From assembly GCA_022824225.1 (NCBI GenBank), contig JAJEAH010000017.1, forward strand, positions 1 to 64,000: DNA of 64,000 nucleotides, given 5' to 3'. Position numbers and translations under genes: made by a program. Shown here one piece after another: positions 1 through 64,000 of the stretch (the stretch's first letter is position 1; each line of letters opens with the position of its first letter). The stretch comes from Chloroflexota bacterium. GTDB lineage: Bacteria > Chloroflexota > UBA11872 > VXOZ01. The notes beneath the pieces are model-generated. The model was given only the letters and a program-made list of their open reading frames with translations. It did no database searches and was not told where the DNA came from.

Positions 1-386
1 AGCGGGAACGGGATGGGGTGTGCGCTTCGACAAGCTCAGCGCGAACGGGATGGGTGGCGCTGCGACGCGCTCGGCGAGAACGCGATGGGGCGGTAGCGCT
101 TCGACAAGCTCAGCGCGAACAGGATGGGTAGCGCTTCGACAGGCTCGGCGCGAGCGGGATGGGGCGGTGGCGCTTCGACAGGCTCAGCGCGAACGGGATG
201 GGGTGTGCGCTTCGACAAGCTCAGCGTGAACGGGATGGGGTGTGCGCTTCGACAAGCTCAGCGCGAACGGGATGGGGTGTGCGCTTCGACAAGCTCAGCG
301 CGAACGGGATGGGGTGTGCACTTCGACAAGCTCAGCGTGAACGGGATGGGGTGTGCGCTGCGACAGGCTCGGCGCGAACGGGATTA
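1..386. repeat. Tandem array of ~37-bp imperfect repeats
   Basis: About ten head-to-tail copies of a 36-37 bp unit whose core reads CTTCGACAAGCTCAGCGCG followed by AACGGGATGGGGTGTG. Copies begin near 26, 62, 98, 134, 171, 208, 245, 282, 319 and 356, and the array may continue beyond the left window edge. The core is the same family as the dispersed repeats at 7639-8048 and, inverted, at 29909-30002. Open frames across it are low-complexity and not believable genes. It lies just downstream of purK. Confidence 0.9.
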
Positions 387-411
387 GGGATGTGGGCCGG
401 GCGCGTGACGG

Positions 412-1500
412 TCAGAGGCGCGCTTGCAGACTGTCGGCCAGGGCGCGGGCGGAGTCCGCAGTGTCGCTGCGCACGGTCACGTGGCCGAGCTTGCGGCCGG
501 GACGCGGTTCCTTGGCGTAGAGGTGCACGTGGGCGTTGGGCACGGCGAGCAGCGCGGCGCGCTCCGGAATCGTGCCGATGAGGTTGAGCATCACGGATTG
601 CCCGCGCGGCGCGGTGGAGCCGAGGGGGAGGCCCGCCACCGCCCGCAGGTGGTTTTCGAACTGGCTCGTTTCGGCGCCCTCGATGGTCCAATGGCCGGAG
701 TTGTGCACGCGCGGGGCCATCTCGTTGGCGAGCAAGCGGTCGCCTTGCTGGAAGAACTCGATGGCCAGCACCCCCACGTAGTCCAGGGCCGCCAGGACCC
801 GCTGGCCGTAGTCCTCGGCTTGGGCCTGCAAGGCCGGCGGCGTAGCCAGCGCGGGGGCGACCGAACGCCGCAGGATGCCGTCGTGGTGGGTGTTCTCGAC
901 CAGGGGATAGAACGCCGTGTCGCCGGTGCGGCCGCGCACGGCGAGCAACGAGACCTCTCGGTCGAAGGGCACGAACGCTTCCGCGATGCAGTCTTGGCTC
1001 TGCAGTGCTTCCCAGGCGGCGGGCGCGTCCGACACGTGCCGTATGATCCGCTGGCCCTTGCCGTCGTAGCCCAGCCGCCGGGTCTTGAGCACGGCGGGAG
1101 TTCCCAGTTCCGCCAGCGCCGCGCCGAGGGCTGCCTGTGAAGCCACCGCGGCATAGTGAGGGGTCGGGATGTCGAGTTGCCGGAAGAACGACTTTTCCGT
1201 TAGGCGGTCCTGGGAAGCTGCCAGCGCCGCGGGCGGCGGGTAGACCGGCGCGCGGTCCGCCAGAAAGCGGGCGGCGTCCACGGGCACGTTTTCGAATTCG
1301 TAGGTGACGAGGGCCAGGCCGGCGGCGAAGCGGCTCAGGGCCTCGCGCTCAGCGAAACTCTCCGCGACGATGAGATCAGCTAGTTCGCCGGCCGGTGCGG
1401 CGTCGTAAGTGTCGAGCACCCGGAAGCGCAGCCCCAGAGGATACCCCGCCAAGGCCAGCATGCGGCCAAGCTGTCCCCCGCCCAGAATGCCGATAGTCAT
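412..1500 (-). CDS. purK: N5-carboxyaminoimidazole ribonucleotide synthase (PurK)
   Basis: Cytosolic ATP-grasp enzyme that carboxylates AIR to N5-CAIR with ATP and bicarbonate in de novo purine synthesis. The 362-residue length is normal for the family. The N-terminus carries the PurK signature GGGQLGRML (residues 7-15), followed by an ATP-grasp core with the NTHHDGI stretch and the C-terminal [12 protein letters not shown] motif near residue 265. Its ATG overlaps the TGA of purE as ATGA (1497-1500), so the two are translationally coupled and their products act in sequence. No defect is visible. Confidence 0.97.
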
Positions 1501-2012
1501 GCGGAGTCTCGCGGATTGGGGTGGGCGAGCACGTCACCGGTCTGCCGCGCGCGGTACGCGGTGTAGGCCGCGCGGAACTGCGGGTGCTTGTTGCCGAGAA
1601 TGGCTGTGGCGAGTAACGCCGCGTTCACGGCGCCGGCCCGGCCGATGGCCAGCGTGCCCACCGGCACGCCCGCGGGCATTTGCGCGATGGAGAGGAGCGA
1701 ATCCATGCCGTTGAGGGCCCGCGACTGCACCGGCACGCCGAGCACGGGCAGATTGGTCTTGGCCGCCGTCATGCCGGGCAGGTGGGCCGCGCCGCCGGCG
1801 CCGGCAATGATCACCTCGATGCCCCGCTCCGCCGCGCTTTCGGCATAGGCGAACATCTGGTCGGGCGTCCGATGCGCCGACACCACCCGCACCTCGTGGG
1901 GCACGCCCAACTCTGACAGGGCTTCCACCGCATGGCGCATGGTCTCCCAGTCGGACTTCGAGCCCATGATTACGCCAACAAGGGGACGGACTGTAGGGGA
2001 TTCTTGCGCCAT
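1497..2012 (-). CDS. purE: N5-carboxyaminoimidazole ribonucleotide mutase (PurE, class I)
   Basis: Cytosolic mutase converting N5-CAIR to CAIR, the step after PurK. The 171-residue product has the family motifs GSKSDW near residue 17, VSAHRTPD near residue 47, and [10 protein letters not shown] near residue 75, the last forming the active-site loop. A longer frame back to 2090 exists, but the ATG at 2012 is preferred because it overlaps the TAA of the upstream gene as TAATG and homology begins just after it. It is the middle gene of an apparent three-gene minus-strand operon. The C-terminal extension past residue 160 is short and ordinary. Confidence 0.96.
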
Positions 2013-2971
2013 TAGTCTCTTGTACCTACGCAATCTGTTCCAATGGGCATTTGGCTCTCGTCTTTTGGTCTGACAATCCGATTGTGCCACTCGAAGACAT
2101 TAACATAGTCGAGAAAGGTGCACAGTTTATGCAAGCCGCTGGTCTGGAACGTGGGGCGGCTCAACTGGCGCGCAAAGAGGCCGCGCCTGGTGTCATTCGA
2201 TACCACGCTAAAGCGCGGAAGGGCGTTGGGCGCTGCCAAGTGAATGTCATTGAAGCGTAAGAGGCCGGAGTAAATGGGTGTCGAGTGCTCCACCTCGAAG
2301 AGCGCTTGCACTGCGTTCGTCCCTCTCCCGATCCAGATTACGTCCACTTCGGCCAAGGTGTTGGCAACGGGATCATAGCCGCTCGGCAGATTGTCCCGGC
2401 ACTCGAATGGGGCGGTCAGAGTCCAGTCCATTCTATTACGGTCGTTGGGCGGTATCCAAATGTCGAACCCTTGCACCTTACCGATTGCGCCGAGAAGAGA
2501 TTGTACCTGAGGGTGGGAGAGATCCGGCTGTTCGCGTAGTTTGCCCGTATCCGCCAGGTCGTATAACGGCTGCCAGCCCAAGTGGCCGTCAACGTTGAAC
2601 CTACCGGCTCTGGCTATGTAGAGTTCTGTGCCGCTGTTCTGCAGGTACACCCGCACTTTGTACTGACCGTCACGCGCCGCCGATACCGTATGGAACACCT
2701 CTTCGTATTCCGCAAAGGGCACACACAGTGGTTCGGCTTGGTTGTCCCACAGAAAGCAGATTACAGACCGATGGCCCGCCAATTCCCGCAGGTCTTCCTC
2801 CCGCAAGCCGTAGAATGTCTTCGCGCCCCCGTGGCGCTGAGAGTAGCGAACGTATACGCGTGCTGCCTCGTCGCCCACCGAAAAGAGGGACTGGCTGCGG
2901 TTGAGCCTTTTGATCGAGCCAAACCGCGCCGCAAGCTCGCTCAGGAAAGCTGCCTTGATCGTATTCGCCAT
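2012..2971 (-). CDS. Uncharacterised protein with PD-(D/E)XK-like core, coupled to purE
   Basis: A 319-residue soluble protein with no recognised orthologue name. The C-terminal third has the pattern DVIWIGR, about 12 residues, then ALFEVEHST and a GLLRFND segment. The D...E-x-(E/H) spacing resembles a PD-(D/E)XK nuclease core, though no clear lysine follows EVE, so catalysis is uncertain. The N-terminal half looks like an alpha/beta domain (residues 1-150). ATG 2971 is preferred over a TTG at 2983. The TAA stop shares a base with the purE start, an unusually tight link to a housekeeping operon. It could be an abortive-infection or restriction-type protein; function unknown. Confidence 0.75.
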
Positions 2972-3304
2972 AGTCGCCGCCAATGGATGTACAGCCTTGC
3001 GCGCGTACCATCCCCCGCGCGCACAATCCCATTGTAGCGAAATATCTCACGGCGATTGGTGGGGAGAGGCATGTCGTGCAATGGAATTGCGGTAAGGTGA
3101 CGTACGCGATCGAATTCCCGGCTGTCGGCGCCCTGGATTCCCAGCGGCACTTGGCGTGTGGCTGCCAAGTGTGTAAAGTAGGTATGTGGCACGCATTCCG
3201 GCCCAGTGTGGAGCGCTACGAGGGGGCGTGTCATTCTTTTTTCGTTATGAACCAGCGGGCACGCAATGGTGAACCGCGCGGATACGCAGGAGATGGACGG
3301 GCGC
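2972..3304. other. Divergent intergenic region
   Basis: The 333 bases between the minus-strand pur operon and plus-strand bL25 must hold both promoters. On the minus strand a TACAAT hexamer (complement of 3031-3036) is a possible -10, without a good -35. No RNA gene, terminator or repeat stands out. Confidence 0.4.
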
Positions 3305-3970
3305 ATGGCCAGAAAACACGAACAGTTACAGGCAGACCGGCGTGAGACCTTTGGCAAGAAGCTAGGGCGGCTCCGCCGGGAGGGGCTGGTGCCCGGCAAC
3401 GTTTATGGGCTTGACATGGACCCAATCGCGCTCACGCTCAACGGACGCGAGTTCATCACCGTCCACCAGCGCGCGGGCAGCACCGGCGTCATTGACCTGG
3501 CCGTCAATGGTGGGGATGCGCTGCCGGTCTTGGTGCAGGAAGTGCAGCACGACGCGCCGACGAGCCGGGTGTTGCACGTGAGCTTCGTGCAGGTTGACCT
3601 GACGAAGCCCGTCAGCGCGTTGGTGCCGGTGGTCTTGATAGGTGACGCGCCGGCCGTAGAGTTGGGCGCCAGTGTCATCCAGCACACCAACGAGGTCTCG
3701 GTGTCCGCCTTGCCGGACGATATACCCGAGGTCTTCGAAGTTGACGTTTCTTCCCTGGCCGACTTCGACCATGCGCTGCTCATTGGCGACCTGGAGGCGC
3801 CGGCAGGCGTGGAAATCGAAGCCGAACCTGAAGACCTCCTCGTCCGGGCCGAGCGGCCGCGTGTGGAAGAGGAAGAGGAGCCGGAAGAGGAAGAAGGACT
3901 GGAAGGCGAGGAAGGCGCTGCCGAAGATGGCGAAGAGGCAGCGGAGGCAGAGGCGGAAGACGAGGAATAG
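3305..3970 (+). CDS. rplY: 50S ribosomal protein bL25, Ctc type
   Basis: Binds 5S rRNA in the large subunit. The N-terminus has the L25 pattern (ETFGKKLGRLRREGLVPGNV, residues 13-32 of this start), followed by the C-terminal beta domain of the long TL5/Ctc form. The last 45 residues are almost entirely Glu, Ala, Gly and Asp, an acidic tail. ATG 3305 is chosen because AGGAG (3288-3292) precedes it and the family usually begins just before this lysine/arginine-rich segment; an earlier in-frame ATG at 3266 would add 13 residues. It is monocistronic, between oppositely oriented genes. A weak hairpin (TCACCGC at 4093 with GCGGTGA at 4111) lies 120 bp downstream. Confidence 0.95.
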   Translation: MARKHEQLQADRRETFGKKLGRLRREGLVPGNVYGLDMDPIALTLNGREFITVHQRAGSTGVIDLAVNGGDALPVLVQEVQHDAPTSRVLHVSFVQVDLTKPVSALVPVVLIGDAPAVELGASVIQHTNEVSVSALPDDIPEVFEVDVSSLADFDHALLIGDLEAPAGVEIEAEPEDLLVRAERPRVEEEEEPEEEEGLEGEEGAAEDGEEAAEAEAEDEE

Positions 3971-4192
3971 GAACGGCCGGCGCGCGGAGCCGTCCAGTTG
4001 TCGTGGGCCGGCTGTTGCCTGGGCGCGCGTGCGGCGCAATCTTTACATCAGCTAGCCCCGATAGTCTTCAGACTCCAACCGTACGACTGCTTTCACCGCG
4101 ACGCCTCTTGGCGGTGATCTAGGCCCTTCCCTTCCGGCAGTCTGTACAAGACTACCAGGATTTCGGGAGCGGCTTGGCGAAAGCTGAGTTCG

Positions 4193-4696
4193 CTAACCGC
4201 TGTTTTCGGCAAGGGCCACACGCACGAATTCCGGTAATTCGGCAATATCCATCATATCGTCAAGCTTCTTCGTGAGTTTGCAGGTAACAGCTTGGCCTTC
4301 CGCCATGCGCACGAGCGTTCCCGCTCGGCTTTCGGCAACCGCGCCTTTGCGCCACATATTGAATACTACTTCATGTGGACATATCCCAAGACACAAGAGG
4401 TAGCCATACGCTCGATCCAAGCGAACATGATTGAACTGGAAAGTGTGGTTTGCGCCAAGGGAGGCTGTCTTGACCTCAAAGCGGAACGAGCCAATGCGGA
4501 GATCGGTTAGGGAAGTTCGCTTGCCGTTCGCAACGGAGAAACCGTGCTGCGCCAAATAGCGGCGCACAAAGGTCTCACCAATCTCGCCTCTATTTGTATT
4601 GCCAAGCATGCGATAGCCGATAAGCGGGGAGTCTTGCCAGATGTCTTCCGGCGCATGTTCGCGAATGATGGTAACCAGCAAATCTACGGCTTTCAC
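4193..4696 (-). CDS. Probable type II restriction endonuclease (PD-(D/E)XK)
   Basis: A 167-residue protein with a nuclease-like core: GEIGETFVRRYL near residue 35, then TDLRIGSFRFEVKTAS near residue 63, giving E, D and ExK in the order and spacing of the PD-(D/E)XK fold. It directly follows a DNA methyltransferase on the same strand. The GTG start at 4696 is preferred: it overlaps the methylase TGA as GTGA, and GGGAG lies 8 bases upstream. A TTG at 4711 would be poorly spaced. Genetic linkage plus the nuclease core support a restriction subunit. The recognition site cannot be read from sequence, and a homing or repair nuclease is the alternative. Confidence 0.75.
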   Translation of the reverse strand: MKAVDLLVTIIREHAPEDIWQDSPLIGYRMLGNTNRGEIGETFVRRYLAQHGFSVANGKRTSLTDLRIGSFRFEVKTASLGANHTFQFNHVRLDRAYGYLLCLGICPHEVVFNMWRKGAVAESRAGTLVRMAEGQAVTCKLTKKLDDMMDIAELPEFVRVALAENSG

Positions 4697-5448
4697 CGGG
4701 GAGGCTCCCAAACTCCTCGGGAGTCCCCCTTCTTCCAGAATACGAGGAAGTAGGAATGATTCTTCCTGGCGTGGACTTGCCTGATAGTGCGGCTGACGCC
4801 AGGCCGGTTGTTTCTGACGACAACGAATAGGTCTTCTGGGATGAATCCTAGCCTACTGTACGACTCCATGATTTCTACATGAGTGAAGCGTTGACGATTG
4901 GAACACACTTCGTCCTGGCACTTGACGATTAGGACACCACGCTCGCGCAGTACTCTATGGGCTTCTACGCCCGCTGCCACATACAGTTCCAGTACTGCCT
5001 CATGGTATTTGCTTGTTGTGTTATTGCCTGTTTCATTGTTCCGATAGTACTGCTCGAACGCGCGTTGGCTCTGATGGGCTGTGCCGCCTGGAGAATGCAT
5101 GTACGGCGGATCGAGAACCACACAATCGATCTCACCATCGTCATAAGGCAAGTCGCGACAATCTACTCCGGTCTGGATGTCAGTGCCGAGAACTCTGTAT
5201 TGGTGTTCAGGTATGTTGCGCCAAAACACCCCATCACCGTAGGTCACATCTGCAATCAAGCTGGACTGCGGGACATAGAGCGACAGAATCTGCGGGAAGA
5301 CGCTTTCGTTTCCTCCCACATGCGCGCTGAGAACGAGCTCGTTTGTCGGCAATCCGTTTTGGACGATCCGAGCGCGTTTCTTGGTTTGTGTAGGCTGATA
5401 AGAAGCATTTGGCATGGCGGTTTCGTTCCCGGTTTGCTCCTCGTGCAT
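4693..5448 (-). CDS. Site-specific DNA methyltransferase (amino-MTase, DPPY)
   Basis: A 251-residue S-adenosylmethionine-dependent amino-methyltransferase of the N6_N4_Mtase type. An AdoMet-binding motif I-like segment, ADVTYGDGVFW, lies near residue 66. The catalytic motif IV DPPY lies near residue 113, followed by a HRVLRERGVLIVK segment and a C-terminal strand with FLVFWKK. A DPPY motif points to N6-adenine or N4-cytosine methylation. It overlaps the downstream nuclease by 4 bases, so expression is coupled with the methylase first. A second in-frame ATG at 5415 is a possible shorter start. It would protect host DNA from the partner nuclease. Confidence 0.9.
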   Translation of the reverse strand: MHEEQTGNETAMPNASYQPTQTKKRARIVQNGLPTNELVLSAHVGGNESVFPQILSLYVPQSSLIADVTYGDGVFWRNIPEHQYRVLGTDIQTGVDCRDLPYDDGEIDCVVLDPPYMHSPGGTAHQSQRAFEQYYRNNETGNNTTSKYHEAVLELYVAAGVEAHRVLRERGVLIVKCQDEVCSNRQRFTHVEIMESYSRLGFIPEDLFVVVRNNRPGVSRTIRQVHARKNHSYFLVFWKKGDSRGVWEPPR

Positions 5449-5755
5449 GCCATCATATTGTTTTTGGGTTACGGCGAGACTTTCGTCGGCCGTCAGGACG
5501 AATGCGCATCCGGCGCGACGTCATGGTCTGCGCAGGTCTTGCCCTACATGCGCCTCTTGCTTCTTGCAATTTTCGCTGCCTGCGAATTCTGCCTTGACAC
5601 GATAGTGCCCGCGTCTTTTGCGGCGACATGGCTTTCTATACTATAGCCTACTCCCCGTCGCTTGATGTGCCGTGTCGTGTGCGCGGTCGCCTGCGCTTGC
5701 GCGCTTCGCTGCCGGATAGTCGACTGCGTTGCGGCGTCCGGCGCCGTGTAGCTGC
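5449..5755. other. Intergenic, no recognised gene
   Basis: The 307 bases between the sigma-factor 3' end and the methylase start are locally lower in GC than the flanks. On the minus strand a TATGAT hexamer lies immediately upstream of the methylase ATG (complement around 5451-5458) and could be its -10 box. No RNA gene or terminator was recognised. Confidence 0.4.
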
Positions 5756-6481
5756 CTACGGCCCGGCGCCGCAGGCTTCCAGGTGGCGGCGGATGACCTT
5801 TTCCGCCCGTTGGCGGATGGCGCGCACGGCTTGCGGGCTCACGCCCATGCGCGCGGCGATGTCCACCACCCGGCGGTCCTGCCAGTAGATGGCGTAGAGC
5901 ACGGTTTTTTGCTTGGGCGTAAGCAGTTGCAGCCCCTGCTCCAGTTCGGCGTGGACCGCCGGTTCCGTGGAACCGGGTTCCCAGTCAGTCGTGGGATTGC
6001 CCGCGCGCAAACGTTTTTCGGCCAGGTAGGCCGTGATCTCGTCGCTGAGCGACTGGTTATGGGCGGGATCGGGCGGCGCGATGCGTCGGGAGGTGCGGCC
6101 AAAATTATGCACGCGCCACTTGAGCATGGTGCACATGTAGGCTTCGAAGTTGCCGTTGCGCCGGTAGTCGTACTCGTAGAGCAACTCCAGAAAGAGCCGC
6201 TGCACTTCCTGGCGGGCGTCTTCGGCCTCCGACGGGCGGAAGCTCCGCCGCAGACGCCGCATCTGGCGTTCCATGGGCAGGCGCAAGCGGTCCATGAGCA
6301 GCATCTGGGCGGTGGTGTTGCCCTGCTTTGCCGCCTGTACCGTGACGAACAACTCGTCAGGCAGAGTGTCCCCGCGGCGCGGTTGCGCGTCCGGGGTCGC
6401 TTTCGTATCTGATGGTGCGGCCGCCACCGGCGCAGATTTCGCCACCGGCGTCGCATTCATCAAGGGCATTGTCGCTGCCAT
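5756..6481 (-). CDS. Small sigma-70 family RNA polymerase sigma factor
   Basis: A 241-residue sigma factor with regions 2 and 4 only. A low-complexity Ala/Pro/Thr leader (residues 1-38) precedes region 2 (about 48-118, containing EDARQEVQRLFLELLYEYD and a WRVHNFGR segment). A linker follows, then region 4 (about 178-237) with the helix-turn-helix RRVVDIAARMGVSPQAVRAI. The overall plan resembles ECF or phage-type sigma factors. The start has a good upstream GGAGAGGAAAG. No anti-sigma gene is adjacent. It sits beside LexA and the phage-derived module, so a role in that module's transcription is plausible but inferred from position only. Confidence 0.88.
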   Translation of the reverse strand: MAATMPLMNATPVAKSAPVAAAPSDTKATPDAQPRRGDTLPDELFVTVQAAKQGNTTAQMLLMDRLRLPMERQMRRLRRSFRPSEAEDARQEVQRLFLELLYEYDYRRNGNFEAYMCTMLKWRVHNFGRTSRRIAPPDPAHNQSLSDEITAYLAEKRLRAGNPTTDWEPGSTEPAVHAELEQGLQLLTPKQKTVLYAIYWQDRRVVDIAARMGVSPQAVRAIRQRAEKVIRRHLEACGAGP

Positions 6482-6797
6482 TGCTCTTTCCTCTCCTGCG
6501 TTAGCTGGAACGGTTTCCGGTATGTAACGTTAGGATGTTCTTGCGTCGGATCATTTTCACGTGGGGGCGCTCGCGGTAGAGGCTCGCGGTAACTGTAGGG
6601 GCGCTTCGCGAAGCGCCCCTACAGCGAGCGCCCCTATTCCCCATAGCCGTATCGGGTTGATACGGGCGAGGAGCGCCCCTACGGCGAGCGCCCCTACGTG
6701 AGGCGTCCCTACCGCCTTACGCTCGGCGTCCTTTCCGTTCATCCTGCGACAGGCCTGTCCTGAGCCCGTCGCAGCGCTCAGGACGAACGGCGCTTCC
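6482..6797. repeat. Intergenic palindromic repeats (GTAGGGGCGC family)
   Basis: The gap between lexA and the sigma gene holds a perfect 32-bp palindrome at 6593-6624 (left half CTGTAGGGGCGCTTCG), then shorter GAGCGCCCCTACGGC-type pieces to about 6712 and an inverted CTGCGACAGG/CCTGTCCTGAGC piece near 6746-6790. These are REP-like. They could also act as a lexA terminator, although no T-run follows. Confidence 0.85.
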
Positions 6798-7421
6798 TCA
6801 GGCGTAGACGCGGATTACGCCGACCACCTTGCCGAGAATAGTGATGTTGTTGCCGGGGAGCGTGGGGTAATACGGGTTGGCGGGCACCAGGAACACCTGG
6901 CCGCCGTCGCGCTGGAGTTGCTTGAGCGTAGCGGTGCCGTCCTCGCGCAGGGCCGCCACCATCTCGCCGTTCTCGGCGTCGGGTTGGGGGCGAATGAGCA
7001 CGTGGTCGCCGTCGCATACGCAGGCATCCACCATGCTGTCACCCTGTACGCGCAGCGCGTAGACGTCCGGATGGCGCGCCAAGACGCCATCCACGGAGAG
7101 CCAGTCTTCCACGGCCTCCACCGCCTCCACGCCGGTACCGGCGGCAATCGTGCCGCGCACAGGCACGCGCGCCACGCCCATACCCTCCAGCATTTGCACC
7201 TGGGGCGTCAGCTCATAGGTGCCCCAGGCCGTGCGGCGCAGATGCCCCTTGGTTTCCAAGCGCTTCAGGTGGTGGTGCGCCGCCGCCGGTGAGCGCGCGC
7301 CGATGCAGCGGGCGATTTCTTCCAGGGTGGGCCACCGCCCTTCCTGCTGTACGCGCGTGAGAAACGCCAGCACCTGCCGCTGCTTCGTGGTAAGGGGCTT
7401 ACCCGTAAGGGCTTCTTTCAT
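6798..7421 (-). CDS. lexA: LexA-type SOS repressor (S24 self-cleaving)
   Basis: A 207-residue repressor-protease. An N-terminal winged helix (residues 10-65, TTKQRQVLAFL then IARCIGARSPAAAHHHLKRL) binds DNA. The Ala94-Gly95 bond lies in the GTIAAGTG cleavage segment. Catalytic Ser129 sits in VQGDSMVDA and Lys167 in DGTATLKQL. All elements for RecA-stimulated autocleavage are present and the length is typical. GAGAGGAAGG precedes the ATG. Whether this is the cell's only LexA or a dedicated prophage repressor cannot be decided here; it lies between a sigma gene and the phage module and diverges from the latter. Confidence 0.95.
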   Translation of the reverse strand: MKEALTGKPLTTKQRQVLAFLTRVQQEGRWPTLEEIARCIGARSPAAAHHHLKRLETKGHLRRTAWGTYELTPQVQMLEGMGVARVPVRGTIAAGTGVEAVEAVEDWLSVDGVLARHPDVYALRVQGDSMVDACVCDGDHVLIRPQPDAENGEMVAALREDGTATLKQLQRDGGQVFLVPANPYYPTLPGNNITILGKVVGVIRVYA

Positions 7422-8206
7422 GTGCGCCTTCCTCTCTGTCGCTCGACGCTGCTACGCGGTGAATCTGTCAGTGGCTCTTTGCGGCGCGGGAGCTGTTGCC
7501 CGTGCATGCCGCCCGGATAGAGAATCCGTTCGTCAAAAGCAATCCGTCGGTTTGTGCCTTCTCTGCGTGTAGGGTGCGTGCGCAACCTGCGAAAACCGTC
7601 TGCGCTGGGCGCTGTGTCGGTCTCAGTACAGGCCTGTTCACCCTTCGACAGGCTCAGGGCGAACGGGATGCTAGTTGTGTTTAGCACGTACGTTCACCCT
7701 TCGACTGTGCTCAGGGCGAACGGAGTGGGGCGCTACCTGTGCTCAGGGCGAACGGGCGCTACTTGTGCTTGGGGCGAACGGGCGCTACCTGTGCTCAGCC
7801 TGTCTGTTCGCCCTCTGTCCGTTCACCTTTCGATCCTGCGACAGGCTCAGGACGAACGGGCGGGAGCCTACCAGTGCTCGGCACGTTTGTTCACCCTCCG
7901 GCTGTTCACCCTTCGACTGTGCTCAGGGCGAACGGGATGCTAGCTGTGCTCAGCACGTACGTTCACCCTTCGACAGGCTCAGGGCGAACGGGGTGCTAGT
8001 TGTGCTCAGCACGTCCGTTCACCCTTCGACTGTGCTCAGGGCGAACGGATTGGGCTGCCCCGCCTGTTCTCATGCTGTTTGCCCTCTCTCAAGCTATACG
8101 GGCGAACGGTAAGTCTGGCGTCTGCCAAGTCAGCGGCGCGTGCGCCAAGTCAGCGGCGCGTCTGCCAATCTTCCCGTGTTCGTGTGCCCTGCGCTGTGTT
8201 TTCCCT
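7422..8206. repeat. Dispersed TTCGACAGGCTCAGGGCGAACGG repeat cluster
   Basis: This 785-bp stretch has no believable gene. About eight full or partial copies of the CCTTCGAC(A/T)G(G/T)CTCAGGGC element lie at 7639-7668, 7692-7722, 7739-7755, 7766-7781, 7826-7860, 7909-7935, 7962-7990 and 8017-8048, linked by GTGCTCAGCACGT-type spacers. A separate 20-bp direct repeat (core GCCAAGTCAGCGGCGCG) occurs at 8121-8140 and 8141-8160, with a partial third copy at 8161-8168. Confidence 0.88.
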
Positions 8207-8280
8207 AGTATAGTAAATACTTTGTAAAATTACAACCCCTTTCACCCCTCATTTTTTATATTATTTTTGAATATAACTCT
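8207..8280 (+). promoter_or_regulatory. AT-rich control region of the phage-derived module
   Basis: An abrupt AT-rich segment in otherwise GC-rich DNA, immediately before the plus-strand module. It holds two adjacent inverted repeats: AGTAT-AGTAA-ATACT (8207-8221) and TTGTA-AAAT-TACAA (8222-8235). A T/A-rich tract with TATATT- and TATAAC-like hexamers follows (8245-8277). The arrangement looks like two operators next to a promoter; which regulator binds is not known. Confidence 0.5.
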
Positions 8281-8859
8281 ATGCAGCCCCAAAACACGGG
8301 GAAACGCACAGCGCAGTCCCGTCCGTACGCTACCGCCATGCCCGCCGGCAGCCGCGCTCTGCGGCAGGGCAAACGGACCGCGCCGTGCCGCACGAAACTC
8401 CGGCAAGCCGCAGAACGCCGGCGGGACAGGGCACAGAACGCCAAACCTTCATTTAAAGAACACAGCGCCGACACGACAAAGGAACACACCCACGTGACCC
8501 GCAAACGCCAACACCCCAGGAGCCTCTACGCCGACCTCTTCGCCGAACACGAACTGGCGGCCCTGGAACGCACCGCCGACAATCCGCTGCTCCAGGACGA
8601 GATTGGACTGCTGCGCATGCTCATCCGCCGCATCGCCGGCCAGATGCTTACGGCTGAAGACGATGAGCGCGCGCCGGCGGACAAGATCAAGGCGGTCAAG
8701 GACCTGACCGACATCCTGCTCAATGCCTTGAAAGCCCGCGCGCAACTCTCGCCCCGGGCGGAAGACAACCTGACCGAGGCCATGCGCCAGGTGATCGCCG
8801 AAATCGAGACGCTGGAACAAACGGAAGAGAAAGCGCAGGAACGCCACCATGCTGAATGA
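8281..8859 (+). CDS. Small-terminase-like or phage-associated DNA-packaging protein
   Basis: First gene of the plus-strand phage-derived module. The conserved-looking part is the C-terminal 120 residues: SLYADLFAEHELAAL, an amphipathic helical stretch, and LKDLTDILLNAL-like helices ending in a Glu-rich coil. Its position just before the large terminase suggests a small terminase subunit, but no motif proves it. The start is uncertain: ATG 8281 has no ribosome site, whereas GTG 8494 follows AAAGGA with good spacing and would remove 71 basic, low-complexity residues. Confidence 0.6.
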   Translation: MQPQNTGKRTAQSRPYATAMPAGSRALRQGKRTAPCRTKLRQAAERRRDRAQNAKPSFKEHSADTTKEHTHVTRKRQHPRSLYADLFAEHELAALERTADNPLLQDEIGLLRMLIRRIAGQMLTAEDDERAPADKIKAVKDLTDILLNALKARAQLSPRAEDNLTEAMRQVIAEIETLEQTEEKAQERHHAE

Positions 8860-9091
8860 GACCGGAACCCACGCACCGCCCCGGCGGGACGCGCGCTATC
8901 ACGAACTGGCAGACGACCTGGACCGGCACGGCTGCGCGTTCGGCCAGGTGACCCGCGAACTGGCCGAGAATACGCGGGAAGACTACGCCCGGCTGGAAGC
9001 CAAGATCAACATCATCCTCATCGGCATCTTCGCGTCGCCGTTTGCCGCGGCTTTTCTGAACGGCATTCTGCGCAGCGTGCCAGGGCAGTAG
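8849..9091 (+). CDS. Small one-TM protein (holin-like or hub-accessory)
   Basis: 80 residues, overlapping the previous gene by 11 bases. An N-terminal charged helical part (residues 10-50, ELADDLDRHGCAFGQVTREL) is followed by a single hydrophobic span INIILIGIFASPFAAAFLNG (53-72). AGGA precedes the ATG at 8849. The plan of soluble coil plus C-terminal membrane anchor resembles XhlA-type phage lysis accessories, but lysis genes rarely sit before the terminase, so function is unassigned. Confidence 0.6.
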   Translation: MLNETGTHAPPRRDARYHELADDLDRHGCAFGQVTRELAENTREDYARLEAKINIILIGIFASPFAAAFLNGILRSVPGQ

Positions 9092-9482
9092 AGGCGCACA
9101 CAGACATCTATCGAAGGCAAACGTAGTAGATGCAGACCAGGGCACATGCCCGGATTTCACCGTAGCGCGGGGGCTTGTCCCCCGCCTCCCGACAGTTGTG
9201 GGAGGGGAAGTTTGGGCAGAAGGGGGGAGAAGATGGGTTCCCGCGTGCGCGGGAATGACGGACTGTAGGCCGCGGGAATGACGGATTTGCGGCGATGGCC
9301 GCAAGACGCAGATGGGATGGATTCCCGCGTGCGCGGGAATGACGGGCAGTAGACCGCAGGAGTGACGGAGCGTGGGCCATGGGAATCGCGGAGTGTAGGC
9401 CATTGAGATAGGGCGGCGGCTTTTCACCCGCCTACCGGGAATATGCCACGAAGAGTGCTTTTCAGTTGCTGAGGAAAAACCC
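9092..9482. repeat. Intergenic REP repeats (TTCCCGCG-N-CGCGGGAATGACGG)
   Basis: 391 bases without a gene. Two copies of the palindrome ATTCCCGCGTGCGCGGGAAT followed by GACGG lie at 9237-9261 and 9321-9345, with degenerate GGGAATGACGGA pieces between and after. A GTAGCGCGGGGGCTTGTCCCC element lies near 9163-9185. The end carries GAGGA (9471-9475), the ribosome site of the terminase gene. Confidence 0.85.
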
Positions 9483-11054
9483 TTGCAGACGAACACGGCA
9501 GATACGCACGCGCAGGATGCGCAACGGAAGTTGGGCGCGCAGAGCGCCGCGCATCCTGCGCCGGCCCCGGACGGAGACGACCGGGACACACTGGCCCGCG
9601 CCTTCTTCCGCTATACGCTCAACGACATCGCGCACTTTTCGCGCGTGCTGGTGGGGCGGACCTTGCGCTCGTATCAATTGGCGGTGGCGCGGCCGGTGTT
9701 GGCCAGCGTGCGGCGGCGGCAGGGGGCGGTCTTTACCGTAGAAATGGCGAGGCAGATGGGCAAGAACGAGCTTTCGGCGCATCTGGAAGCCTACTTGCTG
9801 TACCGCTATCAGCGGCGCGGCGGCGCCATCGTCAAGTGCGCTCCCACGCTCAGCCCCCAGACCCTCATCTCCCGCCTGCGTCTGGAATCGATCCTGGACC
9901 GACCCTGGCTCGCGCCGTACTGGCAGCGCGCCCACGGGAACATGGTCACGGTCGGCAGCGCGCGGGTCATGTTCCTGTCGGCGCACGAGCAGGCCAACGT
10001 GGTGGGCGCGACCGCCGACCTGCTGCTGGAAGTGGACGAAGCCCAGGACGTGGACGAGGAGAAGTTTGCCAAAGAGTTCCTGCCCATGGCGGCGGCGCAA
10101 AACGCCACCATCGTGCTCTACGGCACGCCATGGACGAAGGATACGCTCCTCGCCAAGTACAAGGCGCTCAACCTCGCTCACGAAGAGAAAACCGGCGAGC
10201 GGCGGCACTTTTCCTATCCCTGGCAGGTGGGAGCGCGGGAGAATCCGCGTTACGGCGCGGCGGTGCGGGCGCAGATCCGCCAGCGGGGGGAGGACGACTT
10301 GGTCATACGAACGCAGTATCGGTTGGAAGAGGTGGATGATGCCGCCGGCTTCTTTCCACCGCCGCTGCAAGCCGCCCTGCAGGGCGCGCACCCGCGGCAG
10401 CAACAACCGCAGGCGGATGCACACTACGTGGCCGCGGTGGACGTGGCCGGGGAGGAGTCCGCTGCGGCACGGGCGCAGGGCGGAAACTCGCGGCGGGATA
10501 GCACCGTGGTCTTAATCGGCGAGCGCGTCCGGCGGCGCGACCCGGCGCTTGGTTTTGCCCTGCCCGCGGTTGACGTGGTGCAGGCCTACCAGTGGACGGG
10601 CCTCGCCACCACTGAGCAATACGCCCGCCTGGTGCGCTTGCTGGGCGAGGAATGGCGCGTGCAGCAGGCCGTGATCGACGCCACCGGCATTGGCGACGCG
10701 TTGGCGCGCTTCCTGCAGGCCCGCCTGGGCGCGGACCGCATCGAGCCGTTTACGTTTACGGCGCAGTCCAAGAGCGCCCTGGGCTACGACCTGCGGACGC
10801 TGGCCGCCAGCGGGCGCCTGCAACTCTGGGCCGACGACGGCTCCGCCGAATACCGGGAGTGCTGGCGGCAGGTGCGCCGCTGCCAATTGACCTTGCATCC
10901 GGGCAACCGCATCGGGTTCCACGTGCCGGTAAGCCAGGGCCACGACGACTACATTGCGGCCTTGGCCATGCTGGCGCGCACGGTGGAGGGAGCCGCGCCG
11001 CCGGCGGCGTCGGTGGCGCTCCCGCCGCGTGAGACGCAGACGGAGGGGTATTGA
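9483..11054 (+). CDS. terL: Phage terminase large subunit (ATPase/nuclease)
   Basis: Motor that packages DNA into a prohead and cuts it. The 523-residue product has a variant Walker A, MARQMGKNE (residues 88-96), and Walker B LLLEVDEAQD (180-189). A coupling-type YGTPW segment lies near residue 218. The C-terminal RNase H-like nuclease has acidic residues in VAAVDVAG (near 316), VIDATGIGD (near 397) and GHDDYIAAL (near 487). All catalytic positions look intact. The start is TTG, with GAGGA 7 bases upstream. It anchors the identification of the module as phage-derived. Confidence 0.93.
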   Translation: MQTNTADTHAQDAQRKLGAQSAAHPAPAPDGDDRDTLARAFFRYTLNDIAHFSRVLVGRTLRSYQLAVARPVLASVRRRQGAVFTVEMARQMGKNELSAHLEAYLLYRYQRRGGAIVKCAPTLSPQTLISRLRLESILDRPWLAPYWQRAHGNMVTVGSARVMFLSAHEQANVVGATADLLLEVDEAQDVDEEKFAKEFLPMAAAQNATIVLYGTPWTKDTLLAKYKALNLAHEEKTGERRHFSYPWQVGARENPRYGAAVRAQIRQRGEDDLVIRTQYRLEEVDDAAGFFPPPLQAALQGAHPRQQQPQADAHYVAAVDVAGEESAAARAQGGNSRRDSTVVLIGERVRRRDPALGFALPAVDVVQAYQWTGLATTEQYARLVRLLGEEWRVQQAVIDATGIGDALARFLQARLGADRIEPFTFTAQSKSALGYDLRTLAASGRLQLWADDGSAEYRECWRQVRRCQLTLHPGNRIGFHVPVSQGHDDYIAALAMLARTVEGAAPPAASVALPPRETQTEGY

Positions 11055-11386
11055 TGATGGGCGTCGCGAATCGGGACGAGGACGCAGGTTACAGACCTGC
11101 GCTACCAGACCGTCACTCCGGCGGAGGCCGGAGTCCAGGGTGAAACGGCGGGAGCGGCGTACTGGGCAGGTGTCGTGGGCGTTGGGTGAAGTGCTGAAGA
11201 GAAGATGGATTCCCGTTTTCACGGGAATGACGGACAGGGCGGGAATGGCGGACAGGGCTGAAGCGGCGGACGAGGCGGGAATGAAGGATAGGGCGGGAAT
11301 GGTGGACAGGGCGGGAATGGCGGACAAGGTTGGTATAGCGAGCACGTGCGACGTATTTAGATGAACCAGATCAGAAAGCGAGCGCA
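11055..11386. repeat. Intergenic REP copy followed by 18-bp minisatellite
   Basis: Between terL and the portal gene lie a GCAGGTTACAGACCTGC element (11071-11087) and the REP palindrome ATTCCCGTTTTCACGGGAAT (11209-11228). From 11223 to 11330 there are six tandem copies of an 18-bp unit, GGGAATGACGGACAGGGC, which begins inside the REP tail. The repeat would read as a GM-x-DRA hexapeptide, but nothing suggests it is translated. Confidence 0.85.
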
Positions 11387-12625
11387 ATGGCAGTACAGAC
11401 GACCGGTTGGTGGCAGCGGCTGGGTGAGCGCCTCTTCGGCGACGTGATCCAGGCGCGGGTGCAGGAAGCGGTGGCCGCGGAAGACATCGGCTACCGGCAG
11501 GTATCCGGCCCGGCGGAGACCCGCGACGACCCGCTCTGGGACCACCAGCGGCTGCTGCGGGAGGTCTACGAGGCGTACGTCACCAATCCGTTGGCCTACG
11601 CCGTCATCGACGTGCAGGCCAACTTCGTCTTGGGCGGCGGCGTGCGCATCGCCTGCGCCAACGCCGCCGTGCAAGACGTGGCGGACGCCTTTTGGCGGCA
11701 TCCGGACAACAGCATGGATACCCGCATCTACAGCCTCTATACAGAACTCGCCCTCTACGGCGAGCAGTTCGTGCGCATCTTCACCGATCCCCTCACCGGC
11801 GACGTCCGGCTGCGCCAGCTCGATCCGCTCCTCATCGATCAGATCGAGACCGCGCCGGAGGACATCGAGCAGGTGCTGCGCTATCGGGTGAAGGGCGTTG
11901 GGCAGGAGCCGGGCTACTGGGTGGCGGGCGGCGAGATGGAGCACTTCACCATCAACCGGGTGTCGAACGCCTTGCGGGGCCGCAGCGACCTGGCGCCGTT
12001 GCTGCCGTGGCTCAAGCGTTACCGGGACTGGCTGGTGGACCGCGCCCGCATCAACCGCCTGAAGGGCAGCTTCATCTACGACGTGACCGTGCGCGGCGCG
12101 ACCCGCAACGACCTGCTCGCCAAGATGGCGGCCTACGCCCAACCGCCGGCCCCGGGCACGGTGGTCTTCCACAACGAAGCGGAAGAATGGCAGCCGGTGC
12201 AGCCGTCCATCGGCGCCGACGACGTGGCCGCCGACGGCCGCGCGCTGAAGCTCATGATCGCGGCGGGGGCGGGTCTGCCGGAGCACTATTTGGCCGAAGG
12301 CGGCCACGTGAACCGGGCCACGGCGGCCGAAATGGGGCTGCCCACGCTGCGGCGGTTCCAGCGCCGCCAGGAGTTGTTTGGGCGCTACCTACGCCGTTTG
12401 GTGGCGCGAGCGATCCAGGCCCGGCAGGACGCCGGCATGTTGGCGCCGGACGTAGACACCACGTTGCGCGTTGTCTTCCAGGAACTGCAACCGGACGTAG
12501 CCCACGTGGCGGGACCCCACGCCGAGTCGTTCGCACGGTCGTTGCAACTCGCCAAAGCCGAGGGTTGGCTGGAAACGGAAGACGCCGCGCGCCTCTTCCG
12601 CCGCTTCCTGGCCGAGGAGGAGTAA
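11387..12625 (+). CDS. Phage portal protein
   Basis: The dodecameric portal forms the DNA gateway at one capsid vertex. The 412-residue length is normal for the family. Portal hallmarks include the N-terminal YEAYVTNPLAYAVIDVQANFVLGGGVRI segment (about residues 61-88, judged by order and composition), YGEQFVRIF near 125, the QLDPLLIDQIE segment near 146, and the C-terminal QELFGRYLRRLVARAI helix near 330. It follows terL in the usual order of a head module. The start follows GAAAGCGAGCGC, a weak ribosome site. Confidence 0.9.
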   Translation: MAVQTTGWWQRLGERLFGDVIQARVQEAVAAEDIGYRQVSGPAETRDDPLWDHQRLLREVYEAYVTNPLAYAVIDVQANFVLGGGVRIACANAAVQDVADAFWRHPDNSMDTRIYSLYTELALYGEQFVRIFTDPLTGDVRLRQLDPLLIDQIETAPEDIEQVLRYRVKGVGQEPGYWVAGGEMEHFTINRVSNALRGRSDLAPLLPWLKRYRDWLVDRARINRLKGSFIYDVTVRGATRNDLLAKMAAYAQPPAPGTVVFHNEAEEWQPVQPSIGADDVAADGRALKLMIAAGAGLPEHYLAEGGHVNRATAAEMGLPTLRRFQRRQELFGRYLRRLVARAIQARQDAGMLAPDVDTTLRVVFQELQPDVAHVAGPHAESFARSLQLAKAEGWLETEDAARLFRRFLAEEE

Positions 12626-12696
12626 GGGAAGTGCGTTTGCAACCCACGACGCGCGCACTGCTGCTTGCGCTCGCGCCGTACGCAAACCGTAGTCTC

Positions 12697-13278
12697 TCAC
12701 TCCGGGTCGTAGTCCAGGAGTTCGCTCAGTTGCTCTTTGGTCATGCCCGCGGCGCGGAGCAGCACCAGGACGACTTCGGGTTTCAGGGCGTCGGACTGGG
12801 AAAGCGGCGCGCCGGTGGCCTGGCCGATACAGGGGTGGATAGTGGCCGTTTCCGCCACCACCACCGTCGGCACGTCCTCGCCCTCGCCGAGATCGGCGGC
12901 GATCCAGGCCGGCAGCAGCCTTTCGAGCTGTGCCAGGGCCGCGGGGGCGGTATCGCCCCGGGCCACGCGATCGTGGAGAGGAATCGCCACGGCGCATTCC
13001 TGCTCCTCGCCGCGCCAGGTCACGGCCGGCAACCGGTACGCGGTTGCGCCGACGTCAACGGTGAGGGTGTGCACGGCAAGCGTGTCAGTAGGCGGGTCTT
13101 CCTGGGCCAGGTGCATCTCCGCGGCCATCGTCAGGTCGCCGATGACCTCGTCGACTGTGTCGCCCTGCACCACGCAACCGGGCAACGCGGGCAAGTCGCC
13201 CCAATAGCCGCCGGCCTGCGACGGCGCGACCACCACGGTGAGCGCGGCAGTGGGAACGGAAGATTCTCGTGTATTCAT
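12697..13278 (-). CDS. HicB-like antitoxin-family protein, antisense within the module
   Basis: A 193-residue protein whose first half has the HicB signature: GGYWGDLPALPGCVVQGDT followed by VDEVIGDLTMAAEMHL (residues 22-57). The second half, ECAVAIPLHDRVARGDTAPAALAQLERLLPAW, looks like a degenerate second HicB domain. The end, PEVVLVLLRAAGMTKEQLSELL, could be a helix-turn-helix remnant. ATG 13278 is preferred over 13305. No HicA toxin (a small dsRBD-like protein) is adjacent. It lies on the opposite strand between portal and capsid genes, so it is probably an insertion. Confidence 0.72.
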   Translation of the reverse strand: MNTRESSVPTAALTVVVAPSQAGGYWGDLPALPGCVVQGDTVDEVIGDLTMAAEMHLAQEDPPTDTLAVHTLTVDVGATAYRLPAVTWRGEEQECAVAIPLHDRVARGDTAPAALAQLERLLPAWIAADLGEGEDVPTVVVAETATIHPCIGQATGAPLSQSDALKPEVVLVLLRAAGMTKEQLSELLDYDPE

Positions 13279-13361
13279 GCACGCCATTGTACCAAGTGGC
13301 CGCATGGCGCGGTATCCACACAGTGACAGACCACTTTGAGACTTGAGGGGAGGAAGCGCAT

Positions 13362-15356
13362 TTGAAATCGGAAGAACTCACGGTGCTCGTGCCGTTGCAG
13401 GAGGCGCAAGTCGACGCGCCGCAGCGCGACGTGGCGGTAACCGTGCTGCGCGCGGGACTCTCGCGCAACGGCCGGCACTTCACGCGCCAGGCGCTGCGGG
13501 ACGTAGCCGCGCAACTCGACGGTTTGCACGCCTTTGCCGACCATCCGGCGTCCCCGGATCCGGGCAGCCGCCAGCCGCGCAGCGTGCGCGACGTGGTGGG
13601 CTTCTACCGTGAGCCCCGGCTGGAAGGCGACCGGGTGCGCGCCACGCTCCACATCTTCGCCAGCGCCGACTGGCTGTGGAGTCTGGTGCAAGAGGCCGTA
13701 GCCATGGGACGTCCCGACGTGCTGGGTCTGTCAATAGACTCGCTGGCAGCGGTGCGCGCCCGGCAGCAGCACGGCAAGCCCACCCACGTGGTGGAGCGCA
13801 TTCCGGTGCTCCGTTCGTGCGACGTGGTCACACGGGCCGCGGCCGGCGGCGCTTTCGAGCACGTTCTGGCCGCCGACGATGCCACTAGATCAAACAAGGA
13901 GAAGCTCTTGGAAACGGAACAGCTTACCAATCCTGTGCAGGACAGCCCCGACTCCGGGCAAAACGCGGCGAACGAAACCGAAATTGAGGAGGTAGCCATG
14001 GGCGACACCGCCGGTACAACCAATGAATCGCGCCTCGCGGAGGCCGAGGCCAAGCTCGCGTGCATGACCGCGCTGCACGAGCGGCTCGACACCGTAGCCT
14101 TGCCCGCCGCCATCAAGCGCAAACTGCGCCGCCGCTTCGCGGGCGAGACGTTTGCCGCTGAGGTCTTGGAACAGGCCGTGCAGGAGGAAGTGGAGACCGT
14201 GCGCGCGTTGACCGGTCCGGCCAACGGCGTGCAGGGCCTGGGAGCGGAAAAGGCGCGGATCAGCCTGGGCGCCGCGGGCGCCGATCGGGGTCTGGCCGCC
14301 GCCGAGGCCGGATTGGCGCGGCTGCTGGGCGTGCGCGACGTGGCTTCAGATTCGCCGGTTCCGGCGTGGTCCAGCATCCGCGAGGCCTACGTGCAGATCA
14401 CGGGCGACACCGAGGTGCGGGGCGCCATGAACCCGGAACTCTCCCTGGTGCGCGAGGCCAACGAGGTCACCACGAGCGTGCTCAATCACGCGCTCGCCAA
14501 CGCCATTACGAAGCGTTTGGTGCAGGACTACGCCGCGCAGCCCCAGGACTGGAAGAAGTTCTGCGCAATTCGCAGTATCCGCGACTACAAGCCCCAGTAC
14601 CGTGTGCTCTTGCACGACTTCGGCGCGCTGGACTCCGTCAATGAGAACGCCGCGTACACGAACCTCGCGTGGGACGACACGCGGGAGACCTACACGCCCG
14701 CCAAGCGGGGCAATCTGGTGGTGGTTACGCGCGAGGCGATCCTGAACGACGACTTGGAAGCCGTGCGCCGCATTCCCGCCAAGCTGGCCGTCGCCGCCGC
14801 CACGACCATCAACGAATTCGTGTACGGCCTCTTTACCGACAATCCGCAGCTTGCCGATAGTTCGACCGTGTTCGACGCCGATAGCCAGACGACGCACCAG
14901 AACCGGGGAACGGACGCGCTGGCGGCCTCGGCGCTGCAAGCGGCCATCACGGCCATGATGAAGCAGACCAACAGCGCCGGCAAGCGCTTGGGCATCCGGC
15001 CCCGGTACCTGCTCCTGCCGCCGGATCTCTACTGGACGGCGGTGACGTTGCTCAACAGCACACTGCTGCCCGGCAGCCAGAACAACGACGCCAATCCCCT
15101 GCAAGGCATGCTGGAGCCCATCGTGGTGCCGCAGTTCACCGACGCCAAGGACTACTATCTCATGGCCGATCCGGCCCAGATCGAGTGCTTGGAGGTGGGC
15201 TTCATCAACGGCCAGGAGACGCCGGAACTGCTGGTGCAGGACAACCCGACCGCGGGCTCGGTCTTCACCAACGACGCCATCAGCTACAAGGTGCGCTGGG
15301 AGTTCGGCGGCGGCTGGCTGGACTACCGGGGCGCGTACTGGGCGGAGGTGGCCTAG
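13362..15356 (+). CDS. Prohead protease - scaffold - major capsid polyprotein
   Basis: One 664-residue frame with three parts. Residues 1-170 look like an assemblin-type maturation protease, with His61 (FADHP), Ser124 (LGLSIDSLA) and a RSCDVVTRAA strand (151-160). Residues 183-300 are Glu/Ala-rich, scaffold-like helices. Residues 330-664 resemble the gpT-like/HK97-fold major head subunit (WSSIREAYVQITGDTEV; NEFVYGLFTDNP; YLMADPAQIECLEVGF). The start is TTG, with GGGGAGGA 7 bases upstream. Strong internal ribosome sites precede in-frame TTG 13908 and ATG 13998, so shorter scaffold-capsid forms may be made. Catalytic residues are proposed from pattern only. Confidence 0.85.
   Translation: MKSEELTVLVPLQEAQVDAPQRDVAVTVLRAGLSRNGRHFTRQALRDVAAQLDGLHAFADHPASPDPGSRQPRSVRDVVGFYREPRLEGDRVRATLHIFASADWLWSLVQEAVAMGRPDVLGLSIDSLAAVRARQQHGKPTHVVERIPVLRSCDVVTRAAAGGAFEHVLAADDATRSNKEKLLETEQLTNPVQDSPDSGQNAANETEIEEVAMGDTAGTTNESRLAEAEAKLACMTALHERLDTVALPAAIKRKLRRRFAGETFAAEVLEQAVQEEVETVRALTGPANGVQGLGAEKARISLGAAGADRGLAAAEAGLARLLGVRDVASDSPVPAWSSIREAYVQITGDTEVRGAMNPELSLVREANEVTTSVLNHALANAITKRLVQDYAAQPQDWKKFCAIRSIRDYKPQYRVLLHDFGALDSVNENAAYTNLAWDDTRETYTPAKRGNLVVVTREAILNDDLEAVRRIPAKLAVAAATTINEFVYGLFTDNPQLADSSTVFDADSQTTHQNRGTDALAASALQAAITAMMKQTNSAGKRLGIRPRYLLLPPDLYWTAVTLLNSTLLPGSQNNDANPLQGMLEPIVVPQFTDAKDYYLMADPAQIECLEVGFINGQETPELLVQDNPTAGSVFTNDAISYKVRWEFGGGWLDYRGAYWAEVA
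13896..13910 (+). promoter_or_regulatory. Internal ribosome binding site with in-frame TTG
   Basis: AAGGAG (13896-13901) lies 6 bases before an in-frame TTG (13908-13910, residue 183 of the polyprotein), at the boundary between protease and scaffold-like parts. Confidence 0.5.
13986..14000 (+). promoter_or_regulatory. Internal ribosome binding site with in-frame ATG
   Basis: GAGGAGG (13986-13992) lies 5 bases before in-frame ATG 13998 (residue 213). A start here would give a 452-residue scaffold-capsid protein without the protease. Confidence 0.55.
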
Positions 15357-15809
15357 CGCGTTTACGCACCGGGAGAGGGAGACGTCCCCGTAGGGGCACG
15401 ACATGTCGTGCCCTACCCCGCCGGGGAGAAGAACGTGGCACGCCCTACCGCATTCTCCGGTAGCGCAGGTTTGCAACCTGCGCCGCGCCGGGCGCGGCCT
15501 TGCCCTTACTCCCGTACCGTTCCGATACCGCGTAGCAAGGGGTACGGGCAGGCTTTAACCCTTTTCCACCGGAGAGTCCCCGTAGGGGCACGACGCGGGG
15601 CCCGCGCCATGCGCCCCAGCAGTGCGCTTGGCGATGTCCCCGTAGGGGGCACGACATGTCGTGCCCCTACGCCGGTTGCTGTGGCGGAGAACGAGGCGCG
15701 CCCTGTCAACCGCCTGGGAGGGCGCCGCCGCGTGCGGCGGTTGGCCGCTTGAACGGAGCGTCTCGTCGCGCCGAGCATCACGTTTGTAGTTTCCACATGA
15801 GGATTGCCC
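15357..15809. repeat. Intergenic GGGGCACGACATGTCGTGCCCC repeats
   Basis: 453 bases without a gene. Palindromes built on GGCACGACATGTCGTGCC occur at 15390-15416 and 15641-15671, and a half copy lies near 15582-15598. A GGTAGCGCAGGTTTGCAACC element lies at 15461-15480. The same palindrome forms the centre of the MITEs at 28641, 38652 and 38870. Confidence 0.88.
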
Positions 15810-16478
15810 ATGACTCTGAGCCAATTTCGCACATCGCTCCGCCAGGAGTTATTCGACCCGGACGATGACGAGCCGCGTTTCAGCGACGCCATGCTCGACC
15901 ACGCCATCGACCGCGCCGTGACGGAGCTTTCCAGAGCGGCGCCGTGGACCCGCGACGCCACGCTGACCACCAGCGCGGACTCGCGCCTGGTGGACTTGAG
16001 CAGTCTGACGGACGTGTGGAGCGTGGAAGAGGTGGAGTGGCCTACCGGGGGCTACCCGCCCCAGCTCTGCACCTTCATGGTGCTGCCCTCCAGCGAGGGC
16101 GCGCCGGGGTTCGTCTTTCTCCTGACACCGGAAGCGCCCGCCGCTGCGGAGCCGGTGCGGGTGCGTTGGGGCACCAAGCACACGGCGAGCGACCGCCAGT
16201 GGACGGCGCCGGATGCCTACAGCGGCCTGCTGACGACGGGCGCGTACGCCTACGCCTGCCTGGCTTACGCCACGCCCAGATCCGACAACTTTCGCTACAC
16301 CGACGGCCAGCAAGGCGCAGCCGTGGACACGAGCATGGTGAGCGCGGCGTGGTGGGAGAAAGGCAATACGGCGCGGGAGAAGTTCGAGCGCGAGTTGGCG
16401 GCGCTGAAAGAGGAGCGGGCGCAGCAGGTGCGGGGGAGTGTGGCGTGGACGTTGGACGGCGCCGGGACAGGGCGGTAG
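15810..16478 (+). CDS. Phage head-tail adaptor-like protein
   Basis: 222 residues directly after the capsid gene. The N-terminal helices LSQFRTSLRQELFD and RFSDAMLDHAIDRAVTELSRAAPW (residues 3-40) are typical of phage connector or adaptor proteins in this position. A beta-rich middle follows, then a C-terminal helix EKFERELAALKEERAQQVRG. ATG 15810 is chosen (TGAGGA 7 bases upstream) over the TTG at 15804. It would join the portal to the tail; the assignment rests on position and helical pattern. Confidence 0.7.
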   Translation: MTLSQFRTSLRQELFDPDDDEPRFSDAMLDHAIDRAVTELSRAAPWTRDATLTTSADSRLVDLSSLTDVWSVEEVEWPTGGYPPQLCTFMVLPSSEGAPGFVFLLTPEAPAAAEPVRVRWGTKHTASDRQWTAPDAYSGLLTTGAYAYACLAYATPRSDNFRYTDGQQGAAVDTSMVSAAWWEKGNTAREKFERELAALKEERAQQVRGSVAWTLDGAGTGR

Positions 16479-16806
16479 CGCCGAGATGGGAGGTTGCGGC
16501 GGCGCGGCAGTCTTGTTGCCGGGACCTGGCGGAATGGGCGCGCTGCGCCTGGAAGAACCGGCGCGGGGGCGCGATTGCGGCTTCCGTCCCATGCCGGCAG
16601 GACGGACACGCGGCCCCCGCGGCGGCACGCGCTCGGCCCCTGACTTCGCCGCCGTGGCGGGCAGAGGGAACGCGTGGCCCACCGGCCTTGTGCGCGCGGG
16701 AAGACCGCGTGGGCGTACCGGCTGTGGATCGTGCGGCCGCCATCGGCCTTGCGCGCGTGGGAATACCAGAAACCGGAGATGGTCCGAATAGGCGGGAGGA
16801 AGAGAA
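16479..16806. other. Intergenic, nothing recognised
   Basis: 328 bases of very GC-rich sequence between two module genes. Frames through it are Gly/Arg/Pro-rich and lack ribosome sites, so they look noncoding. No palindromic repeat of the window's families was found here. It may be decayed coding sequence. Confidence 0.4.
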
Positions 16807-17181
16807 ATGCTCGATAGGAAGCAAGCCGCGCACGTGCTGGCGAACCGCGCGTGGGTGCGGCGCGGCCGGTTGCGGACGGTCACGCTAATCCAGAAGACCG
16901 GCCAGACCACCACCTACGCCACGGCGCAATGCACGTGGAAAGAAGCGCGCGGCGCGCCGGCGGCGGGAGCGCACCGGGCGGAACGCGCCGAACAGCGCAC
17001 GGCGACCGTGACGGCGGAGTTCGCGCATGACGTGGATTTTTCCGACGCGGTCGCCGTTGCCGACACGCCCGATCAGGCGCAGGTGGCGCGCGTCCGGAAG
17101 TACCGCATCCAGGAACTCGTGCGCCTGGGCTTGACCGGCGCGCCGAACCGTATCGTCGCCACGCTGGTAGAGATTAGGTGA
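16807..17181 (+). CDS. Small phage-module protein, head-completion-like
   Basis: 124 residues in the same direction as its neighbours, ending 6 bases before the next start. It opens with a basic helix (DRKQAAHVLANRAWVRRGRLR) and then alternates short strands, ending RKYRIQELVRLGLTGAPNRIVATLVEIR. The size and place fit a head-closure or tail-terminator protein. No specific family is recognised. GGAGGAAGAGAA precedes the ATG. Confidence 0.65.
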   Translation: MLDRKQAAHVLANRAWVRRGRLRTVTLIQKTGQTTTYATAQCTWKEARGAPAAGAHRAERAEQRTATVTAEFAHDVDFSDAVAVADTPDQAQVARVRKYRIQELVRLGLTGAPNRIVATLVEIR

Positions 17182-17187
17182 GAACAC

Positions 17188-17595
17188 ATGCCAACCGTCG
17201 GTGAAGACTGCTCGGTGATTTTGGATGGCCACGGCTACTTCGTCAAACCCGGTTCTTATCGCGTCGAAACGCCCAGAGTCATCGCCGCGGAACCTGACGC
17301 CGCCGCCGGGCCGGCTGCCGTTGACCTGGGCGCCGGCAAGCAGGTGTGGCACTTTACCGTGCTCGCCTACGCCAATCACCTGAACTACAACGGCACGGTC
17401 AATCCCACCACTGCCGCCACGTACCGCGCGGACCTGCGCGCGACCGCCGCCAAAGCGGAGGCGCTCAGCTTCACGGACCGCATGGGCGCGGAGTACAGCG
17501 TCCATGCGCTGAAGCTGGAAGAACGCATCGCGGCGGCCTCGGGGTATTGGGTGCGGCCGGAATGGGAAATTGCCGTGACCTTGGTGGAAGCGTGA
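17188..17595 (+). CDS. Phage-module beta-rich protein, paralogue A
   Basis: 135 residues related to the next gene. The shared pattern is VG-DC-V near residue 4, a KPGS(Y/F) segment near 21, PR near 30, a GT-N-TTA-(T/Q)-(Y/W)R motif near 70, D-(M/L)G-Y-V near 102, and a final PEWEIAVTLVE or LEWETRVELRE strand. Such short beta proteins after connectors are often tail tube or distal tail proteins, but that is inference. Only 6 bases separate it from the preceding gene. Confidence 0.68.
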   Translation: MPTVGEDCSVILDGHGYFVKPGSYRVETPRVIAAEPDAAAGPAAVDLGAGKQVWHFTVLAYANHLNYNGTVNPTTAATYRADLRATAAKAEALSFTDRMGAEYSVHALKLEERIAAASGYWVRPEWEIAVTLVEA

Positions 17596-17649
17596 ACCCA
17601 CGCGCACCGGCGGCACGGCAACACACGCAAGAGAGGAAATGCGAAGCGC

Positions 17650-18087
17650 ATGGCAACTATCGGGGTGGACTGCAACGTCACGTTGGCCGGCCCTAACGTG
17701 AACGGCGGCGCGGCGGTGGGCTTCTACCTGAAGCCCGGCAGTTTCACCATGACCCAACCGCGGCACGTCCAGGCGCGGCGCACGGCCGCGGGCACAGTTT
17801 CATACGTTGAAAACGGCCTGGGCAAGCGCGAATTCGCGTTCGTCGTCCTCTGCCGCGACAAGATACGCAACCTGGACGGCACGGACAACGCCACCACCGC
17901 GCGGCAATGGCGCGACCGGCTCTGGGAGTTCTACGCCAGTCTCAACGCGGGCCTCACGTTCGTCGATCCCCTGGGCGACAGCTATCGTGTCCGCTTTGCC
18001 GCGTGTGAAGACCGCATCATTCCCTTTGGCAAGGCGAAGCTATGGGTGCTGGAGTGGGAAACGCGCGTCGAATTGCGGGAGGTCTAG
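17650..18087 (+). CDS. Phage-module beta-rich protein, paralogue B
   Basis: 145 residues, a tandem duplicate relative of the preceding gene. It shares GVDCNVTLAG, FYLKPGSFTMTQPRHV, the GTDNATTARQWRDRLWEF segment and FVDPLGDSYRVRF. The duplication must be old, as only the motif skeleton is shared. AGAGG lies about 16 bases before the ATG, so the start is not firmly fixed. Its stop lies 2 bases before the next ATG, with GGGAGG inside its last codons serving the hub gene. Confidence 0.68.
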   Translation: MATIGVDCNVTLAGPNVNGGAAVGFYLKPGSFTMTQPRHVQARRTAAGTVSYVENGLGKREFAFVVLCRDKIRNLDGTDNATTARQWRDRLWEFYASLNAGLTFVDPLGDSYRVRFAACEDRIIPFGKAKLWVLEWETRVELREV

Positions 18088-18089
18088 CC

Positions 18090-20054
18090 ATGGCGCGGCA
18101 ACTGAGCCCGACCCTGGCCGCGGCGGTGGACGGATCTGTCCGCAGGCCGGCTATGCAATTCACGCTGCGGGATGCGGCGCACCACTATGCGCACGTCCGC
18201 AGCGATACGCGCGCGGCAGCCGCCAGCGCCTGTTTCGTGGACACCGGTGGCGCGCTCTGGCGAGTGGACGTTTCCTCGGAACGCGGCATCCGCGCCGCCA
18301 CGGTTTCCTACCAGCGCATTGCGGATACCGAGCAGGCAAGCCAGTGGACGGCGTGGCACGCCCTGCAGACGCGGGTCACCGGCGCGGCGGGCGTCGGCGC
18401 GGGTGTGTTGCCCAACGGCGACGTGATAATAGTCTACGTATCCCTCACCACGGTCTACCGCCGGACCAGCGCCGACGGCGGCGCCACGTGGAGCGATCCG
18501 GAGAGTCTCTGGAACGCCCGGCAGATCGTGCGGGCGCTCTGCTACGGCGGTAACGGCAGCATCTTCCTGGCTACGGACAAGACCGGCGGCGGCGTGACCG
18601 TCTACCGGCTGTATGAATCCGATGGGAGTTGGCAGGCGGACGAATGGCCCCACGGCACATATTCGGCCTGTGGCGGCATTGGCGGCGCCTGGGATGGCTC
18701 AGCCTGGCATCTGGCGCTCTCGCTGTGGGGCGGCGTGGCGGGCACTACCGGCTCCTCGATCATGGGCTGCCGCAGCAACGGCACGAATTGGGGCCCGCTT
18801 ACGACCATTGCGCGGGTGGACGACAGCACGACGCAGCGGGACTTGCTCTATCCCACGGTATCCCACTGGGAGCAGGCCTATCGCGTCGCGTATCTGGAGC
18901 GGGACAACGGCGTGGTCTCCGGCCTCAGTTTCGGGCGCTGGCGCCACGCCGCGGCGCACGCCTGGGGCGTCTTTGCCGACGGCACGCCGGTGGAGCGCGA
19001 ATCCGCGGCTGGCGGCTGGTGGCTGCGCCAGGACGCCCGGCGCTACTGGCTGCTGAACCACGAGACCGCGTACGCCTACGGCGGCTATGCCGCCACAAAC
19101 GCGGACCAGCACCGCGACGTTTCGAGTCGTGTGCTGGACTTCGAATGGGACGAGCGCGCCAACGAGACCGGTTCCGCCCGCCTGTTGCTGGATAATGGCG
19201 ATCTCGCCCTGAGCGGCTGGCTCGGCAAGACACTGCGAGCCGGAACGAGCCTGGACGTGCGCGCGGGCTACGAGACGGCCCAGGGCGTGGAACGGATTTC
19301 CATGGCCGAGTTGATCGTGCAGGACGTCGCGCTCTTGCCGGACCGTACGGCCCGCGTTACGGCTGCTGACGCCAGCGTGCGGACCCGCGGCCGCGTGGCC
19401 CAGACCTGGGCGTATGCCGGCACATCCGTGCGGGCGCTGCTGGCCGAGGCGTGGTACCGCGCCGGCGGCGTGCGCCTGACCGACGACGGCGACGCCCGCT
19501 TTGCCGCCGTCCTGCCCACGTTTGCCCTGCACGCCGGCCAGCCCTGGCGGGCGATGGTGGACCGGCTGACCGCCCTGACCGGTCTCTGGTGGCGGGTGGA
19601 AGCCGATGGCAGTGTGCGCTGCTTCTTTCCCGGGGCGGACCAAACGGCATGGACGTATTCGGGTCAGGAATTCGCCGGGGCCTGGCGGCAGCGCGACAGC
19701 GTAAACCACGTGCTGGTGCAGGGCAAGGGCGTGTTGGGCGAAGCCTGGGACTGGGACGGCGTTCGCGGCCGCGGCGGCGCGCAGACCCTGCTGGTCACGG
19801 ACACGCAACTGACCCAAGCGGCCGCCTGCCAGAGCCGGGCGGCAGCGGTGCTAGCCGGCATCCGCCGCGAAAGCAATGCCTACACCGTGGACGTGCCGTA
19901 CAATCCCGCGCTCCAAGTCGGCGACGTGGTTGATTTTCAAACGGCCGGCCACGCCCACGGCAAGCTGCGCATCGCCGGGATCCGCCACCGCTACACGCCC
20001 CGCGACGCCGAATACACGATGACGTTGCAGTGCGGGGCTGTGGAAGAGGCATAG
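18090..20054 (+). CDS. Phage tail hub-like protein with N-terminal Asp-box region
   Basis: 654 residues. The first ~330 look like beta-propeller blades: an Asp-box SADGGATW lies near residue 132, with further repeated strands such as AWDGSAWHLAL and SFGRWRHAAAHAW. The C-terminal half (about 345-654) has the strand pattern of tail hub/baseplate proteins: SSRVLDFEWDERANETGSARL, AELIVQDVALLPDRTARVTA, LTALTGLWWRVEADGSVRCF, and a final GDVVDFQTAGHAHGKLRIAG segment. ATG 18090 follows GGGAGG. Asp-boxes occur in sialidase-type and carbohydrate-binding propellers, so recognition of a surface glycan is a reasonable inference. Confidence 0.72.
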   Translation: MARQLSPTLAAAVDGSVRRPAMQFTLRDAAHHYAHVRSDTRAAAASACFVDTGGALWRVDVSSERGIRAATVSYQRIADTEQASQWTAWHALQTRVTGAAGVGAGVLPNGDVIIVYVSLTTVYRRTSADGGATWSDPESLWNARQIVRALCYGGNGSIFLATDKTGGGVTVYRLYESDGSWQADEWPHGTYSACGGIGGAWDGSAWHLALSLWGGVAGTTGSSIMGCRSNGTNWGPLTTIARVDDSTTQRDLLYPTVSHWEQAYRVAYLERDNGVVSGLSFGRWRHAAAHAWGVFADGTPVERESAAGGWWLRQDARRYWLLNHETAYAYGGYAATNADQHRDVSSRVLDFEWDERANETGSARLLLDNGDLALSGWLGKTLRAGTSLDVRAGYETAQGVERISMAELIVQDVALLPDRTARVTAADASVRTRGRVAQTWAYAGTSVRALLAEAWYRAGGVRLTDDGDARFAAVLPTFALHAGQPWRAMVDRLTALTGLWWRVEADGSVRCFFPGADQTAWTYSGQEFAGAWRQRDSVNHVLVQGKGVLGEAWDWDGVRGRGGAQTLLVTDTQLTQAAACQSRAAAVLAGIRRESNAYTVDVPYNPALQVGDVVDFQTAGHAHGKLRIAGIRHRYTPRDAEYTMTLQCGAVEEA

Positions 20055-20157
20055 GGGCGTGGGGCACACGGCGTGGCCAACGCATGGGGGACGTGCCCGT
20101 TTGCCGCCGCGTCGATCGGCCGGACATTGCAACCACTCAATACGGAGAACCACACGT

Positions 20158-20406
20158 ATGGCACAGAATATGGACACCACCGGCGTCGCGCCCGGCGCGG
20201 CCCTGAGCGGGATCGTGAAGGCGTTCGACGCGGCGACCTGGCTGGCGGACGTGCAGCTTACCGGCTCATTCCCCACCTTTCTCACCGGCATAGCCGTGAA
20301 TCGCGGCCTCAACGCGCCCGCCGTGACGGTGGGTAGACGCTGCATCGTCGTCTTCAACGACTTGCAGAATCCGGATGACGCAGTGTTGGTCGCCGTCTAC
20401 CAGTGA
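20158..20406 (+). CDS. OB-fold baseplate spike-like small protein
   Basis: 82 residues, last gene of the module. The pattern GIVKAFDAATWLADVQLTGSF (residues 18-38), GIAVNRG, VTVGRRCIVVFND and DDAVLVAVY matches the OB-fold seen in phage gp5/gpV spike N-termini and VgrG-like proteins. ATG 20158 is chosen because GGAG (20144-20147) precedes it. It would sit at the tip of the hub encoded just upstream. No needle or lysozyme domain follows. Confidence 0.68.
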   Translation: MAQNMDTTGVAPGAALSGIVKAFDAATWLADVQLTGSFPTFLTGIAVNRGLNAPAVTVGRRCIVVFNDLQNPDDAVLVAVYQ

Positions 20407-20685
20407 GTCGGCGCGCCTGGTAGTTCCGCCGCCCTGCGCTGCCCAAGGCCGAGCGCTCCCCAACTCACTGAGAACGTCCGGCTTGCTCCGTCATCAGGGC
20501 GCCCGCAGTAATCCGGGGAGCGTTGCGTGGCAGCCACCGCCAAGCTGCCGCAAGTCGTGCGGCCATAGACCGCAAGTCGCGCAGCCACGAACCCGCAGCT
20601 TCCGGTATATAATAGGATACGGCAAGCCGCTACCGGGCGGGAGGCCGCCGCAGTTCGGACCACCACCTTCAACAGAGAGACAGCC
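20407..20685 (+). promoter_or_regulatory. Promoter region of the aldolase gene
   Basis: A TATAAT box at 20608-20613 lies within GGTATATAATAGG, with no clear -35. Upstream is a 17-bp imperfect direct repeat, CGCAAGTCG-GC(G/A)GCCA, at 20549-20565 and 20571-20587. The leader is about 65 bases. The rest of the 279 bases shows nothing else. Confidence 0.5.
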
Positions 20686-21360
20686 ATGCAGACGTTGCAG
20701 GGAACACGCACGGCTGCGCAAATCGCGCGCACTAGAGCAGCCGGAATGGTGATGATCATTCGCAACGTGCCGCCGGACTGGGCCGTGCCTATTGGTGAAG
20801 CCCTGCTGGCGGGCGGCGCCGACGTGATGGAAATCACGCTCAATACGCCCAACGCGCTGGAGATGATCGCCGACCTGCGCGCCAACCTGGGCGAGCACAT
20901 GGCTATCGGCGCCGGTACCGTGCTCTCGGTAGAGGAAGCCGAACGGGCGTACTCCGCCGGGGCCGAGTTCTTCGTCTCACCGCACCTGGATACCGGCATC
21001 GTGGCGTTCGCCAACGAGCGCGACTGCATGGTGGTGCCCGGCGCGTTCACGCCGACTGAGGTGTTCACGGCCCTGCGCGCCGGCGCGAGTATCGTGAAGG
21101 TGTTTCCGGTCAACTTGCTCGGGCCGCGTTTTCTCCGGGAGTTGCAGGGGCCGTTTGGCTCCATTCCCCTGCTGCCCACCGGCGGCATCACGGTGGATAA
21201 CGCCGCGGACTACATCGAGAACGGCGCGCTGGCGCTGGGCGTAGGCGCGGGACTGCTCAACTGGCAGAGCTTGGACGGACAGTTCGAGCGCGTGACCGCA
21301 AACGCCAAGGCGATGCGCGCCGTCGTACGCCAGGCCCGCGAGAGTATCGCGGCGACGTAA
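20686..21360 (+). CDS. KDPG/KHG-type aldolase
   Basis: A 224-residue class I aldolase of the Eda family that splits 2-keto-3-deoxy-6-phosphogluconate or a related 2-keto-hydroxyacid to pyruvate plus an aldehyde. Glu49 lies in ADVMEITLNT, the GAGTVL loop at 75-80, and the Schiff-base Lys138 in ASIVKVFPVN. The LLPTGGI phosphate loop is near 165. The family is broad (KDPG, KDPGal and KHG aldolases), so substrate is uncertain. GAGAGA precedes the ATG. No kinase or dehydratase partner lies in the window. Confidence 0.93.
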   Translation: MQTLQGTRTAAQIARTRAAGMVMIIRNVPPDWAVPIGEALLAGGADVMEITLNTPNALEMIADLRANLGEHMAIGAGTVLSVEEAERAYSAGAEFFVSPHLDTGIVAFANERDCMVVPGAFTPTEVFTALRAGASIVKVFPVNLLGPRFLRELQGPFGSIPLLPTGGITVDNAADYIENGALALGVGAGLLNWQSLDGQFERVTANAKAMRAVVRQARESIAAT

Positions 21361-21600
21361 TCCGGCGCTGCGAGAACTGCGGGGCATAGAGAGGCTGCAG
21401 CGCCGGTGGGGCGGCCGGCGAGCCCATGCGGAAGTTGGGTTGCGCGCGCCGCCGCCATGCGCCAAACGGAGACCAAAAGAGGAAGATCGACTTCCGGTAG
21501 CACAGGTTTGCAACCTGTGGCAATGCGACGGCAGACGCGGCAGCGCAGGCGCCAAACCTGCGGCCGCCCACAAACAACCACGGAGCACCCCAACCACCAG
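21361..21600. repeat. Intergenic region with GTAGCACAGGTTTGCAACCTGTG element
   Basis: Between the aldolase and ubiD-like genes, a REP palindrome with arms CACAGGTTTGCAACCTGTG lies at 21501-21519. It belongs to the family at 11071, 15461 and 62680. No terminator with a T-run is seen. Confidence 0.75.
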
Positions 21601-23064
21601 ATGCCACCCACGTTCAAAGACCTGCGCGAGTTCGTCGCGTTCCTGGAAGACAAAGGGGAATTGCAGCGCATCGCCGCGCCGGTCAGCCCGGAACTCGAAA
21701 TCACCGAAATCACCGACCGGGTCACCAAAGCGGGCGGCCCGGCGCTGCTCTTCGAAAACGTGCAGGGCTCGGACATGCCGCTGCTCATCAACACGTTCGG
21801 CTCGGAGCAGCGCACGGCCTGGGCGCTGGGCGCCGATTCATGGGCGGAGTTGCCGCTCAAGTTGGACAACCTGTTGGGCATCGCCCTGGGCGGCCCGCCG
21901 GAAGGGCTGGCGGCCAAACTCCAAGCCGGCGGCGAATTGCTCAAGCTCTCCCGCATCGCCCCGAAGGAGGTGAGCTCCGCGCCGTGCCAGGAGGTGGTGC
22001 TCACCGGCGACGACGTGGACCTGAACGCGCTGCCCATCATCAAGTGTTGGCCGCTCGATGCCGGCAAGTACATCACGCTGCCGCTGGTGTGCAGCTACGA
22101 TCCCAACACCGGCAAGCGCAACGTGGGCTGCTACCGCATGCAGGTGCTCAGCCGGAACTCCACCGCCATGCACTGGCAGCGGCACAAAGGCGGGCGCGAG
22201 CACTATGACGACAGCTCGGAGAAGAAGGAACGCCTGCAACTCGCTGTCGCGCTGGGCGCCGAACCGGCGGCCGTATACTCAGGCACCGCGCCTCTGCCCC
22301 AGGGCATAGACGAGTTTCTCTTTGCCGGATTCTTGCGCGGCGGCCCGGTGCAACTGGTCAAGGGCAAGACCGTGGACGTGCATGTGCCCGCCAATAGCGA
22401 GATCGTGCTGGAAGGCTACGTGGAGCCGGGCGAGTTCGCCACGGAAGGCCCGTTTGGCGACCACACCGGCTACTACTCCATCGCGGACGAGTACCCCGTC
22501 TTCCACATCACCGCCATCACCCACCGGCGCAATCCCATCTACGTGACCACCGTGGTGGGTCGTCCGCCCATGGAAGACCTCTTCATGGGCAAAGCCACCG
22601 AGCGCATCTTCTTGCCCCTGATCAAGATGATGGTCCCGGAGGTCAACGACATTGCGCTGCCGGACGAAGGCATATTTCACAATATCGTCTTCGTTTCCAT
22701 CAAGAAGCGCTTCCCCGGCCACGCCCGCAAGACCATGTATGCGCTCTGGAGCCTGCACCAGATGATGTGCGTCAAGTTCATCGTGGTGGTGGATGACGAC
22801 ATCGACGTGCAGGATACGTCCGAAGTCCTCTTCCGCATGGGCAACAACGTGGACTGGAAGCGGGACACCGTGATAGTGGAAGGGCCGGTGGATTCCTTGG
22901 ACCACGCCTCCGTGCTGCCGAACTACGGCGGCAAGATGGGGGTGGACGCCACGCGCAAGACGGCGGAAGAGGGCTTTACCCGGGAGTGGCCGTTGGACAT
23001 CGAGATGAGCCCGGAAATCACGGACCTCGTCAACCGCCGCTGGCGGGAGTATTTCCAGGTGTGA
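21601..23064 (+). CDS. UbiD-family prenylated-FMN decarboxylase
   Basis: A 487-residue member of the UbiD family, which reversibly decarboxylates aromatic or alpha,beta-unsaturated acids using prenylated FMN. Landmarks are the N-terminal FKDLREFVAFLE, the FMN/Mn-site segments NVGCYRMQVLSRNSTAMHW (residues ~173-191) and EGPFGDHTGYYS (~282-293), and HNIVFVSIKKRFPGHARK near 360. ATG 21601 is chosen because family homology starts there; the frame upstream is low-complexity and contains a REP copy. The UbiX partner is not in this window. It could serve ubiquinone or menaquinone synthesis or aromatic catabolism. Confidence 0.92.
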   Translation: MPPTFKDLREFVAFLEDKGELQRIAAPVSPELEITEITDRVTKAGGPALLFENVQGSDMPLLINTFGSEQRTAWALGADSWAELPLKLDNLLGIALGGPPEGLAAKLQAGGELLKLSRIAPKEVSSAPCQEVVLTGDDVDLNALPIIKCWPLDAGKYITLPLVCSYDPNTGKRNVGCYRMQVLSRNSTAMHWQRHKGGREHYDDSSEKKERLQLAVALGAEPAAVYSGTAPLPQGIDEFLFAGFLRGGPVQLVKGKTVDVHVPANSEIVLEGYVEPGEFATEGPFGDHTGYYSIADEYPVFHITAITHRRNPIYVTTVVGRPPMEDLFMGKATERIFLPLIKMMVPEVNDIALPDEGIFHNIVFVSIKKRFPGHARKTMYALWSLHQMMCVKFIVVVDDDIDVQDTSEVLFRMGNNVDWKRDTVIVEGPVDSLDHASVLPNYGGKMGVDATRKTAEEGFTREWPLDIEMSPEITDLVNRRWREYFQV

Positions 23065-23399
23065 TCCGCCCGGCGCGCGCTGCCGGCGCAGGCGGGGCGC
23101 GTCACGCGACCTGGGCGAGCCGCGGCGCAGCGCAGTACAATACACGGCAGGCGGCAGACGCTCCCGGGCCGAGCGGCCTGGACGGCGGCAGCGTTCCCAT
23201 GAGCCTCCTCGCTTGGCGACTTTCGTAGGCGCTTCTTGCAGGCGTCTTTTGCAGGCGACTTCTGCAGACGACTACCGTAAGAAACTTCAGTTAGCGTTTT
23301 TTGAAGACCGCTTCCAATTGAGTCTTCCAAAGACGTCATTCAAGAACGGTTTCAACAAGCGGCTACAGCAACCATCATCAGATTGAAAGTGCGGATTTC
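23065..23399. other. Intergenic with short degenerate direct repeats
   Basis: 335 bases without a gene. At about 23228-23275 three to four copies of a 13-15 base motif resembling GGCG(T/A)CTT-TGCA follow one another, then related GAAGACCGCTTCCAATT and GTCTTCCAAAGACG pieces to 23340. The repeat is degenerate and its role unknown. Confidence 0.5.
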
Positions 23400-25274
23400 G
23401 TGCAGGACTTTCTGGCCGGCGCCCCTTTGCCCTGGTTGCTTGGACCGGCCGCAATCTTGCTCTGCCTGAGCGTGCTCTTCATCGGCGCCGACTTCGTCGT
23501 GCGAGGCAGCACGTGGCTGCAGCAACGCTTGCTGCGCTGGCCTTGGGCCCAACCGCTCGTCCTGCTGCTGCGCCTCTCGTACAAATGGATTGCGGTCTAC
23601 CCCATCATCGCGACCCTTGCCGTTGCCGGGCTGCTGGCGCAGCTTTCGGTCTATGCGACTATACGCGCCGATTCACCGGTAACGGCGGAGATCGGCACGT
23701 GGCTCGCGCTGCTCAATAACGCCATCGTGCTGGCCTTTCGGCTGGATTCCGTGAGCGTGCTCTTCCTGTGGTTGGGAGCGGCGGCGATTCTCTGCCACCT
23801 CTGGATTTTGCCGGCAGCCCACCTGCCGCGTGACCAGATGGGCAGGGCCTATGCTTACGTGTTGCTTACGCTCTGCGCCTACGGGGGCTTGGTGCTCTCG
23901 GAGAATCTGCTCTTTCTCTACGTCTTTTGGGAAGCCCTGGGCTTGGCCGGCTACTTCCTGGCCGTGCTGCCCCGGGAAGAGCGGCCCCAGGTGAGCGCCG
24001 CGGCTGTGCGCCTGCTCATGGTCAACCACTTTTCGGGTTACGGCCTGCTGGCGGCCATTCTCATGATCTCGCGCCGCAGCGACCAGTACTTGTTTGGTGA
24101 CATTCCCGCCGGCGTATTCGACCCCTTGGTGATAGGACTCGTACTGGTCGCCGTGGCTGCCCGTGCCAGTTGGCCGCCCTTTCACGGGTGGGCCGCCTCC
24201 CTGCGGGGCCATCTGGCCCCCATTTACGCGCACATGGCCGGCATCATGCTGCTCGGCGCTGCCTACGTGGTGGCGCGCTTCCTGGTGATGGCCGGTCCGG
24301 ACCCCTTTCTGCCGTGGTCGAATCCGCTGTTAGTTGTCGGCGGCGTGAGTTTGGCTCTTTCCATTGCCGCCATGCTGGCCATGGGCAGGTTGGCGTCATT
24401 GTTGGCCGTAAACTGGATCGGCCACGCCGGACTCATTGCCGTGGCGGTGGCAGTGGGCACGTATCAGGCAGTGGCGGGGGCGGGACTGATCCTGCTGTGC
24501 GGCAGCATTGGCATGGCCTTCGTCGCGGCGGCAGGCCCGTCGCTGCTTGGCATCCACCGCAGGAGCCCGCGGGCGTTTTGGGCCTTGCCGGCGGCCATCG
24601 TGGTGATTGGGGTCGCCGCCCTGGCGGGCATCGCGCTGCCCCTCGCCGCCGCCTCGCGTTCACTGCTGTTTGCCGCAGTCGCGCGGGAGGCGTGGGCCCT
24701 GCCGGTGCAGGGCCTCATCATCCTGTTTGGCATCACCACGGTGGTGACCTTCGGGCGTTGGATGCAGCGCCTCTTCGTCAACCCGCCGGTGACGTCCGTG
24801 CGGCGGTTGGACGCCTTGCTGGACCAAGGAAACCTGGCCTGGCTCCTGGTGGCGGGCGTCATCGTCTCGGCGGTATTGCAGTGGCGGTTTGCCGATATCG
24901 TGTGGCCGGCGGCGACCACCATCAGCCACTTTGCCATGCCGGGAGAGGCCACCCTTGCCTGGACGCCGCATCTGGTCTTTGGCGCCGCCGCCACCGCGCT
25001 GATGGGAGGTCTGGGCCTCGTTGCCGTGCTGCTCTTGCGGCGCATGCATCCCCGCGACCGCCGCCAAATCGCGTCCATTGCCCGGGCCATCGGCACTGCC
25101 GCCGACCGGCTGCTGGTCCCGCCGAACGGCATGCTCATGCTCCTGGGCCGCTTCTTGACTTCCCTCGGCCGGACGTCGGTAGCGGCGGAGCGGCGCTACT
25201 ACGTCGCGATCGCCATGTTGGCCCTGCTGGGACTCTTCATCCTGCTGCTGGAAACGCAAGGGCTTGCCCTATGA
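23400..25274 (+). CDS. NuoL/antiporter-like membrane subunit
   Basis: A 624-residue integral membrane protein with about 15 hydrophobic spans, related to complex I NuoL and Mrp/hydrogenase antiporter subunits. The key TM5 glutamate is kept (FWEALGLAGYFL, near residue 178). The TM7 segment reads ARASWPPFHGWAASL (near 253), where the usual lysine is arginine. The TM8 histidine is present in PIYAHMAG. The start is GTG. It overlaps the next gene as ATGA. Together these three genes make a small orphan antiporter-type module, with no other nuo genes in view. Confidence 0.85.
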   Translation: MQDFLAGAPLPWLLGPAAILLCLSVLFIGADFVVRGSTWLQQRLLRWPWAQPLVLLLRLSYKWIAVYPIIATLAVAGLLAQLSVYATIRADSPVTAEIGTWLALLNNAIVLAFRLDSVSVLFLWLGAAAILCHLWILPAAHLPRDQMGRAYAYVLLTLCAYGGLVLSENLLFLYVFWEALGLAGYFLAVLPREERPQVSAAAVRLLMVNHFSGYGLLAAILMISRRSDQYLFGDIPAGVFDPLVIGLVLVAVAARASWPPFHGWAASLRGHLAPIYAHMAGIMLLGAAYVVARFLVMAGPDPFLPWSNPLLVVGGVSLALSIAAMLAMGRLASLLAVNWIGHAGLIAVAVAVGTYQAVAGAGLILLCGSIGMAFVAAAGPSLLGIHRRSPRAFWALPAAIVVIGVAALAGIALPLAAASRSLLFAAVAREAWALPVQGLIILFGITTVVTFGRWMQRLFVNPPVTSVRRLDALLDQGNLAWLLVAGVIVSAVLQWRFADIVWPAATTISHFAMPGEATLAWTPHLVFGAAATALMGGLGLVAVLLLRRMHPRDRRQIASIARAIGTAADRLLVPPNGMLMLLGRFLTSLGRTSVAAERRYYVAIAMLALLGLFILLLETQGLAL

Positions 25275-25864
25275 CGTGGGAACACCTCATGCTCGCTTTG
25301 CTGCTCACCGGCGCGTGCACGGTGCTGGTGATTCGCGCGTGGTTGGCCGCGTTCGCCGGTCTGGTAGCCACGTATCTGGGAACGTCGCTGCTGCTCATGT
25401 CATATTCGGGCACGGTGGTCGGGGTTACCCGCATCATCATCGGCTTCACCGTGGCCGTCATGCTGGCCGTCGCCCTGTGGGTAGAGCGGGAGCGGCCGTT
25501 GCAGAACCAAGCGATATTCGAGACCCCCACGTTGGTCGGCGTGGCCGTGCTGGGCATTTTGGCAGCATATTTGCTGGCCGAGCGCATGCCGCCCCTCATC
25601 GCGCCCATCGCCACCATGGGAGCGGCCGGCGTGCTGCTCATCGGCTTCTTCACCGTCGTGCTGCGGTCCAGCATCTTTGGCCTCGGCATGGGCGTGTTGC
25701 TCATCGTCCATGGGTTGGATTTCGTCGTCTGCCTCTTTCTCGGCGAACAGGGCATGGCGCTGCTCACGGTAGAAGGGCTGGTGTTGGTCGGTGTGGGATT
25801 CCTGGTCACGCTGGTGCAGATCATCGCCTTCGAGGGCGTCTTGGAGCGCAATGTTAGCCAATAG
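25271..25864 (+). CDS. Small multi-TM protein (HyfE/NuoK-like)
   Basis: 197 residues with about six hydrophobic spans. The segment SSIFGLGMGVLLIVHGLDFVVCLFLGEQG (roughly 127-155, cited here as composition) resembles the NuoK/HyfE type of small antiporter-associated subunit. It starts within the upstream stop (ATGA) and its end overlaps the next start by 14 bases, so it is part of a coupled operon. The assignment is from hydrophobic pattern and context; no catalytic motif exists to confirm it. Confidence 0.68.
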   Translation: MTWEHLMLALLLTGACTVLVIRAWLAAFAGLVATYLGTSLLLMSYSGTVVGVTRIIIGFTVAVMLAVALWVERERPLQNQAIFETPTLVGVAVLGILAAYLLAERMPPLIAPIATMGAAGVLLIGFFTVVLRSSIFGLGMGVLLIVHGLDFVVCLFLGEQGMALLTVEGLVLVGVGFLVTLVQIIAFEGVLERNVSQ

Positions 25865-27242
25865 TACGTTACTCGCGCCGTTGCACGTGCTCCTAGTCCT
25901 GGTGGGCGGGGCCGGGCTGACATTGGTCGCCCGCCGGTGGAATTCCGCCGCGGGGGCGCTGGCCTTGGGCGCGCTGCTCGGCACGATAGCGCTGGTGGCG
26001 ATCCTGAACGTCGATGCCCAGAGCCCAGTCCTCACGCTGTCTTTGCAACTCGACCCCCGGGCGCGCATCCCGTTGCTGACCGTGCTCGGCCTCCTTTCCC
26101 TCACGCTGGTCTACCATCTCATACGCAGCCAGGGCGAGTTCTTCCCCATGACGGTGTGCCTCTTGGCGGCCATCGTCGCCGCCGGCGCCATGATCTACAC
26201 CCGCTACGTTGTGGCCGCGGCCTTGGTCCAATTGGCGCACGTGGTGGCGGCCATGGGCATATTGGGCAGCCTGCCCACACAGCGCATCGGCACCACGGTC
26301 ATTCGTTACACCCTCATGATGGCGCTCGGCGGCGCCCTACTCGTGCTGGGCTTGCTGCTGGTGGACCAGTACCGTGTAAGTCCGGAAACGGAAATCAGCG
26401 TTCACGCCATCGCCGCCGTGCTCTCCGTGGGATTCGGCACGTTGCTGGCCGCCGCGCCGCTCTACTTCTGGCTGCCGGACGTGGCGTACCGCGCGCCCGT
26501 GATGGGGTTTGCTCTGATTGCCGCCGTGCTGCCAACCGGCACCACGGCGTTCTTGGTGTCCGTGATGGCGACGTTTCCCTGGCTTACCAATGACGCGCAA
26601 ATAAACGCCACGGCGGCCTTGGGCGGGCTGGCGACGGTCGTGCTCGGCGCGCTCTTGGCCTTCAGCGCCAGCGACTTGCGGGGTCTGCTCGGGTATTCAG
26701 CCGTTTGCGCCAGCGGCTTCATCGTCATTGGCGTGGCGTCCCGATCCGCCTTGGCGGTGGCCGGCATTCTCTACCAGGCCCTTGCCATGGCCGCGGCGCT
26801 CTTTCTGCTGGCGGTCTTGGTTGGTGTGATGGAAGAGCGCCTGGGCGGCGTGACGTACCCGCGATTGGCCGGTCTTGCCTCGCGCGCGCCGCTACTCACG
26901 CTGGCCTTCGCGGTGGGGAGCTTTTCTATCGTGGGCGTGCCGGGCTTTGCCAGCTTTCCCGGGCGCTGGCTCGTCTTTCAGGCCGCATCCCAGCATGGCG
27001 AGTGGTTTCTCTTCGCGCTGCTCGCCGGCAGCGGCCTCCTGATGCTCGCCTACGCCCGGGCGCTGCGCGCGTGCCTGCAACCCGTGCAGATTCCGGGCAG
27101 AATCCGGCCGTTTTCCCGTCCCGGCGCCGCCATGGCCATCGTCTTGGCCCTGTTCTGCTGCGGCATGGGCATCTTTCCGTCACCTATCTTTTCGGCAATT
27201 CTGGCAGTGGTGCAGGAACTGAGCTTCGTTCGCGCGGTGTAG
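25851..27242 (+). CDS. NuoM/NuoN/antiporter-like membrane subunit
   Basis: A 463-residue, ~14-TM relative of the NuoM/NuoN antiporter family. The family's TM7-8 segment is recognisable as APLYFWLPDVAYRAPVMG (near residue 205). The usual lysine before it is missing, the histidine of PFHFW is tyrosine, and the TM5 glutamate position looks like Gln (AALVQLAHV). It may therefore have lost proton pumping. ATG 25851 is chosen because it follows a GGAGCGC-like site and homology starts there. It ends the operon. Confidence 0.82.
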   Translation: MLANSTLLAPLHVLLVLVGGAGLTLVARRWNSAAGALALGALLGTIALVAILNVDAQSPVLTLSLQLDPRARIPLLTVLGLLSLTLVYHLIRSQGEFFPMTVCLLAAIVAAGAMIYTRYVVAAALVQLAHVVAAMGILGSLPTQRIGTTVIRYTLMMALGGALLVLGLLLVDQYRVSPETEISVHAIAAVLSVGFGTLLAAAPLYFWLPDVAYRAPVMGFALIAAVLPTGTTAFLVSVMATFPWLTNDAQINATAALGGLATVVLGALLAFSASDLRGLLGYSAVCASGFIVIGVASRSALAVAGILYQALAMAAALFLLAVLVGVMEERLGGVTYPRLAGLASRAPLLTLAFAVGSFSIVGVPGFASFPGRWLVFQAASQHGEWFLFALLAGSGLLMLAYARALRACLQPVQIPGRIRPFSRPGAAMAIVLALFCCGMGIFPSPIFSAILAVVQELSFVRAV

Positions 27243-27360
27243 GCGGCGTGTTCAGCGCACACGGCCCCCGCCCGCCGCGCCGGACGTCTAAGCAGTACCG
27301 GAGCCGGCGCGCGCAAGGCGGGCAGAGCGTTTCACCCGCGCCGGGTTGGCAGTACAACGC

Positions 27361-27387
27361 GCAAGGCGGGCATTGCGCCCGCCTTGC
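27361..27387. terminator. Bidirectional hairpin between convergent genes
   Basis: Perfect 11-bp arms GCAAGGCGGGC (27361-27371) and GCCCGCCTTGC (27377-27387) enclose ATTGC. It sits between the ends of the antiporter-like operon and the minus-strand oxidoreductase. No T-run follows on either side, so strength is uncertain. An upstream partial copy, GCGCAAGGCGGGCAG, occurs near 27310. Confidence 0.6.
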
Positions 27388-27415
27388 CTCTTACCGCAAA
27401 CTTGCGCTGCCGCGC

Positions 27416-28441
27416 CTAGACCGTGTCGAGTTGCACGATCCGCTGCTCTTCCGCCGACTGATACGCCCCGCGGATGAGCCGGAGCGTGGCAATGCCGTCA
27501 GCCAGGCTTTGCACCGGGGTCTCGCCGTTCTCCAGGCAGCCGATGAAGTGCTCGATCTCCCGGGTGAAGGTGTCGGGCACCTCAAGTTCGCGCACCGCCG
27601 GTTGGTCCATGCCGTTGGCCTTGAACTCGAGGCGGCCGGCGCCGGCCGAAAGCGTGCCCCGGTCGCCGACCACGTGGATCATGTAGCCGGACGGCAGGTT
27701 CATGGCCCACGAACTGAGGATTTGGCCGGTGGCGCCGTTGTCGAACGTCACCAGCACCTGCGCCGTATCCTCGCCGTCGAGTTGGGGCAAGCGGTGATTG
27801 GTGAGCACCGCGCTCACCGTCAACGCCTTGGCGCCGGCCAAATAGAGCAGGCGGTACGTGGGGTGGTAGCCGGTGTCGATGAGTTCGCCGCCGCCCATGA
27901 ACTCGCGCTTGGCGCGCCACGAGCCGGGCGCGTGAGACGCCAGCGCGGCGGAACCCGTGCGGATGAAGGGCCGGCTCAGGAAGCAGTCGGCGGAATGAAT
28001 CCAGTAGACGTCTCCCACCAGCCCGTCCTCGATGCGGGGCTTCATCTGCTGGACCGATTCCATGAACACCTGGTTGTGGGCGCACATGAGCGTGACGCCA
28101 TTGGCCGTTACCGCCGCCTCGATTTCCTTGGCTTCGTCCATGGTGAGGCAGAGCGGCTTCTCGATGAGGATGTGCTTCTTGGCGTTCGCCGCCGCCACCG
28201 CGGCCGCTTTGTGCACGTGGTGGGGCAGGCAGATGTCCACCGCGTCCACGTTGGGGTCTTGCAGCAGATCGTTGAAGTCCGCGTACGTCTTGGCCCCGCC
28301 TACTTGCGCCGCGCGGGTCTGCGCGGCTTCGTCCACCACGTCCGCCACCGCCACCACCTTGGCGCGGTCGCCGTTCGCGTTCCAGCCGCGCGCGTGGCCG
28401 TTGCTGATGCCGCCGCACCCGATGATGCCAACACCTAACAT
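27416..28441 (-). CDS. Gfo/Idh/MocA-family NAD(P)-dependent oxidoreductase
   Basis: 341 residues acting on sugars or cyclitols. The N-terminal Rossmann fold begins GVGIIGCGGISNGHA; the EKPLCLTMDEA motif (near residue 93) carries the family lysine. The C-terminal alpha/beta domain includes GGGELIDTGYHPTYRLLYL, with the conserved D-x-x-x-H near 187-191. ATG 28441 is chosen (AAAGGA upstream) over a frame extension to 28480. Substrate is unknown. The zinc-less MDR gene at 28856 is divergent from it and may share a sugar pathway. Confidence 0.92.
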   Translation of the reverse strand: MLGVGIIGCGGISNGHARGWNANGDRAKVVAVADVVDEAAQTRAAQVGGAKTYADFNDLLQDPNVDAVDICLPHHVHKAAAVAAANAKKHILIEKPLCLTMDEAKEIEAAVTANGVTLMCAHNQVFMESVQQMKPRIEDGLVGDVYWIHSADCFLSRPFIRTGSAALASHAPGSWRAKREFMGGGELIDTGYHPTYRLLYLAGAKALTVSAVLTNHRLPQLDGEDTAQVLVTFDNGATGQILSSWAMNLPSGYMIHVVGDRGTLSAGAGRLEFKANGMDQPAVRELEVPDTFTREIEHFIGCLENGETPVQSLADGIATLRLIRGAYQSAEEQRIVQLDTV

Positions 28442-28640
28442 GCCTGCTTGCGTCCTTTCCCGTACAATTGAACCTGTCAACGGTAAAACTACATCCTATT
28501 ATGGGTCTTTTCGCGCACAGTGCAAACGTAGCGAGCTGCGCGGCGGCGCATCCCCCATTTGGGAGCATGAAGCCAACCACCGTAGCGCGGGGGCTTGTCC
28601 CCCGTCTCTTGGAGAAGCCGTAGCGCGGGGGCTTGTCCCC
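28442..28640. repeat. Intergenic GTAGCGCGGGGGCTTGTCCCC repeats
   Basis: Two copies of the GTAGCGCGGGGGCTTGTCCC element lie at 28580-28603 and 28619-28640. The MITE at 28641 appears to be inserted at the end of the second. The remaining bases hold the divergent promoters; none is clear. Confidence 0.75.
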
Positions 28641-28814
28641 AAGTGTTGTCGCATTAAAGTCGAAAGCGCGCGATAGACAGTCGCCACTTGGGTTGTCAAG
28701 CTGTCGTAGGGGCACGACATGTCGTGCCCCTACGACAGCGAAACTGAGTTTCAATCGCCTTAGCAACAGAGACTACCATGGCAAACCAAGGCAAAAACTT
28801 AATGCGACAGCATT
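28641..28814. mobile_element. MITE copy A (174 bp)
   Basis: A short non-coding element with inverted ends AGTGTTGTCGCATTAA on the left and TTAATGCGACAGCATT on the right. Its centre is a perfect 38-bp palindrome (28701-28738, half CTGTCGTAGGGGCACGACA). Related copies are at 38652-38823 (same orientation, diverged) and 38870-39042 (reverse orientation). It is flanked on both sides by pieces of the GGGGCTTGTCCCC repeat. Confidence 0.8.
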
Positions 28815-28855
28815 AGGGCTTGTCCCCCGCCTCTACCCAAAAAGGAGCCATTCCC

Positions 28856-29860
28856 ATGCAAGCCACCCAAATCGTCTTTCCCGAGCGCAATGAGGTCACG
28901 CTCGAAACCGTCGCGCTGCCGCCGCTGGGGCCCCACGACGTGCTGGTGCGCACAGAGGTCAGCGGCATCAGCGCCGGCACGGAACTCTCGAACCTGCTCG
29001 GCAATCTGAACTACGACAACTTTCCCAAGTACCCCGGCTATTCCAACGTCGGCGTGGTGGAGGACGTGGGCGCAGCGGTCGCCGGATTCGCCGTGGGCGA
29101 CCGGGTCTTGAGCAACGGGCGGCACGCCTCCCACCACGTCGTCAGCCGCGCCGCGGGCAGCGCCGGTGCGCCGCAGACGCTGCTCAAGGTGCCCGACGGC
29201 GTCGCACCCGCCGACGCCACGTTCACCACGTTGGGCGCGGTGGCCATGCACGGCATTCGCAAGGCCGAACCGAAACTTGGCCGAAGCGCCGCCGTCGTCG
29301 GCCAGGGCGTGGTGGGACAACTCCTCTGCCAACTCCTGCGCCTGAACGGCGTGCATCCCGTCATCGGCATCGACGTGTTTCCCATCCGTTTAGAGCAGGG
29401 AGCGCAGAGCGGCACTCCCGTATTGGTCAACGCGGAGCAAGAAGACGTGGTGCAGCGGGTGATGGAAGCCACGGACGGCGCGGGCGTCACCTACGGCTTC
29501 GACGCCACCCGCAGCGGCACCGCCATCCGCACGCTCATGGACATGGCCGCCCAGAGCGGCAAGGTCCTGCTGGTGGGCAGCATCCCGCGCGTCGTCGAAA
29601 TCCCGCTCTTCGACCCCCTGCAGACCAAGGAACTCAGCATCATCGGCGTGCTGCAGCCGCGCTCGCCCATGATCGCCCACCCGTACTATCCCTGGACGCA
29701 GGAACGCAACCGGGCGGAGATACTGGACCTGCTGGCGCGGCGGGCGCTGAAGGTAGACCACCTCATCACCCACCGCATGCAGCCGGATCAAGCGCCGGAG
29801 ACCTATGACATGATCGCCCGGGGCGGGTCGGACTGGCTGGGCGTGGTGTTCGAGTGGTAG
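28856..29860 (+). CDS. Zinc-independent MDR-family dehydrogenase
   Basis: 334 residues of the medium-chain dehydrogenase/reductase superfamily. A GroES-like N-terminus (residues 1-120) is followed by a Rossmann domain with AAVVGQGVVGQLLCQLL near residue 147. The cysteines expected of catalytic-zinc alcohol dehydrogenases are absent (the usual GHE-GV segment reads GYSNVGVVEDVG). ATG 28856 follows AAAGGAG at 8 bases. It resembles the gene at 61675 in plan. Substrate unknown; likely a sugar- or polyol-related oxidoreductase. Confidence 0.88.
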   Translation: MQATQIVFPERNEVTLETVALPPLGPHDVLVRTEVSGISAGTELSNLLGNLNYDNFPKYPGYSNVGVVEDVGAAVAGFAVGDRVLSNGRHASHHVVSRAAGSAGAPQTLLKVPDGVAPADATFTTLGAVAMHGIRKAEPKLGRSAAVVGQGVVGQLLCQLLRLNGVHPVIGIDVFPIRLEQGAQSGTPVLVNAEQEDVVQRVMEATDGAGVTYGFDATRSGTAIRTLMDMAAQSGKVLLVGSIPRVVEIPLFDPLQTKELSIIGVLQPRSPMIAHPYYPWTQERNRAEILDLLARRALKVDHLITHRMQPDQAPETYDMIARGGSDWLGVVFEW

Positions 29861-30267
29861 CTCGCGCACGCGCCCTCCTGCGCAGCTCCCATGCAGTCGC
29901 AGGCCGGCCGTTCGCGCTGAGCTTGTCGAAGCGCTAAGGCCGGCTACCCGCCCGGTCGAGCAAGGCAGCCGTTCGCGCTGAGCCTGTCGAAGCGCTACCG
30001 TCGGCTACCCGCCCGCGCGAAGAAGGCAGGGCGGCGGCGCCCCCGAAGCCCCAGGCCAAGCGACCGCCGCCATAGGGGCGCGGGGTTGAGGCGAGCCGCC
30101 CATGGGTCGGCGTCCCCCGGCTTTGCGCGCATCGTCTGCAAGACTGCTGAAGCAAGCCGCCCATGGATCGGCGTATGCGTAAGCCATTGACACGCTGTGG
30201 ACACTGCGCCGGTTTGCCATCTGCCGGAACCTGCCGTGAGGTTTCCCGGCATTGTTCGGGAAATGTG
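29861..30267. repeat. Intergenic with inverted GCTTGTCGAAGCGCTA repeats
   Basis: No gene was recognised. Two copies of TTCGCGCTGAG(C/A)-TGTCGAAGCGCTA lie near 29910-29937 and 29973-29999, the reverse of the window's first repeat family. A GAGCCGCCCATGG(G/A)TCGGCGT direct repeat occurs near 30092 and 30155. Confidence 0.75.
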
Positions 30268-30296
30268 TTGACAGCAATTTGGCAACTCTGTACCGT
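30268..30296 (+). promoter_or_regulatory. Promoter copy 1 (SBP 1)
   Basis: TTGACA (30268-30273), a 17-base spacer, and TACCGT (30291-30296). The same box pair and spacing precede SBP 2, SBP 3 and rny. The leader to the ATG is about 68 bases and ends with the conserved GTGCTCAGGAGGT segment holding the ribosome site. Confidence 0.75.
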
Positions 30297-30370
30297 TAGG
30301 GCAACGGTTGCGTTCCCCGTTGAACGCGCCGAGAGTAGTCATGTAGGTAGTGCTCAGGAGGTTCTCTTAC

Positions 30371-31753
30371 ATGAGAAGCGCAGGACAGTTTAGTCGACGC
30401 ACGCTCCTCGGCTGGGGCGGCGTAGTGGGCGGCGGCGTACTGCTCGCGGCCTGCGGCGCAGCGCCCGCGGCCATGGATGGCGAAGGGGAGATGGCTGAAG
30501 AGGAAGCCCCCAAGGCCGAGATGGAAGACACCAAGGCGATGGAGCCCCGCCTCATCGTGCACACGGACTGGTGGCGGCCCGGCGGCGCGCCCACCATCCA
30601 GGAGTACTTCGACGGCATCAAGGGCGACTTTGCCGAACTCAATCCCGGCGTGACCGTCGAGTCGGTGCACGTGCAGGGCACCCTCGGCCTACAGGACCAC
30701 GTGACCACGATGATTGCCGCGGGCGAGCAGGTAGACTCCTCGCAAGTCTCGGTATCCTTCATTCTCAACTGGTTGCTGAAGGACTTCCTGCAGCCGCTGG
30801 ACCCGTTCCAGGCCCGGGACCCCGATACCGCGCCGGACAAGTTCGTGGACTCCGGCCGTTTCTTCAACATGCACAACGGCATGACCTACGGCCTGCCGTA
30901 TGACGGTCCCTCCACCAACGTGGTTGCGACCAATACGCGCCTGCTGACGGACGCCGGCCTGGATCCCTCCCGTGAGGTCACGTGGAACTGGGATTGGGAC
31001 ACGTTCGTGGAATACGCGACGAAGGTGCACGAGGTATCCGGCGAAAATATCACGCGCCTGGGCTATGACACCGGCGGCTTTAGCATTTCCGGCATCGCGC
31101 GGTGGATCTATCCCAATGGCGCCACCCTCTACAATGCCGACAATTCGGCAGCGGTGTTTGATTCGCCGGAGGGCATTGCCGCGGGCCAGTTCAAGGAAGA
31201 CTTGAAACTGAAGCACAAGTTCGACCCCAAGCCGGAGGGCGCGACCTTCGAAAACGAGCAAATCGTCATGGATATCCAAGGCTCGTGGAGTGTCGGGTAC
31301 ATCTTCGGCCGCAATGAAAACCTTGAGTTTGACTTTGCGCCCTTCCCCATGGGTCCCAGCGGCGAGACCCCGGGCAGCATGACCTGGACGAACCAGTGGT
31401 GCCTCTTCAGTGTCTCGCCAGACCCCGAACTGGCGTGGAGCTGGATGAGTTGGGTGAACAGTGAGGAAACGCTGGAGAAGTACTTCGCCGGCATCCTCTC
31501 CCGCAATGCCGGACGCAAGGAGTTCTACCAGAGCGAACCTTGGCTGGCGCGCGTGGCAGAACGCCCGGTGCTGGGGGATCTGGAGAAGATCGCTGAAAAC
31601 TCCGGTCCGTACCCGTGGCTCCACACATCCGCTGGTAACGAAGCCACGCAGCCGGTGTGGGACGCCCTGAACAATCAGGAACTCACCGTACAAGAGGCGT
31701 TCCCGCAAGCGGTGGAATTGCTCACCGGCGTATTGCAGGAACTGGGCACGTAA
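30371..31753 (+). CDS. ABC sugar-type substrate-binding lipoprotein 1
   Basis: A 460-residue extracellular solute-binding protein, family 1 type. The N-terminus has a twin-arginine-like SRRTLLGW, a hydrophobic run, and lipobox LLAACG (Cys26), so it is probably Tat-exported and lipid-anchored. A Glu/Ala/Lys linker (residues 30-60) precedes the binding domain, with motifs WNWDWDTFVEYA, RWIYPNG, GSWSVGYIFG and TWTNQWCLF. AGGAGG lies 9 bases before ATG 30371. No permease or ATPase gene is nearby. It is followed by its own terminator. Ligand unknown, probably an oligosaccharide. Confidence 0.92.
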   Translation: MRSAGQFSRRTLLGWGGVVGGGVLLAACGAAPAAMDGEGEMAEEEAPKAEMEDTKAMEPRLIVHTDWWRPGGAPTIQEYFDGIKGDFAELNPGVTVESVHVQGTLGLQDHVTTMIAAGEQVDSSQVSVSFILNWLLKDFLQPLDPFQARDPDTAPDKFVDSGRFFNMHNGMTYGLPYDGPSTNVVATNTRLLTDAGLDPSREVTWNWDWDTFVEYATKVHEVSGENITRLGYDTGGFSISGIARWIYPNGATLYNADNSAAVFDSPEGIAAGQFKEDLKLKHKFDPKPEGATFENEQIVMDIQGSWSVGYIFGRNENLEFDFAPFPMGPSGETPGSMTWTNQWCLFSVSPDPELAWSWMSWVNSEETLEKYFAGILSRNAGRKEFYQSEPWLARVAERPVLGDLEKIAENSGPYPWLHTSAGNEATQPVWDALNNQELTVQEAFPQAVELLTGVLQELGT

Positions 31754-31789
31754 GCGGCTCTTCCACATTGCCTCTAAGCGGAGCGAAAG

Positions 31790-31825
31790 GACTGGGCGGG
31801 TTGTGCGACCCGCCCAGTCTTCGCT
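31790..31825 (+). terminator. Terminator of SBP 1
   Basis: Arms GACTGGGCGGGT (31790-31801) and ACCCGCCCAGTC (31808-31819) around TGTGCG, followed by TTCGCTTTG. The same stem is reused after SBP 2 and SBP 3. Confidence 0.85.
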
Positions 31826-31906
31826 TTGTCCTGTCCCTTTGCCACGCTTGGCCCCCCTGCCCGGTGAACGCGACACGCAAACTCAATTCATCGTGTCGTG
31901 AGCGTG

Positions 31907-31935
31907 TTGACAGCAAAATCGCAACGCTGTACCTT
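31907..31935 (+). promoter_or_regulatory. Promoter copy 2 (SBP 2)
   Basis: TTGACA (31907-31912), 17-base spacer, TACCTT (31930-31935). The leader from here to the ATG is nearly identical to that of SBP 1, including GAACGCGCCGAGAGTAGTC. Confidence 0.75.
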
Positions 31936-32010
31936 TGGTGGCAATGGGCGTGTTCCTCGTTGAACGCGCCGAGAGTAGTCATGTAGGTAGTGCTCAGGAG
32001 GTTCTCTTAC

Positions 32011-33390
32011 ATGAGAAGCGCAGGACGATTTAGTCGACGCGCGCTCCTCGGCTGGAGCGGCGTAGTAGGCGGCGGCGTACTGCTGGCAGCTTGCGGTGCG
32101 GCGCCCGCGGCCATGGATGGCGAAGAGGAGATGGCCGAAGAGGAAGCCCCCAAGGCCGAAATGGCGGAAACGACCGCGGAACCCCGCTTGCTTGTGCACT
32201 CCGACTGGTGGGTGCCTGGCGGCGCGCCCACGATTCAGGAGTACTTCGACGGCCTCAAGACCGACTTTGAGGAACTCAACCCCGATGTGACTGTGGAGTA
32301 CGTCTTCGTCCAAGGCACCCGAGGCGTGCAGGAACACGTGACCACAGTGATTGCCGCGGGCGAGCAGGTAGACTCCTCACAGGTGTCGGTAGCCTTCATC
32401 CTCGACTGGTTGCTAAAGGACTTTCTGGTTGCCCTCGATCCGTACCAGGCGCAAAATCCCGATATGGCGCCCGACAAGTTCGTGGACTCCGGCCGCTTCT
32501 TCAACCAGCACAACGGCATGACGTACGGCATCCCGTACGACGGCCCCTCCACCACCGTGGTCGGGCTCAATACGCGTTTGCTCACGGACGCCGGCCTCGA
32601 TCCCTCCCGCGAAGTTACCTGGAACTGGGATTGGGACACGTTCGTGGAATACGCGGAGAAGGTGCACGAAGTAGACGGTGAGAATATCTCGCGCTTGGGC
32701 TATGACGCCGACGGCTTTAGCATCTATGGCATCGCGCGGTGGATATACCCCAACGGCGCGCGGCTGTATACTCCCGACTGGACGGCAGCGGCCTTCGATT
32801 CTCCCGAGGGCATCGCGGCGGGCCAGTACAAGGAAGACTTGAGACTGAAGCACGGGTTCGGCCCCAAGCCGGAAGGAGCCACGTTCGACAACGAGCAGAT
32901 CGTCATTGACGCGCAGGGCTCGTGGAGCGTGGGGTACATCTTCGGCCGCAACGAGAGCCTGGAGTTCGACTTTGCGCCCTTCCCGATGGGCCCCAACGGC
33001 ACGACGCCGGGCAGCGTTACCTGGACGAACCAGTGGTGCCTCTTCAGCGTCTCGCCGGACCCGGATCTCGCTTGGGACTGGATCAGTTACGTCAATAGCG
33101 AGCCGACCCTGGAGAAGTACTTCGCCGGTATCCTTTCGCGCAATGCCGGCCGCAAGGAGTTCTACCAGAGCGACGCCTGGCTGGCGCGCGTGGCAGAACG
33201 TCCGGTGCTCAAGGACCTGGAGATCATCGCCGACAATTCCGGTCCGTACCCTTGGGTACACACGTCCGCTGGCAACGATGCCACGCAGCCGGTATGGGAC
33301 GCCCTGAACAATCAGGAACTCACCGTGCAGGAGGCATTCCCCCAGGCCGTGGAGTTGCTCAATGGCGTTTTGGCGGAGCTAGGCGTCTAG
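32011..33390 (+). CDS. ABC sugar-type substrate-binding lipoprotein 2
   Basis: A 459-residue paralogue of SBP 1 with SRRALLGW, lipobox LLAACG and the acidic linker. Its middle and C-terminal part (RWIYPNGARLY; ATQPVWDALNNQELTVQEAF) is closest to SBP 1, while its early binding domain differs (WWVPGGAPT; VEYVFVQGTRGVQEHV). AGGAGG sits 9 bases before ATG 32011. It has its own promoter and a strong terminator. Differences in the ligand-lobe segments suggest a shifted specificity. Confidence 0.92.
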   Translation: MRSAGRFSRRALLGWSGVVGGGVLLAACGAAPAAMDGEEEMAEEEAPKAEMAETTAEPRLLVHSDWWVPGGAPTIQEYFDGLKTDFEELNPDVTVEYVFVQGTRGVQEHVTTVIAAGEQVDSSQVSVAFILDWLLKDFLVALDPYQAQNPDMAPDKFVDSGRFFNQHNGMTYGIPYDGPSTTVVGLNTRLLTDAGLDPSREVTWNWDWDTFVEYAEKVHEVDGENISRLGYDADGFSIYGIARWIYPNGARLYTPDWTAAAFDSPEGIAAGQYKEDLRLKHGFGPKPEGATFDNEQIVIDAQGSWSVGYIFGRNESLEFDFAPFPMGPNGTTPGSVTWTNQWCLFSVSPDPDLAWDWISYVNSEPTLEKYFAGILSRNAGRKEFYQSDAWLARVAERPVLKDLEIIADNSGPYPWVHTSAGNDATQPVWDALNNQELTVQEAFPQAVELLNGVLAELGV

Positions 33391-33428
33391 CACCTCCGCA
33401 AATTGCTGGTCTAGATAGGCCGAAAGAG

Positions 33429-33466
33429 ACTGGGCGGGTCGTACGACCCGCCCAGTTTTTGCTTTT
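33429..33466 (+). terminator. Terminator of SBP 2
   Basis: 13-bp arms ACTGGGCGGGTCG (33429-33441) and CGACCCGCCCAGT (33444-33456), directly followed by TTTTTGCTTTTGCTT, a convincing intrinsic terminator. Confidence 0.92.
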
Positions 33467-33548
33467 GCTTGACCTCAAGTGCCACGCGTGCATCTTGCCC
33501 GTACACAGGCCCAGACACACAATTCCAATACAGCAATTCGTGAGCGCG

Positions 33549-33577
33549 TTGACAGCTAAATCGCGAATCTGTACCGT
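33549..33577 (+). promoter_or_regulatory. Promoter copy 3 (SBP 3)
   Basis: TTGACA (33549-33554), 17-base spacer, TACCGT (33572-33577), with the GTAGTGCTCAGGAGGT leader again before the start codon. Confidence 0.75.
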
Positions 33578-33648
33578 TAGTGCAGCGGTTCCGTTCGCTA
33601 TTGAACGTGCCGAGTGTTCGTAGGTAGTGCTCAGGAGGTACTTATACC

Positions 33649-35031
33649 GTGAGAAGCACAGGACGATTCAGTCGACGCGCGCTCCTCGGTTGGGGCGGCG
33701 TGGTAGGCGGCGGCGTATTGCTGGCAGCCTGCGGCGCGGCGCCCGCGGCCATGGAGGGCGAAGAGGAGATGGCGGAAGAGGAAGCCCCCAAGGCCGAGAT
33801 GGAAGACACGAAGGCGATGGAGCCCCGCCTCATCGTGCACACGGACTGGTGGCGGCCCGGCGGCGCACCCACCATCCAGGAGTACTTCGACGGCATCAAG
33901 GCCGACTTTGCCGAACTCAATCCCGGCGTGACCGTCGAGTCGGTGCACGTGCAGGGCACCATCGGCCTGCAGAACCACGTTACGACCATGATTGCCGCCG
34001 GTGAGCAGGTGGACTCCTCGCAAGTCTCGGTGGCTTTCATCCTCAACTGGCTGCTGAAAGACTTCCTGCAGCCGCTGGACCCGTTCCAGGCCCGTGACCC
34101 CGAATCGGCCCCGGACCAGTTCGTGGACTCCGGCCGCTTCTTCAACATGCACAACGGCCAGACCTACGGAATTCCGTATGACGGCCCCGCCACCACCGTG
34201 GTCGGGCTTAACACGCGCCTGCTATTGGACGCGGGCCTGGATCCCTCCCGTGAAGTCACGTGGAATTGGGACTGGGACACGTTCCTGGAGTATGCGGTGA
34301 AGTCCCACGAGACGGAAGGCGAGAACATCCTGCGTATGGGCTTCGACCCCAGCGGTTTTAGCCTGTATGGTCTCGGCTACTGGCTCTATCCCAACGGCGG
34401 CCAGCTCTATACCGAGGACATCTCGGCCACCGCGTTCAATAGTCCGCAAGGTATCGCCGCAGGCCAGTTCAAGCAGGACTTGCGCCAGAAGTATGACTTC
34501 GGCCCCAAGCCGGACGGCGCGTCCTTCGAGAACGAGCAGATCATCACGGACGTGCGCGGTTCGTGGCAGGTGGGGTACCTGTTTGGCGAGAATCCCGAAC
34601 TGGAGTTCGACTTCGCGCCCTTCCCCATGGGCCCGGACGGCTCCGCGCCGGGCAGCGTGACCTGGACGAACCAGTGGTGCCTCTTCGGCCTCTCGCCGGA
34701 TCCGGACCTGGCCTGGCAGTGGATTAGCTGGGTCAACAGCGCTGAGACCCTGGATAAGTACTTCGCCGGCATTCTCTCGCGGGCAGCCGGCCGCAAGTCG
34801 TTCTACCAGAGCGACGCGTGGCTCGCGCGCGTGAACGAGCGCCCGGTGTTGGCGGACCTGGAGAAGATTGCCGATACCTCCGGCCCGTACCCGTGGGTAC
34901 ATACCTCGAAGGCCAATGAGGCTACCGGCGACATCTGGACTCAGTTGAATGAGGGCGCCATCACCGTGCAAGAGGCGTTGGCAGAGGCCGAGCGCCTGGT
35001 CAATGAGGTGATTGCCAGCGGCGGCGAGTAG
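33649..35031 (+). CDS. ABC sugar-type substrate-binding lipoprotein 3
   Basis: A 460-residue third paralogue. The first ~125 residues are almost identical to SBP 1 (EPRLIVHTDWWRPGGAPT; VESVHVQGTIGLQNHVTT), but the middle and C-terminus diverge (YAVKSHETEGENILRMGF; YWLYPNGGQLY; NEGAITVQEALAEAERLVNE). The start is GTG, with AGGAGG upstream. The Tat-like SRRALLGW and lipobox LLAACG are kept. It is followed by a terminator of the same stem sequence. Confidence 0.92.
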   Translation: MRSTGRFSRRALLGWGGVVGGGVLLAACGAAPAAMEGEEEMAEEEAPKAEMEDTKAMEPRLIVHTDWWRPGGAPTIQEYFDGIKADFAELNPGVTVESVHVQGTIGLQNHVTTMIAAGEQVDSSQVSVAFILNWLLKDFLQPLDPFQARDPESAPDQFVDSGRFFNMHNGQTYGIPYDGPATTVVGLNTRLLLDAGLDPSREVTWNWDWDTFLEYAVKSHETEGENILRMGFDPSGFSLYGLGYWLYPNGGQLYTEDISATAFNSPQGIAAGQFKQDLRQKYDFGPKPDGASFENEQIITDVRGSWQVGYLFGENPELEFDFAPFPMGPDGSAPGSVTWTNQWCLFGLSPDPDLAWQWISWVNSAETLDKYFAGILSRAAGRKSFYQSDAWLARVNERPVLADLEKIADTSGPYPWVHTSKANEATGDIWTQLNEGAITVQEALAEAERLVNEVIASGGE

Positions 35032-35067
35032 GCGCAAGGCTACTTCGCGCGCAGCGAAAGCGTAAGA

Positions 35068-35152
35068 GACTGGGCGGGTTGCCAGACCCGCCCAGTCCTG
35101 CTTTAACGCGTCCTCTACCGGAGTGGGCGGGCCGTTCTCCGCCCGCCTACTC
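35068..35152 (+). terminator. Terminator of SBP 3 with a second hairpin
   Basis: Arms GACTGGGCGGGT (35068-35079) and ACCCGCCCAGTC (35086-35097), then CTGCTTTAAC. A second hairpin, GAGTGGGCGGG with CCCGCCTACTC, follows at about 35121-35152. Confidence 0.8.
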
Positions 35153-35188
35153 CGCCGACCTGCCAGCGCTTAATGTCTTGCGCGCGCG

Positions 35189-35217
35189 TTGACAGCGGAC
35201 TCGCAACTTAGTACCGT
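35189..35217 (+). promoter_or_regulatory. Promoter copy 4 (rny)
   Basis: TTGACA (35189-35194), 17-base spacer, TACCGT (35212-35217), 125 bases before the rny ATG. The boxes and part of the spacer match the three SBP promoters, but the downstream leader is different. Confidence 0.72.
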
Positions 35218-35341
35218 TATGGTGGGTGAGCAGACGCAGGCTAGCGATGCGCGCTCATTCGGAATTAAGGTATGGATGCCATCTTGGTGTTAGACATGTT
35301 TCGCTTGATTGCACCGAATCGTCGAGAGGAAGGCATAGCGC

Positions 35342-36871
35342 ATGGAGCAATGGATGCTTCTCGTGCCTCTGCTTGTCCTGGTTCCTGGAGCTTTTGGAGT
35401 CGGTTTTTGGTCACAACGGTTGATCCAACATCGCAACACGCAGGCGGCGGCGGCTGAAGCGCAGAGGCTCTTGGAGGATGCAGAGACCACACGTAAAAGA
35501 CTGGTTGTAGAAGCAAAGGATGAAGCCCTTGAGCTCAAGACCAAGGCGGAAGAGGAAATTGGGCGTTGGCGCGGTGAACTCACCCGCACCGAGCGCCGCC
35601 TGCAGCAGCGCGAAGAAACGCTAGATCAACGCGCGACGCAGGCCGACCGCCGGGACAAACGGCTCAACGACTTCAAGAAGCGGGTAGAGCGTGACCGCGA
35701 CGCCGTGGGCGAACTGCGGCAGCAGCAGATCACAGAGCTCGAGCGCATCGCCCAAATGACGGCAGATGAGGCCAAGGGGGTGTTGACGAACAGCATCGAA
35801 GACGAGGTGCGCCAGGAGTGCACCCGCATGATCAAGGAACTCGAAGCCTCGGCCCGGGAAGAATCGGAACGCAGCGCGCGGCGGGTGATCGCCACGGCTA
35901 TCCAGCGGTTGGCCGCCGACCATACCGTGGAAACGACGGTTTCCGTGGTTACGTTGCCCAACGAGGAGATGAAAGGCCGCATCATCGGCCGCGAAGGGCG
36001 CAATATCCGCGCCCTGGAATTGCTCACCGGCGTCGATCTCATCATCGACGATACGCCGGAAGCGGTGGTGCTCTCCGCCCACGACCCGGTGCGGCGTGAA
36101 GTAGCGCGCCTGGCTCTGACCCACCTCATCCAGGACGGGCGCATCCACCCCGCCCGCATCGAGGAGATGGTGACCAAGGCCGATAAGGAAATCGAAGACA
36201 CGATCTGGGAGGAAGGGGAGCAAGCCGCGGATCTGGCGCAAGTGCGCGGCCTGCCCGCCGAGGTGGTGCGGCTGCTCGGCCGGCTCCGCTACCGCTCCAG
36301 CTACGGCCAGAACGTGCTGGCGCACAGCGTCGAGGTGGCGCAACTGGGGGCCAGCATGGCCGCCGAAATCGGCGCCGACGTGAACGTCGCCCGCCGCGCC
36401 GGCCTGCTGCACGACATCGGCAAGGCGGTTGACGCCGATATGGAAGGTCCCCACGCGCTGGTGGGCGCGGAATTGGTCCGGCGCTACAACCAATCGGCCA
36501 AGGTCGTGCACGCCGTCGCCGCCCACCACAATGATGAAGACCCCCGCACCGTGGAAGCCTTCATCGTGGCCGCGGCAGACGCCATTTCCGCCTCGCGGCC
36601 GGGCGCGCGCCGGGACTCCATCGAGCGCTACATGCAACGCCTGCGCGCCCTGGAATCGGTGGCAAATTCGTTTTCCGGCGTGGAGAAGTCCTACGCCATC
36701 CAGGCCGGCCGCGAAGTGCGCATCATGGTGCGGCCGGATGAAATCGACGAGCTCGGGGCGGTACGCCTCTCACGCGACATCTGCAAACAGATCGAGGAGA
36801 CCCTCGACTACCCAGGCCAAGTGAAAGTCACGCTCATTCGCGAGACACGAGTGGTCGGCTATGCAAAGTAA
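35342..36871 (+). CDS. rny: Ribonuclease Y
   Basis: A 509-residue membrane-anchored endoribonuclease that initiates mRNA decay. An N-terminal TM span (residues 5-24) is followed by a long charged coiled coil (30-165), a KH RNA-binding domain with MKGRIIGREGRNIRALE (210-226), and an HD metal domain with HSVEVAQLG and GLLHDIGKA (near 329 and 352). Length and order are canonical. GAGAGGAAGG precedes the ATG. The gene is driven by a promoter copy matching the upstream binding-protein genes. Confidence 0.97.
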   Translation: MEQWMLLVPLLVLVPGAFGVGFWSQRLIQHRNTQAAAAEAQRLLEDAETTRKRLVVEAKDEALELKTKAEEEIGRWRGELTRTERRLQQREETLDQRATQADRRDKRLNDFKKRVERDRDAVGELRQQQITELERIAQMTADEAKGVLTNSIEDEVRQECTRMIKELEASAREESERSARRVIATAIQRLAADHTVETTVSVVTLPNEEMKGRIIGREGRNIRALELLTGVDLIIDDTPEAVVLSAHDPVRREVARLALTHLIQDGRIHPARIEEMVTKADKEIEDTIWEEGEQAADLAQVRGLPAEVVRLLGRLRYRSSYGQNVLAHSVEVAQLGASMAAEIGADVNVARRAGLLHDIGKAVDADMEGPHALVGAELVRRYNQSAKVVHAVAAHHNDEDPRTVEAFIVAAADAISASRPGARRDSIERYMQRLRALESVANSFSGVEKSYAIQAGREVRIMVRPDEIDELGAVRLSRDICKQIEETLDYPGQVKVTLIRETRVVGYAK

Positions 36872-37051
36872 TGCGGCACGCCCGGCGCGCGGTACTCCCG
36901 CTGCAGCATCCCATGCCGACGTCTGCCGTCGTTCGCGTTGCAGGACCGGCGCTCCAGTAGGGCGAGCAGAAGCGAGGCGCAATTAATATGCTTGCCATGG
37001 CCCGCTTGCGCAACCCGCGTTGCGCTCAACAACGGAGCCGGAGGGGAGCAG

Positions 37052-37312
37052 ATGGAGATTCTCAAGGTAGCGTCACAATCCAAGCCGACGGCGGTGGCCG
37101 GCGCAATCGCCGGCGTGGTGCGGGAGTCCGGACGGGCGGAGGTGCAGGCCATTGGCGCGGGCGCCGTGAACCAGGCCGTCAAGTCGATCGTGATCGCGCG
37201 CGGCTATCTGGCCCCGAGCGGTATTGACCTGGTGTGCATTCCCGCCTTCATCGAGGTCATGGTGGATAACGGCGAGCGTACGGCTATCAAGTTCATTCTC
37301 GAATCCCGTTAG
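37052..37312 (+). CDS. spoVS: Stage V sporulation protein S-like (SpoVS)
   Basis: An 86-residue small Alba-like protein beginning MEILKVASQSKPTAVAGAIA and ending GERTAIKFILESR, the full-length canonical family. ATG 37052 follows GGAGGGGA. SpoVS is common next to rny in Firmicutes, Deinococcota and Chloroflexota, including non-sporulating ones, so it does not prove sporulation. It probably shares the rny transcript or has its own promoter in the 180-bp gap. Confidence 0.96.
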   Translation: MEILKVASQSKPTAVAGAIAGVVRESGRAEVQAIGAGAVNQAVKSIVIARGYLAPSGIDLVCIPAFIEVMVDNGERTAIKFILESR

Positions 37313-37635
37313 GATGGCGGGCTACAGCCTTTGGGCGACGCCCACCCGGTAGCATGCGGCCGGCCGCCGGTTGTGCAGCCCAGGCTGACGCGGCGCCGGT
37401 CCGGGTGCGTTTCAGGAGTTGTTGTGTGCGGCAGGCAGGTTTCTGCCGTGGCGGCGATCCAGGCAGCGACTAGGCGCGTTCGTCCCGGTGTAGGCTTGTC
37501 GCATACGCCATAGCCCGTTGGCATTCCCCTCCCGGCGGCACGGCATCGCCGCGGCGGCGCGGCCGGGCCGGGGCCACCGGGGAGCGCATACGCCGCAGGT
37601 AGGCATACCCCATCCCGGAGTGGAGGAAAACACAC
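37313..37635. other. Intergenic, nothing recognised
   Basis: 323 GC-rich bases between spoVS and the deacetylase gene. No palindromic repeat family, RNA gene or clear promoter is visible. A GGAGTGGAGGAAAAC segment (37617-37631) supplies the ribosome site for the next gene. Confidence 0.45.
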
Positions 37636-38544
37636 ATGTACCCCAACGGCGCGGACTTCGGCCTCAGCCTCACGTTCGATATTGAAATGTGCACCAACTT
37701 TCCGTATTGGACCTCCCAGTGGAACCACCGGAAAGGCGCAATCGACGAGGACAGCAAGCTCTACATGGGCAAGATGCTGGACGTGGCGGACAACTATGGG
37801 GTCAAGTTGCAGTTCTTCCTGGTGGGAAGCGCGCTGGAAGACCCGAACATCGACTATCTCAAACGCATGACGGCGGAAGGCCACGCGGTGGATAACCATA
37901 CGTACCACCACGTGAACGTGAAAGCGCAGGACATTCCGCAGTTGCAGCCCGTCTACGCCGACGCGCCGTGGCGGGCCGCCGGTCTGGACGCGCTGGCATG
38001 CATCCGCCGCGAGATCCGGCAGACCTCGGCTGCCATCACCGCCAAGCTCGGCGCCGCGCCCACCGGCTTCCGCACGCCCGGCGGCTTCAACAACGGCTTG
38101 GACGACGTGCCCGCCGTGCAGAAATTGCTCAGCGACGAGGGCATGGAGTACGCCTCGGCGCGGTTCTACTTTCCGGTGGACCCCACGCGGCCGCGGCCCG
38201 CCGCCGACACCTTGCGCCAGGCCATGGAGACCAGCGTCGCTACGCTCCAACCCACCCGGTATCCCAACGGGCTGCCGGAACTACCGCTGGCCGGCATCAC
38301 GGACATCTGGGCGTTTCGCGTGCTGGACCTGGATCGCTGGGAGTTCATCGACGTGCTCAAGCGCGGTATCGACCACGCCCACGCCAACCAACAGGTGCTG
38401 AGCCTCTGCTTCCATCCGCCGGTGCTCGCCGTCCGCGATCCCCACTGCGACATGCTGGACGGCATCCTGCGCTACGCGTTGGAAAGGCCAGGCGGCTGCT
38501 GGGTGACGACGAACCGGGACATGGTCGCGCATACGCTCAACTAA
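37636..38544 (+). CDS. NodB-type polysaccharide deacetylase family protein 1
   Basis: 302 residues of carbohydrate esterase 4 type, no signal peptide. Metal and catalytic motifs are SLTFDIE (residues 11-17, catalytic Asp), NHTYHH (near 81-86) and GFRTPGG (near 139-145). C-terminal motifs are degenerate. Such cytosolic variants act on N-acyl groups of sugars or on cyclic imides and allantoin-like amides, so substrate is open. GGAGGAAAAC precedes the ATG. A paralogue lies at 39181. Confidence 0.9.
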   Translation: MYPNGADFGLSLTFDIEMCTNFPYWTSQWNHRKGAIDEDSKLYMGKMLDVADNYGVKLQFFLVGSALEDPNIDYLKRMTAEGHAVDNHTYHHVNVKAQDIPQLQPVYADAPWRAAGLDALACIRREIRQTSAAITAKLGAAPTGFRTPGGFNNGLDDVPAVQKLLSDEGMEYASARFYFPVDPTRPRPAADTLRQAMETSVATLQPTRYPNGLPELPLAGITDIWAFRVLDLDRWEFIDVLKRGIDHAHANQQVLSLCFHPPVLAVRDPHCDMLDGILRYALERPGGCWVTTNRDMVAHTLN

Positions 38545-38651
38545 GCGGACGCGGTTAGTATGCGCTTGCAGCACAAGCGCGGGCCTCGCCATCGTCCAGT
38601 AGCGCGGGGGCTTGTCCCCCGCTCTTAGGCAGTAGTGCCGGGCTTGTCCCC
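38545..38651. repeat. Intergenic GTAGCGCGGGGGCTTGTCCCC repeat
   Basis: One full copy of the GTAGCGCGGGGGCTTGTCCC element at 38599-38621, then a decayed copy interrupted by the MITE at 38652. Confidence 0.75.
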
Positions 38652-38823
38652 AATAGTGTCGCATCAAAGTCGAAAGCCTAGATAAGATTTCCGCTTGCCG
38701 GACGGTCACCTACGGTAGGGGCACGACATGTCGTGCCTCTACACCATTGAGAAAACGTTGCCATCGCGTAAGCAGGGCAGTTCCGCCGCACGTTACCCAG
38801 TCTGAGCTTAATGCGGCAGCATT
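38652..38823. mobile_element. MITE copy B (172 bp, diverged)
   Basis: Ends AATAGTGTCGCAT and ATGCGGCAGCATT, internal AAGTCGAAAGCCTAG as in copy A, and a central palindrome GGGGCACGACATGTCGTGCC near 38717-38738. It is flanked by GGCTTGTCCCC and GGGGCTCGTCCCCC. Confidence 0.75.
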
Positions 38824-38869
38824 GGGGCTCGTCCCCCGCCCTTAGGCAGTAGCGTGTGGGCTTGTCTCT

Positions 38870-39042
38870 AATGCTGTCGCATTAGGTTCTTGCCTTGGGT
38901 TACCATGGTAATCTATGTTGCTAAGGCGATTGAAACGCAATTTCGCTGTCGTAGGGGCACGACATGTCGTGCCCCTACGACAGCTTGACAAACCAAGTTG
39001 CGACTATCTATCGCTCGCTTTCGGCTTTAGTGCGACACCATT
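38870..39042. mobile_element. MITE copy C (173 bp, inverted relative to A)
   Basis: Ends AATGCTGTCGCATTA and TAGTGCGACACCATT, with a perfect 38-bp central palindrome at 38946-38983. The internal sequence is the reverse complement of copy A with few changes (for example GCGATTGAAACGCAATTTCG here against its mirror at 28741-28760). Confidence 0.8.
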
Positions 39043-39180
39043 GGGGCCTGTCCCCCACTCTTAGGCGGAAAAGAACCCACATCACCCCGCGCAAGATGCG
39101 TAGGAGCGCACAACGGACAGCAACGCGAAAACACTGGAAGTTCCATCCCCTTGATCACAACAAGACGAGAGGACGCACTC
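39043..39180. other. Leader of deacetylase 2
   Basis: Remainder of the GGGGCCTGTCCCCC repeat, then about 115 bases with GAGAGGA (39170-39176) as ribosome site. No clear promoter boxes. Confidence 0.45.
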
Positions 39181-40089
39181 ATGTTCCCAAATGGCGCCGA
39201 ATTCGCGCTCAGCCTCACGTTCGATATCGAGATGACCCCCAATTTCCCCTATTGGACCTCCCGGTGGAACCATCGCAAGGGCCAAATCGACGAGGGCACC
39301 AAGCTCTACCTGCGGCGGATGGGCGAGATCGCGAAGAGCTACGGCGTCAGATTGCAGTTCTTTCTGGTTGGCAGCGCGCTGGAAGACCCGGACATCGACT
39401 ACTTGAAGCAACTCGTAGACGACGGCCATGCTATCGACAACCACACCTACACCCACGTGAACGTGAAAGCCAAAGACATCCCCGGCTTGCAGGAGGTGTA
39501 CGCCAACGCCCCGTGGCGGGCGGAGGGACTCACGCCGTTGGAGGTCATTCGCCAGGAAATCCGGCAGACGAACGCGGCCATCGCGGAGAAGCTGGGAGTA
39601 GAAGCCCAGGGCTTTCGCACGCCGGGCGGCTTTACCGGCGGGCTGGACGACGTGCCGGACGTGCAAGACCTGCTGCGCGACGAGGGCTTTCGCTTTGCTT
39701 CCGCCAATTATTACTATCCGGTGGACCACACCGAGCGCCACCAGCCGCGGGAGGCGCTGGAAGCGGCCTTCCACGCCAGCTTGAACGCCCTGCAACCCTA
39801 CCGCTATCACAACGGGCTGCTGGAGATTCCCCTCATGGGCATCACGTCCATCTGGGCCTTCCGCCACATGGACCTCGACCGCTGGGAGTTCATCGATCTC
39901 ATCAAGGCCGGCGTGGACCACGCCCACGCTAACAAGCAGATTTTCAGCTTGTGCTGCCATCCGTCGGATATTGCCGCCCGCGATCCGCACTGCGACATGG
40001 TCGACTCCGTGTTGCGCCACGCGCTGGATAAACCCGGCGGCTGCTGGGCGACCACCAACCGCGAGATCGCGGACTGCCTGAATAACTGA
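39181..40089 (+). CDS. NodB-type polysaccharide deacetylase family protein 2
   Basis: A 302-residue paralogue of the gene at 37636, same length and motifs: SLTFDIE (11-17), NHTYTH (near 81), GFRTPGG (near 139). Identity is substantial across the whole protein (NFPYWTS-WNHRKG-IDE; LQFFLVGSALEDP; SIWAFRHMDLDRWEFID). ATG 39181 follows GAGAGGA; a TTG frame extension to 39151 is less likely. The pair probably arose by tandem duplication, with MITEs later nesting between the copies. Confidence 0.9.
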   Translation: MFPNGAEFALSLTFDIEMTPNFPYWTSRWNHRKGQIDEGTKLYLRRMGEIAKSYGVRLQFFLVGSALEDPDIDYLKQLVDDGHAIDNHTYTHVNVKAKDIPGLQEVYANAPWRAEGLTPLEVIRQEIRQTNAAIAEKLGVEAQGFRTPGGFTGGLDDVPDVQDLLRDEGFRFASANYYYPVDHTERHQPREALEAAFHASLNALQPYRYHNGLLEIPLMGITSIWAFRHMDLDRWEFIDLIKAGVDHAHANKQIFSLCCHPSDIAARDPHCDMVDSVLRHALDKPGGCWATTNREIADCLNN

Positions 40090-40431
40090 GCGCGGGTCCG
40101 TGGGTATCCCAGCCAGCGTAGTCCGGCCCATCAATGCCATGAAGGTATTTGCAGACGGTCCGTCATTCCCGCACAAGCCCGCTCCCGCGTGGGAGCGTGG
40201 AAACTATCCACGCAGGGGCGGTTCGCGAACCGAGCAAATACCGGACCGTAGCGCAGGGGCTTGTTCCCCGCATGAGGCGACAGGGCAGGGCCGGTTCGCG
40301 AACCGCCCCTACGCGATTCGCGCCAGGCGGATTGGCAGGGCGGTGACGGCGGCGTGAGCGGCGGTTTGCGGCGTGGAAACCGCGATGCAGTGTAACCCAC
40401 CAGGGAGTCTAGAGAACACAACGGAGGCATC
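40090..40431. repeat. Intergenic GGTTCGCGAACCGCCCC repeats
   Basis: Two copies of the GGTTCGCGAACC palindrome lie at about 40207-40218 and 40293-40304, the second followed by GCCCCTACGCG, with a GTAGCGCAGGGGCTTGTTCCC element (40247-40267) between them. ACGGAGG (40421-40427) precedes the next gene. Confidence 0.75.
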
Positions 40432-41550
40432 ATGGAGACCGCAGACGTAGTCGTCATCGGCGGGGGTATCGTCGGCGCCACGATCACGTATCACCTCGCG
40501 AAAGCCGGCGCCGGCAAGGTGGTGCTCTGCGAACGCAAGACCATCGGCTCCGGCACCAGTTCCATGTCCGGCGCCATGTGCGGCCAGCAGGCGGAGATTA
40601 CGGACACAATCTCGCGCTTGGCCGTGCGCGCCCGCGACATCTACGACAACTTCTCCGACATCATCGGCGGCGACTGCGGGTTCTTCAAGTACGGCATATT
40701 CGGACTCCACAACTCCATGGAGTCCGCGGAACAGGCCGCCGCGCGCGCCCGCAAGAACGGCTCGGCGGCCCGCGCGCTCACGCTGGATGAAGCCAAGGAA
40801 TTCTACCCGGAGGCCAACCTGGCCGGCGCGGGCGCGGCGCTGCTCTACGGCGAGACCGGCAACGTGGACGCCTACCGCACCATGCAGTCGTATGTGGCCG
40901 GGGCGCGGAGCAACGGCGCGGAAATCCGCGAATTCACGCCGGTGACCCACATTCACGCCAAGAACGGACGCATCGAGCGGCTGGAGACGCCCGGCGGCGC
41001 AATTGTCCCCGGCAAGGTCGTGCTCGCTTGCGGGCCGTGGAGCCACAAGGTGGCGCGCTCGGCGGGCCTGCGGCTGCCCATCCAGCCGTCGCAGGTCGGC
41101 GTGTCGTTCTACCGCCAGCCGCCGGACTTCTATGACCGGCCGCCGGTTTTCAGCACGGACCTGGCCATCATCCCCTGGCACAATAAGCACTTCCGCGTGC
41201 TGTGCGACCGCCGCGACCCGCTGGTGAAGATCGAGCCCGACCCCACGAACGCCGTGCCGCCGCAGTGGATGGTGGACTGGACGACGGAAGTGATCGAGCG
41301 GCGGCTGCCCAAGATGAAGCGGGGCCGCTTCCAGGGCGCGTACCAGACCTGCTACGACGATACGCCGGACCTGAAACCCCTGCTGGGCTACATAGCGGGC
41401 TACAAGAACCTCTTCCTGGACTGCGGCTGGAGCGGCCGCGGCTTCAAGTTTTCCGTGGCCCTGGGCGAATACAACGCCAAGTGGATCATGGAAGGCAAGA
41501 CGGAACTCGACTTGGCGCCCTGGCTGGCCAGCCGCTTCCTGGGCGCGTGA
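40432..41550 (+). CDS. FAD-dependent amine/amino-acid oxidoreductase (DadA/SoxB-like)
   Basis: A 372-residue flavoprotein of the DAO superfamily, which oxidises secondary amines or D-amino acids. The N-terminal FAD motif is DVVVIGGGIVGATITYHLA (residues 5-23); the IGSGTSSMSGAMCG region (37-50) replaces the usual substrate loop. A C-terminal GWSGRGFKFSVALGE segment (near 334) completes the FAD fold. Length is normal. Members act on sarcosine, glycine, D-amino acids or hydroxyglutarate; substrate not assignable. Good ACGGAGG site before ATG. Confidence 0.9.
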   Translation: METADVVVIGGGIVGATITYHLAKAGAGKVVLCERKTIGSGTSSMSGAMCGQQAEITDTISRLAVRARDIYDNFSDIIGGDCGFFKYGIFGLHNSMESAEQAAARARKNGSAARALTLDEAKEFYPEANLAGAGAALLYGETGNVDAYRTMQSYVAGARSNGAEIREFTPVTHIHAKNGRIERLETPGGAIVPGKVVLACGPWSHKVARSAGLRLPIQPSQVGVSFYRQPPDFYDRPPVFSTDLAIIPWHNKHFRVLCDRRDPLVKIEPDPTNAVPPQWMVDWTTEVIERRLPKMKRGRFQGAYQTCYDDTPDLKPLLGYIAGYKNLFLDCGWSGRGFKFSVALGEYNAKWIMEGKTELDLAPWLASRFLGA

Positions 41551-41913
41551 GCTAAGTGTCACGTTACGCGGTCAAGGCAGCATCGCGCTGTGCGGAAAAC
41601 TTCGGCCCGGCGCGGTGCAACGCAGCAGCCGCTCCTTGCCCAACGTGCTGACTGGGCGTGGGAGCGCTGAGTCTCCCCCGCAGCAACAGGCCCTGCCGCG
41701 GCATCTGTGCTGGCGCAGCGACGGTCCGCATCACACTGCACCGGGCGCCCGCCCAGTGAGCGACAGTTGGAGAGGGCTGCGCCAACACGTGTATAATTGC
41801 AGCAGCAACGCGCAAGTCTGCAAAGCGCGGCGCTTTTGGCGACTGTCACTGCCCGGTACGCTCGTCTCTGCTAGCCGGGACGAACTCCATCTGCTCGAAC
41901 GAGTCATGAGGCA
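41551..41913. other. Intergenic, nothing recognised
   Basis: 363 bases before the purH-like gene. A GTGTATAATTGCAGC segment (41789-41803) contains TATAAT, a plausible -10 for the gene 110 bases downstream, without a clear -35. No repeat family or RNA gene is recognised. Confidence 0.5.
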
Positions 41914-42495
41914 TTGGTGCACGTGCGCGCAATTCTGAGCGTCTATGATAAGACCGGCATCGTCGAGTTCGGCGCGGGGCTAGCCGGTCTGGGGTGCGAA
42001 CTCGTTTCTACCGGCGGCACGCAAGCGGCGCTGGCAGCGGCGGGCATTCCGGTGACCGGCATCAGCGACGTGACCGGCTTCCCGGAGATTCTCGACGGCC
42101 GGGTGAAGACGCTCCATCCGGTGGTGCACGCCGGCATTCTGGCGCGGCAGGACGTGCCGGAACACGTGCGGACGCTCCAGGCGCACGGCATTGCGCCCGT
42201 GGACGTGGTGGCTGTCAATCTCTACCCGTTCGCGGCGACCCTGGCAAGCGGCGCCGGCCATGACGAGATCGTGGAGAATATCGATATCGGCGGCCCCACG
42301 CTCATTCGCGCCGCAGCCAAGAACGCGGACTCCGTGCTGGTGGTGGTCGACCCCGGCGACTATGCGCCTGTGCTTGACGCGCTTGCCAACGGCCAAATGG
42401 ATACGGCCTTCCGCACCCGCCTCGCCGCCAAAGCCTTCCAGCACACCGCCGATTACGACACGCGCATCGCGGGGTACTTCAAGGAAGTCACGTGA
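41914..42495 (+). CDS. purH: Stand-alone IMP cyclohydrolase (N-terminal PurH domain)
   Basis: A 193-residue protein equal to the cyclohydrolase (MGS-like) half of PurH, which closes FAICAR to IMP in the last purine step. Conserved elements are LSVYDKTG, VSTGGTQ, GRVKTLHPVVHAGILAR (residues 63-79) and NIDIGGPTLIRAAAKN (near 119). The frame stops right at the domain end (AGYFKEVT, then TGA), and no AICAR transformylase domain follows. Start is one of TTG 41914, GTG 41917 or GTG 41923. A separate formylase (PurP- or PurV-like) would be needed elsewhere. Confidence 0.9.
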   Translation: MVHVRAILSVYDKTGIVEFGAGLAGLGCELVSTGGTQAALAAAGIPVTGISDVTGFPEILDGRVKTLHPVVHAGILARQDVPEHVRTLQAHGIAPVDVVAVNLYPFAATLASGAGHDEIVENIDIGGPTLIRAAAKNADSVLVVVDPGDYAPVLDALANGQMDTAFRTRLAAKAFQHTADYDTRIAGYFKEVT

Positions 42496-42577
42496 CACCC
42501 GCTGTGCCCCCGGACCGAGACGTCGGCTAGAAGGGGCAACTGAGTGAAGTTGCTGCCCATGGCAATGGGAGAACGTT

Positions 42578-42889
42578 GTGCTGCATCCACTCATAGGTGA
42601 ACGAACTGCCGATCTGGAGCGGCTTTGCCAACGCTACCGCGTCCGGCGGCTTGCCTTGTTCGGCTCAGCAGTGACGGATCGGGGCTTGACGGAGGCAAGC
42701 GACCTAGACTTTCTGGTGGAGTTCGAACCGCTGCCTTCAGGCGTCTACGCCAACACGTACTTTGGCCTGTTGGAAGCCCTGCAGCAGCTCTTCAATAGGC
42801 CGGTGGACCTGGTAGTCGAGTCAGCCATCAAAAACCCGTACTTCTTGGCAGCAGTCGAGGCGACGAGGACGTCCGTCTATGAGACTTGA
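42578..42889 (+). CDS. MNT-type nucleotidyltransferase (antitoxin-like)
   Basis: 103 residues with the minimal nucleotidyltransferase motif GSAVTDRGLTEASDLDFLVEF (GS near residue 29, D-x-D near 42), as in MntA antitoxins that modify HEPN RNases. GTG start, with GGGAGA upstream. Its last codons overlap an ATG that begins a broken HEPN-like frame. A short C-terminal segment (VDLVVESAIKNPYF) is typical of the family. Confidence 0.88.
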   Translation: MLHPLIGERTADLERLCQRYRVRRLALFGSAVTDRGLTEASDLDFLVEFEPLPSGVYANTYFGLLEALQQLFNRPVDLVVESAIKNPYFLAAVEATRTSVYET

Positions 42890-42967
42890 GAATGACTTGG
42901 CGGCTACTACGCCGTTCGGTCGCTTTACGCCAGTTTGTACACTGTTGCTAAGGACGATCTGCGGTAA
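42879..42967 (+). pseudogene. Probable decayed HEPN-domain fragment
   Basis: ATG 42879 overlaps the MNT stop and reads MRLENDLA; a frame change near 42900 gives GYYAVRSLYASLYTVAKDDL and a stop at 42965. The second part looks like a HEPN helix (YYA-x-x-x-LYA), and MNT genes usually precede HEPN toxins. The rest of a HEPN domain is missing. Tentative. Confidence 0.3.
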
Positions 42968-43011
42968 AAGGCAGTTTTGTGAGGTTGAGTGAATGATCAC
43001 AGTGGTTTCCC

Positions 43012-44754
43012 ATGCTGACTAAACTCACCATCCGCAACTTCAAGCGCTTCGAAGAGGTAGAGGTTGAGCTTGGCAGCCCCGTAGCCTTCATAGGACCCAA
43101 CAACTCGGGCAAGACCTCGGCTATGCAGGCACTGGCGCTTTGGGACGTCGGGCTGAAACGGTGGAATGAGAAGCATGCGGGGAAAGGGGCGCCGGAAAAG
43201 CGGCCCGGAGTCACTGTAAACCGGCGGGACCTCGTGGCTATCCCGGTCCCAAGCGCGCGGCTGCTGTGGCACGGACTCCACGTGCGCGATCTCCTTAGAG
43301 AGAACGGCCGGCAGCAGACCCAAAATGTGCGGATCGACGTCATCGTAGAGGGCGTCGCAAACGACCGTTGCTGGACCTGCGGTCTGGAGTTTGATTACGC
43401 CAACGAGGAATCGTTCTACTGCCGTCCGATGCGGCGCGGTGTTGGCAAGACGCCGGAGCGCATGGAGATACCTGAAGAAGCCGGAAAGGTGCAGCTCGCC
43501 TTCTTGCCTCCTATGTCCGGCCTGGCGGCCACGGAGACGCGCTTGGACCACGGAGCGGTGAACGTGCGCGTGGGAGAAGGCCGCACCGCTGAGGTCTTGC
43601 GCAACCTCTGCTTCCGTATTTGCGAGGAGTCTCCTGAGGACTGGCGAAAGCTGACAACGCAGATTCAGAATCTGTTCGGCGTGGATTTAGAGGCCCCGCG
43701 CTATATTGCCGAGCGCGGCGAAATTGCCATGAGCTACCGGGAGCGCGGCATAACCCTTGACCTCTCCTCTGGCGGGCGGGGCTTGCAGCAAACCATGCTT
43801 ATCCTGGCATACTTGTACGCCAATCCCGGGGCGGTGCTCATGCTGGACGAGCCGGACGCCCACCTCGAAATTCTCCGCCAGCGCCAGATATATCGCCTCA
43901 TCACGGATACCGCGGCTGCGAGTGGCAGCCAGATCATCGCGGCTAGTCACTCTGAGGTGCTGCTGGACGAAGCCGCCGGCAAGGATATGGTGGTCGCATT
44001 CATCGGAGAACCGCACCGCATTGACGATCAGGGCAGTCAGCTCTTGAAGTCCCTCAGGGATATTGGATTCGAGCACTACTATCAGGCGGAGCAGACGGGC
44101 TGGGTGCTCTACTTGGAGGGATCCACTGATCTCTCAATTCTACAGGCATTCGCGCGTCGCCTCGGTCACGCAGAGGCGGCCCGCGCACTGGAACGTCCCT
44201 ACGTTCACTACGTCGGCAACAATGCTACCGCAGTGCCGCATCATTTTCACGGCCTCAGAGAGGCGCTGCCGCATCTGAAGGGCATCGCGCTCTTCGACCG
44301 CCCGGACTCCGGTACGCCCGAGACTGGGCAGGTTGAGCGGCTAACCTGGCAACGGCGCGAGATAGAGAACTACCTTTGTTCCCAGGCGACATTGGAAGCC
44401 TACGCGCAGAATACGGCGGAGGCGGAAGCGCCTGGCCCCCTGTTTGTGCGCGCTGAAGTCCCGAGACGGCTTGAGGCAATGCGCGAGTCCATTGCAAACA
44501 TCGAAGAAGCGCTGCGCACTCTTCGCAAGGGCTCGCCGTGGGACTCCGACATCAAAGCGAGCGACGACTTTCTTAGGCCGGTATTTGCTGCCTACTTTCG
44601 GAAGCTCAATTTGCCCAACCTCATGCGCAAGAAAGCCTTCTACGAGTTGGCCGAGTACGTGCCGCAGGCCGAAATCGACCCCGAAATCGGCGAAAAGTTA
44701 GACGCGATTGCGGAAGTTGCTCAAAGTGCTAGTCCGGCCGCAAATGAGTTCTGA
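43012..44754 (+). CDS. OLD-family ATPase/TOPRIM nuclease-like protein
   Basis: 580 residues. An ABC-type ATPase has Walker A GPNNSGKTS (29-37), signature LSSGGRGLQQT (near 252), Walker B VLMLDEPDAHLE (near 274) and a switch histidine in AASHSEVL (near 311). The C-terminal TOPRIM-like part has LYLEGSTDLSILQAFARRLG (near 365) with its glutamate, while the D-x-D strand reads LFDRPDSG. This plan fits OLD-type proteins of phage defence (as in Gabija GajA), but no UvrD-like partner follows. Single-gene OLD is the closest description; the ribosome site is weak. Confidence 0.85.
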   Translation: MLTKLTIRNFKRFEEVEVELGSPVAFIGPNNSGKTSAMQALALWDVGLKRWNEKHAGKGAPEKRPGVTVNRRDLVAIPVPSARLLWHGLHVRDLLRENGRQQTQNVRIDVIVEGVANDRCWTCGLEFDYANEESFYCRPMRRGVGKTPERMEIPEEAGKVQLAFLPPMSGLAATETRLDHGAVNVRVGEGRTAEVLRNLCFRICEESPEDWRKLTTQIQNLFGVDLEAPRYIAERGEIAMSYRERGITLDLSSGGRGLQQTMLILAYLYANPGAVLMLDEPDAHLEILRQRQIYRLITDTAAASGSQIIAASHSEVLLDEAAGKDMVVAFIGEPHRIDDQGSQLLKSLRDIGFEHYYQAEQTGWVLYLEGSTDLSILQAFARRLGHAEAARALERPYVHYVGNNATAVPHHFHGLREALPHLKGIALFDRPDSGTPETGQVERLTWQRREIENYLCSQATLEAYAQNTAEAEAPGPLFVRAEVPRRLEAMRESIANIEEALRTLRKGSPWDSDIKASDDFLRPVFAAYFRKLNLPNLMRKKAFYELAEYVPQAEIDPEIGEKLDAIAEVAQSASPAANEF

Positions 44755-44914
44755 TTATTCTTCTTGCATTCCTCAAACTGCCCTCCTTGGCTCCATGTGG
44801 TTTGCCTACGTCTTCACAACATGGCCCCGCGCACAAACGCATGTGGTACCGGTTTCGGTTCCTTGAGGGGGATGGGTGCTTGAGGGAAGCACATCCAAAG
44901 GTGTGAGAAGTAGC

Positions 44915-45892
44915 TCAAAGGGACATATAGCAGGGGTTGTCTTCCTCGCGTCCCAGCCAGAAGACGTTTTCACCCGCCGCGACTGACTGCTGGACGCGGG
45001 TGTGCATGATCTTGCCGGGGTGGGGCGCGGTGATCTCGGCGCAGACGTTGCCCCACAGATCGCGCACGTGGGCGAGGGTTTCACCGGTTGCGACCTCCTG
45101 GCCGAGTTCCACGAGCACCTCCAGCAAACCGCCGCAGGGCGCGGTCAGATGCTCTTGCGTCCACACTTTGGGCGGCATGGCGACGGCAAGCGGCGGATCG
45201 AGCACGCCGGCGTGGCGCAGGCAGCGGCGCAGTCCTGCTTTGTAAAGGTCGATCTGTTCCCGTGTAGCCGTGCCGCGGCCGCCCACCTCGCAGCCCACGG
45301 CGGGAATGCCCTGCTGGTTGGCCCAGGTGGAGAGCGTGCCGGGCGACCAGCGCATCATCCAGTAGTACTCCAAACCAAAGGCCGCAGCCGCCAGGGCCGA
45401 TTGGCGCGCGCAGTCGTCGTGCGCCTCGCGAAAGCCGCTCAAAGGTACTAGGGTGCCTTCGCGCCCCGCGCTGTGCAGATCGATCACCAGATCGGCGGCG
45501 CCCAAGACTTGGTTAACGAGGAAATTGGCGGTGCGCTCGGTGGCCGTGCCGCCGCGCTTGCCGGGGAGAATGCGGTTCAGGTCCAGGTTGTCCTGCGGCG
45601 CAGTGCGCCGGCCGGCGGCGAAAGCCAGTGGATTGGCGCTCGGCGCCAGCACGACCGTGCCACGCAACTCACTGGGCGTAAGCTCCTGTGCCAGCTCGAC
45701 TAGAGCATGCGGCCCCACCAATTCGTCGCCATGGACGCCGGCTACGATGACGACTCGAGGCTGGGGAGATTGCCCGAAAACGCGGATGACGGGGATTTCC
45801 ACTCTGGCGCCATTTGGCAGCGGGAACCCCACCGCAGCGCGCTGCACGCTCTCCCGCTCGAACCTCATGACGTCCTTGGATGCGCCATCCAT
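44915..45892 (-). CDS. Succinylglutamate desuccinylase/aspartoacylase-family protein
   Basis: 325 residues of the zinc M14-like AstE/ASPA family, which removes acyl groups from amino acids. The zinc site is AGVHGDELVG (His and Glu, near residue 51) and DLHSAG (near 136). The C-terminal part is a beta domain with a biotinyl-lipoyl-like appearance (ITAPHPGKIMHTRVQQSVAAGENVF). ATG 45892 is chosen: it lies 5 bases after the stop of the upstream M20 peptidase gene, with which it is likely co-transcribed. Confidence 0.88.
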   Translation of the reverse strand: MDGASKDVMRFERESVQRAAVGFPLPNGARVEIPVIRVFGQSPQPRVVIVAGVHGDELVGPHALVELAQELTPSELRGTVVLAPSANPLAFAAGRRTAPQDNLDLNRILPGKRGGTATERTANFLVNQVLGAADLVIDLHSAGREGTLVPLSGFREAHDDCARQSALAAAAFGLEYYWMMRWSPGTLSTWANQQGIPAVGCEVGGRGTATREQIDLYKAGLRRCLRHAGVLDPPLAVAMPPKVWTQEHLTAPCGGLLEVLVELGQEVATGETLAHVRDLWGNVCAEITAPHPGKIMHTRVQQSVAAGENVFWLGREEDNPCYMSL

Positions 45893-45897
45893 GCGCG

Positions 45898-47220
45898 CTA
45901 TGCTCGTTCCACGCCGCACCAACCGGCAAGCTGCGCGGCGCAAATCTCTGTCGCGCGGTGAAAGTCGGCAAGGGACACAAACTCATCCGGGCTGTGCGCC
46001 TGGGCAATGCCACCGGGGCCAAAGAGACTGCCGGGCATGTCGGCTTGGGCGTACCACGCCAGATCGCTGGCGGCGGAAAACCCCTTGATTTCGGGCGATA
46101 GTCCGGCCTTTTGCACGTTCGCCGCGAGCAGTTCGATGAAGGGATGGTCCGGCGCGGTCTCGAATGCGGGAAAGGTGATGTCGCGCAACGCCCAGGTGAG
46201 CTTTGGCGGATGCTCCCGCAGCCAGTCGTCGGTCTGGCACACCGCGTGCACGAACGCCGCGAAATCCGCTTTCACCTGTTCGCACGATTCATCGGGGTAG
46301 TACCAGATGTTGTACTCGATGGCGCAGTAGTTCGCCATGGTGCCGGGATTATTCACCACGTTCAGTTGGCCGTCGTGGCCGCCGCCGGGACCGGCGATGA
46401 AGATGGCGGGCAGCAGCGAGTTGTAGCCGGGCGGAAAGAGCGGGTGCGACTTGCGGTTCGCCCACTGGCGTTCCAGGTCTTGAATGGCGGTGACGAGTTT
46501 CACGCCTTTTTCCACGGCGTTGACGCCGGGGCCATTCTCGCCGGGGGCCAAGTTGCGCCAGCGGCTGCCGGCGTGGGCCTCGCGCCCCTCGATCTCGATG
46601 CGCAGGTGTTCCAGACCGCCTTCGGTGGGAATGACGATGAGATCCGTCGGCTCGGCGTCGAGCACGGCGTCGGCGGCAGGGAACTTCTCTATGCACTCCC
46701 GCGTGCCGCGGCCGACCAGCTCTTCATCGCTCACCACGTGGAACCACACGTCTCCCGCCGGACGATACCCGGCGGCCAGCACGCTCCGGACCGCGTAGAG
46801 CATGCTCACAAGACCCGCCTTCATGTCGGCGGAGCCGCGGCCGTAGAGCTTGCCGTCGGCGATCTCGCCCGCCCACGGATCGTACGACCAGCCCGCTGCG
46901 TCCCCCACCGGCACCACATCAACGTGGCCGTTGAAGGTCAGCGACTTGCCGTTGCCGGCCCCCGGCAGCCGGGCCGCCAGCGTTGGGTAACCGTCTCGCG
47001 TGTCCCACTCGTGCGCCTCGCAGCCCAATGCCTCCAAGAAACGGCGCACCAGACTCAGGCACGTGCGCGTCTCAGCCAGGAATTCCGGCGTCACGGGGTT
47101 CCGCACGGCGGTCTCGCACGCCACGAGTTGGCGGAGAAAGTCCGTGGCATCGTCCCGCGCACCGGCTGCTCGTCGCGCTATATCAGCAAGGGCGGAGTCA
47201 GACGGGTGCGGTGATGACAT
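45898..47220 (-). CDS. M20-family metallopeptidase (ArgE/DapE-like deacylase)
   Basis: 440 residues. Di-zinc motifs are LTFNGHVDVVPVG (near residue 97), GRGSADMKAGL (near 131) and SDEELVGRGT (near 168); the C-terminal histidine is in GGIAQAHSPDEFV. It cleaves N-acyl amino acids or small peptides. Pairing with an aspartoacylase-type gene 5 bases downstream suggests joint use of N-acylated amino acids or amides. Exact substrate not assignable. Confidence 0.93.
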   Translation of the reverse strand: MSSPHPSDSALADIARRAAGARDDATDFLRQLVACETAVRNPVTPEFLAETRTCLSLVRRFLEALGCEAHEWDTRDGYPTLAARLPGAGNGKSLTFNGHVDVVPVGDAAGWSYDPWAGEIADGKLYGRGSADMKAGLVSMLYAVRSVLAAGYRPAGDVWFHVVSDEELVGRGTRECIEKFPAADAVLDAEPTDLIVIPTEGGLEHLRIEIEGREAHAGSRWRNLAPGENGPGVNAVEKGVKLVTAIQDLERQWANRKSHPLFPPGYNSLLPAIFIAGPGGGHDGQLNVVNNPGTMANYCAIEYNIWYYPDESCEQVKADFAAFVHAVCQTDDWLREHPPKLTWALRDITFPAFETAPDHPFIELLAANVQKAGLSPEIKGFSAASDLAWYAQADMPGSLFGPGGIAQAHSPDEFVSLADFHRATEICAAQLAGWCGVERA

Positions 47221-47303
47221 GGCCGGGGCTCCTGATGTGTGCGCACTGCGGTGAGTTGGAGATTGATGAAGCTATCCAGGCGGCTAACGACTGCCGGTGC
47301 ACG

Positions 47304-48320
47304 TTAGGTCTGCGGTTCGATCCTTATCGCTTGGCCGTCGTAGACGCGGTGGCTGTAGCGGATGGTGGTATCGTCCAACCGCTCGAGCGTGACCGGTTCG
47401 GACTCGCCGGCACGTGTTACCTCTATTGACACGTCCGGCCAGTCCTGGGGCACCGTACACGTAAACGTGAGCGTATGCCATTGGATGCGCTCCGGTATGT
47501 CCGGCGCTGCCAGGCGGTAGCTGATGGCCGTCGGCGTGCGTTGCTCACCTATGACTGTTGTTTCGCGCGCCAGGATGAGGTAGTCCACCACCTCTTCCGG
47601 CACCGCGAGCCAGACCTCGTCGCCGCCGACGCGCGTGACGGCTTCCAGCCGCGCGCCGAGTTCGCCAGGCGTCAGTTCGCGGTTGGGAATGACCAGTTCG
47701 TCCTGCACCGCGTGGGTGTAGTCCACCACCCAGCCGCCGGTCTCACGGGCGCGGTAGATGAGCCGGTAGGGATCGTAGCGCCGGTTGTATTCATCGAGCT
47801 TGTGGTAGACCACCGGCCGGCAGAGCTGCATGAGGTCGGTGTCCGGGTAGTTGAGCTGGTCGCGAACGCCGAACATGCTCAGGTAGCCGGCCTCCTCGGC
47901 CAGCGGCCAAGCGTAGGGCAAACAGTGGTCGTTGCCGGGGGCGATGAAGGTCGTTACCGGCGTGCCAAGCCGTTCTTCCAGCAATTTCGCGGAGTCCACC
48001 ACCTCGATGCGGGCGTTGGCCGGCACGGCCATGCCGCCGGGCAGCTTGTTGTGGGTCATGGAGTGGGAGGACACCGACCAGCCGTAGCGCTGGGCCAGCT
48101 TGCATTCGGCCACGGAAACGTGGGTATAGGTGGCGTCGTAGCCGCTGCCGGGCACGTCCCGGGGCTCGCCCATCTGTCCCACCACGACCGTGAGATGCCC
48201 CGGCACGCCGAACTGCTCGTGCACGGGCAGCCCGTACTGCACGGTCGAGGTCGGCACTTCGTCGTAGGTCGTGGAGTAGACCCAGCGTTTGCCGTATTTC
48301 CACTGCGCTATGCTTACCAT
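47304..48320 (-). CDS. Divergent NodB-fold deacetylase-like protein
   Basis: 338 residues. NodB-like motifs are VYSTTYDE (near residue 17) and SSHSMTHN (near 87), with TTFIAPGNDHCLP near 125. Compared with classical CE4 enzymes the first motif is TYDE, not TFDD. The C-terminal ~100 residues form a separate beta-rich part (IQWHTLTFTCTVPQDWPDVSIEVTRAGE). ATG 48320 is chosen (GGGGAGAGGG upstream). It is the third NodB-fold gene of the window and clearly not a recent duplicate of the other two. Confidence 0.75.
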   Translation of the reverse strand: MVSIAQWKYGKRWVYSTTYDEVPTSTVQYGLPVHEQFGVPGHLTVVVGQMGEPRDVPGSGYDATYTHVSVAECKLAQRYGWSVSSHSMTHNKLPGGMAVPANARIEVVDSAKLLEERLGTPVTTFIAPGNDHCLPYAWPLAEEAGYLSMFGVRDQLNYPDTDLMQLCRPVVYHKLDEYNRRYDPYRLIYRARETGGWVVDYTHAVQDELVIPNRELTPGELGARLEAVTRVGGDEVWLAVPEEVVDYLILARETTVIGEQRTPTAISYRLAAPDIPERIQWHTLTFTCTVPQDWPDVSIEVTRAGESEPVTLERLDDTTIRYSHRVYDGQAIRIEPQT

Positions 48321-48516
48321 GTACGCCCTCTCCCCGCTAGCGCCCGGCCGCGCAAACATGCTTCTAGCGTGAGCCCGCCTTTGGCGGGAGCCCGCTTCTA
48401 GCGTGATCCCTCTGTTAGCCTGCGGCCGTCCGTCATTTCCCAAGCGTGAACCTGGCACACTTTCCAACACTGGCGACAGGAGTCTCTTCCCAAAGCGGGA
48501 TAGCGCGGCGCCCGGC
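48321..48516. other. Short intergenic spacer
   Basis: 196 bases between two minus-strand genes; contains a TAGCGTGAGCCCGCC / GGCGGGAGCCCGC inverted piece (48367-48395). No gene. Confidence 0.4.
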
Positions 48517-49722
48517 TTACGCGGTCGTAGTAAACCAGACCGGGCTCGACCAGGCGGTGCGTTCGTCGGCTTGCACCACGCGTGCGTAGTAGTAGACCAG
48601 CGAACCGCCGTCGCCGCCGGGCACAGGCGGCGAGACCTTGGCGATCTTTTCCAGCGGGTCGTCGTCGATGAGGTCCACGGCCATGGTTGTCGTTGTGGTT
48701 TCGGGATGGTAGCGGCCCACGTCCACGTTGTTGCGCACCAGAGTTACGTGGGCGATGGATGCGGTGCCGGTCACGGCCACGTGGATGGTGCGGGGGTCAT
48801 CCGGCAGCGCGCCGCCGTCCGCGCCCATGGGCAGTCCGTTGGTCTCGGTCCAGAGGCGAATCTTGTGGCCCGTCGCCGCAAAGCAGCGGCGGGCGTGCAG
48901 GGCGGCAAAAATGCCCTCGCGGGTGAAGTCGTCGGCATACACACCGGCCAAGCCGGGTCCAAGCGCATTGCGCCGCTGCGGGCCGCGCGCCGCCATGACC
49001 GGGTTCTGCGGCCGCCCCGGCACCCTGGGGTCGAACGGAAAGTGGTGTCCGCCGGAGTGGCCGGAGTGGTTGTCGCCGCTGCCGATCACGCCCACGCGGA
49101 AACCCCGGGCCAAGCCGTCCTGCAAGAATGAGCCGGGCACGCTGGGCGACCAATTGGGATCGCACTCGTGCGGGTTGCCCTTGTATTCGTAATTGCCCCA
49201 GATGGACGTGATTTCGACCACCGGCTCGTAGCGGGAATTGAGCGTCGACCAGTCGTAGGGGGTCCGGTCGCGCGCCAGGTGGTGCGGGATCAGCATGGCC
49301 TCGTACGGCAGCGCGGCAAAGGCCGTCCACACGTCGTCGAGGGACTGCACGTCGCTGCCGCTGGGCAGCAAGGGGGGTTCGTCTGCGCAGAAGAGCGCGT
49401 TGTGGTGGCCCCAGGTGCGGTCCAGGGGCGAATTCCATTCATAGGCCGGAAAGGTCACGAAACTGCCGGGGTCTTGGTAGGCCCGGTTCGCCTCCAGGAT
49501 TACGCCCCACTGGTCGTCGGTGAGGACGAGAGGCTCCTTCTTGCCCATGCCCGACCACGTGTGGTCGGTAACGGCGGCAAAGTCGATGGCCGCCACGTCC
49601 CGCGCGTACCGGTAGCAGTCCGCCGGCGAGCCGTCAAACCCTTCCGGGACCACTTCGGGCTTGAAGCAGGGCGAGTATTCGGCATGGACGTGGGTGTCAC
49701 CCCAGAGCAACGTGTAGCTCAT
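48517..49722 (-). CDS. PHP-domain (DUF3604-like) metal-dependent hydrolase
   Basis: 401 residues. The N-terminal WGDTHVHAEYSPCF (residues 7-20) is the HxH metal motif of PHP phosphoesterase-type domains. Further metal ligands are in FAAVTDHTWSG (near 45), LIPHHLA (near 160) and VIGSGDNHSGH (near 220). A C-terminal beta domain follows. ATG 49722 with AAAGGA 6 bases upstream is preferred to a long frame extension. It may act on phosphate or amide/ester bonds of sugar derivatives; substrate unknown. Confidence 0.82.
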   Translation of the reverse strand: MSYTLLWGDTHVHAEYSPCFKPEVVPEGFDGSPADCYRYARDVAAIDFAAVTDHTWSGMGKKEPLVLTDDQWGVILEANRAYQDPGSFVTFPAYEWNSPLDRTWGHHNALFCADEPPLLPSGSDVQSLDDVWTAFAALPYEAMLIPHHLARDRTPYDWSTLNSRYEPVVEITSIWGNYEYKGNPHECDPNWSPSVPGSFLQDGLARGFRVGVIGSGDNHSGHSGGHHFPFDPRVPGRPQNPVMAARGPQRRNALGPGLAGVYADDFTREGIFAALHARRCFAATGHKIRLWTETNGLPMGADGGALPDDPRTIHVAVTGTASIAHVTLVRNNVDVGRYHPETTTTTMAVDLIDDDPLEKIAKVSPPVPGGDGGSLVYYYARVVQADERTAWSSPVWFTTTA

Positions 49723-50255
49723 GCTGTTCCTTTCCGTCGGTGTGCCATGCCGCGCGCCGGCAAGGTCAACCCGTTCCGCACCGGCCTGGCGCGCATGCTC
49801 CTGCTTGGACCGCAAGGCCCGACAACCGGGACTGTCGTTGCCCCGGGGGCCAAACCGCATCCATACGGCTAGCCGGTTGCCGGGCAATTCAGGCGCGGCC
49901 CCACACGCATAGCGCCGAGGCAACCGGCGGGACCGGACGCGCCGTCCCGTTCGCAGGCTTGGCCTGCGGCGGCCCTGGTTGCCGGGTCAGGCGGCGCGGC
50001 AGCCCTGCCGCAAAGCCATCCGTCAGCGCCGCCGCACGTTCTCAAGTAGCGGCGCCCGGTCTCTGAGCCGTCGTGCGCAAGCCGAGCGAAATGCGCATTC
50101 CCCGGCGCGGCAGCATTCCGTTCGCCAAATGCGCCATCCCCTGGGCGCGACCATCGTTTCCGCATGCGGGTGAAGCAACTACCCGAATAGTACACTTGGG
50201 GCGATGGGCGTAAGCAGGGCGGCGCCGGCCGCTGGCCGGCAGCTCCCGCCGGAGA
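49723..50255. other. Intergenic, nothing recognised
   Basis: 533 GC-rich bases between the PHP gene and bS20. Long frames here are Arg/Pro/Gly-rich and lack ribosome sites. A GGCCGGCGCCGCCC / GGCGGCGCCGGCC-type inverted piece lies near 50219-50240. No RNA gene was recognised. Confidence 0.45.
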
Positions 50256-50531
50256 TTAGACCGCCGCGCTGAAGGCTTGGTTGTACCGGCGCGCAAGCTG
50301 GGACTTGTGCCTGGCGGCGTTGTTGATGTGGATGATGCCCTTGCGGGCAGCGCGGTCGTAGCGGGAACACGCCAACGCCACGGCTTCCTGGGCGTTTTCC
50401 CGGTCGCCGTCCGCGATGGCTTCGGTTGCTTTGCGGCTATAGGTCTTCAAGCTGCTGCGCACGGAACGATTGCGCAGGCGCCGTTGTTCCTGCTGACGGG
50501 CGCGCTTGACGTCCGAACGTTTCTTGGGCAA
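50256..50531 (-). CDS. rpsT: 30S ribosomal protein bS20
   Basis: A 91-residue 16S rRNA-binding protein that is almost all helical and basic. The start is read as TTG 50531, giving (M)PKKRSDVKRARQQEQRRLR, which matches the family N-terminus; AGGAG lies 10 bases upstream. A longer TTG frame to 50567 lacks a ribosome site. The signature NRSVRSSLKTYSRKA is present, and the C-terminus ends HINNAARHKSQLARRYNQAF as expected. Confidence 0.95.
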   Translation of the reverse strand: MPKKRSDVKRARQQEQRRLRNRSVRSSLKTYSRKATEAIADGDRENAQEAVALACSRYDRAARKGIIHINNAARHKSQLARRYNQAFSAAV

Positions 50532-50788
50532 TTTCCTGTGTCTCCTCGCGTATCCGAATCGTATCAATATGGCAAAGTACGCTCATTCCGAACATTATAC
50601 CAATAGCAGGCGCGCCTTGACCATCGAGCCGTCCGTTGACTTGCGGCGGCATGTGTGTCGTCGGGCGCCGAGAATGTCCACCGCGCGCTACTTGGCGCGT
50701 CGTAATCGCCGCAGACCAACCGCACGCACGGCGGTGGCCGCCATGCCTTGCTTGGCGCGTCCCGTGGCGGGCGGCCGGCCGCGCACCG

Positions 50789-51091
50789 TCACTCTTCGGT
50801 AGCTTGCGCGCTCTCAGCATGAAACAACTGAGTGGCGGCGTCACGGCAGGAGGCGGTGCGGAGCACCGCGTCCCGGGAAACATTGGTAAGGCTGGCCCAG
50901 CGGGCCCAGTTTGGCTGTCCCTTGGCGGCGTTGCCTTGCTCGCGGGCCAGTTTGTGGAGCACTGCCGTGGCGCGATTCGCGATATTCGACAGCATCATGG
51001 CCGCCGCGGCCGGCGGCAGGTCCGCGGCCAGACTCTTGAGCAGGGCGTCCGCCTCTTTCGGCACGGCGCGCGGCTTGACGTCAATATCCAT
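50789..51091 (-). CDS. Hypothetical small helical protein
   Basis: 100 residues, not recognised. Helical and Ala-rich with conserved-looking polar positions (KEADALLKSLAADLPPAAAAMMLSNIANRATAVL is paraphrased here as residues 12-45), and an aromatic NWARWASLTNVSRDAVLRTA-like segment. A good site, TAGGAG, lies 9 bases before the ATG, so it is probably real. It is upstream of bS20 on the same strand, separated by 257 bases containing no gene. Confidence 0.6.
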   Translation of the reverse strand: MDIDVKPRAVPKEADALLKSLAADLPPAAAAMMLSNIANRATAVLHKLAREQGNAAKGQPNWARWASLTNVSRDAVLRTASCRDAATQLFHAESAQATEE

Positions 51092-51516
51092 TGCAGGCGT
51101 CTCCTATCTCGTGCCACGTGGGCTTCACACTTACTTCACAATTCGCGGCTAGAATTACCCTGTCTCGCTTGCGCCGGCCGCGGCAACAGCCTGGACCTGG
51201 CGCAAAGGGCAGTGCGCCTTTGCGCAAACCCGGATCGAGGCCGCGCCGGCCGCGGGCGCGGCGCGCCCGGCGGACGTCTGCGGAGCGCGCTCGCGAGCGC
51301 CGGTGCGCAGCTTTGTTCACGCGCCCTGTCTGCATGATACCAAAGCGCAGGCGAATTTCCGGTACCATGGACTGCACGGGGGCGCCGCGCTGGGCCGGCA
51401 GGCAACTCCCGCAAGTCGCCCGGCCAACGAGAATCGGGGCGTTCGTGGGGCCCCGAGCAGCCTCGCAGACCGGATTCGGGCGCGCCAAAGGAGTCAGGCT
51501 AGGCGTATGGCTTGAC
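51092..51516. other. Intergenic, nothing recognised
   Basis: 425 GC-rich bases between divergent genes. A GCGCCGGCCGCGG motif recurs twice (51172-51184; 51243-51255). An AAGGAG (51488-51493) lies 23 bases before the next ATG, too far to be its usual ribosome site. Confidence 0.4.
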
Positions 51517-52809
51517 ATGAACAGCGGCAACAACTCGGCAATCACCCCTGCGGCACAGCGCGCAGGCCCGGTGGCGCATACGGAACGCATTCAGGAGCTA
51601 GACATCCTGCGGGGTTTCGCGCTGCTGGGCATACTGCTCGTTAATATGCGTTTGTTTAGCCATCCGGTGCAGGAGTTGCTCCTTGGCAGCGAAGCGGTAG
51701 GCCCAACGGTCGATCGTGTCGCCGCCTGGGCCGTCCAGGTCTTTGCCGAATCGAAGTTCTATCCCATCTTTTCGTTTCTCTTCGGTCTCGGATTCGCCCT
51801 CCAAATCCAGCGGGCTGAGGCACGAGGCGCACGGTTCGTGCCGTTCTACCTGCGGCGCCTGTTTGTCCTTCTGCTCATCGGTGTCGCCCACGCCGTCTTC
51901 ATCTGGGTGGGTGACATCTTGGTGCTCTACGCCCTGCTCGGCGCAGTCCTCCTGCTCAGCTTTCGCCGGCGCTCGCCGCGGACGCTCCTGCTCTGGGCGG
52001 GGATATTCTTGGCAGTAGCCGCGCTGCTGCCGGTTGGATTGAGCGGGCTGGCCCTGCTCGCCAAATTCACGCCCGCCGGCGCAGCCGAGGTCAGGGCGAG
52101 CTTTGCCGCATCGGAAGCGGGGCTGCGGACCGAGGCGGCGCAAGCGGCGCTGGTCTACGCTAGCGGTTCATTTGCCGAAATCACGTTCCAGCGGCTGAGC
52201 GACCTGCTCCTCATCTACGGCGTCGCCATCTTTCTAGCGTTCAATGTCCTTGCCATGTTTCTTCTGGGACTGTACGTTGGCCGGCGCGGAATCTTGCGCA
52301 ATTTCGCCGCCCACGCGCCCCTGTGCAAGCGGTTGTTCTGGTGGGGTCTCACGCTGGGGGTGAGCAGCAACGTTGCCTATTCCATCCTCAATGGCGGTCC
52401 TGAATTCACGCTGCCGACGTGGCTGGACGTGCTGGCCGACGCGGCGCGTGCTCTCGGCGCGCCGGCTCTGGCGCTGAGCTACATTGCCGGTCTCACGCTG
52501 CTCTTGCGGAATGACACCTGGCGCGCCCGGCTGAGCCCCCTGGCCGCGGTGGGGCGCATGGCGTTGACCAACTATCTCCTGCAGTCGGTGGTGGCTACCA
52601 CGCTGTTCTACGGCTATGGCTTTGGCCTGTTCGGCCAGGTAGGGTCCGCGGTCGGTGTGCTCCTAACTATTGCCATCTTTGCCGCCCAGATTCCCCTGAG
52701 CGTGTGGTGGCTGGGACGGTTCCAGTACGGCCCCGTGGAATGGCTGTGGCGCACCCTGACGTACCTGCGCCGGCAGCCGCTCAGGTTGAGAGAAATCCCG
52801 GTACGCTGA
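51517..52809 (+). CDS. DUF418-family membrane protein
   Basis: 430 residues with about eight to ten TM spans. The start ERIQELDILRGFALLGILLVNM (residues ~22-43, cited loosely) is the DUF418/acyltransferase-like N-terminus. The C-terminal half has the typical RMALTNYLLQSVVATTLFYGYGFGLFG region (near 347-373) and WWLGRFQYGPVEWLWR (near 399). The family is uncharacterised but common in Gram-positive-like bacteria and predicted to be transport- or acyl-transfer-related. ATG 51517 lacks an ideal ribosome site. Confidence 0.88.
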   Translation: MNSGNNSAITPAAQRAGPVAHTERIQELDILRGFALLGILLVNMRLFSHPVQELLLGSEAVGPTVDRVAAWAVQVFAESKFYPIFSFLFGLGFALQIQRAEARGARFVPFYLRRLFVLLLIGVAHAVFIWVGDILVLYALLGAVLLLSFRRRSPRTLLLWAGIFLAVAALLPVGLSGLALLAKFTPAGAAEVRASFAASEAGLRTEAAQAALVYASGSFAEITFQRLSDLLLIYGVAIFLAFNVLAMFLLGLYVGRRGILRNFAAHAPLCKRLFWWGLTLGVSSNVAYSILNGGPEFTLPTWLDVLADAARALGAPALALSYIAGLTLLLRNDTWRARLSPLAAVGRMALTNYLLQSVVATTLFYGYGFGLFGQVGSAVGVLLTIAIFAAQIPLSVWWLGRFQYGPVEWLWRTLTYLRRQPLRLREIPVR

Positions 52810-53008
52810 GGGGGCGCGTCAATTCAGACTCCGTCCATCCTTGGACCGGCTAGCGCCGGGCTAGTCGAGATGCTCAGGGCGAGAGGCGCTTGGCTCCAAG
52901 TGGAAACGCTTCCGTGAAGTTTTCAGCGAGGTCACGTCGCTGATCGTTAGTGGTTACGTGCGCAGGTTCTACCGCTGCGGTCACGCGCCGCCAGGGCCGC
53001 CAAAGCAC

Positions 53009-53041
53009 AGTGGCGGCGCAGGTCTGCGCCGCCACTTTCTT
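53009..53041. terminator. Hairpin between convergent genes
   Basis: 12-bp arms AGTGGCGGCGCA (53009-53020) and TGCGCCGCCACT (53025-53036) around GGTC, followed by TTCTTG. It separates the DUF418 gene from the minus-strand mannosidase. Confidence 0.8.
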
Positions 53042-53076
53042 GCCAAACCCTGAGCATTCAACGACAGCAGGGCTAG

Positions 53077-55770
53077 CTATTTCTTGAACGCGACCGCCAA
53101 CGTTTCGATGGCATAGCCGCCCATGGGCACGCTGACGGTCTTACCGGAAACCGCGAGCTCGGTTTCCGGCTTGCCCATGAGATCGGTGACCCAGGCTGCC
53201 GCCACGTCACGTGGAAGCTGAAGCGCGACCGTGGTGTCTTCGCCATGCGCCTCGAACAGCCGCACCAGCCAGTTGCCGGGACGGTCCGGGTGCTCCTGCA
53301 TGGTGGTGATGACCACGTTGTCCGCATCGGCGCGCACGAAGCTCTCCTGGTCATCCAGGAACGTGCGGCCTGCGAACGGCTGCATCGGCGCCGCCGTCGC
53401 CAGCTTGGCGGTCTGCAACGGGTTCCAGTGCTGCCAGCCGACCCGCTCGGCGTTGGCGCCGCGCCAGCCGCCCGCGTGCGGCACGAGCGTCGCGTGGTAC
53501 GTGTGGACGCCGAGATTTGGGTATTCGAAGAAGGGCGTGCCGCAGGAGTACGCCGTGCGCAACGGCGTCGGATAGACCGTCGTGCCGTGGATGGCGTGCA
53601 TGCAGTTGCTGGTGCCCAGGGTCACGCCGTAGTCGCTGTTTGATACATCGAGCCACTTCTGCACCCAGCGCGCGCCGTCGCCGCGATAGGTGTTCGGCAT
53701 TTCGTCTTTGCCAAACACCACGTTCCCAAACGGCACTTCGTAGGTTACTTCGCCATCTGCAACGTTGAAGGGCAGGGCGATGCGCAATTGCGTGTTCTTC
53801 GTGCCGTTCCAGTCGATGGTGGTGATAAGGTCCACGCGAGGTTCATGGTTGTGCAGGCGGATTTCCTGGGTGATGGGCGCGCCCAGCACCTGGCTGCGCA
53901 GGCTGACGGTGGTCCAGAGCGGGCCCCGCTCCACCCATTGGATTTGCGTGGGCCCCTCGCTGGCGCGCCACTCCTTGCCGGTGAAGTTCGTGTCTGCCCG
54001 CCAGTCCTCGCCTCTGGCCTGCACTTCCAGCGCCATATCGGTGGTCGGGACCTTCATGGCCTGCTCGTCTTGGGAGTCTTCCAGGTCGAACCGCAGGTCT
54101 TCCAGCACCACGACTTCGTTGAAGTAGTGGTCGGCCCCGGCGGCAAGTTCCACAGGCGCGCCGTCCTCTCGCTTCCACTGCAAACTCTTCACCATACCGC
54201 CGGTGACGTCCAGACGAAAGTGGTCGTTCTCCACCACGGTTGCCGCCTTAGCGCGGCGTGTCGTTTGGTCGCTGGCGCCCACCCGGGGCTCCAGGTAGAA
54301 GGTCTTGAAGCCGAGAGACGGCACGTCCTTGGCCAGGAACGCGAAGTCCACGCGCGAACGGCCTAATCCGGCGAAGTCGGCGCGGTCGTCGCCAGCGTTC
54401 TGGGACTTGATCACCTGGCACGGCATCTCGTTGCCCTGGCCGTCGGTGATGCGGATACCGGTGACGTTTTCGCCGCCGAACTCCATGTAGTCCTGCACCA
54501 CGTCCGTGCGGTCCCAATTGAGGGGATTGCTCACCAGCAGCGTGCTAGCCTCGTCGCTGGGCGGCGCGTAGTTGACGTGGGTGGCGAACTGGTTGTTCGC
54601 CTCCCGGGCGATCTCCTGGCCCACCATGCGGGCGTGCACGGCGGTCTTGTAGCGCACGTCGTCGTTGATCTCGCCGTGTCTGCCGCCCACGTTGTGGTCG
54701 TGGCAGTTATACAGGTCTTCCCACGCAGGATCGAGTTCGGCGCGGGGATACGCCCCCAAGCCGAGAAGGCCGCGGATGGCGGATAGCTTTTCCGCGCTCG
54801 CCAGCGCGTTTTCGGCATGACGGGCTTCCAGGTAGATGCGCGGGGCAAACGCCGGTATGGCGTAGAAAGCGTAGGGCATGTGACCGCCGTAGACCGGCAG
54901 TTCACCCAGTTTGCCGGTTTGCTCGGCGGCTTCGAAGAAGCTCGTAATGGTGGAGAAGGTGAAATTCAGCTTGCCTTCAGCCGTCAGTTGCTTGGCCTTG
55001 GCTACGATGTCCTCCGGTATTGGGGGCCGCAGGTCGGACTGCCCCATCATGAGCAGCACGGGCAGCGGCCAGAGGCGCATGGCCTCCGAGATGGAGTGCA
55101 GTTCCGGCTCGTCGCCCTCATAGTCGGGCAGCCAGCCGATTTCGGGATTCGTGAGAATGAACGCCCAGCCATAGTTGTACATGTGGTTGGCCGCCAGCAC
55201 CCGTGAGCCGTCGGGCGCCTGCCACCAGTGCACCGGCGAATACGGCCGGAATCTCGTATAGGAAAAGTACTTCACGCCGGCTTTGGCGAGCAGTTGCGGC
55301 GTCTGCGGCGTGTGGCCGGGCAGGTCGGAGTGCTGGGCAGTGGGCAGATCAACGTCCAGCACGTCGCGGGCGAAGCGCTTGGCGTGCACGATCTCCCGCA
55401 CCATGATCTCACCGTCCAGCACGTCCTCCATGTAGCCCACCATGGCGGCGGTGGTCTCCAGCTTGCGCTCTTTGACCAGTTGCTTGACCGTGGGCAAGTA
55501 TTCGGGAAAACGGGTCAGGAAGTGGCGCAAGAATGCGGCATACTCGACGGTGAAGCGGTAATCCGGCGTCGGGCCGGTGATGGCGTCGATGGCGCCGCGA
55601 ATGATCTCGTCGGCGTAGGCCAGGCACTCGGAGATACCGGCGCACCAGCCGAAGTCCAGGTGCGCGCCAGGGACGATGAAAATTTTCTCCGGCAAGGCTA
55701 TTTCATCGAAGGGGACTACGGTTGCCTTGCGGACGCTATTGACTTCCGCGGGCCATGTCTTGATTGCCAT
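53077..55770 (-). CDS. Glycoside hydrolase family 38 alpha-mannosidase-like protein 1
   Basis: 897 residues, cytosolic by lack of a signal peptide. The N-terminal catalytic domain has PGAHLDFGW (His37, Asp39) and the nucleophile region AQHSDLPGHTPQTPQLL (Asp149, His153), as in GH38 enzymes that hydrolyse alpha-mannosides with zinc. Middle helical and C-terminal beta domains follow (CHDHNVGGRHGE near 350; RTFLDDQESFVRADADNVV near 820). It is the first of two tandem copies of identical length. Substrate is not fixed; GH38 members act on alpha-1,2/1,3/1,6-mannosides or mannosylglycerate. Confidence 0.9.
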   Translation of the reverse strand: MAIKTWPAEVNSVRKATVVPFDEIALPEKIFIVPGAHLDFGWCAGISECLAYADEIIRGAIDAITGPTPDYRFTVEYAAFLRHFLTRFPEYLPTVKQLVKERKLETTAAMVGYMEDVLDGEIMVREIVHAKRFARDVLDVDLPTAQHSDLPGHTPQTPQLLAKAGVKYFSYTRFRPYSPVHWWQAPDGSRVLAANHMYNYGWAFILTNPEIGWLPDYEGDEPELHSISEAMRLWPLPVLLMMGQSDLRPPIPEDIVAKAKQLTAEGKLNFTFSTITSFFEAAEQTGKLGELPVYGGHMPYAFYAIPAFAPRIYLEARHAENALASAEKLSAIRGLLGLGAYPRAELDPAWEDLYNCHDHNVGGRHGEINDDVRYKTAVHARMVGQEIAREANNQFATHVNYAPPSDEASTLLVSNPLNWDRTDVVQDYMEFGGENVTGIRITDGQGNEMPCQVIKSQNAGDDRADFAGLGRSRVDFAFLAKDVPSLGFKTFYLEPRVGASDQTTRRAKAATVVENDHFRLDVTGGMVKSLQWKREDGAPVELAAGADHYFNEVVVLEDLRFDLEDSQDEQAMKVPTTDMALEVQARGEDWRADTNFTGKEWRASEGPTQIQWVERGPLWTTVSLRSQVLGAPITQEIRLHNHEPRVDLITTIDWNGTKNTQLRIALPFNVADGEVTYEVPFGNVVFGKDEMPNTYRGDGARWVQKWLDVSNSDYGVTLGTSNCMHAIHGTTVYPTPLRTAYSCGTPFFEYPNLGVHTYHATLVPHAGGWRGANAERVGWQHWNPLQTAKLATAAPMQPFAGRTFLDDQESFVRADADNVVITTMQEHPDRPGNWLVRLFEAHGEDTTVALQLPRDVAAAWVTDLMGKPETELAVSGKTVSVPMGGYAIETLAVAFKK

Positions 55771-56389
55771 GGGATCGTTGGCTCCTCTCGTCCCGGTGGA
55801 CTGTTGACGAATCTGTTTTGCCTAGAATACGCCTCTGTACAAGCAATCGGCAAGGGAAGACAGTTCGGGAGCAACCTGCGCCTGGACTTGGGCGGAGCGA
55901 TCTGATGCTGCGACCGCCACATCCTACCAGCGGGCCTGCGCCCGGACGTGCGCGCCGTGGCGCTGGGACCATAGCAGGGCCTACGTCACTGCGCTCGCCC
56001 GGCACAGAAGGCGGCGAGCGCCACAGTGCGGGGCCGGAACTGAGGGGCAGTGCAGTGCCCGGCGGCTCATGCCAACCACTGAGTCGCCATCCCGGCCTTC
56101 CCCATCCAACCGGCGCAGGGAAGGCGGCGGGCGTGAGCTAGTGGTCGAACGGCTTAGTCTTGACGGGCTAGCTGCGTTACGCGCTTGCCCGCCGGAACTG
56201 GAGTGGGGTGGGTGAGGGTTGCGCGCGTCCCGCGCGAACCCACGCTGCCGTAGCCTCTACCCATCACGACAGAACAGTTGGACCACCAGGCACAAGGGCT
56301 GCAGGAGACAGGACCCAATGCCCAGACTTGCCGCCAAGGCGCCGCGCCTCGCGCCTGAGCCGTGTCTGCGGCGCCGGCCGCCGGTGCGG
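55771..56389. other. Intergenic between the mannosidase copies
   Basis: 619 bases with no believable gene. No REP or MITE of the window's families was identified. The first 40 bases hold the downstream copy's leader (CGAGAGGAGCC on the minus strand near 55777-55787). It is long for a simple spacer and may hold decayed sequence. Confidence 0.45.
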
Positions 56390-59083
56390 CTATGCGGCAA
56401 AGGCTACGGCCAGGGTTGCAATCTCATAGCCGCCCAACGGCAGCGTAACTGTATTGCCCGCCGCCGCGAGTTCCGTTTCCGGATCGCCCATGAGATTAGT
56501 CACCCACGCCGCCGCCACTGCCCGCGGGAGTTGGAGCGTTACGGTGGTTTCCTCACCGTGGGCCTCGAAGAGGCGCAGCAGCCAATTGCCCGGCCGGTCC
56601 GGATGCTCCTGTACGGTGGTGAGCACCACATTGTCCGCGTCGGCGCGCACGAAACTCTCCCGGTCGTGCAGGAACGTGCGGCCGGCAAACGGCTGCATGG
56701 GCCGGGCCGTGGCCAGTTTGGCGGTCTGCAACGGATTCCAGTGCTGCCAGCCGACGCGCTCGGCGTTGGCTTCCCGCCACCCGCCGGCGTGGGGTACCAG
56801 AGTGGCGCGATAGGTGTGCACGCCGATATTCGGGTACTCGAAGAACGGCGTGCCGCAGGAGTAGGCGGTCCGCAACGGCGTGGGGTAGATCGTCGTGCCG
56901 TGGATCGCGTGCACGCAGTTGCCCGTGCCCAGCGTCACGCCGTAGTCGGCGTTGGAAACGTCCAGCCACTTTTGCACCCAGCGCGCGCCGTCGCCGCGAT
57001 AGGTGTTCGGCACCTCGTCCCTGCCAAAGACGACGTTTCCAAACGGTACTTCATAGGTGACCTCGCCGCCCGGCACATTGCAGGGGAGCGCAATGCGCAC
57101 CTGTGTGTTCTTGGCGCCTTGCCAGTCGATGGACGTCATGAGGTCCACGCGCGGCTCCCGGTTGTGCAGGCGAATCTCCTGCGTGACCGGCGCGCCCAGC
57201 ACCTGGCTGCGCAGGCAGACGGTCGTCCAAAGCGGCCCGCGCTCGACCCACTGCACCTGGGTGGGGCTGTCGCTGGCGCGCCACTCCCGGCCGGTGAAGT
57301 TCTTGCCCGACAGCCACTCTTCGCCGCGGGCCTGCACTGCCAGAGCCTCGTCGGTGGTGGAAAATTTCATGATCTGCTCGTCCAGCGAGTCTTCCAGGTC
57401 GAAGCGCAAGTCCTCCAGCACCACGACTTCGTTGAAGCAATGGTGGGAATCACCAACGAGTTCCACGCTCGCGCCGTCTGGCCGCTGCCACTGCAAACTG
57501 CGCACCACGCCGCCGGTTACGTCCAGACGGAAGTGGTCGTTTGCTACCACGTGCTCGCCGACGCCGCGCCGGGTGGTCTGGTCGCTGGCGCCGACCCGGG
57601 GCTCCAGATAGAAGGTCTTGAACCCAACCGGCGGCACATCCTTGGCCAGGAACGCGAAGTCCACGCGGGAGCGTTGAATGTGCGCAAAGTCGGCGCGGTC
57701 CCGGCTGGCGTTCTGCGCGCTGACGACCTGGCACGGCATCTCGTTGCCCTGCCCGTCGGTAATGCGGATACCGGTCACGTTGTCGCCGCCGAATTCCATG
57801 TAGTCACGCACCACGTCGGTGCGGTCCCAATTGAGCGGGTTGCTGACGAGCAGCGCGCCCGCCCTTGGGCTGGGCGGGGTGTACGCGACGTGGGTGGCGA
57901 ACTGGTTGTTGGCCTCCCGCGCGATCTCATCGCCGACCATGCGGGCGTGCACGGCGGTCTTGTGGCGCACGTCGTTGTTGAGCTCACCGTGTCTGCCCCC
58001 AAGGTTGTGATCGTGGCAGTTGAAGAGGTCTTCCCAGGCGGCGTCGAGTTCGGCGCGCGGGTACGCGCCCAAACCCAAGAGTCCGCGAATGGACGACAGC
58101 TTTTCCGCGGAGGCAAGGGCGTTCTCGGCGTGGCGCGCCTCCAGGTAGACCCCTGAGGCCAGCGCGGGTAACGCGTAGAAGGCATACGGGAAATGGCCGC
58201 CGTAGACCGGCAGGTCGTCAAGTTCGCCGGTTCGCTCGGCGGCTTCGAAGAAGCCGGAAATGGTTGAGAAGGTAAAGTTCAGCTTGCCTGCATCGGTAAG
58301 TTCCTTGGTTGCGGCCACCATGTCCTGGGGAACCGGCGGGCGCAGATCGGCCTGCCCCACCATGAGCAATACGGACAACGGCCAGATGCGCATGGCCTCC
58401 GCCACCGACTGCGCTACCGGCTCAGCGCCCGTATAGCCGGGCGGCCGGCGTTCCTCCGGATGGGTGAGAATGAAGCCCCAGCCATAGCCGTTCATCTGGT
58501 TGGCCGCCAGCACCCGCGAACCATCGGGCGCTTCCCACCAATGCACCGGCGAATAGGGGCGGAATCTCGTATAGGAAAAATACTTAACCCCGGCTTTGGC
58601 GAGCAGTTGCGGCGTTTGCGGCGTGTGGCCGGGCAGGTCGGAGTGCTGGGCGGTGGGCAGATCAACGTCCAGCACGTCGCGGGCGAAGCGCTTGGCGTGC
58701 ACGATCTCCCGCACCATGATCTCGCCGTCCAGCACGTCCTCCATGTACCCCACCATGGCGGCGGTGGTCTCCAGCTTGCGCTCTTTGACCAGTTGCTTGA
58801 CCGTGGGCAGATACTCAGGAAAGCGCGTCAGGAAGTGGCGCAGAAAGGCGGCGTATTCGACTGTGAAGCGGTAGTCCGGCGCCGGACCGGTGATGGCGTC
58901 GATGGCTTCCTTGATGAGTTCGTCGGCGTAGGCCAGGCACTCGGAGATACCGGCGCACCAGCCAAGGTCGAAGTGCGCGCCGGGGACGACGAATATCTCC
59001 TCCGGCAGCGTAATCTCAGCCAAAGGCGCCACGTCTGCCTGCCGGACGCTGTTCACTTCTCTAGGCCACGTCCTGATTGCCAT
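56390..59083 (-). CDS. Glycoside hydrolase family 38 alpha-mannosidase-like protein 2
   Basis: 897 residues, a tandem paralogue of the gene at 53077 with the same catalytic elements PGAHFDLGW and AQHSDLPGHTPQTPQLL. Residues about 71-185 are identical in protein and nearly so in DNA between the copies, while residues 186-300 differ much more (NQMNGYGWGFILTHPEERR against NHMYNYGWAFILTNPEIGW). This suggests partial gene conversion and possibly a different glycan preference. The stop at 56390 falls in a GC-rich region; the start is ATG 59083 with AGGAGTAG upstream. Confidence 0.9.
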   Translation of the reverse strand: MAIRTWPREVNSVRQADVAPLAEITLPEEIFVVPGAHFDLGWCAGISECLAYADELIKEAIDAITGPAPDYRFTVEYAAFLRHFLTRFPEYLPTVKQLVKERKLETTAAMVGYMEDVLDGEIMVREIVHAKRFARDVLDVDLPTAQHSDLPGHTPQTPQLLAKAGVKYFSYTRFRPYSPVHWWEAPDGSRVLAANQMNGYGWGFILTHPEERRPPGYTGAEPVAQSVAEAMRIWPLSVLLMVGQADLRPPVPQDMVAATKELTDAGKLNFTFSTISGFFEAAERTGELDDLPVYGGHFPYAFYALPALASGVYLEARHAENALASAEKLSSIRGLLGLGAYPRAELDAAWEDLFNCHDHNLGGRHGELNNDVRHKTAVHARMVGDEIAREANNQFATHVAYTPPSPRAGALLVSNPLNWDRTDVVRDYMEFGGDNVTGIRITDGQGNEMPCQVVSAQNASRDRADFAHIQRSRVDFAFLAKDVPPVGFKTFYLEPRVGASDQTTRRGVGEHVVANDHFRLDVTGGVVRSLQWQRPDGASVELVGDSHHCFNEVVVLEDLRFDLEDSLDEQIMKFSTTDEALAVQARGEEWLSGKNFTGREWRASDSPTQVQWVERGPLWTTVCLRSQVLGAPVTQEIRLHNREPRVDLMTSIDWQGAKNTQVRIALPCNVPGGEVTYEVPFGNVVFGRDEVPNTYRGDGARWVQKWLDVSNADYGVTLGTGNCVHAIHGTTIYPTPLRTAYSCGTPFFEYPNIGVHTYRATLVPHAGGWREANAERVGWQHWNPLQTAKLATARPMQPFAGRTFLHDRESFVRADADNVVLTTVQEHPDRPGNWLLRLFEAHGEETTVTLQLPRAVAAAWVTNLMGDPETELAAAGNTVTLPLGGYEIATLAVAFAA

Positions 59084-59307
59084 GGGAATTTACTACTCCT
59101 ACTGTTGTCAAAGAGCATACACACTAAATGTACAGCAAAACGACGTGCACGCCACCGTGTTGGCGTGCATTCCGGTGAGTCGCTTCTCGCCAGGTGCCGC
59201 CCCTCTTGCCGCCCTGTACGTTGTGCCGCCGTTTTCTTGTCATTCCGGCTTTCGCCGGAGTCCAGGGGGTGAGGCGAGTTGTTAGCGCCCGGACAGCGCA
59301 ATGTCAG

Positions 59308-59829
59308 CTACAACTCACACGCCATCTCGCGGGCGTTGTGGGAACTCCCCGGAATCAGCCGCGTCAGCGTAAAGCCCATCTTCGCGTACACGTGCTGCGC
59401 CCGCAGATTGTCGCCGTCCACGGTAAGCACGATGCGCCTCTTGCCCAAGTGACGCGCCACCTCCTTCAGATGCCGCATGATGGCCTGCCCGAGTCCTTTC
59501 TCCTGGTACGCGTCGGCCACGACGATGCCGAGGACGGGCCGCGCTGATTGCAGATTCTCAAAGAACCCGTAGCCGGCCGGTTCTTGCTGCCCGCCTCTCT
59601 CCGCAAGAACGAGAAACCTGATGACGTCGGGGCCATCGGCCTGCGCCGCGAGGTCGCGCGCAACCGCATAGGTCCACGGGGTATGGGGCCGAAACCAGGC
59701 GCGGGTCTGCTTGCCGAGCGTTTGGAAGAACGCGTAGAGCAGGTCGGCGTCCGTGGTGCGCAGGCAATGGAAGCGCACCGTGCCGAGGGTGGGCAGAGCG
59801 ATGGAGGTTTCGTAGGAGGGGTCGATCAA
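59308..59829 (-). CDS. GNAT-family acetyltransferase
   Basis: 173 residues of the Gcn5-related N-acetyltransferase fold. The acetyl-CoA pyrophosphate motif is VVADAYQEKGLGQAIMRHL (Q-x-x-G-x-G, near residues 103-121), followed by IVLTVDGDNLRAQHVYAKMGFTL, the family's C-terminal strands. The start is TTG 59829, as no other start is in frame, with no strong ribosome site. Acceptor unknown. Confidence 0.88.
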   Translation of the reverse strand: MIDPSYETSIALPTLGTVRFHCLRTTDADLLYAFFQTLGKQTRAWFRPHTPWTYAVARDLAAQADGPDVIRFLVLAERGGQQEPAGYGFFENLQSARPVLGIVVADAYQEKGLGQAIMRHLKEVARHLGKRRIVLTVDGDNLRAQHVYAKMGFTLTRLIPGSSHNAREMACEL

Positions 59830-59893
59830 GTGCTGGCTCCAGAAACAGTCCTAAGCTGCGGCAAAGTGCATTTTATCCGACTTTCCCGCGAGT

Positions 59894-60066
59894 GCACTGG
59901 CTGCGGCACACGCTAATCCGTCATACCCGCACATGCACTGGCTGCGGCACACGCCAATCCGTCATTCCCGCACATGCACTGGCTGTGGCACACGCTAATC
60001 CGTCATTTCCGCGCATGCATTGGCTGTGGCACACGCTAATCCGTCATTCCCGCGAAAGCGGGAATC
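59894..60066. repeat. 41-bp tandem repeat (4 copies) ending in REP palindrome
   Basis: Copies start at 59894, 59935, 59976 and 60017; unit GCACTGGCTGCGGCACACGC followed by TAATCCGTCATTCCCGCACAT. The last copy runs into the palindrome ATTCCCGCGAAAGCGGGAAT (60046-60065), the same REP family as at 9237 and 11209. Confidence 0.9.
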
Positions 60067-60070
60067 CATC

Positions 60071-60358
60071 TTAGATTACCTCGTCGTACAAGTCCGTCCA
60101 ATTCGGATTGACTTTCTCAATCAGCTCAATCTTCCACGCCCGGTTCCACTTCTTCAGGGCCTTTTCTCGCGTTATCGCGCTCTCCATAGTTTCATGTGCC
60201 TCATACCACACCAACCTATGGAGACCGTATTGCTTTGTGAACCCTGCAACTAGGTTGTTCTTGTGCTGCCACACGCGCTGGACAAGGTTGGACGTGACGC
60301 CGATGTAGAGGGTGCCTTTGGGGTTGTTCGTCAGTATGTAGACACTGGGATTCCTCAT
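60071..60358 (-). CDS. GIY-YIG domain protein (YhbQ-like)
   Basis: 95 residues covering a whole GIY-YIG nuclease domain. The motif is YILTNNPKGTLYIGVTSNLVQRVWQHK (paraphrased; YIL near residue 6, YIG near 17, catalytic Arg in QRV), followed by YGLHRLVWYE and the conserved Glu in AITREKALKKWNRAWKIELIE. ATG 60358 is chosen over an extended frame to 60487 because homology starts there. Single-domain members are common and of unknown cellular role. Confidence 0.9.
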   Translation of the reverse strand: MRNPSVYILTNNPKGTLYIGVTSNLVQRVWQHKNNLVAGFTKQYGLHRLVWYEAHETMESAITREKALKKWNRAWKIELIEKVNPNWTDLYDEVI

Positions 60359-60436
60359 CGGCGAAGTTCCTCTGTTCCGACCGGAGACATATTGTGCTAT
60401 CGGGATTTTCAGACCAAGACCAGATGGATTCGCTAG

Positions 60437-61460
60437 ACTCACAAACGAAGTGCAACACTTTGCTAAGGTGTTGCCATGGGAAAACACTACAGTCAGTTCA
60501 CCTTTGAAGAGCGGTGTGAAGTGGCCCGTCTACTCACCGCCAAGCAGTCGTACTGGAAAATCGCTGCAGCTCTGGATCGCGCGCCATCGTCCATTATGCG
60601 GGAGGTAAAACGCAATGGATCGGGAAAGCAGGGCTATCGAGCACGCTATGCCCAGGAACAGGCGTTGGCGCGGCGTTGGGGCGGCGGCAAGCTGGAGCGG
60701 AATGACGCGTTGCGGGAGAATGTGTTGGCGGACTTGAGACTCGGCTGGTCGCCGGAGCAGGTGGCAGGGCACATGGCGCGGGCAGCCGGCGAACCGGTCA
60801 TATCGCATGAGACCATCTATCGTTTCATCTACGGGCAGACTGCCCGCACCAAGGAGTATGACTGGCGGCACTACCTGCCGCGGGGCAAAGCGCGGCGGCG
60901 ACCGCATCGGCGCAGTGGCCGCAGTCCGGCGTCCTTCATTGCCCAGCGCCGTCCGTTGGCGGAACGCCCCCAGGCGGCGGCAGACCGCCAGACGCCCGGT
61001 CACTGGGAGGCAGATCTGATGCTCTTTGGCAGGCACGGTCAAGCGGTGCTCGCCTTGCACGAACGCCACTCGCGGCTGCTGCTGGCCGTTCGCCGAGACA
61101 ACAAGGAAGCCGAACCGGTGGCCAGCATCATGCGCGACCTGCTGGGAGCCTTGCCGCAAGATGCCCGGCAGACCGTCACTTTTGACAACGGTACCGAGTT
61201 TGCGCGCCACTACCGCCTCCATGACGTGGGCATCCAGACCTTCTTCTGCGATACCCACAGCCCGTGGCAAAAGGGAGGAATCGAGAACGCTATCGGGCGT
61301 ATGCGACGGGTGCTGCCGCGCAAGACCGACCTGGCAGCCCTGTCTGAAGAACGCTTTGCGCAACTGGTCCAAGCCTACAACCATACCCCGCGCAAGTGCC
61401 TCGGGTACCAAACGCCAGCCGAAGTATTCATAAACCAGGTGTTGCACTTGAAATGTGAAT
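60437..61460 (+). mobile_element. IS30-family insertion sequence
   Basis: Imperfect terminal inverted repeats of about 22 bp: ACTCACAAACGAAGTGCAACAC (left, 60437-60458, cited in part as AAGTGCAACAC) and its mirror GTGTTGCACTT at the right end (61439-61460). About 17-18 of 22 positions pair. The enclosed transposase is intact, so the element may be active. No clear target duplication was found. Confidence 0.8.
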
Positions 61461-61519
61461 CCACCCTCCCGTTTTCACGGGAACGACGGAACACGTCGCG
61501 CCATCTTCTACGAGATTGA
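60476..61519 (+). CDS. IS30-family DDE transposase
   Basis: 347 residues. The N-terminal HTH (FTFEERCEVARLL, then WKIAAALDRAPSSIMREVKRN, residues 8-47) binds the ends. The DDE motif is GHWEADLM (D near 180), TFDNGTEFA (D near 240) and WQKGGIENAIGRMRR (E near 273). The frame continues about 60 bases past the right inverted repeat, whose sequence encodes VLHLKCEST, as in many IS30 members. Start ATG 60476 lies just inside the left repeat. Confidence 0.93.
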   Translation: MGKHYSQFTFEERCEVARLLTAKQSYWKIAAALDRAPSSIMREVKRNGSGKQGYRARYAQEQALARRWGGGKLERNDALRENVLADLRLGWSPEQVAGHMARAAGEPVISHETIYRFIYGQTARTKEYDWRHYLPRGKARRRPHRRSGRSPASFIAQRRPLAERPQAAADRQTPGHWEADLMLFGRHGQAVLALHERHSRLLLAVRRDNKEAEPVASIMRDLLGALPQDARQTVTFDNGTEFARHYRLHDVGIQTFFCDTHSPWQKGGIENAIGRMRRVLPRKTDLAALSEERFAQLVQAYNHTPRKCLGYQTPAEVFINQVLHLKCESTLPFSRERRNTSRHLLRD

Positions 61520-61674
61520 CGGAACATGTCGTGCTATATTCACGGGAAAGACGGAACCCCATTTGCCGTTTTCGTGGTAATGATGGAATGAGGACTAAAC
61601 TCTAGCCGGTACCGCGTCTCGCGTAGTAGGAGGCAAGCGCGCCTCCCTCGCTAACAAGAAGGGTCAAAAGCAAC
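61520..61674. other. Leader of MDR gene 2
   Basis: Contains GACGGAACATGTCGTGC and related GACGGAA pieces (61497-61590), apparently degenerate REP copies, then about 80 bases of leader. No clear promoter. Confidence 0.4.
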
Positions 61675-62652
61675 ATGCCTGACATGATGTGGCGGGTTGG
61701 CAAGCATGAGGGACTGGGCAACATCGTGATGGAGCAGGTGCCCATTCCCGAACTCGGCCCCAAAGAGGTGCTCGTGCGCGTCCATAGGAGCCTTATCAGC
61801 CGCGGTTCGGAGCTTTGGAGGCGGTACGTGATGCCCGGGCCGGTGGACCCCCGCAGTATGGGCTATTCGACGGCGGGCGTTGTAGAGAGAATCGGCGCAG
61901 AGGTGACCTGGTTTGCGCCCGGGGACCGCGTTTCCTGCACCGCGCCCCACGCGGAATATGCGATTGGCGACGCGAGTGCCGCCGCAAAGCGGCGGTTAGT
62001 ACATCTCCCGGATGACGTGCCTTTTGTCGACGGGACCTTTCAACCCCTTGTCACCAGTTCCCTTGGCTGGACTGCCGCTGCCGGCATTCAACCGCAACAC
62101 ACCGTGGTGATTCTGGGCCTTGGCTTGGTAGGCAACCTTGTCATGCAAGCCGCGACCCGCTTCATGCCAGGGCAGCTCTGCGGCATCGACATGCTGCCCA
62201 TTCGGCGCAGGCTCATGGAGCAGCTCAACGTCGGCGAGGTGATCGACGGCGCCGCGCGCGATCCGGTGGATTCGGTCTTGGAACGCACCGACGGCCAGGG
62301 CGCGGACATTGTGATCGACTGCGTCGGCGGCCGTGCGGGCGTCAAGTCGTTTGAGCAGGCGCAGGACATGCTGGTTTCCGGCGGCTTGTTGCAGATCATC
62401 GGCCTCTACCACGACGGCCCCTTGCCGCTGGACGCCGCCAAGATGCAGCGCAAGCGCCTGATCGGCGGATACTTGCCGGATACCGACGTGCACGCCATGG
62501 CACGCGCGGCAATGGAAGCGCTTTCCGGCGGCCTCGTGCAAGCCGCGCCGCTCGTAACGCATCGCTTTCCAGGCAATCAGGCTAAAGAAGCCTTCGACCT
62601 GCTCTATGAGCACCCGGAAGACGCCATGGGCGTGATTCTGGAGTGGACGTAG
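61675..62652 (+). CDS. MDR-family zinc-less dehydrogenase 2
   Basis: 325 residues, same plan as the gene at 28856: a GroES-like N-terminus with SLISRGSELWRR, GYSTAGVVERIG (no zinc cysteine), and a Rossmann segment TVVILGLGLVGNLVMQAA (near residue 142). The two differ widely in sequence, so they are not a recent duplication. ATG 61675 is preceded by GAAGGGTCAAAAGCAAC, a weak ribosome site. Substrate unknown. Confidence 0.86.
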   Translation: MPDMMWRVGKHEGLGNIVMEQVPIPELGPKEVLVRVHRSLISRGSELWRRYVMPGPVDPRSMGYSTAGVVERIGAEVTWFAPGDRVSCTAPHAEYAIGDASAAAKRRLVHLPDDVPFVDGTFQPLVTSSLGWTAAAGIQPQHTVVILGLGLVGNLVMQAATRFMPGQLCGIDMLPIRRRLMEQLNVGEVIDGAARDPVDSVLERTDGQGADIVIDCVGGRAGVKSFEQAQDMLVSGGLLQIIGLYHDGPLPLDAAKMQRKRLIGGYLPDTDVHAMARAAMEALSGGLVQAAPLVTHRFPGNQAKEAFDLLYEHPEDAMGVILEWT

Positions 62653-62796
62653 CCGCGCCGCAATTCTCGCCTCCACTCCGGTAGCGCAGGTTTGCGGCCT
62701 GCGTCCGCACAGTGGCAACCGGCGCGTTGCCCGTTAAGTCCATAGCTGCGCTAGAGGACTGCCTGCCGCAACGAGCAAGACCTCAGTAGAGTCAGT
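62653..62796. repeat. Intergenic GTAGCGCAGGTTTGCGGCCTGCG element
   Basis: A REP copy with arms CGCAGGTTTG and its mirror at 62680-62702, between the MDR gene and the end of the minus-strand aminotransferase gene. A CTAGAGGACTGCCTG / GAGTCAGTCTACTC piece follows. No terminator T-run. Confidence 0.65.
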
Positions 62797-63987
62797 CTAC
62801 TCTCCCGCAAGTGCGCGCGCACCGGGCATGGCTGCTTCGATGCGCTCCGCGGCGGCCATGAGGTTCTCCAGCGAATTGGCAAACGAGAAGCGCACGTAGC
62901 CCTCACCGGCGGCGCCAAAGCCCGTGCCGGACATCGATGCGACCCCCGCTTCCTCCAGCCAGTACTGCTCTAGTCTGGCCGAACTCAGGCCCACCTGCTT
63001 GACATTGCAGAATACATAGAACGCCCCCTGCGGCACCAGGCAGGAGAGACCCTCGATGGCGTTGAGCGCCCCGATGAAGGCGTCGCGGCGGCGGCGAAAC
63101 TCCGCCACCATCGTATCCACCGAATCCTGGGGTCCCGTCAGCGCCTCAATGCCGGCCATTTGCGTAAAGCTCGCCGTGCACGAAGTGGCATTGTTGAGGA
63201 TCAGCCCAATCTTCTCCGCTAGGGGCAGCGGCATCACGCCGTAACCCAGGCGCCAGCCGGTCATGGCGTAGGTCTTCGAATGACCGTCCAGCAGAATGGT
63301 CTGCTCGTGCATGCCGGGATGAGCCAGAATAGACGCATGGCTGCCCTCGTAGATGATGCGGCTGTAGATTTCATCGCTCAGCACCCAAATGGGCTTGCCC
63401 CGCACCATGTCGGCGATGGCCGCCAATTCATCGGCTGTTTGTACGCCGCCAGTGGGATTGTGGGGCGCATTCAAGATGATCAGACGCGTCTTGTCGGTAA
63501 TGCTGTCCCGCAATTCATCCAAGTCCCAGCGGAATTGGCGCTCCTCATAGAGAGTGAGGGGCACCCGCTTCGCCCCGGCGAAGCGCAACATGGAATCGTA
63601 GGTTGGAAAGCCGGGATCGGGATAAATGGCTTCATCGCCGGGATTGACCGTTGCCAAAATGCTGGCAAAGACGATGGGTTTCGCGCCGGGAGTGACCACG
63701 ACGTTTTCCGGCGTCGTTTGGGTACCCCAGCCGCGTCGGACGTAATCGGCTATCGCCTCGCGGCAGGGCATGAGACCGGGCGTGGGCCCGTAGTGCGTAT
63801 GCCCGTCGCGCAGCGCCTGCACGCCGGCATCGACGATGTTGGCCGGTGTGGGAAAGTCCGGCTCGCCAATTTCGAGGTGGATAACATCCTTGCCGGCCCG
63901 CTCCAGTTCACGGGCGCGCGCCAAGACAGCAAACGCCGATTCCCCTTTGAGTAGGTCCGTCCGCGCGGCAATATCGGGCACAGCCAT
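62797..63987 (-). CDS. Class I/II PLP-dependent aminotransferase
   Basis: 396 residues, aspartate/alanine aminotransferase subfamily. Conserved elements are the N-terminal IHLEIGEPDFPTP (near residue 35), NAPHNPTGGV (near 170), and the PLP-lysine motif LLDGHSKTYAMTGWRLGY (Lys near 233). The C-terminal arginine lies in GEGYVRFSFANSLENL. Start ATG 63987 follows GAGAGGATGG; a second ATG at 63999 at the window edge is less likely. Substrate pair not assigned. Confidence 0.93.
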   Translation of the reverse strand: MAVPDIAARTDLLKGESAFAVLARARELERAGKDVIHLEIGEPDFPTPANIVDAGVQALRDGHTHYGPTPGLMPCREAIADYVRRGWGTQTTPENVVVTPGAKPIVFASILATVNPGDEAIYPDPGFPTYDSMLRFAGAKRVPLTLYEERQFRWDLDELRDSITDKTRLIILNAPHNPTGGVQTADELAAIADMVRGKPIWVLSDEIYSRIIYEGSHASILAHPGMHEQTILLDGHSKTYAMTGWRLGYGVMPLPLAEKIGLILNNATSCTASFTQMAGIEALTGPQDSVDTMVAEFRRRRDAFIGALNAIEGLSCLVPQGAFYVFCNVKQVGLSSARLEQYWLEEAGVASMSGTGFGAAGEGYVRFSFANSLENLMAAAERIEAAMPGARALAGE

Positions 63988-64000
63988 CCATCCTCTCATT

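Follow-up and report, generated by a model that had tools for sequence, protein, structure and literature searches.

A phage-derived module for a probable gene-transfer-agent-like particle in a genus of Chloroflexota

Within a window of 64,000 nucleotides from a Chloroflexota genome, we found a set of genes that derives from a tailed phage, including its head and packaging genes, and that has probably been domesticated into a host trait encoding a gene-transfer-agent (GTA)-like particle. The initial annotation of this locus had proposed a domesticated particle, either GTA-like or a capsid-only system for DNA packaging. The domestication part is supported by intact loci throughout the genus, by dN/dS ratios, and by the absence of any unlinked tape measure or endolysin of the families tested. 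The capsid-only part did not hold up, as the portal, neck-like, tube-fold, and hub genes have all been retained. Particle formation, packaging of random DNA, transfer, regulation, and release are predicted from the gene content.

The assembly that contains the window (in its contig 50) is 3.37 Mb in size and 95% complete, and the source genome has close relatives among Chloroflexota MAGs, including SB0662_bin_44 and RHO3_bin_22. From left to right, the locus encodes a nuclease candidate, a methyltransferase, a sigma factor, and LexA, all on the minus strand, followed by a plus-strand series (coordinates below refer to this strand unless indicated) consisting of a candidate small terminase (TerS), an 80-aa protein with one apparent transmembrane (TM) segment, the large terminase (TerL), the portal, a protease-capsid fusion, an adaptor-like and a neck-like protein, 2 tube-fold proteins, a hub, and a spike. 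To the left of the module is a gene that we take to be rplY (3266-3970), while genes for KDPG aldolase, UbiD, and a proton pump (Mrp/Nuo-type) are found to its right. A lower-GC, 323-aa ORF between purE and the presumed rplY (2012-2983), with a local GC of about 0.57 and a weak codon score, has no assigned function. Searches with Pfam and PHROGs detected no integration or replication gene in the module or directly beside it, in agreement with the initial annotation. The host-type repeats reported in the gaps between the module genes were recovered as well: all are intergenic (about 6593-6791, 7634-8066, 9157-9348, 11100-11324, and 15388-15673), and since about 100 other sites in the genome match them, they belong to the host itself. 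A 544-aa ORF (11692-13326) and several further long frames were rejected as genes based on codon use; the true portal is the 412-aa frame at 11387-12625.

The candidate TerS (8494-8859) was identified by its position before TerL and its conservation, with homologs preceding TerL across the phylum (iterated HMM). Its 121-aa product matched no HTH family and contained no recognizable DNA-binding domain. The 80-aa TM protein (8849-9091) is conserved beside TerS and TerL and matched no family; its layout alone is holin-like. TerL (9483-11054; phrog_5909, 7e-9; dN/dS 0.13) has retained its RQMGKN P-loop, DEAQ Walker B, and GHDD nuclease motifs intact. The portal (phrog_10963, 6.5e-40) is 91-93% identical within the genus, with a dN/dS of 0.071. 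The next plus-strand gene encodes a head maturation protease fused to the major capsid protein (13362-15356; phrog_29592, 8e-76; PF25209, 7e-46), which matches Mu gpT/protease-fusion families in Pfam and PHROGs and has a dN/dS of 0.15. His61 and Ser124 of this protein, for which we infer a catalytic role, belong to the columns that do not vary across 10 sequences. Searches of the PDB by sequence with the module proteins gave weak terminase and capsid matches only.

Between the portal and capsid genes, a gene for a HicB-like protein is found on the minus strand (12697-13305; UPF0150, 7.7e-6, and HicB_lk_antitox, 4e-4, both under the curated cut-off). This gene, which is unusual within a structural operon, is kept in 4 genomes of the genus (G000-G003, 73-80% identity). 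The structural genes had been described as intact and co-oriented; the gene set was confirmed, but the orientation is interrupted by this conserved gene.

An adaptor role is inferred for the product of 15804-16478 from its position and its conservation across classes, with no family match. The product of 16807-17181 is a putative neck or head-closure protein, based on its position and on homologs found in the same order in relatives from the class. The 2 genes that follow encode a tail-tube-fold protein (17188-17595) and its paralog (17650-18087; 39% identical in alignment), which has a tail-tube or baseplate-tube fold. The AlphaFold model of the latter (pLDDT 80) was matched by Foldseek to a diffocin baseplate chain (TM 0.70) and to RcGTA chain 6tba_50 (E 6.4e-4), one of the matches to chains of the GTA structures 6tba and 6toa. 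This corrects the earlier statement that no tail tube of known type is recognizable; the 2 tube-fold proteins were found only by fold. The baseplate hub-like protein (18087-20054; phrog_196 baseplate hub, 7e-6; phrog_1887, 3e-4) has a weakly BNR-like N-terminal part (BNR_2, 0.015), and is present in 5 of the 6 genomes of the genus; the fold could not be read from its AlphaFold model (pLDDT 32). The module ends with a small spike-like protein (20158-20406), which matched no family and whose gene directly follows the hub in several distant genomes.

Assembled together, the capsid-protease, portal, TerS/TerL, adaptor, neck, 2 tube-fold rings, hub, and spike would form a particle whose head is small and whose tail is very short. 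The portal, the self-maturing capsid, and a TerL that keeps its ATPase and nuclease motifs intact are predicted to produce a DNA-filled head, and the tail is likely a stub of stacked rings, made of the 2 tube-fold paralogs, the hub, and the spike, without a ruler. That the genes instead specify a capsid-encoding satellite, or a protein nanocompartment for non-DNA cargo, is extremely unlikely. Only a subset of phage genes is present, and HK97-type shells serve as encapsulins (PMC8346489), but a portal, a TerS candidate, and a TerL with intact motifs argue against this, and no integrase, primase, or cargo gene was found.

The initial annotation had also raised the possibility of a split prophage with its tape-measure and lysis cassette elsewhere. 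Neither a PhageMin_Tail-type tape measure (PF10145) nor an endolysin of the Amidase_2 family (PF01510) was detected, linked or unlinked, in any of the 6 genomes of the genus. Complete clusters in genomes G058 and G095 encode TerS, the TM protein, TerL, portal, adaptor, capsid, hub, spike, amidase, and holin, and contain no tape-measure-sized gene.

Within the genus, the capsid gene is present as 1 stop-free copy in all 6 genomes, with 81-84% identity. The gene order of the window is repeated in G001 and G003, and on short contigs in G004 and G005; the adaptor of G004 matches in 2 pieces, which may be due to a frameshift in its assembly. In G002, the left half is in order and is followed by an inverted, incomplete right part at the contig end, and no hub was found anywhere in this assembly (98% complete). 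The module of G003 lies between a block containing what is presumably pyrG and the KDPG-UbiD block. Of these flanks, the KDPG side is kept in G002 and in the window, where the module is inverted, and the pyrG side is kept in G001, which shows that the module had one ancestral place in the genus. Median dN/dS values of the module genes ranged from 0.07 (portal) to 0.27 (16807-17181), and those of neighboring host genes with sound orthologs from 0.05 to 0.17, at a synonymous divergence across the genus of about 0.3-1.3. The values for the gene at 17188 in G002 and for the host gene labeled host_ox are paralog comparisons and were set aside. Both predictions made for a domesticated module, intact orthologous loci in close relatives and dN/dS well below 1, were therefore borne out, with G002 as the rearranged, hub-less member of an otherwise intact set at a shared site.

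These data bear directly on whether the module is the chromosomal remnant of a degraded (cryptic) prophage, which we regard as very unlikely. Such a remnant would fit the lack of any recognized integrase, replication, tape measure, or lysis gene, the host repeats in the gaps, the loss of the hub in G002, and a broken capsid gene in a genome of another family. However, we found no decaying frames, no relaxed selection, and no unshared locus. Because the module is intact, present in single copy, and located at a site shared across the genus, with dN/dS well below 1, it does not appear to be a degraded prophage. Frames have remained intact under purifying selection over the synonymous divergence given above, the putative active-site columns are invariant, and this explanation is largely refuted by dN/dS and conservation.

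Across the phylum, 54 of 400 genomes were matched by a capsid profile (E<1e-30) and 114 by a TerL profile, with 53 of the 54 capsid carriers among the latter (Fisher p 1e-32, a value that overstates independence, as the genomes are related). Occurrence outside the genus is patchy: families f3 and f4, from the same class as the window, lack the module, while the capsid was found in 23 of 29 genomes of f21, a family with large genomes, nearly always in 1 copy. In the genus of the window, one cluster is known, whereas the genes are spread over several loci in families f5 and f21 and in genomes G055 and G192. Capsid and TerL, while remaining single-copy in such families, are separated by 454 kb in G098 (on a single contig), 396 kb in G161, and 680 kb in G281. 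In G016, they are found on different contigs, with portal and capsid alone among host genes.

As far as quick trees without bootstrap indicate, capsid and TerL follow taxonomy. In the capsid tree, families f1, f2, f5, f21, f38, and f42 each hold together, as do 4 genera of f21 (g46, g30, g128, and g162). Families f1, f2, and f5, which belong to the class of the window, are joined with a support of 99, and a GenBank phage and 3 long viral contigs fall outside on long branches. The TerL tree contains the same class group (support 85), even though its gene often lies apart from that of the capsid. For close pairs from other families, dN/dS was 0.08-0.15. Synteny in the genus, dN/dS, and the grouping by family and genus in the trees all point to vertical inheritance under purifying selection.

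A few loci departed from this pattern. The capsid gene of G263, a member of f21, contains several stops (C1:5686170-5688137), while those of sister genomes are intact; we regard this as a recent loss. At 4 loci in families f12, f56, and f49 (L166, L169, L170, and L171), the same type of TerL is found near a different, 295-aa capsid of the PF05065 type, which suggests that the capsid was exchanged within this lineage. In families f35, f61, and f44 (L174, L175, and L183), TerS-TerL pairs of this lineage were also found beside a similar gene; in L175, the one scanned, this gene encodes a tubulin-like, CetZ-type protein.

Among GenBank phages, TerL was matched by 2 records at 32% identity, the portal at 31% at most, and the hub by none. 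A module-type TerL was found on 76 IMG/VR contigs, many of them short cassettes that could be chromosomal. The capsids of 2 IMG/VR contigs (L071 and L076) match that of genome G010 almost exactly, and fall inside f2 in the capsid tree. Three of the contigs with this TerL, L189 (23 kb), L210 (48 kb), and L212 (27 kb), encode integrases along with other phage genes, with TerS, portal, adaptor, and a PF05065-type capsid in L189 as well; no tape measure was recognized in the stretch examined of any of them. These are likely living relatives of the ancestor of the module, and show that a lineage of temperate phages exists that are small and apparently lack a tape measure. We had considered that all relatives in the phylum are GTAs, and dropped this idea once the integrase-bearing relatives appeared. 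These phages share the TerL type, and L210 groups within the TerL clade of f21, so some relatives are not domesticated, and domestication may have occurred more than once.

The existence of such phages makes it conceivable that one of them integrated repeatedly at or near one site. This is nevertheless improbable, as no integrase is present in the module or its flanks, no viral contig falls in the f1 TerL clade, the module is found in single copy with shared neighbors in 6 of 6 species, and the genes of f5 and f21 are hundreds of kilobases apart or on different contigs.

With domestication as the preferred reading, the question of control arises from the genes on the left. A sigma-70-family factor (5756-6481, minus strand; Sigma70_r4_2, 1.5e-8; phrog_351, 2.6e-11) has a homolog in the distant genome G058 that is likewise divergent from the start of TerS/TerL. 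An ECF-like sigma factor adjoins TerL in G098 and G161, and may be unrelated to that of the module. LexA (6798-7421, minus strand; PF00717 (S24), 2e-26; PF01726 (LexA_DNA_bind), 3.5e-15; dN/dS 0.105) is positioned back to back with the module. It had been described as the module's own repressor, which was not borne out: it is the only LexA match in the whole genome, and hence the cell's own SOS repressor. The AT-rich region reported beside the sigma factor and LexA, upstream of the module, is real and conserved. It consists of a 96-bp candidate promoter/operator (8196-8291), near-identical in 4 genomes of the genus by intergenic alignment, which reads GTATAGTAAATACTTTGTAAAATTACAA followed by an AT tract, while the rest of the LexA-TerS spacer is mostly unalignable repeats. 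Even with up to 3 mismatches allowed, its 28-bp core (8208-8235) occurs nowhere else in the genome, and no other copy of the element was found there. At the recA promoters of the genus, a different element is conserved that does not resemble this one, and no LexA box of the GAAC-N4-GTTC type was found in the LexA-TerS spacer of the window. The SOS control proposed in the initial annotation thus found no support in these comparisons. Median dS was 0.37-0.50 for the sigma factor, LexA, and TerS, versus 0.58-1.3 in the rest of the module, as if there were extra constraint around the promoter.

Further left are genes for a DNA methyltransferase (4693-5448, minus strand; phrog_24333, 7.6e-65; N6_N4_Mtase, 1e-7), conserved in G001-G003, and for a possible nuclease (4193-4711, minus strand; phrog_6927, 1.5e-9) with an FEVK motif that we read by eye as PD-(D/E)XK-like. 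The latter is 79-81% identical beside the methyltransferase in G001 and G002, where both stay next to the sigma factor; in G003, the methyltransferase does so. The two may form a small restriction-modification pair that belongs with the module, or may protect packaged DNA.

Expression of the module would start at the AT-rich element upstream of TerS, probably with the linked sigma factor, and the neighboring LexA of the host may make it responsive to DNA damage. TerL would then package DNA, most likely fragments of the host chromosome, since the module has no replication or integration genes of its own, and particles would leave by lysis, for which no gene was found in the genus. A PBSX-like or bacteriocin-like particle, made for killing or DNA disposal under stress rather than for gene transfer, would likewise keep hub, spike, and tube-fold proteins, and could explain the proximity to LexA; PBSX also packages random 13-kb pieces of host DNA (PMC12946183). 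We consider this unlikely, as no killing determinant was identified, and portal and TerL are among the most constrained genes of the module, so that packaging itself seems to be selected.

More tentatively, at somewhat less than even chances, the module may belong to an ancient, phylum-scale GTA lineage of Chloroflexota that is tape-measure-less, scattered in several families, and equipped with its own sigma factor, and that in this genus was coupled to the sole LexA of the host, with DNA damage triggering the release of host DNA. If Chloroflexota do inherit a packaging particle, GTA-type domestication would be old and widespread beyond Alphaproteobacteria and spirochaetes, and uncultured bacteria would have a means of exchanging genes. 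Such a particle would also explain part of the Chloroflexota "viruses" in viral databases, such as the IMG/VR contigs L071 and L076. With a tape-measure-less layout and extant temperate cousins, the path from phage to host trait is directly testable. No paper on GTAs in Chloroflexota, Ktedonobacter, or Dehalococcoides was found in a literature search that fell short of most subscription journals and all bioRxiv preprints.

Among known systems, the temperate contigs L189, L210, and L212 resemble the module in TerL and, in some, in TerS, portal, adaptor, a tube-fold protein, or a PF05065-type capsid, but their integrases and other phage genes have no counterpart in it. Microcystis phage Mae-JY22 shares the protease-capsid fusion (34%) and the portal (31%); unlike the module, this 41-kb phage has a gene annotated as tape-measure-like and encodes a Gam protein, and TerL and hub are unmatched. 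RcGTA, with whose chains (6tba and 6toa) the tube-fold model aligns, has a tape measure and a longer tail than the stub predicted here, and we know of no linked sigma factor in its regulation. Like the module lineage, Rhodogtaviriformidae have a head-tail cluster that the host retains and passes on vertically, with genes at several loci, but their hosts are Rhodobacterales and not Chloroflexota (PMC9662315).

The 3 formally recognized GTA families come from Alphaproteobacteria and spirochaetes (PMC9662315). GTAs are multi-locus and hard to tell from remnants, and a TerS without a DNA-binding domain is one of their features (PMC11841831). FpGTA of Faecalibacterium has a cluster of about 10 kb (10.5 kb) with such a TerS, TerL, portal, and capsid, while a second locus at a distance of 125 kb contains more structural genes and the lysis genes; its particles have no visible tails and were shown by experiment to package about 9 kb of host DNA (PMC12946183). 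FpGTA is the probable functional analog of the module, which is itself known from its genes. FpGTA belongs to a different phylum, and the capsid-fused protease and linked sigma factor are features of the module.
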